Part shown: positions 1-64,000 of the stretch, in pieces
Layout of the letters: every line of letters starts with the position of its first letter
Numbering within the stretch: the first letter of the stretch is position 1
From: Coniferiporia sulphurascens
Lineage: Eukaryota; Basidiomycota; Agaricomycetes; Hymenochaetales; Hymenochaetaceae
Length of the DNA stretch: 64,000 nucleotides
NCBI GenBank assembly: GCA_002794785.1
Contig: NBBA01000004.1
Span: forward strand, 1,984,001-2,048,000
Reading direction: 5' to 3'
The notes under the pieces: model-generated
Seen by the model: the letters and a program-made list of their open reading frames with translations, nothing else
What the model was told of the DNA's origin: nothing
The model's database searches: none
Made by a program: the position numbers and the translations under genes

Positions 1-33
1 CAATCGCAAATTCGTACTGACAAACATTAACAG

Positions 34-488
34 GGCTATGACTTCTTAGATGCCATAGACGGGCGTGGGGGTGTGTCTGCTTTTGAAAGGGCAGATCGTA
101 TCGAGTAAGGATTTCAAAACTGACATAATACCCCTTATTAATTGCTTTTCATCCTAGTGTAATTCTTGTGGACTTGTCAATGCCTGTCTTGGACGGCATA
201 GCAGCGACTAGCGAAATTCGTGAAATTGAGGCGAATAGAGTTAAAAAGTATGAGCAGTCGTCTACGAATTCTGAGCCTCCAAGACCAGCGAAGATTTTGG
301 CATTGACTGGTATGTCGTCCCTTGAAGACAAGCGACGGGCATTTGAGGCAGGCGTCGATGGCTAGTGCGTGTTGTCACAAATATAACTTCTTTGTGTGAA
401 AATTCTAATGTTGCGAGTTAACAGTTTAGTGAAGCCTGTAGCTTTCAAGACTTTGGACGCTATGTTCCAGCAACTCGGCGTTTCATAA
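34..488 (+). CDS. Response-regulator receiver domain, C-terminal end (partial gene)
   Basis: This is the 3' end of a gene that starts left of the window. Exons 34-104, 158-364 and 425-488 join in frame and end at a TAA. The protein reads as the second half of a CheY-like receiver domain. The phospho-acceptor Asp lies in ILVDLSMPVLDG, the conserved Thr in ILALTGMSS and the Lys in GYLVKPV, followed by a final helix and stop. These are the hallmarks of the receiver at the end of fungal hybrid histidine kinases or of stand-alone response regulators. It would accept a phosphoryl group in a His-Asp phosphorelay. Sequence 1-33 looks like intron with a CTGAC branch point and a CAG acceptor. The kinase part is not in view, so kinase versus regulator cannot be decided. 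Confidence 0.85.
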
Positions 489-1317
489 ACCCTTGCCGAA
501 TTACGATTTCAGCTTTCGTATCGGACACCGCGGTTATTTCGACTTATCTCCCCGCAATTGGGTGGCACTCCGTTGTTTGTGACAGGCTTTTCTTTTAACA
601 AGTGCACTGTCATAGTTATTGCCCCACACACCCACTGCTTACGCGCCCTATTTATCCAAGGCCCGTCAGCACGCAATCTGTAACATCCCATTCTCACTTG
701 CACGACTTTCACCTCATCCTATATATACTGACGGGCGATATTCATCGCTGCCTGACCTTTCACGTCCTTCTTGTCATTTGTTAATCATAAGTCGCACTGA
801 TCCGCTTGCATCATACCACCCGTGACCCTGCGTACCATCCTTTAATACCTCCCACTGTGCATTGTCTTCAGTTTACCTCCCCATCCGTCTTTCTTTATCC
901 CTGGTTTCTCTCCCTTATCTCCCACAGTCCCTCATAAAAATCCCACCTTCTCTCAGATTCTTTATAAAAACCTTCCTGCCTCAACTTCATCCCCTTGGCC
1001 TCACCGTCCTTTTTTATTGTTTGTGTTTGACATATACGCATATACTCAACGTCATTGACCGCGTCATTTTCTCGAGACTTTTTACCTGTTTCTCATGTTC
1101 ACGACCCTGTAGCAATTGTAGAACACGTTAGTCTCTTACTTGCACTTCGCATAATGTTATGATGATGACGGCGCTAGGCACGCCGGTAGACGATTGTAAT
1201 CGGACTTTCTTAGAAAGAAGTGTAACAGTTCTGGAAGAACCTTTACAATGTGTCTGCGCCGGGTGGAGGTTCTATCATGTAATGAATTCGGAAGGGGAGA
1301 AAGTGAATTCGTCTAAA
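489..1317. other. Convergent intergenic region
   Basis: Lies between the converging receiver-domain gene and CTU2. It is pyrimidine-rich between about 600 and 1080. I see no coding signature; it presumably holds the two 3' ends. Confidence 0.6.
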
Positions 1318-3281
1318 TTATTCCTCAAGCAAGAAATCGCTAACGGCGCCTTTCATTTCGTCCCTTCCCATCGTCCTAGCCTTCCATACTTCTCCAGCAT
1401 CACCATCCCTCGAGAGGCGCCCATTTGTCCACATCGGTAGGCGCACGGGCAAGTTAGCCAGCGGAACGTTCGAGCGGGGCGACTTGCTCGTTAGCAGCGT
1501 GAGACATGCGTAACATAAGTGCGGGGAGAGCGTTCTCGTATGCGTCTGGGGGTCTGGGGGCGCGTCATTGTGTGGAAGGGGCTGGGGAGGAGAGGTCGGC
1601 TCGGTTTGGTGATGGGGAGAGCCGTCTAGAGTGCGTATTGATATGCGTGACTTCCAGTCTAGGACGCCATTTGGGAATGGTCTGTAAGGGGAGAAAGTTA
1701 GAATGGGAATCCAAGGGAAGGGTGGGTCGCTTCGTACCTTTCACATAGAGCACATCGGCCGCTGGGCCCATCTTTGGGAGCAAGCTTTGCGACGGTCCGC
1801 GCTATTGTCGAGACTGTCGATGGGTAGTCTCGTTCAAGACCGACGATGAAATCTGCATGGTGATGTATCGTTGTAAGATATCAAATTATTTTTTCTAAGA
1901 AAGGCGGAGGGGGGATTCACTCTTTGTGAGTCCGCCTATTGTTTGTTTTACGGATAGCCCGGGTAACTTTTCCCGTCCGACGATATGGACGCCCATCCAC
2001 CACGCCCACGCCGCGCATTCTTTCATCCCGACGTCCCGCAAGGGTCGTACTATCCTTACGCTCACCTTCCCCCGGTCAGGTCTTCCATGGACCCCAGTGG
2101 GCTCAGCAGCGTCAGGAGAATCCTCAACCCACTCCTCGAAGCTCTCTTCAGGTACGCTGAAGCCGCCGCCCTGAGCGATGGAGTTGATGAGCGAGATCGA
2201 CAAGGACGTCAGCGATGTTCCGAGCGCGAGGTGTGAGCACTGCAGGCGCCGTGCGGTGTGTGTTAGCACGAGGCGTGTGAGCGTGGCGATTGCAGACTGG
2301 ATCGCGGTGGGCGTCGGAAGGGAGGAGAGATATGTACGAAGCAAGGTGGTCGGGTCCACCTCCCCATGAGGGGACTGACTGGAGAAGTTCTCAGGGAATA
2401 GTGGTAGATCTGGCGAGGTATAAACAAAAGTAGATTGTTCAGTGTTTAGTGGACTCACTTTCATTGGTAAAGTCGATGCCGAGGGCCTGCGAACTGCTTG
2501 ACCCTCTCACATCTGTCCACCACTGCGAGTCAAATGCATCTTCGAGCCTTGCCAAGACGAGCTCGAAATCGTCGCACTTCCCAACGGCGTCCCGAACATC
2601 TGTACTCCTATCCTTCATCTTCCCCTAGACAAATTGCAAAAACCCATAAGCGTCCTTCTTGAGAGATCTGGGATCCAGCTTGGTTCACCTCTGGAAACGC
2701 GGAGCAGACCTCAACATAGCATACATATGCCTTCGCCCACACGCGCTTATTCCTTGGATGTGCCTTCCCGCCTTTACTCCCAGCTTCATTGCTACTGTGT
2801 GTACCCGCAGGTGGGAAGTACGTGCGCGCAAGGACATCGAGGAGGACAGCCGAGCCAAGGCCACCAGAGTAACCGACGAGCAGATTCCCAGTCGCCTTGA
2901 GTGCCGTGCGCCGTGGTGCGTCGGGGGCCGCGTTAATGTGCGGGTCTAGACACCGGCGGAACCTCGTTGTTACGAGCGGGAAAAAGCATGCTCTGCGCGG
3001 TCAAGTCGAGTCACGTCAGTCCTATTGGACTCAAAGGAGGGTCGGGAACAGGATATATGCACTTGCAGTAGACGGCGTGGCGAATAACGATGTTGCCCCG
3101 CTCCGTTTTGCACCTGATGCAGTTGACGGATTTGTCGTATTTTCGTTTCCCTGCATAGTATATGGGAAAATAGGAAAGGTAAGCATATAGTCCGGAACGC
3201 GGAAGGATTCGACTCGGGTTCGTAGTACTTGCCTTGCATTAGGGCCTCGCCTTCTGTTGCTGGATTGCCGCACGAAGACAT
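1318..3281 (-). CDS. NCS2: Cytoplasmic tRNA 2-thiolation protein 2 (Ctu2/Ncs2)
   Basis: Partner of Ctu1/Ncs6 in the Urm1-dependent thiolation of wobble uridine (mcm5s2U) in tRNA-Lys, -Glu and -Gln in the cytosol. Seven exons (3281-3233, 3150-3063, 2992-2689, 2624-2459, 2409-1921, 1852-1738, 1681-1318) give 524 residues, the usual length. The start MSSCGNPATEGEALMQ is the family signature. Two Cys pairs follow at about 27/30 and 45/48. The PP-loop relic GYSGGLGS lies near residue 88, LEDAFDSQWW near 185 and VRPLRD in the C-terminal half. A C-terminal Cys pair lies in LCYACLT. As is usual for Ctu2, the PP-loop is probably not catalytic by itself. The first intron has a GC donor (GCAAGT) instead of GT. 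Alternatives are unlikely. Confidence 0.93.
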
Positions 3282-3947
3282 TATAAACTATACAAGAGCC
3301 TGAGCGGCGGAGAGATAACTTTATAAGTTAGAGCAATCAAGTGTAAACCAGGATGAAAGAGAGTAAGTCGGGCTGGTGTCTGTCAATTCAGTTTTGAAAT
3401 TGAAACGCCCACCATGATCACGTGGTGAGTCTCGAAAACATAACACAAAATTACACCAGCAGTACTAGTTGAGTGCCGCTTGGGCATTGATAAATTAAGT
3501 CTGAAATGCAGACGCATCGGGACCTTTGTACACGCAATACACATATTTACGACTCGTAATGAAACTGTTGAGACGATGGTGAAAGCTGATGCAAAATAAA
3601 TAGAGTGCAAACGGCAAGGGCCAGTAGGGTGAAACTCAAAGATAATCACAGACGTCCTTTTCGCAGTGAGTAATTTACCAGTAAAGCCGAAAGTAGAGGA
3701 ATGGGACACACATATAGTATGAGCAATGGGATACACAACATGGGAAAAGCACAAGGAAGGTGAATAAAAAAGCGAATACGTGGAGTACATTCTGGAAAGG
3801 TGGTGGACTTTCACTGCGTTGTAGACGAAACAAGTGAGTAGCAATAATGGACACCAAGAATGGGTTAAGGCAGGTGCGGTCATGGATCACAGCAATATCA
3901 ATGAACAGAAGGAAAGAAGAAAAGAAGCCGGACAGGAGGCAAACACT
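3282..3947. other. Intergenic region upstream of CTU2 and downstream of the AT-hook gene
   Basis: AT-rich, about 665 bases. It should hold the CTU2 promoter and the 3' UTR of the gene at 3948-5729. An open frame on the minus strand (3383-3883) has no domain, no codon pattern and no splice context, so I do not call it. Confidence 0.5.
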
Positions 3948-5596
3948 TTAGGCCTTCGAACCAGCGCCCGTCCTGTCACGGTTGTAATAAACGGATCGAG
4001 AGCCTTGCGTGTTCCCAGCAATGACCGGGGAAGGCGTATTTGCAGCTATATGAGGCATCGGCCAGTGCATCAGATTGCCGCCACCAGGCGGTGCGGGCGG
4101 GGGCGGTGGGGCTTGTTGCTGTGCGGTAACAGGCGACAAGGATGTCGATGTTGGTCTCTCGGAAGAGACAGAGGAAGAGCCGGAGGATGCAGCTGCAGCG
4201 GCGCCGACGGCGTTTAACACCGCCTGCGTAGTTGCGTTTGCAGCCGAATTTGTATTCCCGTTTACAATGGGAGCGTGACCCGTTGGGTTATTCGTCAAGT
4301 CGTCTGTGCCACCCGGTCCCGGATCGGTCTCGCGGCGACGTTTCATACCGCGAGTCGAGCTCTCCTTAAGTCCCATGTTTGTCGCCTTGATTAGGATCTG
4401 ATGACGAGTGCGTCCCGGGCCCCACGTACTACATACCCAGTCCCAGTCTATCTCCCCACTCTCGGTGCCTGCACTCGCGGTCTTGCTCTCCTCAGCAAGG
4501 CGTTTAAGCTTCTCCGTCTCTTCTTCGCTCCACGCACCCTGGTTACCCGCAGCAGCAGGCGTAGAGAGATTCACAGGCTTCATCACCTGCTGTTGTGCCA
4601 TGTAAGGGTGTGCACCAGGCTGATGGGGTTGAGTGGCATACGAGTAGTAGGGTGTGGTGGGATAGCGATTCGGAGGTTGGAAACCGGTGTATGAACCTTG
4701 AGTTGGTGAATTTGACAGCGACATAACAAAAGAGCCCGGATTGGTGATGACCGGGGCAGCAGGGGCAGCAGGAGGCGTGTTATCTTTGGCAGGGGACACG
4801 GGGGGAGGAAAAGGCGTCTGGGTAGGGGTAACCTTAAGGACGGCCTGGCTCGGATTCGCCATCTGTTAAACATGAGTACATAATCTAGTGAGGAGTGTGA
4901 ACTAGCACAAACTAATTGATCGCAGGCCCTCCGAGCTTCATGAAGAATAGTTATGGGATCGACTTGATTGCCAGGCAGACTGAAGCATTGATGTATTATA
5001 TGCTGAGGTGCGCCCCGCTAATAACCAACAGGGGATCAGCAGCTGACAGATATAGAGATACATTAACTCACTATTAACTCGTCGGCGGCGTTGTAAAACT
5101 CTGAGCACAGGGTCAAAACCCGCCATTGAAAGTCATAAAACGCCTGGTTGCTCGCATCGGGGGCGGGATACGGCACGGGCACAGGATGCGGCGGCGGGTT
5201 AGGTTGCATCGGGACGGCACCTGGATGGGGCGCCGGCGCGTAGCCATAGAACGGCGCTGGGGTGAACTGTTGCTTTGGGGGAGAGCCCGAAAGGTCGTAG
5301 CGGGGCTTCTTGTTCTTTGAGCCCTTGGGCCGCCCGGGTCTGCGCCGGGCGGGTGCGGCGCTTGTGTGTCCGTGATTTGCCGAGCTGGGGACGACGCGAC
5401 GTGGGTCAGACTTGGCCGTGGAATAAAGCAACGGTCAACGCCGCAAGTGCGTGTACGCACGTCTGCACATCTGTGCTCGCTGATGCAGGGTGATCGACAG
5501 TGCCCTCGACCTCCTCCTCCTCCTCTTCCTCCTCCTCTTCGTGGCGGGCGCTGGCGTCGGCGCGGGCGTCCTGCTCGCTGTCGTGGTCGTTGATGG

Positions 5597-5630
<34 letters not shown>

Positions 5631-5729
5631 TTGTTGTGCGTGAGTATCCTGGGCGTACGACGGGCGCGACGCCGAGGTAGGCGGCGGCTGGAGGGCATGT
5701 GATAAGGGTTGGTAGACGGAGTTGTCCAT
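3948..5729 (-). CDS. AT-hook and Myb/SANT-like nuclear protein
   Basis: Probable DNA-binding nuclear protein. Four exons (5729-5457, 5410-5072, 5017-4913, 4862-3948) close in frame to 543 residues. In order: a Gln tract of 13 and a Glu tract within the first 75 residues; an AT-hook (RRRPGRPKGSKNKK) near 110-124; a Pro-rich stretch; a short conserved segment around FQWRVLTLCSEFYNAADELI. A Myb/SANT-like module follows at about 349-405 (AWSEEETEKLKRL, then WDWVCSTWGPGRTRHQI), next to a basic KRRRE. The tail is Ser, Ala and Pro rich. Exon 1 to exon 2 needs a 46-nt intron (GTACAC...CCAAG), the weakest splice of the model. Exon 3 is short but phase-compatible. The target genes are unknown. It is divergent from DBP6, sharing about 520 bases. 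Confidence 0.75.
5509..5637 (-). repeat. Trinucleotide tracts coding poly-Glu and poly-Gln
   Basis: CTC/CTT runs at about 5511-5540 and CTG then TTG runs at about 5598-5637 (plus strand) encode the Glu and Gln tracts of the AT-hook protein. They are candidate length-variable microsatellites inside a coding exon. Confidence 0.85.
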
Positions 5730-6248
5730 GGATTTTGATTTTGATTATATTCACGGAAAATGTCAAAATGGATAAAATATGGGGATAGCGGCGGGAAGGG
5801 GAGGTGGACGAGTAGGTATAACAAATCGAAAACCAACAGTATACGCGATACCCCCTTATCGGGCGTGGGACACAGCCATGCCGACATCTGCCGAGCCGCC
5901 CCCCGCGATCCAACAACTGCGAATACTGTCGCCCGTCACCATCCACGACGCCAGTGGACACCCTGGAAAAAATATAACACCAACGACAGGGCCGCTTTCA
6001 ACTGCGGCGAGCGAAAAGGCTCAGAGGCGTTCGCCCGTCGAGGGAATACTTGCCTGTTTACCTAAGCACGTCAGCACTGTGACGGCCGTGACAGGACAGC
6101 GACGCGGCTCGCTTTAATCTGGCGGGATATTTGAATCATCATATTTGAATCATCCCCTCGGGACATGTACCAATAATATTTTACTATTTTTCTCCTTTTT
6201 TCATATCTCCTTTCGCTTTGCTTACTCCATTTCCCAAAATCATCCGCC
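5730..6248. promoter_or_regulatory. Shared divergent promoter region (AT-hook gene / DBP6)
   Basis: The two genes start on either side of these 519 bases. A direct repeat of about 14 bases (ATATTTGAATCATC) occurs twice in tandem at about 6128-6155, about 100 bases before the DBP6 start, and a pyrimidine-rich leader precedes ATG 6249. No factor can be named from the sequence. Confidence 0.45.
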
Positions 6249-8772
6249 ATGGCCGCCGCAGTGCCGACCCCGCCCGCTGCACTGAAGCCGGGAAAGACCA
6301 AGGCGAAGGCGCGTTACCTCAAGAAAAAAAAGGAGAAGAGAAAGCACAGGAAGGCAGGGGCGGCGCAGTCGCAGCAACCCGTTCTTACCCCCGTCCCCGC
6401 TGCAGATACGCGTGGTAGCGACCAACCGACTTCCGAAAGTGAAGACTCTTCGAGCACGCACAATGCACCAGCAGTCGTCAAGGTCAAGGAGCCACCTCGC
6501 AAGCGTCGCAAGGTAGACACTGACTCTGGGAGCGAAGACGACGAGGAGTCGGTATCCTCCGGAACCGCCGAAGACACGGCACCTGCTGAAGACGTCGCGC
6601 CCCCCGCCCGCTCACCCACCCCCACTGCCGCATTTCCGTCATTCCCATTGCCAGTTGCTCCGGATGCCCCCTCTAAGCAGACTCTTGCTCTGCAGGGTCT
6701 TGACAAGGCGCTCCTCGGCGCGGAGATAATCGACTCTTCGCGGACGGCATCCATTGACGCGCTCGGAGCAGAACGACTCTTGGATGCTGGCGAATTGCCG
6801 GTCATCAGTGAAAGGATGAAGAAACGGTTGCGCGAGTTGGGGATAAATGAGTTCTTTGCCGGTACGTCTCTAAATTTTAAAACAAGTGTACATGCGTAGG
6901 GCTTCTGACGAGGAGCAGTCCAGACGGCTCTGCTGCCATTCCTCCTTCCGCCCCACCGCCGTTTACGGGCATTGTATTGCCCGTATGATCCCCCACGAGA
7001 TGTATGTGCTTCTGCACCAACGGGAAGTGGGAAGACTTTAGCATATGTCGTCCCAATTGTCGAGGTATGTGCATAATTCCTCATTTATCCCCGTGCTGTA
7101 ACTCCATCTTTTGGCTCCGTAAAAGATCCTTTCATCTCGGGTAGCAACAAGGCTTCGTGCGCTTGTCGTTCTCCCGACTAGGGATCTGGTACTCCAGGTT
7201 CAGGAGACGTTCGAGTCGATTAGCAAAGGGAGAGGATTAAAGGTACTTCACGATCGGCAATGCATTTCCTGACCGTCTCAATAAATCAACAGATAGGTGT
7301 GGCCACAGGTCAGCATTCATTTGCTCACGAGCAAACCCAGCTTGTAGCGGATGGTGGTAGCACGTATGTTCTTTCCTCCATTACTTGCCACCTTTCCTGA
7401 CCTTCTGACAGGATGCAAGGCGGCACAAGCAAAGTCGACATCCTCATCTGCACGCCAGGTCGTTTGATTGACCACCTTTCGGGCACGGCTGGCTTTACGC
7501 TGCAGCACCTGCGTTTTCTCGTCATTGACGAGGCGGACCGCCTCCTTGCGCAGAGCTTCCAAGATTGGCTCGCACAGGTTCTGTCTGCACTCCGCCCACC
7601 CGTATCAGGACCTTCTCCAGACGCTGCCGACGAATTTTCCTTAACCTCTTTTCCTATTCCAGCCTCTCCAAAATCTGCTCCGACGCCGGCGTTAGCATGC
7701 ATACCATCCCACGATGCTGTTGCGCCGCCATTCCTCTCGCATATAGCAACGGACCTAGACGATCCAAAACATGCGTCATGTCAGAAACTCCTTTTCAGTG
7801 CGACGTTGACGCGCGACCCCGCACGCATAGCGGCCCTCGGGCTGCGGGATGCGAAGTACTTTATTGTTCAGGGAGCAGGTGTCGAGAGTGGCGAGGCGGC
7901 CACTGCTGCGCTGGGGTCAGAGGAGTTCGCGATGCCCGTGGGTCTAAAGGTATGTAATCTGTGTCAATCAGCATTCATCGCTCATTTTTTATTCAATAAA
8001 GGAGCATTACATTACAACGTCATCTGTGCATAAGCCGCTCATGCTTTTCCACCTTGTACACGCATACAACGTGTCCAGCGCCCTTGTGTTCACAAAAAGT
8101 GCTGCATCGACCGTACGGCTCGTCAAGCTTTTCGGGTTTTTTGAAGAAGCGTATCACATCACTGGTCGCGTCGATGAAGTCGCCGAAGCAGAGTCGGTTT
8201 CATCCACAGCGCCCAAGAAGCGTATCATTGCACAGGCGTATTCGAGTGATCTCACGCCTAATGAGCGCAAGACGATCTTAGAGAAGTTCAAGAAGCAAGA
8301 GATCGACATGTGCGTCTTCGTCCTCCTTTTATTTTCGCCTTTATTAGGGCAATGTTCAACTTGCTGATTTGTCCTACCCTACAAAACACTTGCAGACTGG
8401 TGTGTTCAGACCTCGTGGCGCGTGGTCTTGACATTCCGCACGTCGCGCACGTCGTGTCATACGATGCGCCGGTCGACGTACGGAAGTATGTACATAGGGC
8501 TGGACGCACGGCGCGTGCAGGTCGCGTAGGCGACGCATGGACACTAGTCGAGGAGCAGGAGGCGCGTTTTTTCAAGCAAATGCTCCGTGGGGCGGGAGAA
8601 GGCCGCCTTGAGCGTGTCGCCCGAGTGCGAGTGAAGGATGCTGAGTTGGCGCGACTGGAAGGATTTTACGATGTGCGTTTTAATTCGCTATGTGTAAAGC
8701 TAATGCTGATTTAGACTGGCTTGGCAGGTTGCATTGGAGAAGTTGAAGGACGCATATAGTCGGATGACTTGA
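6249..8772 (+). CDS. DBP6: ATP-dependent RNA helicase Dbp6/DDX51 type
   Basis: DEAD-box helicase of the Dbp6/DDX51 branch, which acts in the nucleolus in early 60S subunit assembly. Eight exons (6249-6861, 6919-7064, 7126-7242, 7293-7363, 7412-7949, 8002-8309, 8396-8672, 8728-8772) give 704 residues. The N-terminal 200 residues are basic then acidic low complexity, as in the family. Then come [11 protein letters not shown], motif [11 protein letters not shown], Ia [38 protein letters not shown] and [13 protein letters not shown] long insert follows motif II (Pro/Ser rich), which separates Dbp6 from ordinary DEAD-box proteins. The alternative acceptor at 6899/6900 was rejected because it breaks the VQTALLPF frame. 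All motifs appear intact. Confidence 0.93.
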
Positions 8773-9195
8773 GCTTGACCGCATGCAAAAAATAATGACT
8801 TTTATTTATACTTGCTAGAGAGTAATGTGTATTGCTATTGTTATCGATGTTGTCTGAATGCGGCGTCGATTACGACCGCCCACAACCAGTCTAACCAACA
8901 AAACGGTGATAGGGGCCTTTCCGCGAGGAAGCACTGGTTCATTGGGGAAGAATTAAATTTATTCTACAACATCTCTTCCCGACCCCCTAGCGTATCAGAA
9001 CATGATATCACACCCAGGAACAAGAAATGCGATTTAAACGATCGCGAAGCTTGACCGAATTGTGGCGGTTAAAAAATTGCGCATGAGGTGCCCTCCTCGC
9101 CTGTGGACGCGGGTGCGGACGCGTATCGGTATCGGAAAAGTGATCACATCGGCAGTCAGTAGTATGAATAAATGGCATGGAAAGGACGAACAAGA
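8773..9195. other. Convergent intergenic region
   Basis: About 420 AT-rich bases between the 3' ends of DBP6 and the small Cys-rich gene. I see nothing else in it. Confidence 0.5.
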
Positions 9196-9409
9196 TTATT
9201 CACGCGGACAGATGCACTTGTTCTCGTCTTTAACGGTGGCCATCACTTGCTCCTTATGCAAGCCGCAGCCCTGGAGAGGTCCGTTAGCAAAGCCACAGAG
9301 GATCTCCGCGTGCGGATGGCCGACTCACCGCCCAGGTTGTCTTGTTGCATTGGGAGCACTGAACGGTCCTGCACGCGTCAACAGGAACAAAAGTAGCTTG
9401 CATGGCCAT
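9196..9409 (-). CDS. Small Cys-rich putative zinc-binding protein (51 aa)
   Basis: Two exons (9409-9329 and 9270-9196) with a clean GTGAGT/CAG intron encode 51 residues. The pattern is CxxxxCxxC (CRTVQCSQC), then KTTWAGCGLH and a terminal CIC (C, x, C). I recognise the arrangement CxxC-x-KTTWxGCGxH as that of very short, widely distributed uncharacterised proteins; no function is established that I know of. The Cys and His residues suggest one bound metal ion. There is no signal peptide, so it is probably cytosolic. It lies 81 bases downstream of another tiny gene on the same strand. Too short for most gene finders. Confidence 0.75.
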
Positions 9410-9490
9410 TGTTAGAGATAAGAACGCAAGTATGTGCACCGACTTTCTTGGTCAGAGCCTCCTTATATGCGGGGATAACATCACGTGAGG

Positions 9491-9776
9491 TTACCGAATA
9501 CTTGACTGAATGCGGGTAAGCGCCTGCTGCTTGGCCGTACATTCATCCAGACCCCAGCGCTGTTTCACTGGAACGAAACAAACAGTAGGCGGTGGTTTAT
9601 TTCGAGCGTACCTGTCTCAGCTTGTTGAAGAGGGTCGCAGAAATTACACGGGGCATTCGGCAAGTCGGCAAACCGGCGCGAATCCGAGTCGTGCGGGGCG
9701 CGCCCATATGCATCACAGGCGTTTGCATAGCTGCGAGCTGTGCCAAATCCGTCCTCATCGACGAAAGCCACCACAT
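9491..9776 (-). CDS. Small hypothetical protein (about 77 aa)
   Basis: A pyrimidine-rich leader ending in CCCCAG precedes ATG at 9776 (a second ATG is at 9758). Exon 9776-9612 ends CAG/GTACGC and joins 9559-9491 in frame, ending in TAA. The protein is basic and Met/Arg rich, with PRTTRIRAGLPTCRMPR, then FNKLRQRWGLDECTAKQQ. I do not recognise it. The start, the frame of the first exon and the acceptor are uncertain. An overlapping frame with the acceptor 8 bases earlier also stays open but lacks a start after the leader. It could be a mitochondrial or ribosomal accessory protein, but that is only a guess from size and charge. Confidence 0.45.
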
Positions 9777-10185
9777 CGAAGCAACTGGGGAAAGAAAGAA
9801 GAGACAGTAAATATGAAGAAAAGGCCACAAACCGCCAAGGAGGGGAAATTAAATACAATGGGAGGATGGCAACCGGATAGTGGGCCGGCTAGCAACCAAC
9901 AAGGGCGGGCAAACGCGTGGTGGTCCCGGTTGGGGGTGGCCCGGACGCGGCACCAGATTAGGAAGGTGGACGGAGGGAACGGTCACGTGCGTTCTAGTTG
10001 AAACGGACGCGAATCCAAGACTCTCTCTTCAGCTCCAGCCTCCACACCGTCGTCCCCGCTGCAGCCTCTTTCTCTCGCAGCCACTCCTCGCCTTATATCT
10101 TCTTGAGGGGTCGCCGTCTTTCCTTCTTGCATATTTCTCACTTATTTCGCTCCCCCTTCTCTATTTCTTCAAATATTCCATCCTC
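9777..10185. promoter_or_regulatory. Divergent promoter region upstream of cyclin B
   Basis: Contains a CACGTG-like box at about 9983 and a long CT-rich tract (about 10020-10180) directly before the cyclin ATG, typical of fungal leaders. It lies between the small minus-strand genes and the cyclin. Confidence 0.45.
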
Positions 10186-12022
10186 ATGGCCTTCAGCTCC
10201 AGAGTATGTTCTGCCCTCTTCGTCCGCGCCGCACCGTCTTGGCTCACACAACCACAATCTCGTCCTCAGTTTGCAGCACGTGCTAGGACTGGTCCACAGC
10301 GTCCGAAGATTCATAGTGACGAGAACGCGATTTTAAATAGGCACGTCAAACAGCCCGCTGCCGCTTCCGGCCGGGTCTCCACGAAATCCGGCCCACAACG
10401 CCCAGCACTCGGAGAGGTAACGTCTACTGCCGTTAACAAACAGGTACGTACATTTTTTGCTGCGACAAGTCCTGTGGAACTCGCTCGCGTTTGTGTGTAT
10501 CGATGTCAACCCCTGACGTTACCCCTCTTCTCTCTTATCATAAGGTTACGAAAATTTCTGGCAAAAATCCCATTAAGGAGGAGGTCGGTGCCAAGAGGAG
10601 CCGCTCGTCTTCGCTCGCTGCGGCGACCGCTGTCCAGCGCGTTCCTCTCGGACCCGTCCGGTCCGCTGCCAACGCCACATCAGCTACTTCTGTCGTCGAC
10701 ATTCAAGCCCAAGCCGTCCATCGTCCCCAAAGACCCAATGCTACTGTTCGCCAGTCCGAAACCGCACCGGAGCTTCACAAGCAAGTGCCGATTACTTCCC
10801 GCGATGAGGCCAAAGTAGTTGATGACGAGAGCATGGATATCGAGGAACAAGATATCTTAGATGAGGTCATACAGTCCCAGAACCACGTCGAAGACGAGTT
10901 CGACGGAGATGTAGAGCCTATCCCATTACACAATATTTGGCCTCAGCTTAGCCCCCGCGCCGCGGAGAAGTACAGAAGCGAGATAGAACATATCCAGAAG
11001 ACCTTCCATGACGAGGTTGATATGTTTGACACGACGATGGTTAGCGAATATGCAGATGAGATATTTGAGTATATGTCCGGCCTTGAGGTGCGTAAATTTT
11101 TCGTCCTAGGTTAGTTAGTCCCTGACCGAGTGTTTTCGTCGTATCCACAGCTTGACATGATGCCGGACGCGGATTACATTCGCGGGCAGAACGAGATTAC
11201 TTGGGACATGCGCCAGACTCTTGTCGACTGGCTTCTACAGGTCCATCTGCGCTATCGTCTATTGCCGGAAACTCTTTGGATAGCGATTAACCTCATTGAC
11301 CGTTTCCTCAGCAAACGCATAGTATCCATAGTCAAGCTCCAGCTTGTTGGCGTCACCGCTATGTTTATCGCAGCCAAGTACGAGGAAATTCTGGCCCCTT
11401 CTGTGGAAGAATTTGTTTTCATGACCGAGAACGGGTACACGAAGGAGGAAATCCTCAAGGGTGAACGTATTATGCTACAGACGCTCGACTTCAAGGTCTC
11501 CAGTTACTGCTCGCCGTACAGCTGGGTCCGTCGCATTAGCAAGGCGGACGAATATGATATCCAGACCAGGACGCTTTGCAAATATCTCGTTGAGGTGACT
11601 TTACTCGATCATCGCTTCCTTCGCGTGAAGCCGAGCTTGGTAGCTGCTGTCGGGATGTACACGGCCCGCCGAATGTTAGGTGGTGATTGGGTGAGTGATG
11701 TCAATCAACACCGCCACAACCGTCGCGGTTATTTGACCGCGTCGCGACGCGCATTTTGCACGTGACTGATCGTTGTTTTCCCTTCATTCAACAGAATGAA
11801 GCTTTCGTGTTCTATTCAGGATTTACGGAGGATCATCTAGTAACGGGACACAACTACATCATTGGAAAGCTTTTGGTGCATGGATTCGACAGACAATACG
11901 TAAGCCGAAAATACGCTAACAAGAAGTTCCTCAAAGCGAGTGTTTTCGCAATGGAATGGGCCCACACAAACGGGATGACATCGAGCGTCCAATCGGGCGA
12001 GGACATGATGCTTGAGGCATAA
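10186..12022 (+). CDS. G2/mitotic B-type cyclin
   Basis: Regulatory subunit of the mitotic cyclin-dependent kinase, comparable to S. pombe Cdc13. Exons 10186-10203, 10270-10443, 10545-11087, 11151-11690 and 11795-12022 give 500 residues. A destruction box RPALGEVTS starts near residue 50, fitting RxALG, so APC-driven turnover is expected. The N-terminal half is otherwise low complexity. The cyclin box holds MRQTLVDWLLQVHLRYRLLP, then IDRFLS, KLQLVGVTAMFIAAKYEE and the second fold RISKADEYDIQTRTL. The C-terminal segment carries SRKYANKKFLKAS, matching the end of Cdc13. Exon 1 is only 18 nt (MAFSSR). An unspliced start that reads through the first intron is possible but gives a tail foreign to the family. 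Confidence 0.93.
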
Positions 12023-13224
12023 CACACGGGACGACGGGTGTAATGCGTCCCTAAGCTAAATTGTCTCCGTCATCACCACGAACATATACGCCTGTGCATT
12101 CCTGTCCCTTTGTTTACTTGCTTTGCATCATGATCCCCTTGCCATGTCGAATTGTCCCAGCCTTGTTTTATTTTCTCATCTGTCGTCCCCTTTACTCTAC
12201 GTACGACATCCTCATCACCATATCGTCAAGCTATGTTTGATTATGCATTCTCCCCTACCTCCCCATACCGTTTTCCAGCAACGTCTAACGTTTGTTCTGC
12301 CCATGCCTTCGGCGCACTATTGAGTGCATGCCGCATGCCCCGCTTTACGCCTCAGAACGCCCTCGCAACGCGATTTCCTGAACGAGCTTTCCCATCGTTT
12401 CGCCGCCTTTCCTTTTAATTCAACTAGTACACTCATTTTTGAATCGTCACCTCCAAGTCTACTTTTCGCTCTTTTCCCTTCGCATAACGTTGCCCGTTCG
12501 CTCGTTGTCGTGAGCGCTCAGTGTCGTGGGCACTGCGCACCGGCCTTTTGTATGGACCAAATGGATCGCGAGCTGCCACTTGCTTGCTCGTCGGCCCCCG
12601 TTGCACACCCTTTTGCCTTCGACACCCGATCAATCCGCTACCGGCTATTCCGACTACTTGACTGTTGGATTTTCGAGGTCACTGTTCGCCCCACTACCCC
12701 GGCCAACGGTAAACCTGCGTCGATTACCTTCCTTACCACTATTTCTACTCTCCTGGCTTTCGTATACAGCACACCTGTGCTTCACGCATTGCGATTTGTC
12801 GCGCCATCCATTTTTCTATCTCTTTTCTATTCCTCTTTCCCTTTTCCGTCTCAATTGTGTCTCGTCTATGCATCGTCCATCAATCCTTGTCTTCACTATC
12901 GGTCTTATCTATGACGCGTCCTGTCTCTTTTTTTTTCTCTTTTACCGTTGCTCTTTTCTTTTCCTGTGTAGATTTTACAAGAAACCCCGTCAATACAAAA
13001 GGCGGACAGTCCGAATCATCACGATCCTCTTTCCGTTTTCCACTGTCTGCTTCATATTCGGAACGTCTTGCTCAATTGTGTTTTATAAGTCTCAAGCGTT
13101 TCATTCTTTTCTAGTCTGCTTCATACAACTTGAAATCCTATATATCAGCCGCACACTTGACGTCGTGCTCACCATTAGCTTGTGTGACGAAGAAGCTTGA
13201 GATGAGAATGTCCGCTTGCGCCCA
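12023..13224. other. Convergent intergenic region, pyrimidine-rich
   Basis: 1.2 kb between the 3' ends of cyclin B and URK1. It is strongly CT-biased on the plus strand from about 12420 to 13130, which keeps several frames open by composition alone. No domain or splice evidence supports a gene. Confidence 0.55.
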
Positions 13225-15538
13225 CTATAGGTAATATCTATCCCCAATCTGTCCTATACCAGGCTCAATTGTCCAGATCTTGTGCCTCTCTGCACCAGGT
13301 CCGGCGTCATCGCCCTCATGCGTTTGTGCCGCTTCGACCCACCGCTCGCTCAGCACGCCGTCCACCGCACCGCACACAACGCGGACTTCGGGGAACGTGC
13401 GGCGTAGCGCGATAATACCACCGTCACGCGCGATAAGGAACGTGACGAAAACAATGTGCGAGGGCTGCACGCCGTGGTCAAGTAACACGCGCAAAGCCAT
13501 GAACGCTGCCGCACCCGTCCCGATCTGCGCATCGAGCAGGAAAACGTACGTGCTCTTGGCGAGCGTGCGGTCGCGCAGGCACGCGGGGAGCATGACGTGC
13601 AGGAGGAGCGGCTCGCCGGTCCTTTGGTCGGTTTGGACAAGCAGGGAGCCGATGCGGATGTCGTTCATGACGCGTCGCAAGCCCTTTTCGAGTGGGCCGC
13701 CTCTGGGTAAAGTGGAATTAAGGGAATTAGTATGCTTAATTTAACATTTTTAGGAGGCGCATACAACCACTCACGAACGAAGAATCGACACGCCGCACAC
13801 ACACTATCCCATTTCCGCGTTGAGCGATGACCGTATGAACTAAAGTCGAGCTCGCAAAATTGGTACTCACGGATGCGTCCAAAATCATGCCGGACGCCTC
13901 CACACCCATCGGAGTCGTGACGGACCCCGACTTGAATGGTAGAAACGCAAGCGCCTTCTCCATAAGAATTGTAGACAAACGGTCGACGAAAAATATGAAA
14001 TCCTCGCGAGACGTGTCTTTATCTCGGAGGATAGTGTAGATCCCCTGCATTTGGAACAATATTAAAACGACGAGTTTCCGTCACGACGCATGTCAAGCGT
14101 ACCTTGAGCTGCGGCGTCTGCTCGAGCACGTGCAACTTCAACATATTAAGCTTAGCCTCTTCGAGTGTGGAGAAAGACAACGATTTAAGTAGCGCGGTCT
14201 TGTCGACCTGCGTTCGCGCCATCTTCTCGCGAAAACTGCGGGAGCGTTCATCAAGTTGACGACGGATGTGCGTGGTGATAAGGTCGATCGCGACACCATT
14301 CTCCAAACCGGGGACAATCTGGTTTAAAAAGGTAATGGGAGTTGAGCGGACGGATATCGGAAGAAGTCACAATGTCCTACGATATCAGCGTATCTAGACG
14401 TTGGAAGGACGAAGTCATCATATGCAGGTTTCACGAATCGTAAGTATCTTAAAGTAACAATAAGCAACTTCTTCGGATTCAATAAAAAGACAGGATAGAT
14501 CTCACTGGTTAAGAATTCCCTCGACGTCCCGTCCGCGTTCCTTAACATCCCTCGTTATGCGGCGTGCAAGCATAAGGTCCGAATCACATTTTACAAATAT
14601 CTGTTGAACGTGTTAAATTATCTTCAAACTTCTCCGAAGTCGGTGTACCTTTAGATCATACAGGGAGCGTAAGACAGGGTCGTGAAGGGTCATGATTCCC
14701 TCCGCTAAGAGCATCATGTATAGAATCAGCAGCTAGCTAGAAAATTTTGATTTGCCTTACTTATGATGATGTTCGCGCCATAGAGGTATCTCCTTTCTTT
14801 TAGTCGTTGATGTGCCGAAAACGAGTATATGGGGATATTGGTCTGCCTTCCCTTCTTCAAGTCAGACAGACACTGAAAAGTTCTGTGAGATACAATGCGA
14901 ATAAAAAATGACACAAATACGGACAGAGGCAAATTCGGTCATGTCAATAGCGTCCGGGTGGTCAAAATCGTACTGATTTGCGAATGCCAGTTTGAGTTCT
15001 TCAGGTGTGTGTTCCTTATAAAAGCTATCCTGGTTTAGGACATGATAAGGATGATCACCGTTGTCTGTGTGCACTTGGCGCACGGACCTGTGAGATAATG
15101 ACGACTGAGGGTATGTATCCCAATGACCGAAGGATTTGGCGAGCGACGTGCGTCTGCGAGGTTTGTGTCAGAGGTGCTCTATATTTGCAGGGAACACGCC
15201 ACCTTCCCGCTCGCAGACCCGCCTTATTTCGCACCATAAGAAAAGTATTAATGAGAGCGGGATGCACCCCACGCACCAGCAATGCCGATAACGAACGCAT
15301 CCGACAGCGGTTTCCCGTCCTCCCCATACCTTTCTCCCTTAAGTCTCGAGCGACAAAGCATGGTATTCCGCGCTCACCATGGCGGACGACCATGCGACTT
15401 CAGAATAGTATTTTTGAGTGGGTCGACAGACAATTTTGATGCACCAGAGTTAAATCTAGGTAAGAGGGGGCGGGCCCGGGCCTGGACATCCTCCAGGCTC
15501 ATTTCAATCGTCTCAGGAAAGGGCGGCGTCCGGGGCAT
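13225..15538 (-). CDS. URK1: Uridine kinase with C-terminal UPRT-like domain
   Basis: Pyrimidine salvage enzyme: phosphorylates uridine and cytidine to UMP and CMP in the cytosol. Thirteen exons (15538-15378, 15329-15277, 15222-15203, 15153-15088, 15029-14925, 14872-14761, 14704-14649, 14600-14506, 14447-14381, 14318-14103, 14044-13871, 13803-13775, 13702-13225) close to 543 residues. The P-loop AGGSASGKTHVAR lies at about 71-83, mostly in a 20-nt exon. Then come NQDSFYKEHTPEEL, FDHPDAIDM, IIITEGIMTLHD, CDSDLMLARRITRDVKERGR and FVKPAYDDFVLPTSRYADIIVP. The C-terminal half is UPRT-like, with GVSILRSGGPLEKGLRRVMN and the end EPGIGQIGDRYYL. Its PRPP loop reads LLDAQIGTGAAA rather than the canonical DPMLATGGSA, so the second domain is probably not an active UPRT, as in UCKL1/Urk1 relatives. 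Confidence 0.93.
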
Positions 15539-17068
15539 AGATAAGAAGGACCTGGCCTGTATGTGTGTGTTCAAACAGAAAAGCAGGTACAGTTGGGTAG
15601 CTGCAAGAGTGTATGGTGCGACAACATGCCAGACACTGCAGCTTGCCGCCAGTAGTAGTAGCTGGTGGTCTAACGCATGGAATAGGACGTGATTGGGTGA
15701 TGCACGTGACACAGCCGTCCCGTCGCGTCCCATTTCAAACTCAGTTCGAGCTCAGCCCTTCGTTTTGAACCACTGCAGTAAATCGTGCTCAAGCTAATTT
15801 ATGGTAATGTGCTTGTGTCCCGAGATCAATAGAACCTTATAGATGTAATTTTGTGCTTGAGAACCGTGTGCATAGGTCATACGGCTGACTCGGACTACCT
15901 TCAGGTCGGGCGGCCCGCGCCAGTCCGGGGTGGCACTGCCAACATTCCTTTCTTATTCCAAAAGAGATAGGATGAAACTTAAAAGCGGACGTAGCTTCTC
16001 GGGCTTATATAAAAATGCATAGAGGATATTTAATTGACCCAACAGATAACGGGTTTGCATTAAAAAGGGCAGGACGTCAAACTCACTGTAACAATATACA
16101 TACAAATGTCTAACCTTTGTTATACGCTAACTATGAAGATACTTGACGTTGGTGAAATAAAAAAAGACAGTTTAGTTAGAGCCTATCCCTAGCAACATTC
16201 ATATCCACCTCTAAAGACAATGTGAAATAGTCAGAGTAGGTGCCGGACCAAACTTGGCTTGGACAGACCGCTGCAATGGGGTTTTCGTGCATAGCCTCCT
16301 TGTAAACTGGTTCCTTATTAGATTTATCTTCAGTTTCGTGCACACGGTAAACAGACCGCCTTCATTCCCTTGGACATTAGAAAGACACGTATCACACACG
16401 CGTGTTGGAGCCGGAGGGGTTTCTTGGTCCAGCCCGAGGGGTACGAACGCACAGGCCAAGCTGCATGTGCGGAATGTGACGAGATTAGCTTGGGCCAGAC
16501 TATTGAAAGTGTACTGTACATTCGGTCCTGTGAGGCCTATGGATCTCCTATCCAGGTCTAATGTTTTTGGTTCACATAAGGCCTTTAATTATTATTGGCT
16601 TCTCGTCATTTGACAGATCAAGCGCCCCTCATCAGCGCGGAGAAGCTAATATCTCAGCACATTCTTTCTCAAAGAACTCATCCTGAAAATGAGACCATCG
16701 TAGATAGATCTCCCGATGAGACTATGGACCGTCATCTAACGTACTGTCTACTAGTAGTATGGTTTTCCGTGTGTAATGCCAGGCTCAAGTCACCACCTTT
16801 CAACTCAGCCATTTGCTCGCAGCCCTGTTCCTAAGTATATTGTACATATGCTGGTAGGCGAGGCACTCGTATAATTACAAGTTTTACGAGTGCGGCTGCT
16901 GGGTTGTCCCGACTCCCAAAGGAAAGGGATCGGCCCCGGGTTGCTGATCATCGCTTACTAATATATATTACGACGATCGTTTTCCTTAAATGACGCTTGC
17001 CTGCGTACCGCCATGTCGTTCTACTGTTAGGCTGTAACGGCCGCTCGCGTCGTCGAAGTCTAGACACC
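15539..17068. other. Divergent intergenic region URK1/ATG17
   Basis: 1.5 kb holding both promoters. It is AT-rich at 15950-16200. The only coding-like trace is a FYVE-finger-like fragment on the minus strand near 16376-16478 (separate entry). Confidence 0.5.
16376..16478 (-). pseudogene. FYVE-finger-like C-terminal fragment (relic)
   Basis: One minus-strand frame reads TCSLACAFVPLGLDQETPP then APTRVCDTCLSNVQ. The spacing and the end (R-V-C-D-x-C) resemble the last part of FYVE zinc fingers that bind PI3P. The R(R/K)HHCR core and the first two Cys pairs are not seen upstream in any frame, and no ATG or convincing exon chain surrounds it. It may be a decayed gene fragment or chance. Confidence 0.3.
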
Positions 17069-18931
17069 ATGTCTCGCCCAACCACACCACCTTCACCAGA
17101 GACACCCCATCTGGTTTCTCTCGTTCTACATTCGAAGAAGGCGCTCCAGCACGGAGAGCAGCTCTGTACGCAAGCACATGAGCTGACGCATGAAACTGCG
17201 GCGGTCGCGACGGACTTACTCGCGCTGGACGCAAAGGCGCAGTGGATTACCCGGGGTATATTGGACCAGCTAAAGGTATTCCCGTCTTACGCAGGTGGGT
17301 AAGCGAGCATGGCTGACGTGCGCAACATCAGCTCGCTGGGAGTATTGCGAAGAGCATGGAGGTACAGCGCAGCAGACTGGAAGACCAGGGAAAGGTGTGG
17401 TTGAGTAAACACATCTCTATAATTAACACGCTCTGAAATTGCAGTCTTGCAGGAATGGGACAAAACTCGCGCCTTCCATTCTGGAAATCTCGATACCATC
17501 CTTGAATCTCTAGAGAAGCAGCTAGTCCCGCCTGATTTCCATTTGTCTATGTCCTCATCGTCGATATTCGGAAGCCAACGATCTTATGAAGAGGACTCTG
17601 AGGCTGCGGAGGAATGTGCACCGATGAAGGAAAAGACAAAGGCGGAGAGTCTCAATGGGGACCGGAGTAAGTGGAAGAGCTTACGGGATTTCGTTGACTT
17701 CGGAGGGATCATGAAGCAGACGGAGGAAATGGACGACGACCGAGATAGGCTTGATGTATGTGCTGCTACCATCAATTGTGACATTTGAAGCCTATTGTTG
17801 CTTTACAGGACATCTTAGCCAAAACGGAGGATTTTCCACTTATTCTCAATGAAAGTATCTCGTCGTTGAGGTCCTCATTACCCGAAGTTGGGGTATTACC
17901 GTCAATACGGGACGTATTCAGCTTACAAGAGTCGGTGACAACGACCATGGCCAAGCAGTTGGAGAGTCTTGCATCCCATTACGAGCAAATGGCTGCGGCC
18001 CTGCGTGACAAGGAAGCTGGTATGGAGTTCAGCGAGGGAGACCTGCAATGTAACTATGCGATTTCCTGTGGTATCTCCTGTGCTAATCATTGATGTACAG
18101 CTATGAACCGTGACACGGATGAGCTTCCTTCGATCATCGCTGAGCTAGAAGATGATGTCGCAACGGTCAAGGCCAGTCAGTGAGTGTTATATTTTATGCA
18201 CATGGACCTTTTTAAGCCACATCCATGAAAACAGTGATCGACTTATGTCCGCTAAGTCGGCGAAACTTGAATGTCTGAAGGTTCTTGGCGACATACTGAT
18301 GCAGCTGGACGAGTTGGAAGGGGTAATGGCCGATATGCTTGAACAGCAGCAGTTCGTTGAGGTATCTGAACAACTCATACTATACGGGTCCTTGAACTAA
18401 TTCTGTTAAAAGACCGAATATGAGATGCATTTAGCATCCCTTCAACAATATCTGACCAATCTCGAGCACTTATACATCTCCTTTACTTCCTATGAAACGT
18501 CGTACAATTGTCTTTTACTGGAGATGGAGCGCCGGCGGAGGTACCGTGACGCTGCTGAAGAGATAGTTCGGGGCATGACAAGGCAACTGGACGATATGCG
18601 TGATGGTGCGTAGGTTATCAACTTGCACCGCCGTTATGCGGATTCAACTCATTCTTTGTGAAGAGGAGATACAGCTGCGAGAGACGTTCTGGTCTGCACA
18701 CGGGAATCACCTCCCTGACGACCTATGCCTCTGTGTTGCAAATATACCGACGAAATGGGATGTCGGCCCAGCTTTAGGGGAGTCATCTGAGGAACTACCT
18801 GTCATTGATGAAGATATAATTGTTGAGGTGACTCCCTCCTATAACTTATCGCACGCTTTGAGGCTCACCCAGTCATCCTGCAGGCCACGAGGCGTATGGA
18901 CCTTGTTAAAGACGTTACGGAGAGTTTATAA
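17069..18931 (+). CDS. ATG17: Autophagy scaffold protein Atg17
   Basis: Scaffold of the Atg1 kinase complex at the phagophore assembly site, needed to start autophagy. Nine exons (17069-17275, 17332-17394, 17453-17755, 17809-18049, 18101-18179, 18235-18361, 18413-18605, 18664-18827, 18884-18931) give 474 residues. The sequence is helical and coiled-coil-like throughout. Landmarks of basidiomycete Atg17 are HLVSLVLHSKKALQHGEQLC at the N terminus, ESLEKQLVPPDF, SIFGSQ, TDELPSIIAELE, and near the end REEIQLRETFW-like and HGNHLPDDLCL. The model starts at the only ATG before this conserved block. The last exon is 16 codons (ATRRMDLVKDVTESL). Exon 2 to 3 has two possible acceptors; the one before GAATGGGAC keeps frame. 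Confidence 0.88.
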
Positions 18932-19043
18932 TACTGTTCCGGCAATAGTTGACTCAGGTGTACTGATTTTATGGTCTGTCTTAATCTTGAATAGTGTCCG
19001 TGTATTTTTATTACATTTAACAAAACTTGATTTCATATCCTCG

Positions 19044-19958
19044 TCACAGCGACACGATCTTTCCCGGCCAGAACGCATCGCCTCCCTTATTGACCTCGTA
19101 CCACTCGTTGTCGTGTGCCAAAATTACGCGCACACGCGGCAATGTCATCACATCGGCAATTCTCCGTATGTTCTCTGCCGCTTGTTCTTTGTTGTGGTGC
19201 ATGCAGACGTGTCCGCGTACTTTGTCATGAATGTCGGCGATGTCGCCTTCGCCACGGATGAGCCTCCAGTCGTGCGCGCTATCTCCAGCGAGATACACCC
19301 AGCCACCATCCGATGATGTTCGCGCCAGGATATTAACATGTCCTGCAAGATGACCTGGCGCATCAATAATGTAGAGCGCGCCGTCGCCGAAGTAGTCGAA
19401 AGCACGGGGGAATGGGCCAATAGGCTTCCATGATTCGTCGTTGACGTCCAGGAAGTCGGTTCGGCCTTCCGGTAGGAGGTCCGAAGGGAAGGGACTCGCC
19501 GGGTCCGCGGGATAACCTGGCTGGAACAGTGTTTGGGCTTCGCCACCCACTATGAAACGTGCGGAGGAGTACAGCGAGGGGTCCCCGACATGATCCCAAT
19601 GACAATGCGACAGGCATACATGGGTAACATCTTTCGGTTTCAATCCCCCCTTCTCAAGAGATGTGGGTACGTCAACCGTGACAGTCGGATGGTAGATAGT
19701 CGAAATACGATGTGCGCTGAACGCAGCATCATCCTTGATGTCGCGACGTATTCCGAGGTCGAAGAGCAGGCGAGCCCGAGTGGCGGCATGGGTAAGGAGG
19801 AAGGCAAGCGAAGGCACCAAATGCGTCTCTCCTTCCTTCGCGATACTAACGACGGTGTGGTCGGGAAGCGCGAGAAATCCGCCGTCGAGAGCAGAAACTT
19901 CACAGTATGCCTGGCCAGGGAGTGCCGGGTGCAATGGGGGGACTTCACGTTGGGCCAT
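19044..19958 (-). CDS. Metallo-beta-lactamase-fold hydrolase, lactonase-like (copy 1)
   Basis: Intronless, 304 residues, MBL fold. The zinc motif HxHxDH is SHCHWDH at residues 117-123. Further ligand candidates are the His of DAPGHLAGH, the Asp of LAGDSAHD and the His of ILAHD. Spacing and flanks resemble the AttM/AiiA class of N-acyl-homoserine lactonases and related esterases; the substrate here is unknown. There is no signal peptide, so it is probably cytosolic. It is the first of three tandem paralogues on the same strand, with copy 2 closest in sequence. A TATA box (CTCTATAAAGTC, minus strand) lies about 50 bases upstream of the ATG. Confidence 0.85.
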   Translation of the reverse strand: MAQREVPPLHPALPGQAYCEVSALDGGFLALPDHTVVSIAKEGETHLVPSLAFLLTHAATRARLLFDLGIRRDIKDDAAFSAHRISTIYHPTVTVDVPTSLEKGGLKPKDVTHVCLSHCHWDHVGDPSLYSSARFIVGGEAQTLFQPGYPADPASPFPSDLLPEGRTDFLDVNDESWKPIGPFPRAFDYFGDGALYIIDAPGHLAGHVNILARTSSDGGWVYLAGDSAHDWRLIRGEGDIADIHDKVRGHVCMHHNKEQAAENIRRIADVMTLPRVRVILAHDNEWYEVNKGGDAFWPGKIVSL

Positions 19959-20527
19959 GATGGTATGATCTTATAAAAATGGGCGCGATAAGCTGCGACA
20001 TCAAGACTTTATAGAGAACAGCAGTTCTTGTGATGCGTATTTCTATTGGGTCTGCTTTGCTTCTCTGGAGCCCTGGAAAATCGTTACTGCACGGCCGCCT
20101 ATAATAAGGACCTATTCAAAATCTATGAAAATAAGACAAGGAATATACGGTGTCCAAAGACTTCTAAATGCCGTATATACATGCCTATCTGGGCTAACTT
20201 GCTTTTTGAAAGTTGCTTCTCCGGGCCTAAATTCGCCCTTTCAGAACCGGTGCCACTATTTCTCTCAGAATTCGAAGCTTGTACCCGCTTAGGCTCCTCT
20301 CATCGGGGCGGGCATCCGAGGACTTAATTTGATGCAGAAGCTCAAAATGAATTGATATCAATGCGGCCTGCTTCCACTCGTGTGCTAATCCGAACAATTG
20401 GGCCATATGATCTCACCGAGGCTAGGTTATTTTAATGTCTGTCTTTGCCGGAGTATTTTTGCTCTCCTCAACATATTATTGAAAAGAAACTGTTAAACAT
20501 TTGCGCTACCCAATCCCGATGATCTTG
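19959..20527. promoter_or_regulatory. Spacer between MBL copies 1 and 2 with TATA box
   Basis: Holds the copy 1 promoter (minus-strand CTCTATAAAGTC at 20005-20016). The rest is AT-rich without coding sequence. Confidence 0.5.
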
Positions 20528-21415
20528 TCACAATGTCTCTATTTTGCCTGGCCAAAACGCGCTTCCTCCCTTATTCTCTTCGTAGAACTTGTCGTCGTGA
20601 GCCAATATCACTCGGACGCGGGGCAGGGTCATCAAATCGGAAATCCGCCCGATTGTCTCTGTAGCTTGCTCTTTGTTCTGTTCAATGTGTTCCTCGGGGA
20701 TGTCGCCGTGTCCACAGACAAGCCGCCAGTCGTGCGCACTGTCTCCAGCAAGATATACCCATCCACCATCCGGCGAGGTCCGTGCCAGGATGTTAACGTG
20801 TCCCGCGAGATGACCCGGTGCATCGACAATATAAAGTGCACCATCGCCGAAATAATCGTATGCGCTTGGGAAGGGGCCAATGGGCTTCCTAGTATCACTT
20901 CCGGGGTCGAGGAAGTCCGTCCGGCCCTCTGGGAGGAGGTCCGCGGGAAAGACACTCTTCGGATTTGTAGGATAACCGGGCTGGAACAGTGATCGCGTCT
21001 CCCCGCCTACAACAAAGCGCGCGGAGGAAAACAAAGCCGGATCTCCAACATGGTCCCAATGGCAATGGGAAAGACACACATATGGGATGTCCTTGGGCTC
21101 GAGCCCGCCTTTTTTAAGTGATGCGATTACGTCCTGTGGGACTTCTACGTCAAAGAGCTTGGAGCGCTGGACGACTGGAGGAATGGCGTTCTGCAGGTCG
21201 CAGCGTATACCAAGGTCAAATAGGATCCGAGTACGGGTGGTAGCATGCGTGAGAAGGAATGCGAGGGAGGGCGCAGTGTGCTTTTCCCCTTCTTTTGCTG
21301 TAGAAATGAAAAGATGCTCCAAGACTTGCAGGATCCCTCCCTCGAGAGCAGACACTTCGTAGTACGCCTGGTTCGGGAGTGGAGGGGGCAATGGGGGAAC
21401 TGTATGCTGTAGCAT
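20528..21415 (-). CDS. Metallo-beta-lactamase-fold hydrolase, lactonase-like (copy 2)
   Basis: Intronless, 295 residues from the ATG at 21415. The frame is open further upstream, but that part contains the TATA box and is not shared with copy 1. Zinc motif SHCHWDH, then DAPGHLAGH, LAGDSAHD and ILAHDD are intact. Relative to copy 1 it has a shorter loop after the GDI segment. The last residues WPGKIETL match WPGKIVSL of copy 1. Expected to be a functional zinc hydrolase; substrate unknown. Promoter TATA (CTCTATAAAG, minus strand) at 21457-21466. Confidence 0.85.
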   Translation of the reverse strand: MLQHTVPPLPPPLPNQAYYEVSALEGGILQVLEHLFISTAKEGEKHTAPSLAFLLTHATTRTRILFDLGIRCDLQNAIPPVVQRSKLFDVEVPQDVIASLKKGGLEPKDIPYVCLSHCHWDHVGDPALFSSARFVVGGETRSLFQPGYPTNPKSVFPADLLPEGRTDFLDPGSDTRKPIGPFPSAYDYFGDGALYIVDAPGHLAGHVNILARTSPDGGWVYLAGDSAHDWRLVCGHGDIPEEHIEQNKEQATETIGRISDLMTLPRVRVILAHDDKFYEENKGGSAFWPGKIETL

Positions 21416-22091
21416 TTCTGTTATTTGCTGTAGAACTCGGTGCAGCAGATGCCGTCCTTTATAGAGGGTGGCGTCCCCACAGCATGTGATGCATAAGACA
21501 TTTATTTTGGGCTTCCATGGGACCACAGCTCCATACCCAGTCGGATGCACATAAATATATATATATCCCAGCCTAGTATACTCCTAGAGTAGTGCTGGCG
21601 AAATGTTATTCCAGGTTAGGTTCTATACTGCCATTTTACAACGACACTTCGCGGCTACATCATCGTCTATCGTCGATCAAGCCGTAGTCGGCGATCAAAA
21701 TACTTAGAAGGGACACGCGATGGATTGGCGACGCGCCCCCAGCACGCGTTAAATTTATTTTTAATGGTCCCTCCCCGCAGTTCCACACGATTGCGTTACA
21801 GCATCTTATTCGAAACCAACGATGCTTTCGATTTAATAGTCAGTCACTTCCTGGACTTGCAACTCGCGCCAACGTTCTTTCTGGGGAAAACCTGATGATA
21901 CAGCCAAGAAGGTTCTACCACTAGCACTATGATACCGTAAGTTCTTTACTTTGAAATAACAGGGCGGACGCGACAAAATTGCTCCTGACAATAGCAGAAG
22001 TATAGATCCAGTTAAAGCGTAAATAACCCGCATATTCTCCACAAGAGTCGGTGCAAATTGTCGCACTACAATGACTTCCACGACCTTTCCG
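21416..22091. other. Spacer between MBL copies 2 and 3
   Basis: AT-rich, with a short (TA)n run at about 21551-21564 and the copy 2 TATA box. An open frame overlapping the 3' end of copy 3 has no family resemblance and is not called. Confidence 0.5.
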
Positions 22092-23016
22092 CTACAGAGA
22101 TTGTATCTTTCCAGGCCAGAATGCATCTCCTCCTTTATTCGCCTCAAACCACTCATTATCATGAGCTATGATTACGCGCACGCGAGGTTGCAATAGCACG
22201 TCTGCAATTCTGCGAATAGTCTTCGCCGCCTCCTCCTTGTCCTGATGCATACATATATCCCCGTGTACTGCATCGTGTAGGACGGCAATATCCCCTTCCC
22301 CACGGATGAGCCGCCAGTCATGTGCACTGTCTCCCGCGAGGTAGATCCACCCGCCATCAGGGGAAGTCCGGGCGAGGATGTTCACGTGCCCCGGGAGATG
22401 TCCAGGAGCGTCGACGATATAGAGGGAGCCGTCACCGAAGTAGTCGAGTGCGCGGGGGAAAGGGCCGATGGACTTCCAATCGGCGCCCTTCGTATCGAGA
22501 AAGTCTGTCCGATCGTCTGGGAGCAGATCCGCCGAGAACTCGCCGTTGGGGTCCTTGGGGTATCCTGGTTCGAAAAGGGGGCGTGCCTCAGCACCCAGGA
22601 GGAATCGTGCCTTGGTGTAGAGCGCGGGGTTTCCGACGTGGTCAAAATGAACATGGGAGAGACATATATGTGTGATTTTCTCTAGCGTCAGCCCACCAGC
22701 CATTAACGACGCGACAACATCTTGCGGAACGCGTAAGTCGAAGCCCCCTTCCAGACGCTTTTTGAGGACTGGTGTCAGCGCGGGACTGTTTAGCCCCGTG
22801 GCGCATATCCCAAGATCGAAAAGGAGATGTTTGTTAGAGGGGACGTGTTTGAGGAGGAAAGCGAGTATCGGCGCTTCGTGTTTGTCACTGTCTGCAACGC
22901 CCGCCACAGCATAGGTACACGGGAGGAGGAAGAAACCTCCTTCGAGCGCCGAAACGTCGCAATACGCTTGTTCCTTGTTTCGGGAGAGGGAGAGGTATGT
23001 TATGAGGTTCAGCCAT
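22092..23016 (-). pseudogene. Metallo-beta-lactamase-fold hydrolase (copy 3), N-terminal frameshift
   Basis: Same family as copies 1 and 2, more diverged. The zinc motif is SHVHFDH, and DAPGHLPGH, LAGDSAHD and IIAHDNEW are present. The homologous start is ATG 23016 (reads MAEPHNIPLPLPKQ). An extra 7 bases (GGAACAA, a near copy of the neighbouring ACAAG) then shift the frame just before the codons for AYCDVSALEGG. A TATA box (TTCATAAAG, minus strand) at 23060-23068 fits the 23016 start. From the next in-frame ATG, 22907, a 271-residue protein lacking the first beta-strands could still be made. It is either a recent pseudogene or a gene using the shorter start. Confidence 0.7.
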
Positions 23017-23518
23017 TACGGGTCGTCAACTGTTTGAAGAGACGTGTTTACTGGGGTCCCTTTATGAACGTCCAGCCTCAATTCAATAAAATGGCAGAAT
23101 TCCTCAGTAATTGTACGTCTACCTGACACGCAATAAATCGTACGATAACTACCAATTGAGTGGGGCTAGTGTCTGATGAAGTGTTCTCAGCTCGTAAAAA
23201 CACTTACGTCAAACCAGCAGAAGAGTCCAAGCTTCAGTTACGATGAGAATTACTTGCGTCAGCACCATCGTGACTGTCCTGCGCGGATTGGTGCTCGTAA
23301 CCTTTAGTACTGACATCGACCCATCGAAATAAGATGAATGATGAGAATGAATCAGCCAGTCCGTAATCTTTCAGACGGAAGCCTTGAAGACATGAAATAC
23401 AATTAAGACTTTACGCCGCCAGAAGCCGTTAAGCCTCGATCTAGCTTATTAAGGCACAGCGTCTGAAGCTATCGTGATACCTTTAGTCATCTCGCTTATC
23501 ATACAATTGTGGTGTATT
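23017..23518. other. Intergenic region MBL copy 3 / ARP3
   Basis: About 500 bases with the copy 3 promoter and the ARP3 3' UTR. No other feature seen. Confidence 0.5.
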
Positions 23519-25246
23519 TTAGTTGACACTTCCGAAAATCTGGTATCGTCTGCAGATACTCGGCCCGACTTCCTCATACTGAGCTTTCGTGTGGCAACAG
23601 GAGTAGAACTCAGGCTAGACAGATCCTTCAGATAAACAGGAGTACGGATATGAACGAGGCTCACCAATGAAGCAAGGAGGGAGCCACCGAACCACACTGC
23701 GTATCTGTCAAAATGACACAGAGGAGATCAGACAAACCAGTACTGTAAAGACGTTAACTGATCAAACCTTTGCCGTTTGTGTGAAATTACGTCAACTTCA
23801 ACGCCCGAAGACTATAAAAATGTGAGCATGTCATCGGACGATAACATATATATACATATTCACCCTCGTCTTGCTACCACTCGAAGCTTCACTAGCTTCG
23901 ATACGACGGTCTACCAGCTGCTTAAGATCCCGCTTAAGACGCTGACCGAAATGTGTAAACATTGTTGAGCCGCCCGAAAGGACAATGTTCTAATCGTAAC
24001 CAATTAGTGAAAGTTTCTGGCGGTATAAAATCGACAGGAACCTTATATAGCCCACGTCTAACGTCAATGGGGGAAGCTTGGATGACACCGTCTACGATTT
24101 CGGGTAAGGGCGTCAGGAAATCAGACGAGTAAATCTCAGGATTAAAGAATATCTCCGGAGCGAGGAAGCGCTCGTATCCGACATCAATCTCGTACGTCTA
24201 AGCATAAAATCAGCACGAAAGTAACGACATAATCATATAGAGGCGACGCACCCTGCCCGTCACGGAATGCTCCCCCGTGAATCGTTGGAACATGTTATAT
24301 GGGTCGGCATCGTACTTCCGGAACTCCTTTACGATGTCTTGACACACGTAGGTATAGTTTTCTTTCACTTTACTGGCAACACGCATCTGATCCTCAGGCG
24401 GCACGGTGGTCATTTCGCCACGCTCGCGCATGAGATTGAGCACAAATTGTGTGATATCACGACCAGCGATGGGGATATGTTTAATCGCACTGCCGACAAC
24501 ATAACCTTCCGCGCAGGGAATAACATGAGTAACGCCGTCGCCGGAGTCTATGACGGTACCGGTAAGCGTGCGATCGGTAACTTTGTTCGAGGACCAGGAA
24601 GCAGCGAGCGCAAGCACGGCCTGTACGGCAATATAGAGACCCTTGATGTTGAATGATTCGAAGAAAATCTCCGCGGTTTGTTCTCGATTTTCCGGAGCAT
24701 TTAGAGGGGGCTCTGTCTGCGCAGATGTTTCTTAGGACAAAGTATGCGATATCAGAAGCGCGGTTCTTACCAGAAGGAAGTAATGGTCTTCCGGTTCAGC
24801 ACGCAAGTACTTGAAGATCGTCTGTTCCCAGTAGCGCTCCATGTGGTCCCAATTGTCTATCATGCCATGCCGAATTGGATAGTGCACGCCATATCCAGGT
24901 GTCTTCTGGTTTGTAATGGCTTCATCTCCGATGAAGAAATCGAGGTCCTCAACGCCGCGCTTGGACGCAAGGTTGCCGGGTTTCGAAGGAAGGGGCGGGC
25001 CTGCACGGGTGGATTGAGCCGTTGCGCCTCCTCGTGTAGCTATCGCAGTCGGAAACACGCTGTGAATTCGGTAAGTACCTGCTAATAGCAGCATAACAGG
25101 TGCATTTGACGTACAATGACGGGTCTGAGTTGCCTGCGAACCTATAAAGCCATAAATATATAGAAGGACAGAGAGTTTAGCATCACGTACCCTATTTTCG
25201 AGTATCCAGTGCCATTGTCGCTGATGATGGGGGCGAGCACTGACAT
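23519..25246 (-). CDS. ARP3: Actin-related protein 3 (Arp2/3 complex)
   Basis: Subunit of the Arp2/3 complex that nucleates branched actin at endocytic sites. Nine exons (25246-25191, 25141-25115, 25059-24771, 24716-24252, 24197-24042, 23989-23864, 23811-23768, 23704-23665, 23614-23519) give 432 residues, the expected size. Landmarks are [122 protein letters not shown] and the C-terminal [13 protein letters not shown]. Two exons are very short (27 and 40 nt). Nucleotide-binding loops of the actin fold are intact. Confidence 0.95.
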
Positions 25247-25322
25247 GATGGTCGGTAGAGGATGAGCTCCTGGGCAACTGCGCGCGCCGCACGATGATAT
25301 CTACGGTCACGTTTCTCGCTCT

Positions 25323-26233
25323 TTTTGGGACGAGCTCTTATTACGTATTCAAGATGGCACAACTCGACCACAATTTGTCCACGAGCCTTCCCCTCCTAAT
25401 GTCCCTACAAAGCTGAAGTCCTGCATAGACTTAGCGACGACGGCCATGCACGAGAAGAGCAGTGCCGACCCTTGCTTTCAAGCCTGCATCTGACAAGCAA
25501 CCGGCTTTTACAACCAATACCTGTCCGCGCCCCTGTTGCGAAACTAAAGCTCGTTACCCCTTCCGAGACATCTATCCAAACGTATCCATTCATCCATTCT
25601 TCGCATTTTGATAGCTCGCACGAAATGCGTATGAAACCACCAAAGAGCTCCTTCGCGTTCGGACTAATCTATATTACAAAGAGCAGGCAGCGTGGGCCGT
25701 GAAAGTTCAACAGCTATGCGTTATCTCACAGCTGCTGTTTACAACCGTCTCGAGTGCGGCAAATCAGGCTACGCCAGAAGAAAGACGGTTATGAGTTTGT
25801 TCCCTCGACGGCGCTTCACATGCCATATCCAGTCGAAAGAATTATCGACCCCTTACACGCGATGACGAAATTCGTATATTGGATGTATGAAAAATCCCTC
25901 ATTACTCGAACGGCGAAACTTCTGTTATTAGCTCTGGATGCTCCCACTGAGCCGAGCTATTGCACGTTAGTACCATCCCTCTCCACATGATCACCAGCGA
26001 GCTCTTGCCAGAGGGGGTAAAGTCACGCGCACGTTCAAAGGTTCCACTTGCAACATGGAAGGAAAAAATGATTCAAGACAATGCAATCTACACATTTTAG
26101 ATTGGGTCGGTGAAAGGGATCGACACCCCTCCGATTCGGATGCCGCGAAGACCTTTGGCGCGCAAAGCTTGGGACAAGCGGATCCACCGCTTTGAAGGTT
26201 GATGTAGGGACTTACAAGAGCACGGGCGCGCAC
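25323..26233 (+). pseudogene. Unresolved coding-like sequence divergent from ARP3
   Basis: I could not build a gene, yet several plus-strand stretches read like protein. In one frame from 25326, [18 protein letters not shown] continues to PTKLKSCIDLATTAMHEKSS and a stop at 25491. Another frame from about 25618 reads ARNAYETTKELLRVRTNLYY then KEQAAWAVKVQQLCVISQLL to a stop at 25794. The same frame resumes at 25981 with LHMITSELLPEGVKSRAR and ATWKEKMIQDNAIYTF. Stops and frame changes between them have no clear GT/AG introns. This looks like a decayed gene, or an active gene with non-obvious splicing. No family recognised. Confidence 0.3.
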
Positions 26234-27236
26234 AGTTGTCTTTGGCAGGTATTCTACACGAGTATGTGTTGTTCTAACAGTGTCAAGCCCAAATTCATAC
26301 AGTATGATTAACTTACGAGCTTTCCCCCAGTTCCCGTAACACGAAACGCTGTCTAGTCATTCCTTTTCGGCTAACTGGGTGACATCTCTGTCTTTCCACC
26401 ATTTTATCAAGCCTGTCGAGTGCGCAACAGTTTTATGGCTATCCCAAAGTGGTGGCCCATACTGGCGTAGTCTGGGCTCTTGGGGTTATGAATTGGCGGC
26501 TGACAAGGGCAATAGACTCTTGGCCTCCAATATTCTTGGGCGCTTCGGTCAGGTACAAAAGCTTGTCTATCGGCTATCTGACACGGCTAAAATACATATA
26601 CTCTCTTACTGGCGGATGGCCTTGCGACCCCTTTTATCCGCTTTGTTGTGGTTAATCAATTGTTGCGTGCAAGTGAAATATCCAACAGTTTTTCGCACCT
26701 AATCTGCTCAAGGTGTTCTTCCCCCGCTACTGGATCGCCGTTTTGTGTCTCACGGAATAGGATAACCATCCGCAGCATAGAGGATGGATAGGGGTGGCTA
26801 CGAATATGACCGTCGGGATTCAGGGTCGTACGTTACATTTTCAACCCGAACGCACGCGCGACTTGCGCACTCCGTTAAACGCTTAGACTGCGGATGTCAA
26901 CGCGCCCTATGTGCAGCAGGGGCGAAGACAATAATTTGGGCTAGTCAGTGTTCTGTATTTGGCAAAGGTCTCGCTGTTTGTTTTATTTACGGCATTGGAC
27001 CAATCAGATATGTGAACATCCTCTCTCTACATAAGCAAAATGAGCTACGTTATTCCCCACAAACGAGTCGAGATCTGGCGCATCATCATTTCACCCCCAA
27101 TGTCACTCGGTGGTCCCTGCGAGGGATAGCAATTGTGTCATCTGCTATCGGATTCGAAGGTTGCATCGTTAGCTTGCGGGAAAAGTCGCATTCAAGATAG
27201 GAACTTACCAACACTGGAAGGAGGCAAGTGAGAAAA

Positions 27237-27392
27237 TTACGTTGGGCATGGTATGCAACTCGCTGTAGTCGTTGGGATCCCAGATATCGTGACGGTCAGT
27301 ACTTCGCATAGTTCGGGACAGGGACGGTCGACTATCGCTTCGGTGGCCGACACGAAAACTGCGAGAAGAGCGGTCAGGACGAAAATGCGCAT
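27237..27392 (-). CDS. Small secreted Cys protein alpha-A (51 aa)
   Basis: Short, intronless. It begins MRIFVLTALLAVFVSA, a typical signal peptide, followed by a mature part of about 35 residues with two Cys pairs: CPELC and, near the end, CIPC, separated by a Thr-rich stretch (TVTISGIPTTT). Secretion is expected; function unknown. It matches alpha-B and alpha-C nearly residue for residue in the signal peptide but diverges in the loop before the first Cys, as expected for a fast-evolving secreted family. A TATA-like box lies about 86 bases upstream and a splice donor about 30 bases after the stop. Confidence 0.75.
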   Translation of the reverse strand: MRIFVLTALLAVFVSATEAIVDRPCPELCEVLTVTISGIPTTTASCIPCPT

Positions 27393-27477
27393 TGTTGCTG
27401 ACTTTTGCGAAATCCCGTCTTTGCTAATAAGTGGTGTCTGGGTAGTGAAGAGGCTACAATATGGACAAGGTCTTGGT

Positions 27478-27485
27478 CTTTTATC
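27478..27485 (-). promoter_or_regulatory. TATA-like box of alpha-A
   Basis: GATAAAAG on the minus strand. The surrounding sequence is conserved in all three alpha copies, where C has the perfect TATAAAAG. Confidence 0.55.
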
Positions 27486-28120
27486 CAGTGCCTATTTTTA
27501 AGTGAAACCAATGCCCAGCTCGTCCTCATATTCTACTGAATCATATCTCCGTTGTTTGGTCAGCATACCGGTCTGGAATGCGACGCCCATGGAGACCTCC
27601 GGAGTCGTGATGTCGGCTCACCTCTCCATTTTGATGCCCGACTGGATCCCCTGGAGTAATGGCCAGGTCGGACATGTCGGTAAGGGGCGTCAATTATCAA
27701 GACAGAGAAGTTCCTGGTCGGTACTTGTTCCGGTACGGTGAATATCGCTATTCGGGAGCGTGATAACCAAATAACTCACCCCAGCGCTCTTGACGCTCCA
27801 ACCGGTTGCAATCCTTTGTACACTGTTACCCCTGCTTCTGCCAGCGGCCATCAAAAAGTCTTAAAACAATGTCTTCCACGAGAGTCTTATTTCGGCCTCC
27901 TCAATCCACCCTCTTGTTTTTACGGAACCGACTATTGCGTGTACACCTGTTGACAAAATTCGCATACATTCTTGTGTATCCGTGCCTAGGAGTTCCCCGA
28001 AGCCCCCGCCTGAGCTTTAGTACCATCCTTACTATTGCGAATCACGCCCGTGTAATCACGGTTCCAATCTACCAACTTTGTGTTTAGCATGAATTACGGC
28101 CGCTGGACGAGATTGTACCA

Positions 28121-28279
28121 TCACGAGCAGGCGCAGTGTGATTTCTGCGGCTCCTTCCTAGCGTTGGTTGACCCCGGTGAAGAACAAGGCGGGCATTCGA
28201 TGCTAGTGGTGACTAGAGACATCGCACCATTGGTGAATGCAACAATGGTGACAAGATAAACTAGTGAGACGGAACGCAT
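28121..28279 (-). CDS. Small secreted Cys protein beta-A (52 aa)
   Basis: Intronless. The signal peptide MRSVSLVYLVTIVAFTNG is followed by about 30 residues with ECPPC and a C-terminal HCACS (C, x, C). The stretch between (SSPGSTNARKEPQKS) is polar and basic. Two Cys pairs could form disulfides or bind metal. Nearly identical to beta-B, which supports real coding: most differences are conservative and none breaks the frame. Function unknown. The name beta is mine. Confidence 0.75.
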   Translation of the reverse strand: MRSVSLVYLVTIVAFTNGAMSLVTTSIECPPCSSPGSTNARKEPQKSHCACS

Positions 28280-29481
28280 GGTAGGAATATTGGTGGGTTT
28301 CTCGGCGGTTATTTGGGGTCTCCGTTCTCCTCCCTTATGAGTACTTTCGGGCTGTTGGCTGCCAAGTGCAAAGGAAGGGAAAGCATGGTCAGCTCGATGA
28401 CCGGGCGTTTATCACACCGATATTCCACTCCCGCCCGTTGTTGGACGTACTCGTAACCGGCCGCGCTTCTTGACCGTCGGGGCCCGGCTTCGCTGCAAGT
28501 GGTGGTTGTTTTGCATCTCTGGAGCTTTTTTCGCACAACTCTGCTTGATCCTGATGACTGTTCGAGGATTCATGAGGGAAAAACTTGAAGATTAAGTAAA
28601 CGGGTCTTAAGTGCGCAGCCTCAATCATAGATCCAGGGGAGGGGAGGTGGAGGGAGACTCGGAGAGAAAAGTCCGCGACCCGAGGATCATTACTACAACT
28701 GATCCTTCCGAAGATCGGCGTACACAAGTTCGGATTTTTGGTGTCACCTTAGGAATTTACTTCACGTCTGACTCCGGTCGAGTACAAAAGCTTGTCTATC
28801 GGCTAACTAACGGGCTAAAGTACTCTCTTACCCGGCGGACCGCCTTGCGACCCCTTTTATTCACTTTTTTCCTGTTGTTAATCACTCGTTGCGCACAATT
28901 GTGACATCCAACAGTTGTATCCTACCGAAGGAGCCTCCTTCTACCGCTACTAGAGTGCCGTTTCGTATCTCACAGAACGGGATAGCCATTCCGAGTCGTG
29001 GCATAGAAGACAGATAGGCATGGCTGCGGAAAGGAACGTCGCGATTCAAGACCGCACCCCACATTTTCAACCCATCTTACACGCGCTGCAAATCGCTTAG
29101 TGCTCCCATTGCGAATGCTGACGCTCTATGTGTAGCTGGATCGAATACAGTAACCTGGGCTAGTCAGTGTTCTGTACTTGGTCAAAGGTCTCGACGTGTG
29201 TTTCAATTGTGGCATTGGATCGATCAAATATGCGAACACATTCTTTACACATAGGCGAAAAAAAAAGTCTGTTATTATCTGAGGATGCCCTACAAACGAG
29301 CCGAGATTTGGGACATCATCATTTCACCCCCCCCCCCATGTCGCTCAGTGGCCCTTGCGAAGGATTAGCAACTGTGCCATCCTTTATTGGGTCCGGAGGT
29401 TACATTTTCAGCGTGCGCTTGCGGGAAAGGTCGCACATAGGACAGAAACTCACCAACAATGGAAGGAGGAAAACAGGAAAA

Positions 29482-29640
29482 TTACGTGTGGCATGGTTCG
29501 CAACTCGTTGTAACCGTTGGGGTTCCAGATATCGTGACGGTTTCGAATTCGCAGAGACCTTGGCAGATAAGGGTTGTCGTTGTGGTGGCCGACACACTGG
29601 CAAAAGCTGCGAGAAGAGCGGTCAGGACGAAAATGCGCAT
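29482..29640 (-). CDS. Small secreted Cys protein alpha-B (52 aa)
   Basis: Copy of alpha in unit B. Starts MRIFVLTALLAAFASVSA (signal peptide), then a TTTTT run, CQGLC, a Thr-rich linker (TVTISGTPTVTT) and CEPC near the end. The run of Thr is typical of O-mannosylated fungal secreted proteins. Same Cys spacing as A and C. TATA-like box at 29723-29730 on the minus strand; splice donor GTGAGT at 29448-29453 just after the stop. Confidence 0.75.
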   Translation of the reverse strand: MRIFVLTALLAAFASVSATTTTTLICQGLCEFETVTISGTPTVTTSCEPCHT

Positions 29641-29722
29641 TGTTGACTTTTGCGGAATCCCGTCTTTGCGAATGTGTAGTGTCTGGGTAGTGAAGAAGCT
29701 ACAACATGGACGCGGACTTGGT

Positions 29723-29730
29723 CTTTTATC
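29723..29730 (-). promoter_or_regulatory. TATA-like box of alpha-B
   Basis: GATAAAAG on the minus strand, 83 bases before the ATG, in the same context as in unit A. Confidence 0.55.
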
Positions 29731-30378
29731 CAGTGCGTATTTTTAAATGAAACCAACGCTCAGCACGCCCTCATATTCAAATGACTGATATCTCCGTCGT
29801 TTTGTCAGCATATCGGTCTGGATTGCGACGCCCATGGAGACCTCGGGAGTCGTGATGTCAGCCCACCTCTCCGTATTGATGCCAGACTGGATCCCCCGGA
29901 GAAATGGACAAGACGGACAGGTAGGTAATGGTCGTCATGATAAAGAAGTTCCTGGTCGGCCCCTGTTCCGGCACGGCGAATATTGCCGTCTTGGAGAGTA
30001 ATACACCAAATAAGTCACCCCAGCGCTCTTGACTCTTCAATCGGTCGCAATCCCTTTGTCCGCTGTTACCCCTGCTTCTGCCTGCGGTTAGCAAACGGTC
30101 TTTAAATGATATTCGCCCTGAGAAAGGCGCTGCGGCCTCCTCAACCCGTCCTCTTGTTTTTTACGGAACCGACTATTGTGTGTACACTTGTTGACAAAAT
30201 TCGCATACATTCTTGTGTATCCATGCCTCATGTAGGAAACTCTCCCTGAAACCTCCTCCTGGACTCTAGTGTCATCCCCACTATTGCGAATCACGACCCC
30301 CCTCCGTGTAGTCACGGTTCCGGCATCTACCATCTTTGTGTTTAGCACGAATTACGGCTTCTGGATTAGATCCCACCA

Positions 30379-30537
30379 TTACGCGCAGGCGCAGTGTGAT
30401 TTCTGCGGCTCCCTCCTAGCATTGGTTGACCCCGGTGAAGAACAAGGTGGGCATTCGATCGTCGTAGTGGCTAGAGACATCGCACTATTGGTGAATGCAA
30501 CGACGGTAACAAGATAAACCAGTGAGGCGAAACGCAT
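30379..30537 (-). CDS. Small secreted Cys protein beta-B (52 aa)
   Basis: Copy of beta in unit B. MRFASLVYLVTVVAFTNS signal peptide, ECPPC, polar linker and C-terminal HCACA. It differs from beta-A at about ten positions with the frame and all four Cys kept, which points to selection on the protein. A minus-strand GTATAAAGG at about 30597-30606 fits a TATA box about 60 bases upstream; the corresponding site in unit A is degenerate. The frame is open further upstream, but that part includes the TATA box. Confidence 0.75.
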   Translation of the reverse strand: MRFASLVYLVTVVAFTNSAMSLATTTIECPPCSSPGSTNARREPQKSHCACA

Positions 30538-31286
30538 GGTAGAAATTCGGCGGGTTTCTCGACGGACACTTGGAGTCTCCCTTCTAAATACTCCTTCCTT
30601 TATACGGTGACCCAATAAGCTGTTGCAATGTTTTGTGGCTTCGGAATAAACCATCTATATCTCAACAACTGAGGCACATAAATAAAAACTAAAAATTCCT
30701 CTGGAAAGTCCTGTATCCTGGCCTTCTGGTGATAGTTTATATAGGGCATAATTCAAGGAGATGAGGTAGTTATAGACTGTTTAATCGGGGGCAGCATTGC
30801 AACAGTTTATTAGGCATGAACGTCGCTAAAGTCGCGATTCAAGGCCGTGCCCCACATTTTTAATCCATTTTTCACGCGCAGTTTCAAGTTGTGCAAATCA
30901 CTGAGTGCTCACTGAGAATGCTAACGTACTCTATCTGTATCTAGAGCGAAGACAGTGATCTGGGTTAGTCAGTATCTGGTACTTGGTCAAAGGTCTCGAC
31001 GTTTGTTTTAATTGCGGCACACAACTGATCAAATATGCGAACAATCTCTTTACACAGAACTTGAAGCAGAAAAATAACTCTGTTATTATATGAGGATGCC
31101 CTACAAACGAGTTGAGATATGGCACGTCATCATTTCACCCCCAATGTCATTCAATGGTCCCTGCGAGGGATAGCAGCTGTGCCATCCGCTATTGAACCCA
31201 AGGGTTCCGTTTTCAGCTTCAGGTTGCGGGAAAGGTCGCATTCAAGACAGACACTCACCAACACCGGCAGAAGGCAAACAAGAAAA

Positions 31287-31454
31287 TTACGTCACCGTGA
31301 CGGTGCTGCATGGTAAGCAGGTCGTTGTAACCGTTGGGATTCCATATTCCGTGACGGTCTTTACTTCGCAGAGGCCGATGCAGACCCCGTCGTCTGTCGC
31401 CGCGGTGGTCGACACGAAAATTGCGAGAAGAGCGGTCAGGATGAAAATGCGCAT
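31287..31454 (-). CDS. Small secreted Cys protein alpha-C (55 aa)
   Basis: Most diverged alpha copy. Signal peptide MRIFILTALLAIFVSTTA, then CIGLC, a linker ending PTVTTT, CLPC, and a short Val/Thr extension (STVTVT). The Cys framework is identical to A and B although the loops differ. TATA box TATAAAAG at 31543-31550, splice donor GTGAGT at 31253-31258 after the stop. Confidence 0.75.
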   Translation of the reverse strand: MRIFILTALLAIFVSTTAATDDGVCIGLCEVKTVTEYGIPTVTTTCLPCSTVTVT

Positions 31455-31542
31455 TGTTGCTGACTTTTGCGAAATCCCGTCTTTGCGAATGTGTAGTGGT
31501 GTCTGAGTAGTGAAGAGGCTACGATATGGACTAGAACTTGGT

Positions 31543-31550
31543 CTTTTATA
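31543..31550 (-). promoter_or_regulatory. TATA box of alpha-C
   Basis: TATAAAAG on the minus strand, 89 bases before the ATG. Confidence 0.6.
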
Positions 31551-32599
31551 CAGTACTTGTTTCTAAACGGAGCCGATTCCTAGCTCGTCCTCGTATTCAA
31601 ATGACTGATACCTCCGTTGTTTCGTCAGCATACCGGTCTGGTACTATGCGACGCCCATGGAGACCTCCGGAGTCGTGATGTCAGCTCACCTCTCCATATT
31701 GATGGCAGACTAGGTCCCCTGGAGTAATGGACAGGACGGACAGGTGGATAATGGACATCATTTATCAGGATAGAGAAGTTCCTGCCAGTGTTCTCGGCGA
31801 TTACTTGGCCCTTCTAAGTACTCCTTCCCTTATATGTACCTGCAGACTGTTGGCCGTCAAATGCAAAGGAAGGAAAGGCATGGTCAGCTCGGTGTCCGGG
31901 CGTTTGAGCACACCGATGTTCTACTCCCGCCGCCCGTCGTTGAGCGAACTCGTAACCGGCCGCGCTTCCTGACCACGCCGAAGTCCGACCTCGCCGCGAA
32001 TCAAGGTTATTCTACATTTCTGCCAGTGAGGCCTTTTTTTCGCACAACTCTGCTTGATCCTGATGACTGTTCGAGAAATTATGGAGAGGAATTATGGAGA
32101 GGGAAGAACTTTAAGATTAAGTAAATGGGTCTTAAGTGCGCAGCCTCAATCGTAGATCTAAGGGGGGAGGGAGGGGGAGGGAGACCCGGAAAGAGAGGTC
32201 CACTGCCCGAGGATCATTAACAACTGACCTTGCGGAAGGTCCGTGTACACAGGTTCGGATTTTTGCAGAGAAATTAAGTATTGTGGTTTCTGATGAATTG
32301 ACCATAGGATTGGTCATTACTTGAATCACTTCACGTCTGATTCTGAACGCTACTTGCAAGTCTTAGTGCTTACTTTTATTACTTTTATCAAGAAACACTG
32401 ATTTTTTTTAAAAGTGTCATTTACGGGGAAGTGGGGAAATTTCAGCCTTCAGCCTTTGTTTCTCATTAAAAATGGCAGTGAAAAGTCAATTGGAACATGC
32501 AATGCGCATGATCGCCCGGAAAGAACTTCGTCGATCATTGTTTTCCCACGTGGATGCAACCGTTGGCTCACTTCGAAGTTTATGAAAAGTACACCTCGC

Positions 32600-32719
32600 T
32601 TAATAGCGGCTCCAGCATCGAGCCGAGGCGCAACTATGTGTTGCGGCAACTGGTAAGGACACGATGGACGCGGTTGCGAACGCGACAGTCGCGAGGAATG
32701 TGGTGAGCGTAAAGAGGAT
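32600..32719 (-). pseudogene. Relic of a small secreted protein gene (start codon lost)
   Basis: A minus-strand frame downstream of a TATA box (TTTATAAATAG, 32733-32743) reads ILFTLTTFLATVAFATASIV, a signal-peptide-like segment, then HSCASARCWSRY and a stop. The expected first codon is ATC where neighbours have ATG. The only upstream in-frame ATG lies beyond the TATA box. I read it as a decayed member of the same group. A longer protein from 32821 is possible but odd. Confidence 0.35.
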
Positions 32720-33319
32720 ATTCCTCTTAGGTCTATTTATAAACTCGTATGGACTCGGAGACTTGTCATCGTCAATTTCCAACACAAGCTTCTCGCTTCT
32801 GTATCCTTCTGGCACGACTTTCATAAAGTTGTTGACATGAAATTTTCGGCAGTCCTGACTCCGAAGTCCGCTCACAAGGCCTGCATTCTTGGGGCTGAAA
32901 CGCCGCTTGCAGTACGCCGGGCTTGTGGCACCGCGATGAGTCCTGAGCTGATGCCCTCTTGCTTCGATTCTAACTCATCAGCCCCTGTGTACTGGAATCA
33001 AAAAAACCACAATACAGTACTCGGCATATCAAGATGTATGACAGCGGCGTCTTATTTCTCGGACTTCAGTGACCGTTTGTTGGTACTAGTAGCAATATAC
33101 ACACTCTTATTGGATACGGTTACAATCTTGCCGCATACATCCTCGCTAAAATGGTCAAAAATACGTCGAAAGGTACGTCCCCGTCGGCACCCCTTCCCAA
33201 CAGGCGCTACGCATAGAAATAGGTGCGGGTCGACTGCCGAAATCATGCAATCACTAATAGGGAATCATCGTCAAATGAATACCCATGCGTCTTATACTGC
33301 TGGTTGTAATCCGGCTCAC

Positions 33320-33475
33320 CTAGTCGCAGCCGCAACCAGGAGGAAACCCACTGATAGTGGTTGCGGTGGTAGTGGTAATAGGAACAGGGGGTGGACAAGG
33401 TGGGCATTCGAACGGCTTGCTGGCCACAAGACCGGCCAAAGCAACGAGCAGCAGAGTTGAGTAGATAGTCTTCAT
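33320..33475 (-). CDS. Small secreted Cys protein delta (51 aa)
   Basis: Intronless. MKTIYSTLLLVALAGLVAS signal peptide, then ECPPCPPP, a Thr-rich stretch (PITTTTATTISG) and C-terminal CGCD. The ECPPC and CxC ends are those of beta, so delta is probably a distant relative, outside the repeated segment. TATA box about 45 bases upstream. The stop TAG is followed at once by a splice donor-like GTGAGC. Function unknown. Confidence 0.75.
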   Translation of the reverse strand: MKTIYSTLLLVALAGLVASKPFECPPCPPPVPITTTTATTISGFPPGCGCD

Positions 33476-33518
33476 GGTTTCGTGAGCTCCTTCTATCGAT
33501 TCAGTCCGCTTAACCGTA

Positions 33519-33526
33519 CTTATATA
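33519..33526 (-). promoter_or_regulatory. TATA box of delta
   Basis: TATATAAG on the minus strand, 44 bases before the ATG, which leaves only a very short leader if transcription starts about 30 bases further on. Confidence 0.55.
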
Positions 33527-35065
33527 TGCAGAAGTATATTATATGATCGAGGTCGGTGGCGGAGTCTGGTGCGAACTCTTTAACAGGCCGGAATATGCAT
33601 CTCCTGCCCTCTGGCCCAAGCTCTCCGTAACGTATGTTTCCTAACGGCCCTAAAGCACTGACGGAAGCGCAAAAGTATCCGGGCGCCATTAAGTCGCGGC
33701 CGATGCCGAATTTCAGTCTTGATGCGTGCATTTACAGTATGACTAAGAGCGGCATTTCTAAAAGACCGCGCAAACGTGAACACCAAAAATCAAGAAATGT
33801 TGACAAAATCTAATTGGGTTCAGCTGTCGTCCATAACTTTCAATACACGGCCTTCGTCGCAGTTAGACTTCCGGCGTCTCCTGATGTGCGGATGTTGGCA
33901 AACCTTACACAAAGGAATTTCCTCTCGGGCTTTGATAACCGCTGTGCTCGCTGTAAGTTGTCAATCTAGCAGTGGTAAGGCCGGATGGAGCAATCAGAAG
34001 AGGGGACACGGGAGGCATACCGGATAATGCGTACAGTCGTCGTCGAGGCAGATAAAGAAGTAATAAAAACAAAACAAAAAGCAGAAAAAACACTCGCAAG
34101 CTTCGTGCCGACAACCGGATGTTTCGTGTACGAGATCGGATGATGCTTTGCTTTAAGGGCGCAGATGTGACACATCATCTTACAAATTATCAAGGAACGC
34201 GGAGCAATGTAGATGTGTGGGGAGAAGTGGATAATTTGAGGTGGACTCGTTAATTTGGCGGACTGTTGACTCCGGATACAACTGCTCAGGTACTCGCAAG
34301 AAAATTTTATCGGAAATTCACCTCCAACCTTTCCAATAACTCCGGGGAGGTCGGTGCGATATTTTTATATCGTGCGACGTGAACGAAGTTATACTTTTGG
34401 AAAGGACGGCGTCATCCCGGCTCGCATCAAGACGCCGAAACATTGTAATTGATTCGGCAAGACCATGTACGGCAAGAAGGGATTTAATGGAATCGGTGTC
34501 AGTGTAAGCAGTGTTGATCGTTTCGCTCGTGTCGGATACCTAGAAAATGCATGGGGCCTGCCGTGTGAGTCAAAAAAAACTCCACAGCGTGTATGTCGGC
34601 TCGCAAACGGCATGAAAACTGTGTTGAAAACCGATCCCGCCCTTAAGTCGATTTGTTTGTACCTGAAATGCGCCCAAACAGCCTTTACTCGCCTCGACCA
34701 CGAGGTAAACCGAAATGGAAGGCAAAACGTAGGGTAATTAGAACGAATGTGTCGTCTTGACTGGGCGCACCTCTTGACAGTTGCCATGAATGCCCTACCC
34801 GGTAAGGCGTGAGAGTAAAAGACGGCGCTCACTTCACCCCTAGAAAACTGGACGCGTCGGCTCTTACGCCTTGCAGAACGGATGTTGAAAAGTCCGACAA
34901 CAGACTGTAGAATACCGTAAACTTACGGGATTTTGTGCCTGATGCAGGCGTACCTTGTGAAGTACGCGGGTATACAAATTCCGACAGAGCCATCACGAAT
35001 AAGCACTCTCGGCGAACGTTTGAGGTAGGAGCAGGACGCCGAAAGTTGTGAAGCACCAGCTGAAT
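33527..35065. other. Intergenic region within the accessory island
   Basis: 1.5 kb. Frames of 90-147 codons occur on both strands at 34389-34832 but show no start context, signal or family. I see nothing I can support. Confidence 0.5.
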
Positions 35066-35074
35066 TATATAAAT
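35066..35074 (+). promoter_or_regulatory. TATA box of epsilon
   Basis: TATATAAAT about 95 bases before the ATG of the small secreted protein gene at 35167. Confidence 0.55.
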
Positions 35075-35166
35075 TAGAGCGACACAACTTAGAAGTGAGC
35101 GTCAAGTACCCACCTCAGAAAACCCGCAAACCATCCACAGGTCTCACATCTCCGTCATCATCAACA

Positions 35167-35358
35167 ATGCGCACCGCTACTCTCGCATTTATCTTCTCCA
35201 TCCTCGCCTCAAGCCTAGTATCAGCGAGCACGACCTCCGCGCCATCGACAACTACCATTTCAACAGCTTCTCCCAGCCCTTCATTGATTTTCAAGTGTTT
35301 GTTCGTCTGCCCACCTGGGGTACACATTGGCGATGAAGGGAGCATCTGCCACTGCTAA
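35167..35358 (+). CDS. Small secreted Ser/Thr-rich Cys protein epsilon (63 aa)
   Basis: Plus strand, intronless. A signal peptide of about 20 residues (MRTATLAFIFSILASS...) is followed by a Ser/Thr/Pro stretch (TTSAPSTTTISTASPSPS), then CLFVCPPG and, at the very end, CHC. The CPP and terminal CxC recall beta and delta, suggesting one broad family. The Ser/Thr stretch is a likely O-glycosylation site. A splice donor (GTATGC) follows the stop within 2 bases, with a plausible CAG acceptor near 35413, so the 3' UTR is probably spliced. Function unknown. Confidence 0.75.
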   Translation: MRTATLAFIFSILASSLVSASTTSAPSTTTISTASPSPSLIFKCLFVCPPGVHIGDEGSICHC

Positions 35359-36492
35359 GGTATGCGACGACTCTAATTGATTTCTTGTGGGGCTAATCGA
35401 CCAAATCCCGTCAGGGTTTCCGTGCCGCAGTCGGAAGTTTTCATTACGATACACCTATTCTTTCAACAATCCAATGTATGTCGTCCCTGCGGTTCGGGGT
35501 GTTGAGTGTAACTCATGTTAGTGAACCCAGTGTGACGGGCTCCAAGTTCTTGCAGTAATATTGTATAGATCGTTCTTTTTTTGTAAGCGGGGAAAATAGC
35601 AACTTTTGTTTCATGAAGGTCCGCCAAATTGCTTCTGAATTTGTGAGAGCTCAAAGTATCCCTTCGCATTATTCTCCCGGCTGCGCGGGGCAAAATGACT
35701 ATGGACGGGGAATAGTCTTAAGGATTACGTGGGATGGCAGGGCAACTTGAACGTGCTCTTGCATTTCCGCGTCGGTCGTGTGAAACCCCACTAAGCTAAG
35801 TATCGGCCAGACTCAACAAAGACATCATCGTATGTGTTGCAAGGCACGCATGATGCATCTGGGCATTTCGCATGTTGAATTGCCGAAAATTCCCGCTTAA
35901 GCGAGTAGAGTCGCGCGGAAACTGACATGAGCTGATGCACACAGCACGCAACAAAGTTAAGGCACCCATCGGGCTTTACTGTTCACTCAGCGAAGCCTTT
36001 GAGGGTCAATAGCATCCAGGTCTGCATGAGCAATCCCCCTAATCCTGTGACAGGTACAAATAAGCAATTGATGCAATCGGATGGGCAGGTGGAACGTCAT
36101 TACATTGCTGCATTGTATTGTTTGGGCAGAAGAAAGTGTATTATGAAGGACGCGTGGAATAGCGCAGGTTCATTCAAAATGAATGCTCAGCGTTTGATCC
36201 ATGACGACACTGTGTCGTGTCGAATCAATCGACGCCGACGAGTAATCGAGCTCCGTAGCTGTGGCTCATGTGGGATTTGTACAATGTCGGCGTGGTCAGA
36301 AGTTGACCTCGAATAGTAGAGGGTACGACTGCAGACGGGTCGCTCTTGTGTGTCGTCCGGAAAGATATGGCTTTCGTAGTTTCCAGCAATAGTGAGCGTG
36401 AGCACCAAGGTCGACTCCAACCTGTTGGCTGGGCTAACGCAGGTGGAGGGAGGGGTTAATGAATGCGGGGCCGGGCGTGCAGAAAATGTCGT
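35359..36492. other. Intergenic region
   Basis: 1.1 kb between epsilon and the LYR-motif gene, with probable 3' UTR sequences of both. No coding evidence found. Confidence 0.5.
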
Positions 36493-36969
36493 TCAGGTGG
36501 GGGATGTCTTATCTGAGAGGTCATCCACTGGCAAAGGCGGGTACATTCTCTTCAAGTGCCGGTATTTTCTTAGTTTAATAAGTGCAAGAGTTTCTATGCC
36601 ATTCATCTTATACGTTTAACGTTCATGAGGAGCCGGACAGACTCACCATTTCTGATGAACTCCCCAAGTTGCAACGCCTTCTCGATGTCCGCCGGGTCGG
36701 TCAGGTCCTTGTTCTCTTCAGTAGCAAACGCAGTCGCCGGCAGTCAGCCAAATGTATCTGTACCATTAATACCCCACTGACTTTCATACACCTTCCGCAG
36801 TCTACCATGGAAGTCGTACCTACAAAAGTGGGCATCAACTGTCAGAATGACAAGGGCTGGAGAATCTGTGCAACCAGGCTACTCACGTAGGATCTGGGTA
36901 GTCACGTCCCAGCCTGTGAAGCTCTTTGTATAGCCCGATGGCCCGTAGTCGAGTTGGGTTGAGAGGCAT
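36493..36969 (-). CDS. LYR-motif mitochondrial protein (ETFRF1/LYRM5 type)
   Basis: Small helical LYR protein, 92 residues from four exons (36969-36887, 36819-36792, 36713-36647, 36593-36493). The LYR-like motif is IGLYKELHRLGRDYPDP at about 11-27, followed by KNKDLTDPADIEKALQLGEF and IKLRKYRHLKRMYP. GRDYP and the DP-x-I-x-x-x-x-x-x-GEF spacing match human ETFRF1 (LYRM5), which removes FAD from the electron-transfer flavoprotein in the mitochondrial matrix. Other LYR adaptors are less similar. The acceptor of exon 3 (CTGAAGAG) is less certain than the rest. Divergent from the DUF1295 gene. Confidence 0.8.
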
Positions 36970-37227
36970 GGTGGTCGTGGCTGACGAAGAAAGCGTCGTG
37001 CACAAGCAGCGCAAGACTCAAGTGCGTTGTGTAGTATCGTTTGGTCCCGATTAGTGACGCAGTGACGTCGATCTTCCGAGTCGCCACCTCTGGCAAGTTG
37101 CAACGGCTTGCTTCTGCCTCCCATCACACAAAACTTTCTGTGAATATCCTCGAGGCAAAGGCCAACCTCCTGTATAATTCGGCTTATTATTTCTTTACAC
37201 TTCGTCATCATACCAAACCCGATAAAA
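36970..37227. promoter_or_regulatory. Short divergent promoter (LYR gene / DUF1295 gene)
   Basis: Only 258 bases separate the two start codons, so both promoters must share this stretch. No clear TATA box on either strand apart from GATAAAA right before the plus-strand ATG. Confidence 0.45.
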
Positions 37228-38543
37228 ATGGGCGTCTTTTCTCGACTCCTGCCACCGCTCGCGAGTGCATACGGTCTACAAACACGTCGGTATCTCCAAT
37301 CGTCAAGCTCAAGTGTGCCGATAAGCTAACAGATAGAGCCAAAAGTTCTTGCCCTTGTATTCGTTCCTCAGGCCAACGAAATGTACTATGACCTCGGCGG
37401 TGCTCTCGGCTTCCTCTCGACAACAGTGATCTCTTTATACTATCCTGCGCTGAAGGACAAATATATTCTCAGAAAGCCAATCCAACTTCCAGGTCTGTCA
37501 GCGTTCTCCTCGAGACAGCTCCTACTCAGCGGCTGCCTGGTTCTCTGGAGCTCGAGGTTGGGGACTTTCCTGCTTAGTGTAAGTGCGGAAAACCTTTATG
37601 CTAGTTCTCGCGTTATAATGTCGACTGGCAATAGCGTGCCTTAAAGGCCGGAGGAGATTCCAGGTTTGACGAAATCAAGCATCAGCCTGCTAAATTCACA
37701 GCATTCTGGATGGCGCAAGGTCTGCTATCTCTTCAAGTTGTCGAATCTATTATTCTTACTTTTACTCAAAGCAACCTGGATCTTCCTCGTCGGACTTCCT
37801 GTTTACATGGTACCTTCTTCTATACTAAGCCCAAGCCCAAGCCCAAAAGCCTAAATACCTGCTCCTATTTACAAGGTCAACACGCTCCCTTCTCACCTTC
37901 ACTCTGCTCTCGGCGTTCGGGACTATCTCTCTCTCGGTTTCTTCCTCTCCTCATTCCTTCTGGAAGTGGTGGCGGATCACCAAAAGACCGTATGGAGGAA
38001 AGAAAAGGCCGAAAAGAAACATGATGAGCAGTTTATATCACGAGGTCTCTGGAGCATTTCTAGGCACCCAAAGTATGTCCATTGCACGGTTCCTTCCCCG
38101 ATGGCAGACTAGAATTGTGCCTTTCATAGCTACGTGGGCGAGGTCGGACTGTGGACAGGAATCTGGGCTCTGTCAACCGCATCGCTGCAAACGCCCTACT
38201 TCCCCATGGTAACCCCAATCGTCGCAGCGGCGAGCCCCCTTTTCACATATTTCTTGCTACGACGCGTAAGTCTGAGCTCCTGTTAGTTATTTCAGAAGAA
38301 TCTAAAAACAACGATCAGGTCTCCGGTGTTCCCCCTCTTGAGGTAATATTAAGCTTTCTTTTCCTTGTCGTTTATATATATATATTTCCATCTGCAGAGA
38401 GCCGCAAACAGGAAATTCGGAAAAGATCCAAAGTGGCTGAAGTATAAAAGGTTCGTAAGATTGTCACGGTCACTACTGGACGGGAATCTTATTTGGCTTC
38501 TAGTACTGTACCTGAGTTCTGGCCGTGGGGTTCTCAGCGCTAG
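37228..38543 (+). CDS. DUF1295 / steroid 5-alpha-reductase-like membrane protein
   Basis: Multi-pass membrane protein of the DUF1295 group, related to the C-terminal domain of steroid 5-alpha reductases and isoprenylcysteine methyltransferases; the substrate is unknown. Nine exons (37228-37285, 37337-37578, 37635-37719, 37772-37809, 37876-38072, 38130-38265, 38319-38342, 38398-38450, 38504-38543) give 290 residues. Signature pieces: WSSRLGTFLLSRAL, DSRFDEIKHQPAKF, FWMAQATWIFLVGLPVYM, LEVVADHQK, SRGLWSISRHPNYVGEVGLW and KFGKDPKWLKYKR. The RHPNY-E motif is the conserved cofactor-side signature. The first donor (CAAACAC/GTCGGT) is weak; the rest is clear. Confidence 0.85.
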
Positions 38544-39282
38544 CTTGGGCTGCGCCCGTACTGCAATGATCAGCGCTCCAATACCATTAGCCCCTGTAAC
38601 CTACAAACTCAACCTACCCTATTAGCGCCTTTCGGTCTTGATGGCCCAGATGTCAGCTAGAAACAAAGATAAATCACGCACCATGACCTTCGACTAAGAG
38701 ACTAAATTAAGCCTCCTATCGCGTGAGTAACCCGGTCCGTTAAACCCGCGAAGCACACGTGCCTCACAACAATTAAAACTGCGGGAGAATCTTGAGCAAA
38801 CGGGGTCAGATAAGTACACGCCATGCTCGGACGCGCTGGCAGGGGTTGAGCATCCATGGCATGATCTCATGAGGTATGACCGTTCGTGAAGGATAGGGTT
38901 CGGAACGCTGAGGAGGCGATTCTACCCGCAGTAGTGGTCCCATTTGCGCTCCCAGATTTTCCAATATTTAAATTCACGTCCCAGTCTGGCATGACTTCTA
39001 CAGTGGTAATTGAATTGCGCGGAAGGGCGGACTCGGAGCCTGGAGAAACTTAAGCTTAGGCCGAAGACGATCTTATATCTAATCAGATCACTCCGATTAC
39101 ATAATAAATCACGGACCCGACAGAATTTCGGTGCCAAGTGTGGTACGACCTGAACTCGTTTTTATACCCCGCGTCGACGCGGATTCGGCTCATCGCCCCC
39201 TTGGCTTCCCCCCTCTCGTCCTCCGTCCCCGGGCGCTCCTCTTCGCCACTCTTGCTACCGTCGCGGACGTGCTTTCACTGCC
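38544..39282. other. Intergenic region upstream of ERG3
   Basis: 740 bases, likely ERG3 promoter, ending in a CT-rich leader (39180-39270). No coding evidence. Confidence 0.5.
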
Positions 39283-40411
39283 ATGGACATTGTTCTCGGA
39301 ATTTGTGACGATCTTTTCTTGGACAGAGTTTGGTCGGCTCTCGTCCCGCTATCCGCGTTCTCATCCTCATCCTTCTATTCCCTCAACAACACCGCACCGC
39401 TCAAAGTCTCTCTGGGCTCGTCATTGAGATCATCCTGGTCTCATCTGGTTTCACTATCACAACTCCCCCATCCTCAGTTACCCTCTGCAAATCTCACCCA
39501 GTCATACGCTGACACCTCCCTACTTTCCGCGTGGCCACGTGACTATGTACCCCGACAGGTTCTTTCGCTGACCGCGATCACGCTTGTTGGAATCCACGTC
39601 CTTTACTTCCTTTTCGCTGGCTTGTCGTACAAATATATTTTCAACCATGACATGATGCGGCATCCGCGATTTCTCAAGAATCAGGTCTGGCTTGAAATCG
39701 AGTGCAGCGTGCGTGCCTTTCCTGGCATGATGCTCTTGACATTGCCTGTATTCCAAGCGGAGGTTATGGGCTATTCGAAACTCTATACTGATGTCGGTGA
39801 ATACGGCTGGGCATATCTCATTTTTTCGGTGTTTTGGTACGTGATATTTGAGAAAATATGTTGCTTTGCCCGAGACTTAAAGAAATGCTAGGTTTCTTTT
39901 ATTCACGGACTTCTGCATCTATTGGATTCACCGTTGGCTCCACATCCCCTTGCTATACAAACACTTGCACAAACCGCACCACAAATGGATAGGTCTGAAT
40001 TACTCGTCTCTCCTTATATGAAATCGCGCTCACGCACCGTTAGTGCCGACGCCGTTTGCCTCTCACGCGTTCCATCCCATTGATGGTTTCGCTCAGTCAG
40101 TGCCGTATCATCTTTTTATCTTCCTCTTTCCGTTGCAACGGCATCTCTACCTTGTGCTTTTTGTCTTGGTCAACTTTTGGACTATCTTTATCCATGATTC
40201 CGACATGATTACGGGTCACCCACTCGAAAAAATCATCAACGGTCCTGCACATCACACGTTACACCATATTTACTTCACCGTAAATTATGGACAGTATTTC
40301 ACGTGGGCGGATCGCGCAGGCAATTCGTATCGCCACCCTGCGAGTGATCTTGACCCATTGCTCGAGGTCAAGATGAGCGAGTCGAAAGCGAGCGAAAAGA
40401 AGAACGAGTAG
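39283..40411 (+). CDS. ERG3: C-5 sterol desaturase (Erg3)
   Basis: ER membrane enzyme that introduces the C5-C6 double bond of ergosterol using cytochrome b5 electrons. Three exons (39283-39836, 39892-39992, 40044-40411) give 340 residues. The di-iron histidine boxes are HRWLH (after FTDFCIYWI), HKPHH and, in the last exon, HHTLHH. Flanking landmarks are [32 protein letters not shown] and WTIFIHDSD. Several hydrophobic segments fit the fatty acid hydroxylase fold. The N-terminal 100 residues are Ser/Leu rich and variable, as in relatives. The donor GTACGT at 39837 restores TGG and the frame. Confidence 0.93.
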
Positions 40412-40854
40412 ATGCATTTCAAACTATTTAGACGAGGGGAGGGTTTTGGTTTTTATGCGTGTCCCTTTCCTCATCACTTCGTTTATTTTATCGAGCTTAG
40501 TTGAGGAAGGATTAATTATTCGGCTTCATCGTAGCAGTTGTAATACCCATTTTCTAATGTTGCTGTCATGTAACAGACTCAGTCAAAATGATGATGCACT
40601 CACCTCCCATCCTGAATTTGCGTCACTTTAATCCAATTCTTTTGTGATCAATGATTTTTAAGTTCACTTCAGCTGAAGGTTCAGTTTACTTACGTTGGAG
40701 GCTTCAGGTCAAAAAGTGGTAGTGGATTATGTAATTGTCTGGGAATGTGCCGCGGACAAGCACTGTCAGTCCAGATACGAGACGAATACCTCTATCCTTT
40801 GGTGCACCATTGACGGGGTCTTGTTGAGGCATCGAGTGATTTCAACCCACAACG
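40412..40854. promoter_or_regulatory. Tandem intergenic region ERG3/RAE1
   Basis: 440 bases with the ERG3 3' end and the RAE1 promoter. No distinct element identified. Confidence 0.4.
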
Positions 40855-42359
40855 ATGGCCTTCTTCGGTAACACAGCAGGTTCCACATCTAGCACTCTGA
40901 ACTCAGCGACTACGGCGAATGACCCGAAGGACATTGAGGTATCAGACCCGCCGAGTGACTCTATCAGCTCGCTGGCATTCTCCAGTGCAGGCGAGTATCT
41001 TGCAGTAGGGAGCTGGAATAATGAGGTTCACATTCATTCGCTCACTTGAGACTTCCCGTTGCTGACGGCTTTGCTTGGACTAGGTGCGCATCTACGAGGT
41101 GAACCCTCAAGGTGGGCAGACGCAAGGGAAGGCGATGTACCAACACCAGGGTCCTGTGCTCGGTGTCTGCTGGAACAAGGTGGTTTTACCTTTCACATTT
41201 TATGGCTCTGTTTCTTGCTCAAAAATTAATTCGCTGTCTTACAGGAAGGGAACAAAGTGCTTTCCGGCGGCGCAGACAACGCCGCACGGATGTACGACCT
41301 CGCGACAGGACAAAGTTCTCAGGTTGCGCAGCATGATGGACCGGTCAAATGTGTACGTTGGATTGAGTCGCCGCAGGGTGGAATTCTTGTCACAGGTAGT
41401 TGGGACAAAACGGTCAAGGTGCTTTCTCTGTTCACACTTTCTTCTTGAGCTTCGACTGAGGAACGGTTGTGTGTGTAATAGTATTGGGATCTCCGCACGC
41501 CGAACCCTATTTCGACTGTGCAGCTCCCCGAGCGCTGCTATTCCATGGATGTCGTGTATCCGCTCATGGTTGTTGGCACGGCTGAGCGACACGTTCAAAT
41601 ATACAACCTCACGAACCCGACAACACCCTATCGGGTACGTGAGAGCGACCTACTTGCCCTCACCGCGCACTGAACATGACGCACACGACAGACACAAATA
41701 TCACCACTGAAATGGCAAACCCGTGTCGTTACTTGCTTCCCTTCTGCGGACGGCTATGCCGTTGGCAGTATAGAAGGCCGTGTAGCTATCCAGTGAGCGC
41801 TCCCCTTGTCTTTCATTCACATAGGTCCCTAACCAGCTAATTTAAGATATGTAGAAGAACAGCAGGCTAGGTGAGTCATGTATTCTTCTACCTTTACTTT
41901 AGCTTTAATGCCTTCACAGTCAAAACTTCTCATTCAAATGCCATCGCAAGGACCAAGCACCGAACGTGAAGGATCAAACACTGGTTTACTCTGTGAACGA
42001 CATTAACTTTCACCCGGTCCATGGCACATTCTCATCGGCCGGTTCGGACGGAATAATTAACTTTTGGGACGGAGGTGCTCGCACACGGTTGAAGAGTACG
42101 TGCGACGCTTTCTCTTCAGCTAATTTTCTGCTAACGAATTTCATCACACCTCCCTGCGTCAATCCCATCTGCAGCCTTCGAACCGGCCCCTGGTCCCATC
42201 ACGTCAACTGCTTTCAACCGGACGGGAAACATCTTCGCATATGCAGTGTCATACGACTGGTCGAAGGGTTACTCTGGCATGACGCCAAATCACCCGAATA
42301 AAATCATGCTGCATGCATGCAAGGAGGATGAGGTGAAAAAGCGTGGAGCCAGAAAATAA
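40855..42359 (+). CDS. RAE1: mRNA export factor Rae1 (WD40)
   Basis: Seven-bladed beta-propeller at the nuclear pore that works with Nup98-type nucleoporins in mRNA export and mitosis. Eight exons (40855-41025, 41084-41179, 41245-41418, 41482-41634, 41692-41792, 41847-41870, 41920-42095, 42175-42359) give 359 residues, the family length. WD-type strands visible: [68 protein letters not shown] and [19 protein letters not shown]. Then come [19 protein letters not shown] and [20 protein letters not shown], and the C-terminal [16 protein letters not shown], a Rae1 signature. Exon 6 is only 24 nt. Confidence 0.94.
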
Positions 42360-43286
42360 GAGCATCCATTCGGTGGTGTCGGCTCTTTCCTTACTTACGA
42401 AGTTCCTACGTATTCTCATCGCTTGTTCGCATCTACGTGTATAATTTTTCCCCCTCGACTCCATCCAACTCGTACTTATATTCTAGATCATGAGCCGTTA
42501 GACGAGAGACATCTGCTCGTTGCTCCCAATACTGTCGTCCACGGATGCTTGAAGAAGTCGTTTCCTATGGCGCTAGGCGATCACCCAAAGAGACATAGCC
42601 CTTGCAACCTAAGCGTACCACTTGCTGAAAACGATTTGGTAGTGCGGAAAGGCAGGAACGTCGGCGGTAGGAGTAATAAACGGGGGACCGTTCTATCTAG
42701 AATGATGAAAAGACACATGACCCATCTGAAGCAAAGGATCGGCCGCATTTGTTGGCGAAGCCGCTCAAACCATCAACTCTTGAGATGATTTGTATACAAT
42801 CGCTTTGCCGAAGGCTTATAATACGCCCATTTTTGTGTCGTCTCATTGGACTTGTTCGTCTGCCGAGGCTTCGCAAGGGGCTGCGTTATAGCCGCCGCGT
42901 ACCAGAAACTGTTATGGTTGCATCGAGGATTAAGACTTCCCGTAGTTAACGAGGATTGTCATGGGTAATAGTCGCCTTCAGGCGATTCTAACCACGGGTA
43001 ATTACTGGACTTTTACCAAACCCAAGGGGAACTCGCAGTCTCAATGGTGAACTTCGGTCATGCAGTGGGTGGTTTGATTAACCAATGTTGTACATTGTCC
43101 TTATCAGATAAGATATTTTAATTACATAAGTAACAGATGCGCCGATTCCGAGAGAGGCGTCATGTTTCGCCATGAGTGCGTGAGCGACTTTAGCGGTTTG
43201 ACCAGACCAGCCAACTGACAATTTCACTCAACTTCCACTGGCTTATCAAGCTCAAAGCTGACGCTCAGCACTTTGAGGCGTTGAGA
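42360..43286. other. Intergenic region upstream of ATM1
   Basis: 930 bases. Open frames at 42423-42788 show no family resemblance. Presumably the RAE1 3' UTR and the ATM1 promoter. Confidence 0.5.
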
Positions 43287-45970
43287 ATGTTGAGCATTCT
43301 GCGTCCTCGAGTGTTCATCGCCAACAAATCCCTATCGTCAAATCCACTCGTTCAGGTTGTCTGCCAGCGGCGTTTTCAAAGCGGTGTCTCTGGCCTGCGT
43401 CGGAAGCCTACGTGGGATCAACGGTACACGCTCGCCCATAATGCCCCTGGACTACGTTTGTTCGGGAATCTTGCGGGAAGCGGAAAGCCTCCCGAACCCA
43501 GCAAGGATAAGGACAAGGCAGTTATCCCTGATGCCCAGAAAACTGCGAAAGACTTAGGCAATGAGAAGCATGTCAGTGTCGCACAGCAGAGGAAAAAGGA
43601 CTGGGCTATAGTCAAACGTCTTCTCGTTAACATATGGCCTCCTGGTAATTGGAATGTCAAGAGCAGGGTCGTTTTGGGCTTCGGGTTGCTACTGACTGGC
43701 AAGGTATGCGTATCTGCCCTAATTCCCCCTCGAACTTGACCTTCATAGTTCGAGCTCGTTTTAGGTCCTTAATGTGCAGGTTCCCATTCTTTTCAAGAAC
43801 ATCATCGATTCCCTCAATATTGAGATGACGGCGGATACTACCGTGTGGGTATTGGCTGGATCTTTGATTCTGGGATGTTCGTTATGCCTCAAACACTGCG
43901 TTCCCATTTAGTCTAATTATGCATTATAGACGGTGCTGCACGTGTTGGTGCTACGCTTTTCACAGAGTTGCTTAATGCCGTCTTCGCCAATGTCGGCCAA
44001 CGAGCTATTCGCAAGGTCGCTAAGGAAACATTTGAACACTTGTTACATCTCGACCTCAAATTTCACCTTTCTCGGCAAACGGGTGGTCTAACACGTGCAA
44101 TTGATCGTGGAACGAAGTATGTCGGAATTCTCTGGCCTTGCTTTTTTTAATCACTCAAATTTCGAAGGGGCATCACTTTCATTTTGCAATCTGTTTTATT
44201 CCGAATAGTGCCGACGGCCCTCGAGATATCCATGGTTTGCGGAATATTGGTGGGTAGTTTGACCTCGCCTTGGGATGTCCTAAGCTCAACTGTATTTGCA
44301 AGACTTATAAATTTGGATGGGATTATGCAGCCATAGTCGCAGCGACCATGGTTGCGTATACGTGGTTTACTGTACGGACGACTTCGTGGAGGTGAGCACT
44401 AATTAATTTACGTGTGAAAAGTGCTTGTGAGGAGTAACTGACGTTTTCTAGGACTCAATTTCGCCGTGACGCCAACAAAGCAGACAATCGGGCGGCGACT
44501 GTGGCTGTTGACTCACTCATTAACTATGAGGCCGTTAAGGTGCGTGCATTGTCCACTATGAATAGGACGTCCATAACAGTTGTTTTTGTGATTGCTGTAG
44601 AACTTCAATAATGAGAAATTTGAAATTGCACAGTATGACAAACACCTTGCGTCATACGAAAAATCTTCAGTCAAGATCACGACGTCGCTCGCGTTCCTCA
44701 ATTCGGGACAAAACGCCATTTATTCAGGTGCCCTCACGCTCATGATGTTTTTGGCCGCGCAGGGCGTGGTCAATGGCACCATGACTGTTGGAGACCTCGT
44801 GATGGTTAATCAACTTGTCTTCCAATTATCACTCCCACTCAATTTCCTCGGGACGATTTACCGCGAAATGCGTCAAAGCTTACTTGACATGGAGGTGTTG
44901 TTTAACCTACAGACTGAGCACACGCCGCCTCCTGTATTTTATTTCTGTTCTTCTGACTTCAAGGGGGATACTGAGGGCCTCCCTCTTACTATAGGATAAA
45001 CTTGGAGCGAAACCTCTTGCTCTTAAAGGTGGCTCCATTCGCTTTGAGAACGTACGCTTCGGGTATCACCCCGACCGGCCCATCTTCCAAAACCTCTCGT
45101 TCGCAGTACCTGCCGGAAAGAAGGTTGCCCTCGTCGGTCCCTCAGGCTGTGGCAAATCGACTGTATTCCGCCTGCTCTTCCGTTTCTACGACCCTGCCTC
45201 AGGGCGCATCTTCATCGACGACCAGGACATCCATGAGCTGCAGATCGACAGCGTCCGACGCGCTATTGGTGTCGTCCCGCAGGACACGCCGATGTTCCAC
45301 GCGGACATTATGCACAACATCCGCTACGGCCGTCTTGACGCTAGCGACACTGAAGTAATTGAGGCTGCGAGACGCGCGAACGTGCACTCGACGATCGAGC
45401 GCCTACCGGAGGGGTACGCCACGACAGTCGGTGAACGCGGATTGATGATCTCGGGTGGAGAAAAGCAGCGCTTGGCCGTTGCGCGTGTCCTGCTGAAAGA
45501 TCCGCCGATTCTCTTCTTCGACGAAGCTGTAAGGCCTCATGTATCGACACTGCGAAACAGGTTTATTAACGTGCTACCTACATAGACATCAGCGTTGGAC
45601 GGCCGAACTGAGACGGAGTTGATGAAAAACATCAATGGCATTCTCCTTGACAAAAGGCGAACGAGCATTTTCATAGCTCATCGGTACGTCGACGCCTTGT
45701 TTGTCTCCGCCATTTTCTCAAAATCTTTCCTCCCTAAACCTTTGTAGCCTTCGCACGGTAGTCGAGGCAGACCTCATCCTCGTTTTTAACCAGGGTGAAG
45801 TCGTCGAGCAGGGAACGCACCAGGAACTTCTCGAAAAGGGCGGGCTGTACTATACTATGTGGATCGAACAAGCATACCAAGGTGCGGAAGGCGAGGAGGT
45901 TGCTCAGTCGGAAGGGGGATTACGGACTGAAGAGGCTGAAGCTGCGAAAGTCGACGCCAGCCGGACGTAG
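43287..45970 (+). CDS. ATM1: Mitochondrial iron-sulfur ABC transporter Atm1
   Basis: Half-type ABC exporter of the mitochondrial inner membrane that supplies a sulfur-containing compound for cytosolic Fe-S protein assembly. Ten exons (43287-43703, 43765-43876, 43930-44116, 44168-44249, 44303-44391, 44452-44539, 44601-44933, 44995-45528, 45586-45683, 45748-45970) give 720 residues. The N terminus is Arg/Ser rich (presequence). The membrane domain holds [33 protein letters not shown] and [15 protein letters not shown], all Atm1 hallmarks. The ATPase domain has Walker [11 protein letters not shown]-loop VPQD, signature ISGGEKQR, Walker B ILFFDEATSALD and the switch IAHR. All catalytic motifs are intact. 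Confidence 0.95.
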
Positions 45971-46146
45971 AGGTTGCCATTTTGACTATTACATTTTGCG
46001 CTGGAGGTCTCGCAGTCCTGGTTGTATTATCCACCTACTTTATGTACATCTCGTTCGCACCCATAGAATAGATAGGTCCCGTCGTCCTCAGCTAGCCTTT
46101 CCCCGAAACCCTGAATCTAGCTGAAGAGAACGTCGGAGTACTGCCA
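45971..46146. terminator. Short convergent 3' region ATM1/LRR gene
   Basis: Only 176 bases separate the two stop codons, so the 3' UTRs probably overlap. Confidence 0.4.
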
Positions 46147-48876
46147 TCATTCAATCCGCCCACGCAACCAGCTCAGAAGTCCTTTTGTACCTTGAGGAAA
46201 GGTTAGTAGGATGTGAGCAGACATACTATAGATGAGGGAAGCAAGCATACCTTCTCTCTCCCAAACCTTTCTAAGCGGGACACGGAAACTACATGCCGGC
46301 ATCAAGAGGTTAATGGATTACGCATTGCAAAGCCCTTTTCTTAGCACTTACGTATTCCCTTCCACTAAGAATACATCCATAGGCATCAGCCCCATTAAAA
46401 CAGGGAGCTTCGAGATCTCGTTGTCGCGCACGTCCAATTCCTCGAGGCGCCACTCTGGCACATGTCGGTTCCCACGGAATAAACCCGCGACATGCTCAAA
46501 AGCTTCGAGCGCCGTTAGGCGGTTCCCGCGTAATCGAAGAATTTTCAAGCCTTTGGACGAGCTCTCAGAGGGAACCAAAAGGCGCTCGAGGGCATGTGCG
46601 GAAAGCCCGTCGGAAGTTAAAGCATTATATGAAAGATCGAGCACGCTGATCTTTGGGAATGTATCAGCAAGGAGCTCCAATAAATTCTTCTTCTGGGAGA
46701 CTGGCATGCCTCCGTCATCGGACTCTTGTGATACGAAAACCGCATCGCTCAACGCGCAACCCTCGAGGTATAGCTCGTCGAGGCGCGGGAGTATTCCCCC
46801 TGAGGACTGTGCCGCCGAGATGAAGGATGAAGATGGGAAGTCGAACGACGGGTCCGCGCGACGGTTGCTTAGACTCAGGATGTGCAAATTCGCAGCGAAG
46901 CTTTCTCGTAAAATTGCTGTGAGGGGAAGCGTCGGCGCGGGAACAAGCAAGTCTTCCGGCGTCCTGTCCGTTTGCGGTTTTGTGACAAGGGAGAATGCCC
47001 TCGCGTGAGCTCGCGTCGGCGGTACAGATGGCGGAAGAGTCAGTGCCAGGGTTGAAGCTGAGTAGTACGGTGACTCGGCAAGGGAAACAGGGCCACTTGG
47101 AGATCTTGATTTTACCGGCTCTTTCTGAGGTTTGGCAGAGTTAGCGGCTTGTTGCGCGCGCAGACGTCGACGCCCGCCCTCCGTCAGTAGTCCATTCTCC
47201 GCCTCAATCTCCCATTGTTCTTTCTCAACAGCTTTGGGTAGAGAATCGACGGGCTTTGACACAGACGCAGATGTCGGTGTAGCAGCTACGGCTGCAGCAG
47301 CGCGAGCGCGCCTACGCCCTCCTTCAGTTGCCAGACCTTGTTCTGCACTAGCCTCCCATGGGCCTTTTTCCATTTGCGCGGAGGCGCTCACATTGATAGC
47401 GCTTTTCTTCTTCCTAAGGTAATGTTTTTCCGCTTCTATTTCCCAAGCTTCTCTTACGACTTTCTTACCAACGGCAACGCGCAATTCACTCGGACTCGGT
47501 GGTGCTGTACTAAAGCGGAAGTTCAGCCCCTTAACCCGTGGCGAGTCTGCAAAGAAGGATTGGATAGACTGTTCCGTGACGTCCGTATTACTAAGGTCCA
47601 AAAGTTGAAGCTTGGGGAACGCCGCCGACGTTTGACACTCGAAGGAGTCGTCCCCTATCTTCGCGTGGTCCATAATGACCTCTTGTAGGCCATTTAGCTT
47701 GGCAAGTGCAGAAAGCAGGTCTGACGAGCTTCCGAGGGGATTGTGTGCCAGGACTATGCGAGTCATAGCGACCGGCAAATGCGATACATCGATGGATGTG
47801 GAGCTCAACCTGTTGTGGCTGGCGTCCAAAGTGTGTAAATTGGGCAGCGGTTCAATAGCTCGGCTAACCTCGGGCTGAAAGAAAGAACCCGTGTCCACAG
47901 AGTCGGACAAATCTATTGAGATATTGAATTTTGAGAACGGTAGGGCTGTAAGCTGATTATGTGCAACATTGAGCGTGGTAAGGGCGGGCAGTGAAAACAG
48001 TGACGGAGGGATTTCGGCGAGATTGTTATTAGAGACATCCAATGCCGTTAGGGAAGCCAAAATGGTCAAGGATACGGGCAAGGTAGTGAGTCGATTGCTA
48101 TGGAGCTACTTGAACTATAATAAACAACCAGCTTAGTTCATAAATTTGACATAGCTCACGTCGATGGTCTTGAGGCTTCCAAAAAGTGAGATCTCTGGCT
48201 GGAGAGCAACTATTTCGTTACTCCGCGCTTTTAGAACCATTAAGTCTTGTGCCTCAAACCAAGAAGGTTGCTGTTTGCTTTGTCCAGCTCGTTTAGGTAC
48301 GCTGTCCGCAGAATAATCTGGCTCTGTGACCGCATCCAAGGGTTTGGGGGTGACGCCTAGGTGTATCTCGAACAGACAAGAGGGGATACAGACAAGGGAG
48401 CGCGACGAAAGGTTAATGTTGCCTCAAGAGAAGTACCGAGGTCAGTCGGACCACCTCGTGGTTACAACCGGGTAGACACACTAACCTGTACTTCGGGCGC
48501 GTTCGACCGTCTCGCGCACACTCCATCTTCCCAAATCGATTCCATCATCCTCAATCTTCTGTGGTTTCAAAGCCATCGGATCGTCATCAACACCAAACCC
48601 ACTGGGACCACTAGTGGAGGTATTTTGTGCCTCTTGGGCTTTTTTCGCCTCCGCACGCTTCAAGGCAATTTGTTCTTTCAAGCTCAGCCTCTCTTTCGCC
48701 GACTCGGGTTTTTCTTCAACCTTTCTCGGGGTAGGTGGCGCATGCTTCGGCGTCGGCGCACTGTGAGGGACACGGAGTCTTGCCGGCGTACTTGGAGAGA
48801 CAGATTTTGTAGACGACGCGCTATATTGAGTGCGCAGAGAGCTTGAGGATTTTCCTGGTCGCGGTACTCGAGACAT
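46147..48876 (-). CDS. Leucine-rich repeat protein (807 aa)
   Basis: Five exons (48876-48486, 48356-48160, 48105-46352, 46288-46251, 46190-46147) close in frame. The N-terminal 130 residues are Ser/Pro/Lys rich. LRRs of the LxxLxxLDVSNNNL type follow (VLKARSNEI, TTLPVSLTILASLTALDVS, LTTLNVAHNQL, LHTLDASHNRL). A Ala/Arg-rich linker then holds three copies of a WExxAE motif, two followed by TEGGRRR. A second LRR block (LDELYLEGCAL, ISVLDLSYNAL, LKILRLRGNRL, LEELDVRDNEI) follows, and the end is FLVEGNTFRVPLRKVW. Probably a cytosolic interaction scaffold; function unknown. Its start codon is 158 bases from that of RAI1. Confidence 0.85.
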
Positions 48877-49034
48877 AGCAGCTGCGTGAGGTGGCAAGTC
48901 GAGGACGAAATGAGGAGAGCGCGAGGGAAATGCGCGCCTGCCAGTGGGTCGGCCGGAGTTCGGCACGTAAGGACCGTGACGGCATAAACTCGCGCCTTGT
49001 CACACTCTAAGCCGAAGTTTCGACAACAACGGCA
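48877..49034. promoter_or_regulatory. Very short divergent promoter (LRR gene / RAI1)
   Basis: 158 bases between two start codons; both genes must share core promoter sequence. No TATA box seen. Confidence 0.5.
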
Positions 49035-50653
49035 ATGAGCTCGACGAAACGCCGCATAGATCATGTTGACGATGCCGAACGTGAAGACCGTTCTCCGACT
49101 CGGCGACGACTAGACGGCGAAGAGAGCATCGTTGATCAACCTCCACTCCGGATTAGTTTCCCCACCAACGCGCCTCGTCAAGCGCCTGCTTTCCAATACC
49201 CATACCAGCTCGTCACTTTCTCCTACTCGTCTTCACGGGCGCTTGAATTCACCAACGCCGCTCTAAAATACTATAAACAGCCACCACTAAATGCCGACCT
49301 TACCTTCACGTATGACACTTGGATCAAAAGGCCCGAGGAGCGCGGAAGGCTGGATGGGTTGCTTACCGCGTGTCTGGAAGACGCTGTTCTCCAGGAGAGA
49401 AGAAGGGCTAATGTTGTTTCTTGGAGAGGTGTTATGACAAAGTGAGACTCTTTGCAATGAATTTGTGTGTTCACTTTGGTGTTGATATCCGGCATGTGAG
49501 GGAGAATCTTGACAGCCCCGTATGAAGACAGAGAAGGCTGGGACATTAATGTAATGTTTGTTGATGGCACGCTTTATTTTGAAGAGCACCTTAGCATCAA
49601 TAAACTGAAGGACAAGTGAGTGGCGAAAGCTTTAAGAGGCCTCGCGTTTACGAGAACTCCCAGAGAGAACATGACTCCGCGTCATCGGTTACAAACCTAC
49701 TTTGGATACGCCTTCGAATCCTATTGCACTTCTGCGACCCTTGATCCGAGGCAGGACCCGGAGATTTTGCCGAATGGATGGAGCGGGAACATCAATACAA
49801 ACGTTCAATGGTGTAGTGTGGTGAAAACAAAACTGGGGGACGACAGGTTGATTATCGGTGGAGAGGTAGATTGCGTCAATGGTCTGTCCGTCGCCGATGC
49901 GAGGGAGTAGCTCTTACAGATAACCTACCAGGGAAATATACTGGGCAACCGAATACTTTCGTCGAGCTCAAGACTTCGCTGGTCATTCGAGGATCCCAGG
50001 ATGAGGAGAGGTTCGAAAAGTGAATTAGCCAAACAGCCTACATTAATTAAATAAGTGAACTAAACTGCAATTCCAAACAGGAAACTTCTGAAATTCTACT
50101 TCCAATCATTCCTTTTGGGCGTTCCGGTGTGTATGAGTGCAGAGACTTTAAGCTAGGACTGATTTTTTTTGAATAGGAGATCAAAGTAGGATTTAGGACT
50201 CCTGCAGGTCGCATCAAAGATTTGCAGACATTCAAGACCGTCGAGTTACCACGTCTCGTCCGCGGAAAGCCAGGCGCTTGGGACCCAAATCGCTGCCTGG
50301 AATGGGGAAGCCAGTTCCTGGCCTTTGTTCGCTCTTCCATAGAAAACTGGGACCTCAATACATCTGACCCCTCGGATGCTTGTCGAAATTCATCTCCAGA
50401 GTCTTCACCTAAGCTGTCACCCAGCTCCATGGTGGCACGCTCAAGGGAGGAGTGTGTGTGGAGGGTGACGCTTCATCCCGGAAAGGGTGCGGAGGTGGTG
50501 CTACTTGATGATGCAGATGTAGCGGATGTGCGCAATAAGGAAGATAGGATAGGCTTCCTGCCACGCACGTATTGGAACAAGGTGACTGGTGCGCCAAGTG
50601 GGGACATCGAAGCTGTGGAAACTGCTGAGAAGCTAAAGAGCGCTTTAAACTGA
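49035..50653 (+). CDS. RAI1: Decapping nuclease Rai1/DXO family
   Basis: Removes aberrant (unmethylated or NAD-type) 5' caps from RNA, and in many fungi partners the nuclear exonuclease Rat1. Six exons (49035-49441, 49505-49615, 49664-49881, 49920-50019, 50081-50126, 50177-50653) give 452 residues. Catalytic motifs: the GGEVDCVN segment (metal-binding Glu/Asp) and FVELKTSL (E-x-K). Others are the substrate segment YFGYAFESYCT with the helix before it, FYFQSFLLGVP and VGFRTPAGRIK. The C-terminal third has a Ser-rich insert (SPESSPKLSPSS), longer than usual. The N terminus is basic, compatible with nuclear import. No key residue is missing. Confidence 0.92.
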
Positions 50654-51387
50654 ATATGTTGTAGACGCAGGCCCTAGTGAAACTGGCTTGGATGACGCTT
50701 CCAAGTCTAGGGGTGGGCTTACCCGCTGCCACTTATGATGGCTGGGAATGACTGAATGTCGGCTCGCTTTTTACCGGAAAACTATGACTTCTTCGACTGT
50801 CTCATTGAACCGGGCGGTACCGTGCATCTTTCCACAATCCGTGATGTCCAGATGGAATTGGACATCTTCGCTCGCTGCCAACTGCGAGGTCAATTTGTCA
50901 TCGTCACACTGTAGCTTTTCATCTGCTGCTCCTTCACTCGAGACCTTCCATTATACGTGGCGAGGCCAAGTTTTTTTTGGAGTATTAATCTTGCTTCTTA
51001 TTATTGTAAATTCCTTTCGAACTCTAATTCACCACGTGATGCAGACTGAGATTGCTGTCGGATGCTTTTTTTCTGCTGTTGGAATTTCTTGCCACGAAGT
51101 ACAACAATGAGCAGACCAAGGTAATGATCAACTATGGCCGGAGTTCTGGTGTATTTTGCCTTTTTTCTCGGTGGTACGTTGCAATTAAGCGCCCGATGGC
51201 CTGTCGGCTGTCCCCGACGCCATTAATACATTCGGCATCAACTTTGGCGCCTTCAGGCCACCTTGCTTGTGACATACAGCTGCTGGGCGCCGTGCACGGT
51301 ACTTAAAAGCCGCCGCCAGGCTGGTCTTCCTCTCTCGTAGGGTGAACTTGGCGTCTTGACTCTTTCCCTTGGACCCACCCACTCACA
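50654..51387. other. Intergenic region upstream of the MOV10-like helicase
   Basis: 730 bases, AT-rich in the centre (50970-51010). No supported gene; a CT-rich leader precedes ATG 51388. Confidence 0.5.
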
Positions 51388-54300
51388 ATGGTCCGTGGCC
51401 CTTACTGCTTCGCGGCTCTTGCATCTGGTGTATGCGCTCGGGAAGGCACAGGCTGTCCCTCCAAACACGACATCCGACATTGTGCCATTTGCGACGTGTA
51501 TTTGATCCCGAGTAACTGGGAAACACACGTCAATGGAAAGAAACACAAGAATTCAGCCCAGCATGCACCTACCATTGTTCTCGGCCCTCAGAAACAAGTC
51601 CGGGCTCAAACGATCATCCCCTTGTCCACCATATCACCTGTCACATCTCCCGAGAAGCGTTTTGTGCGCTGTGATAGTTGTGGAACCTTTCTTATTAGCT
51701 CTGCTGCATACGACGCTCACAAGAACGGCAAATGCCAAAAAATGGCTTACACGAAATTTCTGAATTCCCCAGCTTCCAGCCGTAGCCTTCCATCTACAAA
51801 TACACCGTCGGATGGGCGCGTACTACGTTCTAATTACAACACCAAAGTCGAAGCACACCACAAGAAAAAACATGAGAAAGAGAACGCGTACATCAAGCAG
51901 AATTTGAAAGATACAGCAGGACTTGATGACGCTCTTGACACGGCCCGGAAGAATAAGCATGGAGTTATCGTGTCGGGAGAGAACGGCGTGGACCTTGGCG
52001 TAATTGGCGTCGATTTCTACCCGCAACACGAAATGGCTACACATGCTGTCACCATTGAGAAAGCGGAGCGCGGTGGTCGAATTGCTTTAAAGTCATTCAA
52101 TATTCTGCCTCAAATCGGCTCCCTGGATCATGAAACTAGGTAAATTGTTTAACACTTATTTGGCTCCTTGTATATATTGATAACCCGTTTTTTCAACAGC
52201 TTCGTCGTTTCGTTTAAAGGAAGTACTAGGTGGATTAATTTTGGCAGCCCTCTGTCTGTTGTGATCACTTTGAAACCTTCTTGCGTCGGAAGGCATGAAG
52301 CGCTCCTTGCACTCACATTCCACGATCTCGGCACGAAGTACGAATTCACCATCGTCCGTGAACTGCGCGTCATAGTCGGTTCCCCAGAAGACCATAAGTC
52401 TCTCTTACCATCTGCTCCGTACTCGTGTCCCGCACCCATTCAGCCGGCCACGGTGGACAGCATCCATCCAGGGAAACGGCCTGTCGTTTGGACGAAAGTA
52501 AAGTATAAAACACGTCTCCCACAATACAACGTCCCGTCGGAGCTCGTAGATGTTGTCTTTGGCGAAGACCGCATAACCAGCATCGCGGGTATAAAGGAAG
52601 CAGTAATGCCCGGGAAACTTACGATGAAAACGTACTGTCGGTATTTCCAAGTCCTTCTTCATATTGAGGAAGAATATCAGAAGTGCGTGGTTCCGTAATC
52701 CTTTTAAAGTCTGCGTTGGCTAATTAATCTCACAAAAAGGCACGAATTGGCTCAGCGTTCTCTTCACGACCGAACCTTGCAGCCCGCAAACCAGTACTAC
52801 ATGTCCGTTACTTCTCCGCTTTTCTTCGTAAAAATATCACAACTTGTTGACGCCATGGCTTATTGCCTTTTTCTGTTGCGCTAGGCTAAAGATTCCCGAG
52901 GCCGGAGACCCGCGTTTTAAGCCGAAAGTTGTGGTCGGCGATACAATGCTCTTCCAGCATGCTGACAGCTCGGACAAGACATGGTATCAAGGCGTTGTCC
53001 ATGAAATAGACAAAAAGATAAATTTCAAGTTACGATTCGACTCAGCCTTTAGCACATATCGAGGAAGGAAATTCGATGTACAATTTGTTCTTAATCGCGT
53101 CCCGTTCAGAAGGGCTCACCAAGCTGTCACAAATAACTTTTCATTGAGGAGACTTCTCTTTCCCGGAACCAACGATAAGAAGCTAGTCGCCGTTTCCGGG
53201 GAGGAGCTTTCCTTCTTCGAGCGACGAGTCGGCAACAATTTCGCTCAGAAGGATGTAGTGGAGACGGTCCTTGCGATGGAGCCCGGCTGCTCTCCGCTTG
53301 TAATATACGGACCGTGGGTGCACCTTTTCTCCGCTATATGGCATTGAACTTACAAAATACTCCGCAGGCCCGGGACTGGAAAAACGTCCACCGTTGTGGA
53401 ATCCATTAAGCAACTCATTCACAGGGACCCTCGTTCCCGGATCCTGGCCTGTGCGCCAAGTAACATGGCCGCTGACGTTATAGCGTTACGACTCAAAACC
53501 TCCGGAACTACATCTCTTTTAAGGCTTTGCGCGTTCTCGCGTGAGGTCGAAGACGTAACAGAAGAGTTGAGGGATGTTATTATCATCAACGAAAGCGACG
53601 TTTTTGCGTTTCCACCTCTAGAAGAGCTTGAAAAATACCAGGTCGTCGTTTGCACATGCGTAACTGGCGGGATCCTGGGTAATATAGGCCTGATCCGAGG
53701 GCACTTCAGTTTTATCTTTGTCGACGAGGCGGGCCAAGCAAGCGAGCCGATTGCCATCATTCCCATCAAGAATATGGCTGATAACTACACGAATGTCGTT
53801 TTGTCCGGTGACAAGGACCAACTGGGACCATCAGTCCGTTCTAGCGTAGCGAACAGGCTAGGGCTGGGAAAAAGCTATATGGAGAGGCTCATGGAAAGCA
53901 GTGAAAATGATCCTGCTTCGGGTGTTATGTGAGTCGGCTTTCCCCTCCAACTTTAATCTTCAACGAGTGATTATTCTATATATTTATCAAACGCATATAC
54001 TTTCAGTGCCAAAAAGTTGAAGGAACACTATCGTTCTCATGAAGCCATCATCTCCTTCCCGAACCAAGAATTCTATGGAAACGAGCTCATCCCTCGCGGG
54101 GACCCTGCCGTGACACACAGTCTCCTGCGGCGCGACATTCTGGCGAATCCGGAATTTCCGATCGTCTTTCACGGGGTGGTCGGCAAAGATACAAGGGAGA
54201 ATCAAAATCCATCATTCTTCAATGCGGAGGAGGCATCTTTAGTCAAGCAATACGTTTCGCAACTCATGGAGGACAAGAAACTACGGTTAGGTGTGTACTG

Positions 54301-55054
54301 CCCGCCAGTTTCTTTTCTTTGTATATATGCGAGCGGGCTGACGTTGACACCTTGTAGAGGAGCATCATATCGGAATTATATCACCTTACAATGCCCAATG
54401 CGCCAAGATATCAGACTTACTTAAGAAAAAGTGGCCAAAAGTCAAGGTGGGGAACGTAGAGGACTATCAAGGCCAAGTACGTGCCTCTTGTGTTTTCCCC
54501 GAAAAGGAGGTCCTAGATTCTAAGCGCTCGATATTTACACGATAGGAACGCCGTGTCATCATAATATCCACGGTGCGAAGCTCTCTGAAGCAAGTCCAGA
54601 ATGATTTGAGATATAATCTCGGGTTCGTTGCTGATCGCCGACGCTTTAATGGTACGTTCGTCGTTGAACTACTTGTCCCCTTTACGTCTACTCACAATGT
54701 CGCTTGAGTGCAGTGGCAGTTACTCGCGCACAAGCCCTACTCATCGTCATTGGCAACCCGGTTACACTTTCCATTGATCCGCTCTGGCGACGCTTCCTGG
54801 ACTATATTCATTTGCACGGCGGGTGGAGCCCAAAAGGCAAACGTAGGGACTGGGAACCAAGCGAAGATGCATCCGCACAAGGGTTCGCCGACGAGCGCCG
54901 CGAGAGGACGCGCGACGCCGTGCAAAAGTTTATTGAGAGAACAGCGTCCAAACTGGTCGACAACTTGGACGTGTTCGCTGGCGACGGGAACAGCGGGGAA
55001 GGCGAGATTTTGGAGACGTTCATGGATAAACCGTGGGGTGTCGATATTGAGTGA
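51388..55054 (+). CDS. SF1 RNA helicase of the MOV10/SDE3 type with N-terminal zinc finger
   Basis: UPF1-like superfamily 1 helicase close to MOV10, SDE3 and Armitage, which act with Argonaute in RNA silencing; a role in fungal RNAi is inferred. Nine exons (51388-52139, 52200-52682, 52740-52827, 52892-53313, 53368-53928, 54007-54290, 54358-54476, 54546-54651, 54714-55054) give 1051 residues. The N terminus has a CCCH-like CFAALASGVC...CPSKH and a U1-type finger HCAICDVYLIPSNWETHVNG. Helicase motifs: I GPPGTGKT, II DEAGQASEP, III SGDKDQLGP, IV YRSHEAI, then IGIISPYNAQC, V EDYQGQERRVII and VI NVAVTRAQALLIVIG. Exon 3 to 4 needs the acceptor before ATTCCCGAG. The nearer CTAG would break the frame, so that junction may be wrong by a few residues. 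Confidence 0.9.
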
Positions 55055-56272
55055 ATTGCGGGACTCTCGCACAAGATGTGGCATCTGTATTGAGCGTGAT
55101 TGTTGCCAAAGGCAATGTTTAAACAGGATATAGCTGTTAGCTTTACCTGTATGGGTAATTGGTATATATTAGTCTCCATTCGTTCCAGAATCTTTTTCCA
55201 TGATGATGATGATGGCGTTGCTCTGTTGTATTTCTAGCGAGCGAAAATGCCAGTTTGGTGTTTGGCGCAATCTCTGTTCCTTCCATAATCGCGTCTAACG
55301 CATCGAAAAGAAATCATGTATTAGAAAGAGAGCCCTCAAGTGCTGTATGTTCGTGATACTCGTAAATGACTCGGACGCACCGTATCCGGTTTCTCAGAGT
55401 CGCGCGTGAAATGGTTTGCAAAAAGTTATTGGTATTCTCAACCCCTACTCCGTCTCTAAATGGGTAGTGTTTGTCGAGGAAATGGCAAGGCCGCAAGGCA
55501 CCCCAGTATTATAGCTTCAGATGATGGTCCAATCTCTGCATGTCTTGTTTGCATGTCTTGTTTAATATTCCAACCTGAAAGGTTTCTCCAAGTCTGTACG
55601 CGTACCCAATAGTAAATGGTTGGTATCGTCTCAGGTCAAATAATACACCACGGAAATCAAGGCCAGCGAAGTACAGACAATATGTGTTATACGTTATATA
55701 CAATATATACTTAACTCAACATCGACAGCAAACGTCCACGGCTAAGTGACAGATAAGACAGTTTAAGTCAAGACAAGACCTGGAGGGAAATGGGAGCAAA
55801 ACGAGCAAAACAGAGCTAAAACAAAGCTATAGTTAATTGTATACGGTCAAGGTAAGAGATACAGAGATGAGGACACTCATTCGTTCGTTTCAGAGACAAA
55901 AGACGAGACTGGGTGCACTGGTAGATGTTCTAGCTCGTACAGATTGTCGAAGGGAGAAGACCGAAATGTGGGAAAAGAGGAAGGCTAGCTTCCCATACCT
56001 GCGGTGTAGCAGTAGTATTATATGACATTCCTTCCCGCATGACATCCGAAGTTATTGGAGAAAAGGGAGATGTAATGACACGGGAAGTGTCAGTAATACA
56101 CAGATGGAAAAGCGAAAAACAAAGGACGGTGAGAAAGAACAAGCAAACTCGGACAAATAAAAAATTAAGATAAATCCGAACTTCAAGAAGAATTCAAGCA
56201 TGGCCCGAGAAAGTACGAGACGGACTGAAAAGAAAGGGAAGGGGGTGGGTGACAGAAGGGAGGCCTTCTGCA
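55055..56272. other. Convergent intergenic region
   Basis: 1.2 kb, AT-rich then purine-rich on the plus strand (55840-56260). It probably contains a long 3' UTR of the zinc-finger gene. A short (GAT)n run lies at about 55200-55212. No gene supported. Confidence 0.5.
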
Positions 56273-59200
56273 CTAGACCATAACACTACCCGCGTGACCC
56301 GGAGATTGCCAGCCCCCGTCGGACTCCGTCTTAAGGGTGAGAAGGTCGTCAGTCATATCGCCCTGCCCACCGAGAGCGGCAGGGTTGTTGGGAGTCTCAT
56401 TCGTCAGTATAGGCTGGCGCAATTGACACTCCGTGCCTGCGTCAGAGCGCACTATAAAATGAAATAGTGAATGAGTAGTCCGAGAATTCAAAGTAAAGAC
56501 TCGGACGCACGATGTCTGTTAAGCGCGTCCATGCGCGCAAAGGTGCGCTGACAACCTTGACAAGTGTATGGTCGAATGTTAAGATGTAGCTGCTCGTGAC
56601 GCTTGCAATCATGCTGCCGCGCGAAACCTTTGTCACATCCCGGCCATTTGCACTTGAAGGGTCTTTCTTCATTGTGCGATCTTAAGTGGCCTAATCAATC
56701 ACCGCATTATTAGAACAAGTATATTACTCCAAATATGAGCGAAAACGCACCTTTCAAGTTGAAGTGCCGTGTAAATGTGCTTCCGCAGCCAGGAACAGGA
56801 CACTGGAAATTCGCTTCCGTCCGACGGCGACGTTGACTTGCATCTGCCGTAGCGTGTGTCGTCACATTTTGTCGCACGACCTGTATCGGTGCCTGGCTCT
56901 GTACCGTTGTGCGCCCCTGAGCGTCCACACCCATCACGTGTACAGGAATCGATCCAGATTCCGCGGAGCCAACGCCGGCGCCAGCTTGGCCCGAGCCGGG
57001 GAACGGATATAACTCGGGAAGGGGCTCGTTTGCGTTCGTTCGGGGGCTCGCGTGCGGTGACGGGTATGGCGACGTACTTAGCGAGACTCGTTCACGTGAC
57101 AAACTACGCGTATGTCCGTGACCATGATTGCTGCCGCCGCTCAAAGAGCGTCGGTGCGCGCCGCCCACGGAGCTGATCATGCCAACGCCGCCGCCCATGC
57201 CGAGACCGCCACTGCCCATTCCAGGGGAGAGAAACGTGCCGCTTGTACGTGAGAGGAAGGTCTGGTGCGTAGTTGGTGGGTGTACCGCGTTTCCCGCATC
57301 GGCATAGATTGGCATCATGTCCGCCGAAAGAGCATTGCGACGATGTCCATAGCTCTCGCTACGAGCACGGCGCATGTCTGTCGCCCCTACGCCATTGCCA
57401 AGCGCGTAATCGGGCGAGAGGAAGTTACCATTGGACGAACCGCCGCTATTAACGCCGGTGTTAAACTCCGTCGAACCTGCCGAGCCTGAAATGGGTGGAC
57501 CAAACGAAGCTGACATGTGAGGAGCATTCAGCCGCGGGGGTTGCTGTTGTTGCGATTGGCTGTATTGATCATTTTCTAAGCCGAACATACCGCTCAATTG
57601 CGCATGCCCCTGCCCCTGGGTTTGGTCTTGCCCCTGTGATCCCCCGCCAAATGCGCTAACACCTAGTTGCCACATTGGTGGATGAGCCGATGTGTCCGAT
57701 TTAGAACGCGAGCGAGGGTTTTGGTTGATCGGAACAAGGTAATTGCCGTTCGCGCTTGCGTTGCCGTCATGATTCTCATCGCGCGAGCCGTCTTCCAATC
57801 CGAGCTGAAGAGCGCCGAGGTGCGGTGAGCTGCCAACTCCATCAGAGCGTGTAGTCCCACCGGTAGGTGGCGGGGTAAGGGCCACGGATGTTGAAGGGAA
57901 GGTATACTGGGAGGGCGGTGCCTGCGGAAGACGAGGGAGCGACGAAGGTGAGGTGTGTTGATGCTGGTGGTGGACCATCTGAGAAGACTGGGCCCATGAC
58001 TGCGTTTGCGCACCAGATAGAGAAGATCCCATAGTAGAGGGAGCCTGACCTAAACAAATAAAATAATGCGTGAGCTCGTAGTTCACTGTATGCACCGCGA
58101 CGCCACAGGTTTATATACACCATTTCTCGAGTGGCCTCAAATTGGCAGTGATAACAATAGAAATAGCGTAAAATATCAAGGTTATTGGAGACTTCAGCAT
58201 TTTATAGGCAAAGCGCGCGCATATGACCACATAACGTAGTCCGCCCTAAAGTGTTCTGAAAAACACATGAAGAGAGGGAATCTGGACACCCTCACGGAAT
58301 GCGGATGCTAATTGCAGTGAATCGGGAGAAAATGAAGGAATAGGGCAACTTCTGAAGATGGCATAACCACAGCAAAGAGAAATAGGCCGGCGATGATAGC
58401 AAAAAAGAGAGAGAAATGAGCCACTCACCCCGGAGATTATGCTGGAATGGCCCGCCCTGTGCGGCCCCTCGGCCATTACCGGCACTTACGGGCGTAGCGG
58501 GCACGATTTCAATTCCGGGGCCATCCGGGGCCATGAGACCCCTGCCACCGCTCGAACCGATGCCTCCTGGCGGGAGCATACTCGGGTTTGCGTTAGTATC
58601 GGCCGAGAGTGATCGATTAGAGTACGTCGGGGAAGGCAATGGAGACGTAGATGTATGCGTAATCTCAGGCATCGAGGCAGGGATGAAAAGCTGGGGAGGT
58701 GACTGAGGGCCTCTAGCCCATGACGGGCTGGGCGAGACGGTTCCTATACGCACGCGCTCGAAGCCCAGTGTCCCAGAAGAGTGATAGTCGTTGCCGCCAT
58801 GCGAAGAGACAGACGATGCGCGGCTGCGTGCGTTGGGCTGCGTATGCTGATGTTGATAATCGGCGTCACCATTGGAGGAGGCGGGCGAGCCGTGATCAAA
58901 AGACTGTCCATAAGCGCTGGGGCCCATGCCAGAGCCAGGACCGTCAAGCGCAGGAGTCACAGAGACGGATACACCAGGTTTGTTCGAGCTCAGCGAGGAC
59001 GTGCTGAGGCTGGGAGAGGAGTTGTGCTGCTGCTGTATGTCAGACAGGGAGTCCATAAGCTCAGCAGAGAAGAGAAAACCGGAGTTGTCTGGGGCGTCGT
59101 ATGCGCTAGGGTCGTACTCGTCGGGGGGGAAGACGTCGATATCAATGCCGCCAAATTCGCTGTAGTTAGCCCCGGGGAAGGTACTGGGGTTGGGGCTTTG

Positions 59201-59452
59201 AAACTCGTTGCCGGATATGTGGGAGATGTCCTGCTCGAGTGGAGAATTATTGTACGAGCTGGCGTGGGCGCCCGCGTAGGAGGGGGTGAAGGGCGTCGGG
59301 GGGAGGCTGGAGTTGAACGCGGATTGATTAAGGACGGAGTTGGGCGAGCCAGGTGCCGCGGGGGAGTTGAAGTCGGCGTATGGAGACGAGGACGGGTCAA
59401 GCACGTCGAGGTCAGGAATGTATGGCGAACGCTGATAGTTCGAGGGGTCCAT
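56273..59452 (-). CDS. C2H2 zinc-finger transcription factor, Crz1-like
   Basis: Four exons (59452-58429, 58049-56751, 56690-56511, 56451-56273) give 893 residues. The first 750 residues are Ser, Gly, Gln and Pro rich with many SP/TP and RxxS sites. Three fingers follow: CPVPGCGSTFTRHFNLKGH, CKWPGCDKGFARQHDCKRH and CQGCQRTFARMDALNRH, then LRSDAGTEC. FARQHD-KRHE-LH and the DALNRH-x-x-x-x-x-G-x-x-C end are as in the calcineurin-regulated factor Crz1. A PxIxIT-like motif PGIEIV at about 312-317 could dock calcineurin. If the last intron is retained, translation ends at 56488 in a shorter foreign tail. Expected role: Ca2+/stress response; assignment to Crz1 by finger similarity only. Confidence 0.83.
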
Positions 59453-62400
59453 CGTTGCGCGACCGCAGCTTGGGTTTATATCCGAAGGAGGTAGTAATGT
59501 ATGGGCCCGTGTTTGTTTGTGCAGATGGGTGATGTATTGCAAGGTGTTTCTGTATACCTGAGAGGCGGTGCTTTGATCTAGGGTATTCCAAGCTGTGAGT
59601 CGTTGGCAATCGTGAGTCTTGCGATGAAACTGGAGCCGACGAACGAGGGGAAGACGGTAGCAGCAGGGGTGAAGGCAAAGGGACGGACGAGGACGATGGG
59701 GAGCGGAAGATAAAGAGTGATGGCCGCGCGACGGGAGACGATGGTCACCGCCTACTAGTACTAACCCGTTACCCTAAAGAACTGAGAGCAGGAAGCGAGG
59801 CAGCAGAAGAAATCGGTAGACGAGGAGGAAGTACACTGCCTTGGGCAATAATTCAGAGATATTACCACCAAAAAAAAATCGAATGAGAGAGGCGATACGG
59901 TGTCGAGGACGTTCAGTGCACCGCCGACCTTGTGTCACACCGCCATTGCCGGAACAGGAAAGTCTTGCTCAGCCTCAATAACGTCATCATCGACCTTGCG
60001 CACTGCTTCCCTTTTTACATTTCTTTTTGTCTCTTTCACGCTGCGGTCTCCGTCGTCTTGACAATTCCAGCCCTTTGTGCGCGAGTTCCATTCTCACTTC
60101 CGATACGACTTGCCATCGAGCTACCGTCTCGTCTCGTCTCGTTATTTCTCAGTCTACTCTCATTTCCAACCTGCGGACGCCGGCGTAATGTTTCAAATCA
60201 GATCGGCGCACGAAAATATCCGCCTCGTCCATCCTCATCCCATCGCAAACCCAAACGCTGATTTATATCTTCCCATGATGCGGGGACGCGAGCTTTGAGG
60301 TCGGCTCGTCTACCTGTCCGATTGCTAGTACAAAAGTTTCCCCACAGTGCACAGGTCCTTCTCGGACGTCCTTCCCGATGAGCGAATCTTGGGGGCGCCC
60401 GTAGCGTCCCGTGGATAAATGCAACAATCGGAAATGAACTCATAACACCAGTTTAAACCAATGCGTTTCTCAGAGTGATGCCAAATGCTTCCATGCTTTC
60501 TTTTTCTTCTCCCCTCCCTCCGTCCGCGTACAGGGGGACCGGTCGTCTGGCAACTGGCTATCATTGGCGCGGAACGGAACGATAATATCAATTATTATTA
60601 CTCGTTACATCCGGACATTTTACTCTGGCTCTAATCGCTCCCGCGCATTTTCATTCTGCCCTTTCCGCCGGGATAACAAGCGCCAGTTGATCTAAGCGGA
60701 ACTCGCGAGTACCTACCGCGTAAAGCCGAGCCCTGAAAGCAAGGATCTACGCGGCACTTTGACCCGATCGCGTATAAGCACCCACGTCTAGAACTCTGCA
60801 GGGGCGTAGTAATGACACATCACCATTGCACACGCCATCGCACTTATTCGCTGCAAGTACAACCAGGGATGCAATGATGCACATATTACGAGATGCATTA
60901 GCAGCTAGTCTTCATCTCGCCTTTCTCCATCGTGTGGAGAATGAAGCGGAATGAATTCATATTTTAGGGCGGCTCTGGACTGAAGTCGGTTACACAGTAC
61001 ACTGACGCCGGACAAGGGTGGACTCGGAGAGTCGGAGCTCAAGTCAATGCGGTGTGTACATGCGCCGATCCCACTACAGTACCGCCCTCAGTCAATGACC
61101 ACGCCTCGCATTCGGAGGCGGCGCCATCCTGTCTGTATTTCCGCATACACTTCTCCAAAGATCGTCTTCTCTCTCAACCTGTGCTAGTCTTTCTGGCTTG
61201 GCACCAGTACAGCTGTAAGACCTATTCTTGGGGGACGACGCCTACGGTCTTCTGTGCATTTTTAAGCGTGTGCTCTCATCTGCGCGTTTCGTGTACTTTG
61301 GGCGAAGAATAGGGACCGGAGCATCTGTCTTCGGCTGACAATATCGGAACTTAATTTTGCACGTATCAGAAGCGCGATGCACATATAAACATAGTCAGGG
61401 GACAACTGAACTCAATTTTGTCATTTTAGCGCCGTACAGGATACTCCTAGGACAATTGTCCTTTAATGTTCGCCAAAGCCTGCTCTAAGACAAGACTGCA
61501 CGGGGATTCAAACACGAAAACAGGTCGCAACCATGCGACGCTCCAAGCGACGGGGGACTTCCGCGGACCGGCGCAATGCAATCATGGATTGTTCCCTTTT
61601 TTTACGTGCGCTATTTGCGCGACGCCTTATGATGAATCCGCTTAGGGCTGTCTACGGCATACTCCGGTGGCTTTACTTGTCCCTGGACATCACTGCCTTC
61701 CCTTCCAGTTCATCCCAAGAATTATGCGTGCAATAGTGTTAAAACACAGACCCTAATGAAACGAGTTAAGATCTATCATACGGTAATGTTACCATCGTTG
61801 ACTACTGCATACCCTCATCACTGTATCATTGCTTAAAGCACCGTCGGATCGTTGGGAAACTTAAGGACCAGCCAAACCTGTCGCTGCAAGCAACTATCCG
61901 TATGATCTGCTTGAACGTGTTTGGCGTCAATCTTCATTCGCCATCTGTTCGCCATCTGTTCGCCCCACCAAGTTTCCAATTGCTGAAACGATCAATACGA
62001 CAAAATAAAACAAAAGACCCCTTTTGCATGTCAAGGCGGACAATGTGCTGCCACAACGCCGATTGCTCCGCTTTGGGGCTAGCGTCGAATACGTACCAGC
62101 GTGGCTCAACTATCCGAGAATCAATCATCATCAATTTATTGTAGCCCCCCGCCTGTACTGCCCCCGGCCAGTTTTTGGTGCAGTTCGGCCTTTCGCCAGA
62201 TCCGTCTTGTTGCGCCTGGGATGATGACACCAGTTGATAGCCTTGCGGCGTTCTCTCGCGCACCGCAGTGCGGCTACGAAATTACCTCTGCATCCTGACT
62301 TCCGGCATGACAGAGAGATGACGGAAGAGGAAATACTAAAACTTCCTTAGGGCGCATCAGGGCGTCGCCCCGCCCTTGTGCGGTGTGCAGTGATTTGGGC

Positions 62401-63658
62401 GCTATCCTCCGTATCTGCCACGCGGGAAACAGGACAGAGTCCGCCGTCTAAAGTACGTGCGCGCTCATCTCGATCTACGCGCATGAAACTCGACAACCAC
62501 GTTCACTTGATAAACTCCGGCTCTGTGCAAGCAAGTAGTGTAAAATGTTACCCCTGGGCTAAGGGGCGCTTGGATTGCTTCGTGACGAGCCCCTCCTGCG
62601 AAAAAGAACATACACAGTGTAAACAGACATTTGAACTTCACCGCCCGCCGGTCATCTTGGGGCAGTTTCATATTGGTTGATAAGAGCAAGCCGGTGACTG
62701 GAGGTCCTCCCACGTTACGTCGCTCATTTTCCTCTATGGGATATAGCGTATTCGGAACGATTCATCATCATGCTTCTTGGTTCGAGGCTGTCTATTAGGG
62801 AAGCCCGAGAATGAATCCATCATGATTTAAGAGATGAAGGATCAAACCATGTGAATGGCTTCTCGTCTATGGATCGCAACCCAAATATGTCACCTATATT
62901 CGTGCCCTTCTCTTCCGCAGTTAGACTTGACCTCGAACCCTAATATCTTCTTACAGGGAAACGGCAGTCATGCTGTATGCATAATCATAGCCTTTCTGTG
63001 CTCTCTAAGTACGAGAAGAAGGTCGATTTGAATTACATGATGCTATGCGCTTTGCAAAAATGAAAGGGCAGTTTACACGTGGAGATTACGATTCAATCTC
63101 TCCCTTCTATCCTATGCTTTAGACGCTATCTTCGTCTCCGCGGACTCGGCACGCCACGCGATAGGCAAACATCATGGCCTAGCCAAAAAGGCTGCAAATC
63201 GACTTCTGGAAATGCATCGTTTCACGCACCGAATAGCGCTCCCCCATATAGACATTGATATTTGAAATAAAACAGGCTCCACTTCATTCACTCTTGCTTC
63301 TTCGTTCTTTTAGGCGCTGCACTTCTGAAATGCCGACGTTCTTCTCGCCAAGATGCGCCAGCTAGCTCCCAGACTTTCGGCTAAGAGCGTTGGAAAGTTT
63401 AAAAGTTTGGCCCTTTGGGTGCGAAAATACCTCCCGGGTGTAACGCTTCTTCGCGATTCTCCTTCCTCTCTGCGTGTTCTAGCGTCAACAATTACGGCAC
63501 CATAGAGGAGGAATTAGTTCCCATGATGCGCAGATGCGACGATCTGTACATACAAGAAACGTTCGGATACTCGACCGAACCATTTTGACATATTCCGCCT
63601 TTATTGATACCATATCCGCCGCCCAGCATTTATCAGGAATAGCAAATGCAGCTTCTAG
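59453..63658. other. Gene-poor region upstream of the zinc-finger gene
   Basis: 4.2 kb. The first 500 bases should hold the promoter and leader of the Crz1-like gene. A CT-rich stretch spans about 59990-60180. A small direct duplication (CGCCATCTGTT twice) lies at about 61940-61960. Frames of up to about 110 codons occur, but none has a recognisable family, signal peptide or splice chain. At 63487-63582 a short frame reads NYGTIEEELVPMMRRCDD, possibly an exon of the gene at the right edge. Confidence 0.45.
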
Positions 63659-64000
63659 TATTGCAAGTATTTGTTCCCGAGATCGGACCCCAAGGACTTC
63701 AAGGTCTGGGCTGGGAGCTTCCGCGTGGCCGGAACATTGATACTGAATATCTTAGCCCTTACCGTATTTCGAATCATGAAGGGAGAGGGATGGATTGATC
63801 CAATGTATGAGATGCTTAGGCCCGTCCCTTGCAAGAACTGTGTTCTCATGTAGGAATTATTGCTGAAACATGGAAACCGGTTCGAGCGCGCGCTCAACAC
63901 CGGAGAACTGACACTGGCGGTCAGAGACCCGAATGGCGACTGCGACGCCGATTCGGCCCAATGTCCAAGAATCCTAGAGGTATCTCACCTCTATGGTCCC
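63659..64000 (+). pseudogene. Coding-like sequence at the right edge, unresolved
   Basis: After a CTAG acceptor-like site the frame reads YCKYLFPRSDPKDFKVWAGS, then a hydrophobic segment GTLILNILALTVFRIMKGEG. It reaches a TAG at 63851-63853 after PCKNCVLM, and the same frame continues to the window end (GNRFERALNTGELTLAVRD). It could be an exon followed by an in-frame stop (decay), or a retained intron boundary (GTAGGA donor) with the gene going on to the right. I do not recognise the family. Confidence 0.3.

Follow-up and report, generated by a model that had tools for sequence, protein, structure and literature searches.

A probable cluster of tiny, apparently secreted four-cysteine peptides in the basidiomycete Coniferiporia sulphurascens

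Seven open reading frames (ORFs) of 51–63 codons, comprising three alpha, two beta, one delta and one epsilon, were found at 27237–35358 in a 64,000-nucleotide window of the Coniferiporia sulphurascens genome (GenBank GCA_002794785.1, contig NBBA01000004.1, positions 1,984,001 to 2,048,000). On balance, the best reading of this island is a group of orphan genes whose tiny secreted products would have two disulfides and rapidly changing loops. Within that reading, it is quite probable that the products are real secreted peptides, and an action against another organism is somewhat less likely than not. At about 50 codons, genes readily escape gene finders and homology searches. If the island is transcribed, its three alpha and two beta copies would make up a small natural series for testing loop change on a fixed cysteine frame; otherwise it would be an ordinary case of small, secreted orphan proteins, a general type often met with in fungi.

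All seven of these ORFs have a signal-peptide-like start and exactly four cysteines in two pairs, the last of them near the C-terminus, spaced as CX3C-16-CX2C in alpha, CX2C-16-CXC in beta, CX2C-20-CXC in delta and CX3C-12-CXC in epsilon (Table 1). The original prediction of an island of tiny cysteine ORFs with such starts is thus confirmed, all seven being present; its bracketed count of seven was right, every ORF having been located, while its figure of six was an undercount. The CxxxC first pair and two-residue-spaced second pair that it gave for alpha were borne out. It had also assigned CPP and a terminal CxC jointly to beta, delta and epsilon; the CXC occurs in all of them, but the epsilon CPP begins at the second cysteine (VCPPG) and therefore differs from the CPPC found in beta and delta. 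Its general description, that of tiny, apparently secreted cysteine proteins with tandem paralogues and no recognised family, is supported by the ORFs, the signal-peptide rule and Pfam, which gave no match for the island peptides.

Table 1. Features of the island, with positions in the window.
Feature	Position	Strand	Remarks
Duplication unit 1	26547..28770		alpha1 + beta1; approximate limits
Duplication unit 2	28780..30600		alpha2 + beta2; approximate limits
Duplication unit 3	30817..32282		alpha3; approximate limits
Dispersed inverted-repeat element arm	30602..30816		about 213 bp; about 65 bp upstream of beta2 ATG
alpha1	27237..27392	-	51 aa; signal-peptide-like start; CX3C-16-CX2C; TATA-like ATAAAAGA at -92; start context ACA-ATG
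alpha2	29482..29640	-	52 aa; TATA-like ATAAAAGA at -89
alpha3	31287..31454	-	55 aa; 12 nt extra before stop compared with other alphas; TATAAAAG at -96
beta1	28121..28279	-	52 aa; CPPC-16-CXC; TATA-like pattern without match in 160 nt upstream
beta2	30379..30537	-	52 aa; CPPC-16-CXC; TATAAAGG at -67, at repeat-arm junction
delta	33320..33475	-	51 aa; CPPC-20-CXC; single copy; TATATAAG at -51
epsilon	35167..35358	+	63 aa; CX3C-12-CXC at very end; single copy; TATATAAA at -101
Intron-like element, epsilon	35360..35414	+	1 nt past stop; GTATGC, GCTAAT, GTCAG; 55 nt; consensus match only
Intron-like element, delta	33254..33319	-	directly past stop; GTGAGC, TTGAC, ATTAG; 66 nt; loose consensus only
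Intron-like element, beta1	28069..28118	-	2 nt past stop; 50 nt; loose consensus only
Intron-like element, beta2	30327..30376	-	2 nt past stop; 50 nt; loose consensus only
Intron-like element, alpha1	27145..27208	-	28 nt past stop; GTAAGT, GCTAAC, GATAG; 64 nt

The alpha and beta copies arose by tandem duplication. Duplication unit 3 retains the sequence upstream of beta and lacks the beta ORF and its 3' DNA. The beta2 ORF would lengthen to 91 aa from an in-frame upstream ATG. The left flank of the island is an actin-family gene (PF00022). On the right side, Pfam matched none of three ORF pieces at 36.9–41.7 kb; of the ORF pieces scanned, the first with a recognised domain is an ABC transporter at 44995–45582. 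The claim that no other gene lies within 10 kb is consistent with this Pfam scan of flanking ORF pieces, but is not proven by it. Rfam and tRNA searches found nothing in the window.

The concentration of such ORFs exceeds what would be expected by chance. A home-made signal-peptide rule (charge, hydrophobicity, small residues), written with these seven proteins in view, was passed by seven of the 32 island ORFs of 45–70 aa, compared with a mean of 0.2 ORFs in 150 dinucleotide shuffles of the island, and the full design of signal peptide plus cysteine layout did not occur in any of the shuffles. The scan covered the window and 200 kb elsewhere in the 39.3-Mb genome; in the latter, six of 556 ORFs passed the rule (Fisher P about 1e-6 for the island against this region), none of the six having a closing C-terminal cysteine pair when read by eye.

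The signal peptide would be expected to direct each product into the secretory pathway and to be cut off, leaving about 30–45 residues. In that oxidising environment the four cysteines would be joined in two disulfides that link the first and last pairs and close a loop of 12–20 residues, often Thr- or Pro-rich. Once alpha and beta had multiplied via tandem duplication, the alpha loops would have changed fast, with the cysteines and a number of Thr, Pro and Gly positions staying in place; such loops on a kept framework would fit an extracellular action on a variable target, which may be a competitor, a host or another microbe. A bolder version is considered unlikely, namely an undescribed, lineage-restricted peptide arsenal of four families sharing one two-pair cysteine frame and an intron that starts at the stop codon, in which alpha loops are under diversifying selection against a changing outside target.

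It had been argued previously that one shared design pointed to selection. In that form the argument is not supported: alpha is neutral-like on average (omega 1.45, or about 1.5, not different from 1), the beta omega of 0.46 is not significantly below 1, and the families are not convincingly alike in sequence outside the cysteine layout. The statement that paralogues retain frame and every cysteine agrees with the alpha and beta alignments; for three alpha lineages, each with 16 random changes, retention of the frame and all cysteines has a P of 0.008–0.013. Fixed and changing codons are clustered in alpha, with 24 of 50 codons invariant against 17 expected (P 0.0004), although frame 2, with 22 invariant triplets, nearly equals the 24 of frame 0. 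Alpha differences amount to 25–27% of sites in the mature part, 9–14% in the signal peptide and 13–15% in 300 bp of 5' DNA, and divergence of the mature part is not significantly higher than that of the 3' flank (P 0.21–0.40). In the M2a–M1a site test the true alpha frame gave a 2dlnL of 31.9 over all codons and 15.1–16.1 over the mature part. Diversifying selection on alpha is not claimed, because wrong-frame controls also scored high: over all codons anti0 gave 22.5 and anti1 18.5 (sense1 8.3, anti2 0.6, sense2 0.07), and over the mature part anti0 reached 20.6, more than the 16.1 of the true frame, and anti1 13.4.

These results bear on whether the ORFs are non-functional or decaying, that is, an old and partly relaxed peptide family whose frames have stayed open by chance within duplicated intergenic sequence. 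Such a history would accord with the alpha omega, with changes spread flat over the three codon positions (16/16/13), with the dispersed element just upstream of beta2 and the missing beta of the third unit, and with a signal-peptide-like frame at about 32.6–32.8 kb on the minus strand that, by eye, lacks an ATG where the start would be expected. In all three alpha copies, one further sense frame and one antisense frame likewise contain no stops. On the other hand, all seven frames and 28 of 28 cysteines are intact across the island, the alpha retention noted above has a P of about 0.01, AC stands at -3/-2 of the ATG in all seven genes, and a TATA-like box lies 51–101 nt upstream in six of them, beta1 being the exception. 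The alpha ORF indels (3, 6 and 12 nt) are multiples of three, compared with 1, 2, 5, 6 and 11 in the 3' flank; those in the 5' non-coding flank are likewise all of 3 nt, and therefore in-frame indels alone prove little. The dN/dS near 1 that had been named as refuting evidence was thus found for alpha on average, yet alpha keeps its frame and cysteines, and a mixture of fixed and fast sites therefore fits better than a dead ORF. Decay is accordingly regarded as improbable.

The other alternatives concern what secreted peptides of this kind would do. The CPPC and CXC pairs of beta and delta recall a small metallothionein-like chelator in which CXXC and CXC hold one extracellular metal ion, but there are only four cysteines, the alpha pairs are CX3C and CX2C, and secreted thiols are normally oxidised, which makes metal binding very unlikely. 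A role as peptide signals inside the colony, in mating, development or fruiting, appears equally remote: the CaaX-like end of basidiomycete pheromones is absent, the paired basic residues are RR in beta2 and RK in beta1, and Pfam gave no match. In its favour, size and predicted secretion fit, and the effector-like Ssp1 of Pleurotus ostreatus is discussed in PMC7105643 as regulating ligninolysis, development and fruiting. Cell-wall or surface peptides, Thr-rich and possibly O-glycosylated, could instead alter the surface of the fungus itself rather than act on another organism. By reading, the mature parts do have Thr/Ser/Pro-rich stretches, and small secreted cysteine proteins of other families modify surfaces according to a section of PMC8596622; however, the peptides are far smaller than the hydrophobins or cerato-platanins described there. 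They also lack a hydrophobic GPI-anchor-like tail, every chain ending, by reading, at most six residues past the last cysteine, and this role is rated as improbable as decay.

As orphan secreted peptides, the island products resemble the SSCP class, outlined in part of PMC8596622 as proteins with a signal peptide, under 300 aa, at least 5% cysteine and no known domain. All seven are 51–63 aa long, at the small end of that class, contain 6.3–7.8% cysteine (four per 51–63 aa), have no known domain and carry a signal peptide by the home-made rule. They differ in that the island packs four families of one cysteine layout into about 8 kb and in that three of these families carry an intron-like element at the stop codon. 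Cerato-platanins, which the same source portrays as secreted and of about 150 aa with four single cysteines, share the cysteine number and the secretion predicted here, but the island cysteines are paired, the peptides are much shorter and Pfam gave no match. Hydrophobins, small, secreted and cysteine-rich, often form large multigene families in basidiomycetes (PMC3879219, in part) and have eight cysteines in the pattern C-CC-C-C-CC-C (PMC8596622, in part), unlike the four found here, again with no Pfam match.

Protein searches of the 39.3-Mb genome found no further copies. Weak matches on C8, C13, C18 and C19 (E 0.05–0.33) were not accepted; that on C19, the sole one inspected, falls within a fungal kinase ORF in antisense orientation (Pkinase_fungal, PF17667, a domain that supports a fungal source for the DNA). 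No homologues were found in a protein collection whose fungal content was not established, and the literature matches listed included no matching family, which is weak evidence of absence. An alpha alignment with the 6-nt alpha2 insertion misplaced was the query for one homologue search, for the alpha1 AlphaFold model and for a PDB profile search, whose single match (E 5.8) was taken as chance. AlphaFold confidence was low (pLDDT 65 for alpha1, 57 for delta). The alpha1 model has two strands in the mature part, whereas alpha-hairpinins (CX3C-n-CX3C) have two helices; the hairpinins share two cysteine pairs with the island peptides, and alpha and epsilon also begin with CX3C as they do, but all seven peptides have CX2C or CXC as their second pair. 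A scan for CPPC plus Lys (34 matches, 21 of which were a single word in two forms, against eight for the reversed-pattern control) was uninformative.

Common ancestry of the four families was not accepted on sequence. With cysteines fixed, all epsilon pairs are at chance (P 0.53–0.85) and alpha against delta gave P 0.08–0.70; alpha and beta are only weakly related (P 0.03–0.19), and beta against delta gave P about 0.05. Profile comparison of alpha with delta plus beta aligned only 11 columns, using the alpha alignment with the misplaced insertion. No promoter word common to alpha1, beta1, delta and epsilon was found beyond shuffles. The intron-like element at the stop codon gives a better lead. 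Beta, delta and epsilon have putative introns that begin 0–2 nt past the stop, against a background of 0.055 per site; the alpha1 element starts 28 nt past it, and the scan gave none for alpha2 or alpha3. For such an element in at least three of four families the binomial P is 0.0006, with a loose pattern picked after reading the sequence. If the genes are transcribed, a stop codon followed at once by an intron could serve as a mark for finding further genes of this kind.

All seven tiny ORFs of the island (alpha1-3, beta1-2, delta and epsilon, 51-63 codons) share one design, in which a short basic start is followed by a hydrophobic stretch and a small-residue cleavage site, resembling a signal peptide, and exactly four Cys residues are arranged as two pairs, the second near the C-terminus. 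By a home-made signal-peptide-like rule, distinct from SignalP and written with these seven proteins in view, 7/32 island ORFs of 45-70 aa passed, compared with a mean of 0.2 in 150 dinucleotide shuffles of the island, none of which contained the full design of signal-peptide-like start and paired Cys. Eight of the 214 ORFs in the entire window passed, seven being those of the island, and the figure for 20 stretches of 10 kb from the same genome (nine from contig C1, six from C2, three from C4 and two from C8) was 6/556 (Fisher P ~1e-6 against the island). Two of these six carry 3-6 Cys, neither, by reading, with a closing Cys pair. The original prediction of a cluster of tiny Cys ORFs with signal-peptide-like starts was correct, and the cluster stands well above chance against both the shuffles and the same-genome stretches. 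Reading by eye also showed a signal-peptide-like frame that contains two Cys and is preceded by a TATA-like sequence; no ATG occurs at its expected start, the frame's ATG lying further upstream, and it may be a relic of another family.

Features of the island and its surroundings (window positions; box relative to ATG; offset of intron-like element from stop, in nt)
Feature	Position	Strand	Cys spacing	TATA-like box	Intron-like offset
Seven ORFs	27237-35358
alpha1-3		-	CX3C-16-CX2C	-89 to -96
beta1		-	CX2C-16-CXC	none by the pattern used	+2
beta2		-	CX2C-16-CXC	-67	+2
delta		-	CX2C-20-CXC	-51	0
epsilon		+	CX3C-12-CXC	-101	+1
Block upstream of alpha box	27567-27683, 29812-29928, 31632-31751
71-bp beta-alpha segment	27917-27987, 30158-30228
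213-bp arm	30602-30816
Two-Cys frame	~32620-32750	-
Three PF00753 ORFs	19047-23015	-

The dinucleotide AC occupies positions -3/-2 of the ATG in every one of the seven ORFs. Directly after the stops of beta1, beta2, delta and epsilon lie intron-like elements, 50-66 nt long, in which a donor, a branch point and an acceptor can be recognised. The loose pattern within 6 nt has a background of 5.5% of 19,602 positions, and for at least three of the four families to carry such an element the binomial P is 0.0006, an optimistic value because that pattern was set after the sequences had been read. The epsilon element also fits a strict pattern whose background within 35 nt is 0.7%, as does alpha1 at +28. 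Neither alpha2 nor alpha3 fits the intron pattern at the corresponding place; a GTGAGT donor is nevertheless kept there in both (by reading).

The alpha and beta ORFs sit in tandem units (alpha1 with beta1, alpha2 with beta2, and alpha3 without beta) spaced by ~2.2 and ~1.8 kb. The DNA upstream of beta is common to units 1 and 3, and in unit 2 it is replaced by a 213-bp arm matched at 35 other genomic sites, several of which form inverted pairs ~1.4 kb apart; one genomic copy of the element forms a perfect 645-nt inverted repeat that contains no ORF of 90 aa. This arm of a dispersed inverted-repeat element lies ~65 bp upstream of beta2 and abuts its TATA-like box. Apart from the arm, 26500-32400 and 32300-39000 gave no match to the rest of the genome at E 0.001. 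Searching the genome with the alpha1, alpha3, beta2, delta and epsilon proteins gave only the island copies among the best-scoring candidates (other matches E at least 0.05), which are the only ones that the search scores, and further copies could escape it. Upstream of the TATA-like box of alpha, a block that is 83-96% identical across the three units is more conserved than the mature alpha coding part. The 71-bp segment between beta and alpha is 96% identical in units 1 and 2, more than any other of the 20 repeat families shown.

In a DNA-guided alignment of the three alpha copies, 20-21% of ORF sites differ between copies (mature part 25-27%, signal peptide 9-14%, 3' flank 19-22%, 5' flank 13-15%). 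For the two pairs with alpha1 tested, divergence of the mature part was greater than that of the 5' flank (P 0.002-0.003) or that of the signal peptide (P 0.007), and not significantly greater than that of the 3' flank (P 0.21-0.40). Single omega values, the dN/dS check proposed originally, were 1.45 for alpha and 0.46 for beta, neither significantly different from 1. A fast-codon class was strongly preferred in alpha (2dlnL 31.9, or 15.1 for the mature part by itself), with the changes falling between Cys, Thr, Pro and Gly positions that do not vary. Two antisense frames, serving as wrong-frame controls, also scored high (22.5 and 18.5), and for mature alpha only one antisense frame reached 20.6 against 16.1 for the true frame; clustered or multi-base changes may therefore be the cause of the high site-test score. 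Invariant alpha codons cluster beyond chance expectation (24 vs 17, P 0.0004; frame 2 has 22), and under 16 random site changes in each of three lineages the frame and all Cys would be kept with P 0.008-0.013. Indels within the alpha ORFs are all multiples of three and most 3'-flank indels are not; those of the 5' flank are all 3 nt too. Where selection had been argued from the kept frame and Cys, these results support coding constraint with fast loops, and positive selection on alpha is not proven by these tests.

Pfam gave no match for any of the seven ORFs at E up to 10, nor did alpha, beta or delta-beta-epsilon alignment queries match a large protein collection, which may lack fungi of this group as well as very short ORFs; to this extent the earlier view that no described family is recognisable was borne out. 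Orphan small secreted Cys proteins are a kind already known; judging by the literature searched, the families of this island look undescribed. The products, predicted to be secreted, would be cut to 30-45 residues, with two disulfides joining the first and last Cys pairs and closing the peptide. In the predicted alpha1 model (pLDDT 65, low confidence) the mature part forms two strands (residues 29-34 and 42-47) that contain the inner Cys 29 and 46; the model is weak evidence compatible with a stapled hairpin. Small, fast-changing secreted peptides without relatives mostly have extracellular roles, acting either on other organisms or on the environment of the fungus itself. Small secreted proteins of this sort occur in both saprotrophs and pathogens (PMC9723739; PMC7105643).

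Near the island, three consecutive ORFs with the metallo-beta-lactamase fold apparently form a tandem family. A Pkinase_fungal domain and a mitochondrial RNA polymerase ORF were also found in the genome; the former supports a fungal origin and the latter fits a eukaryote.
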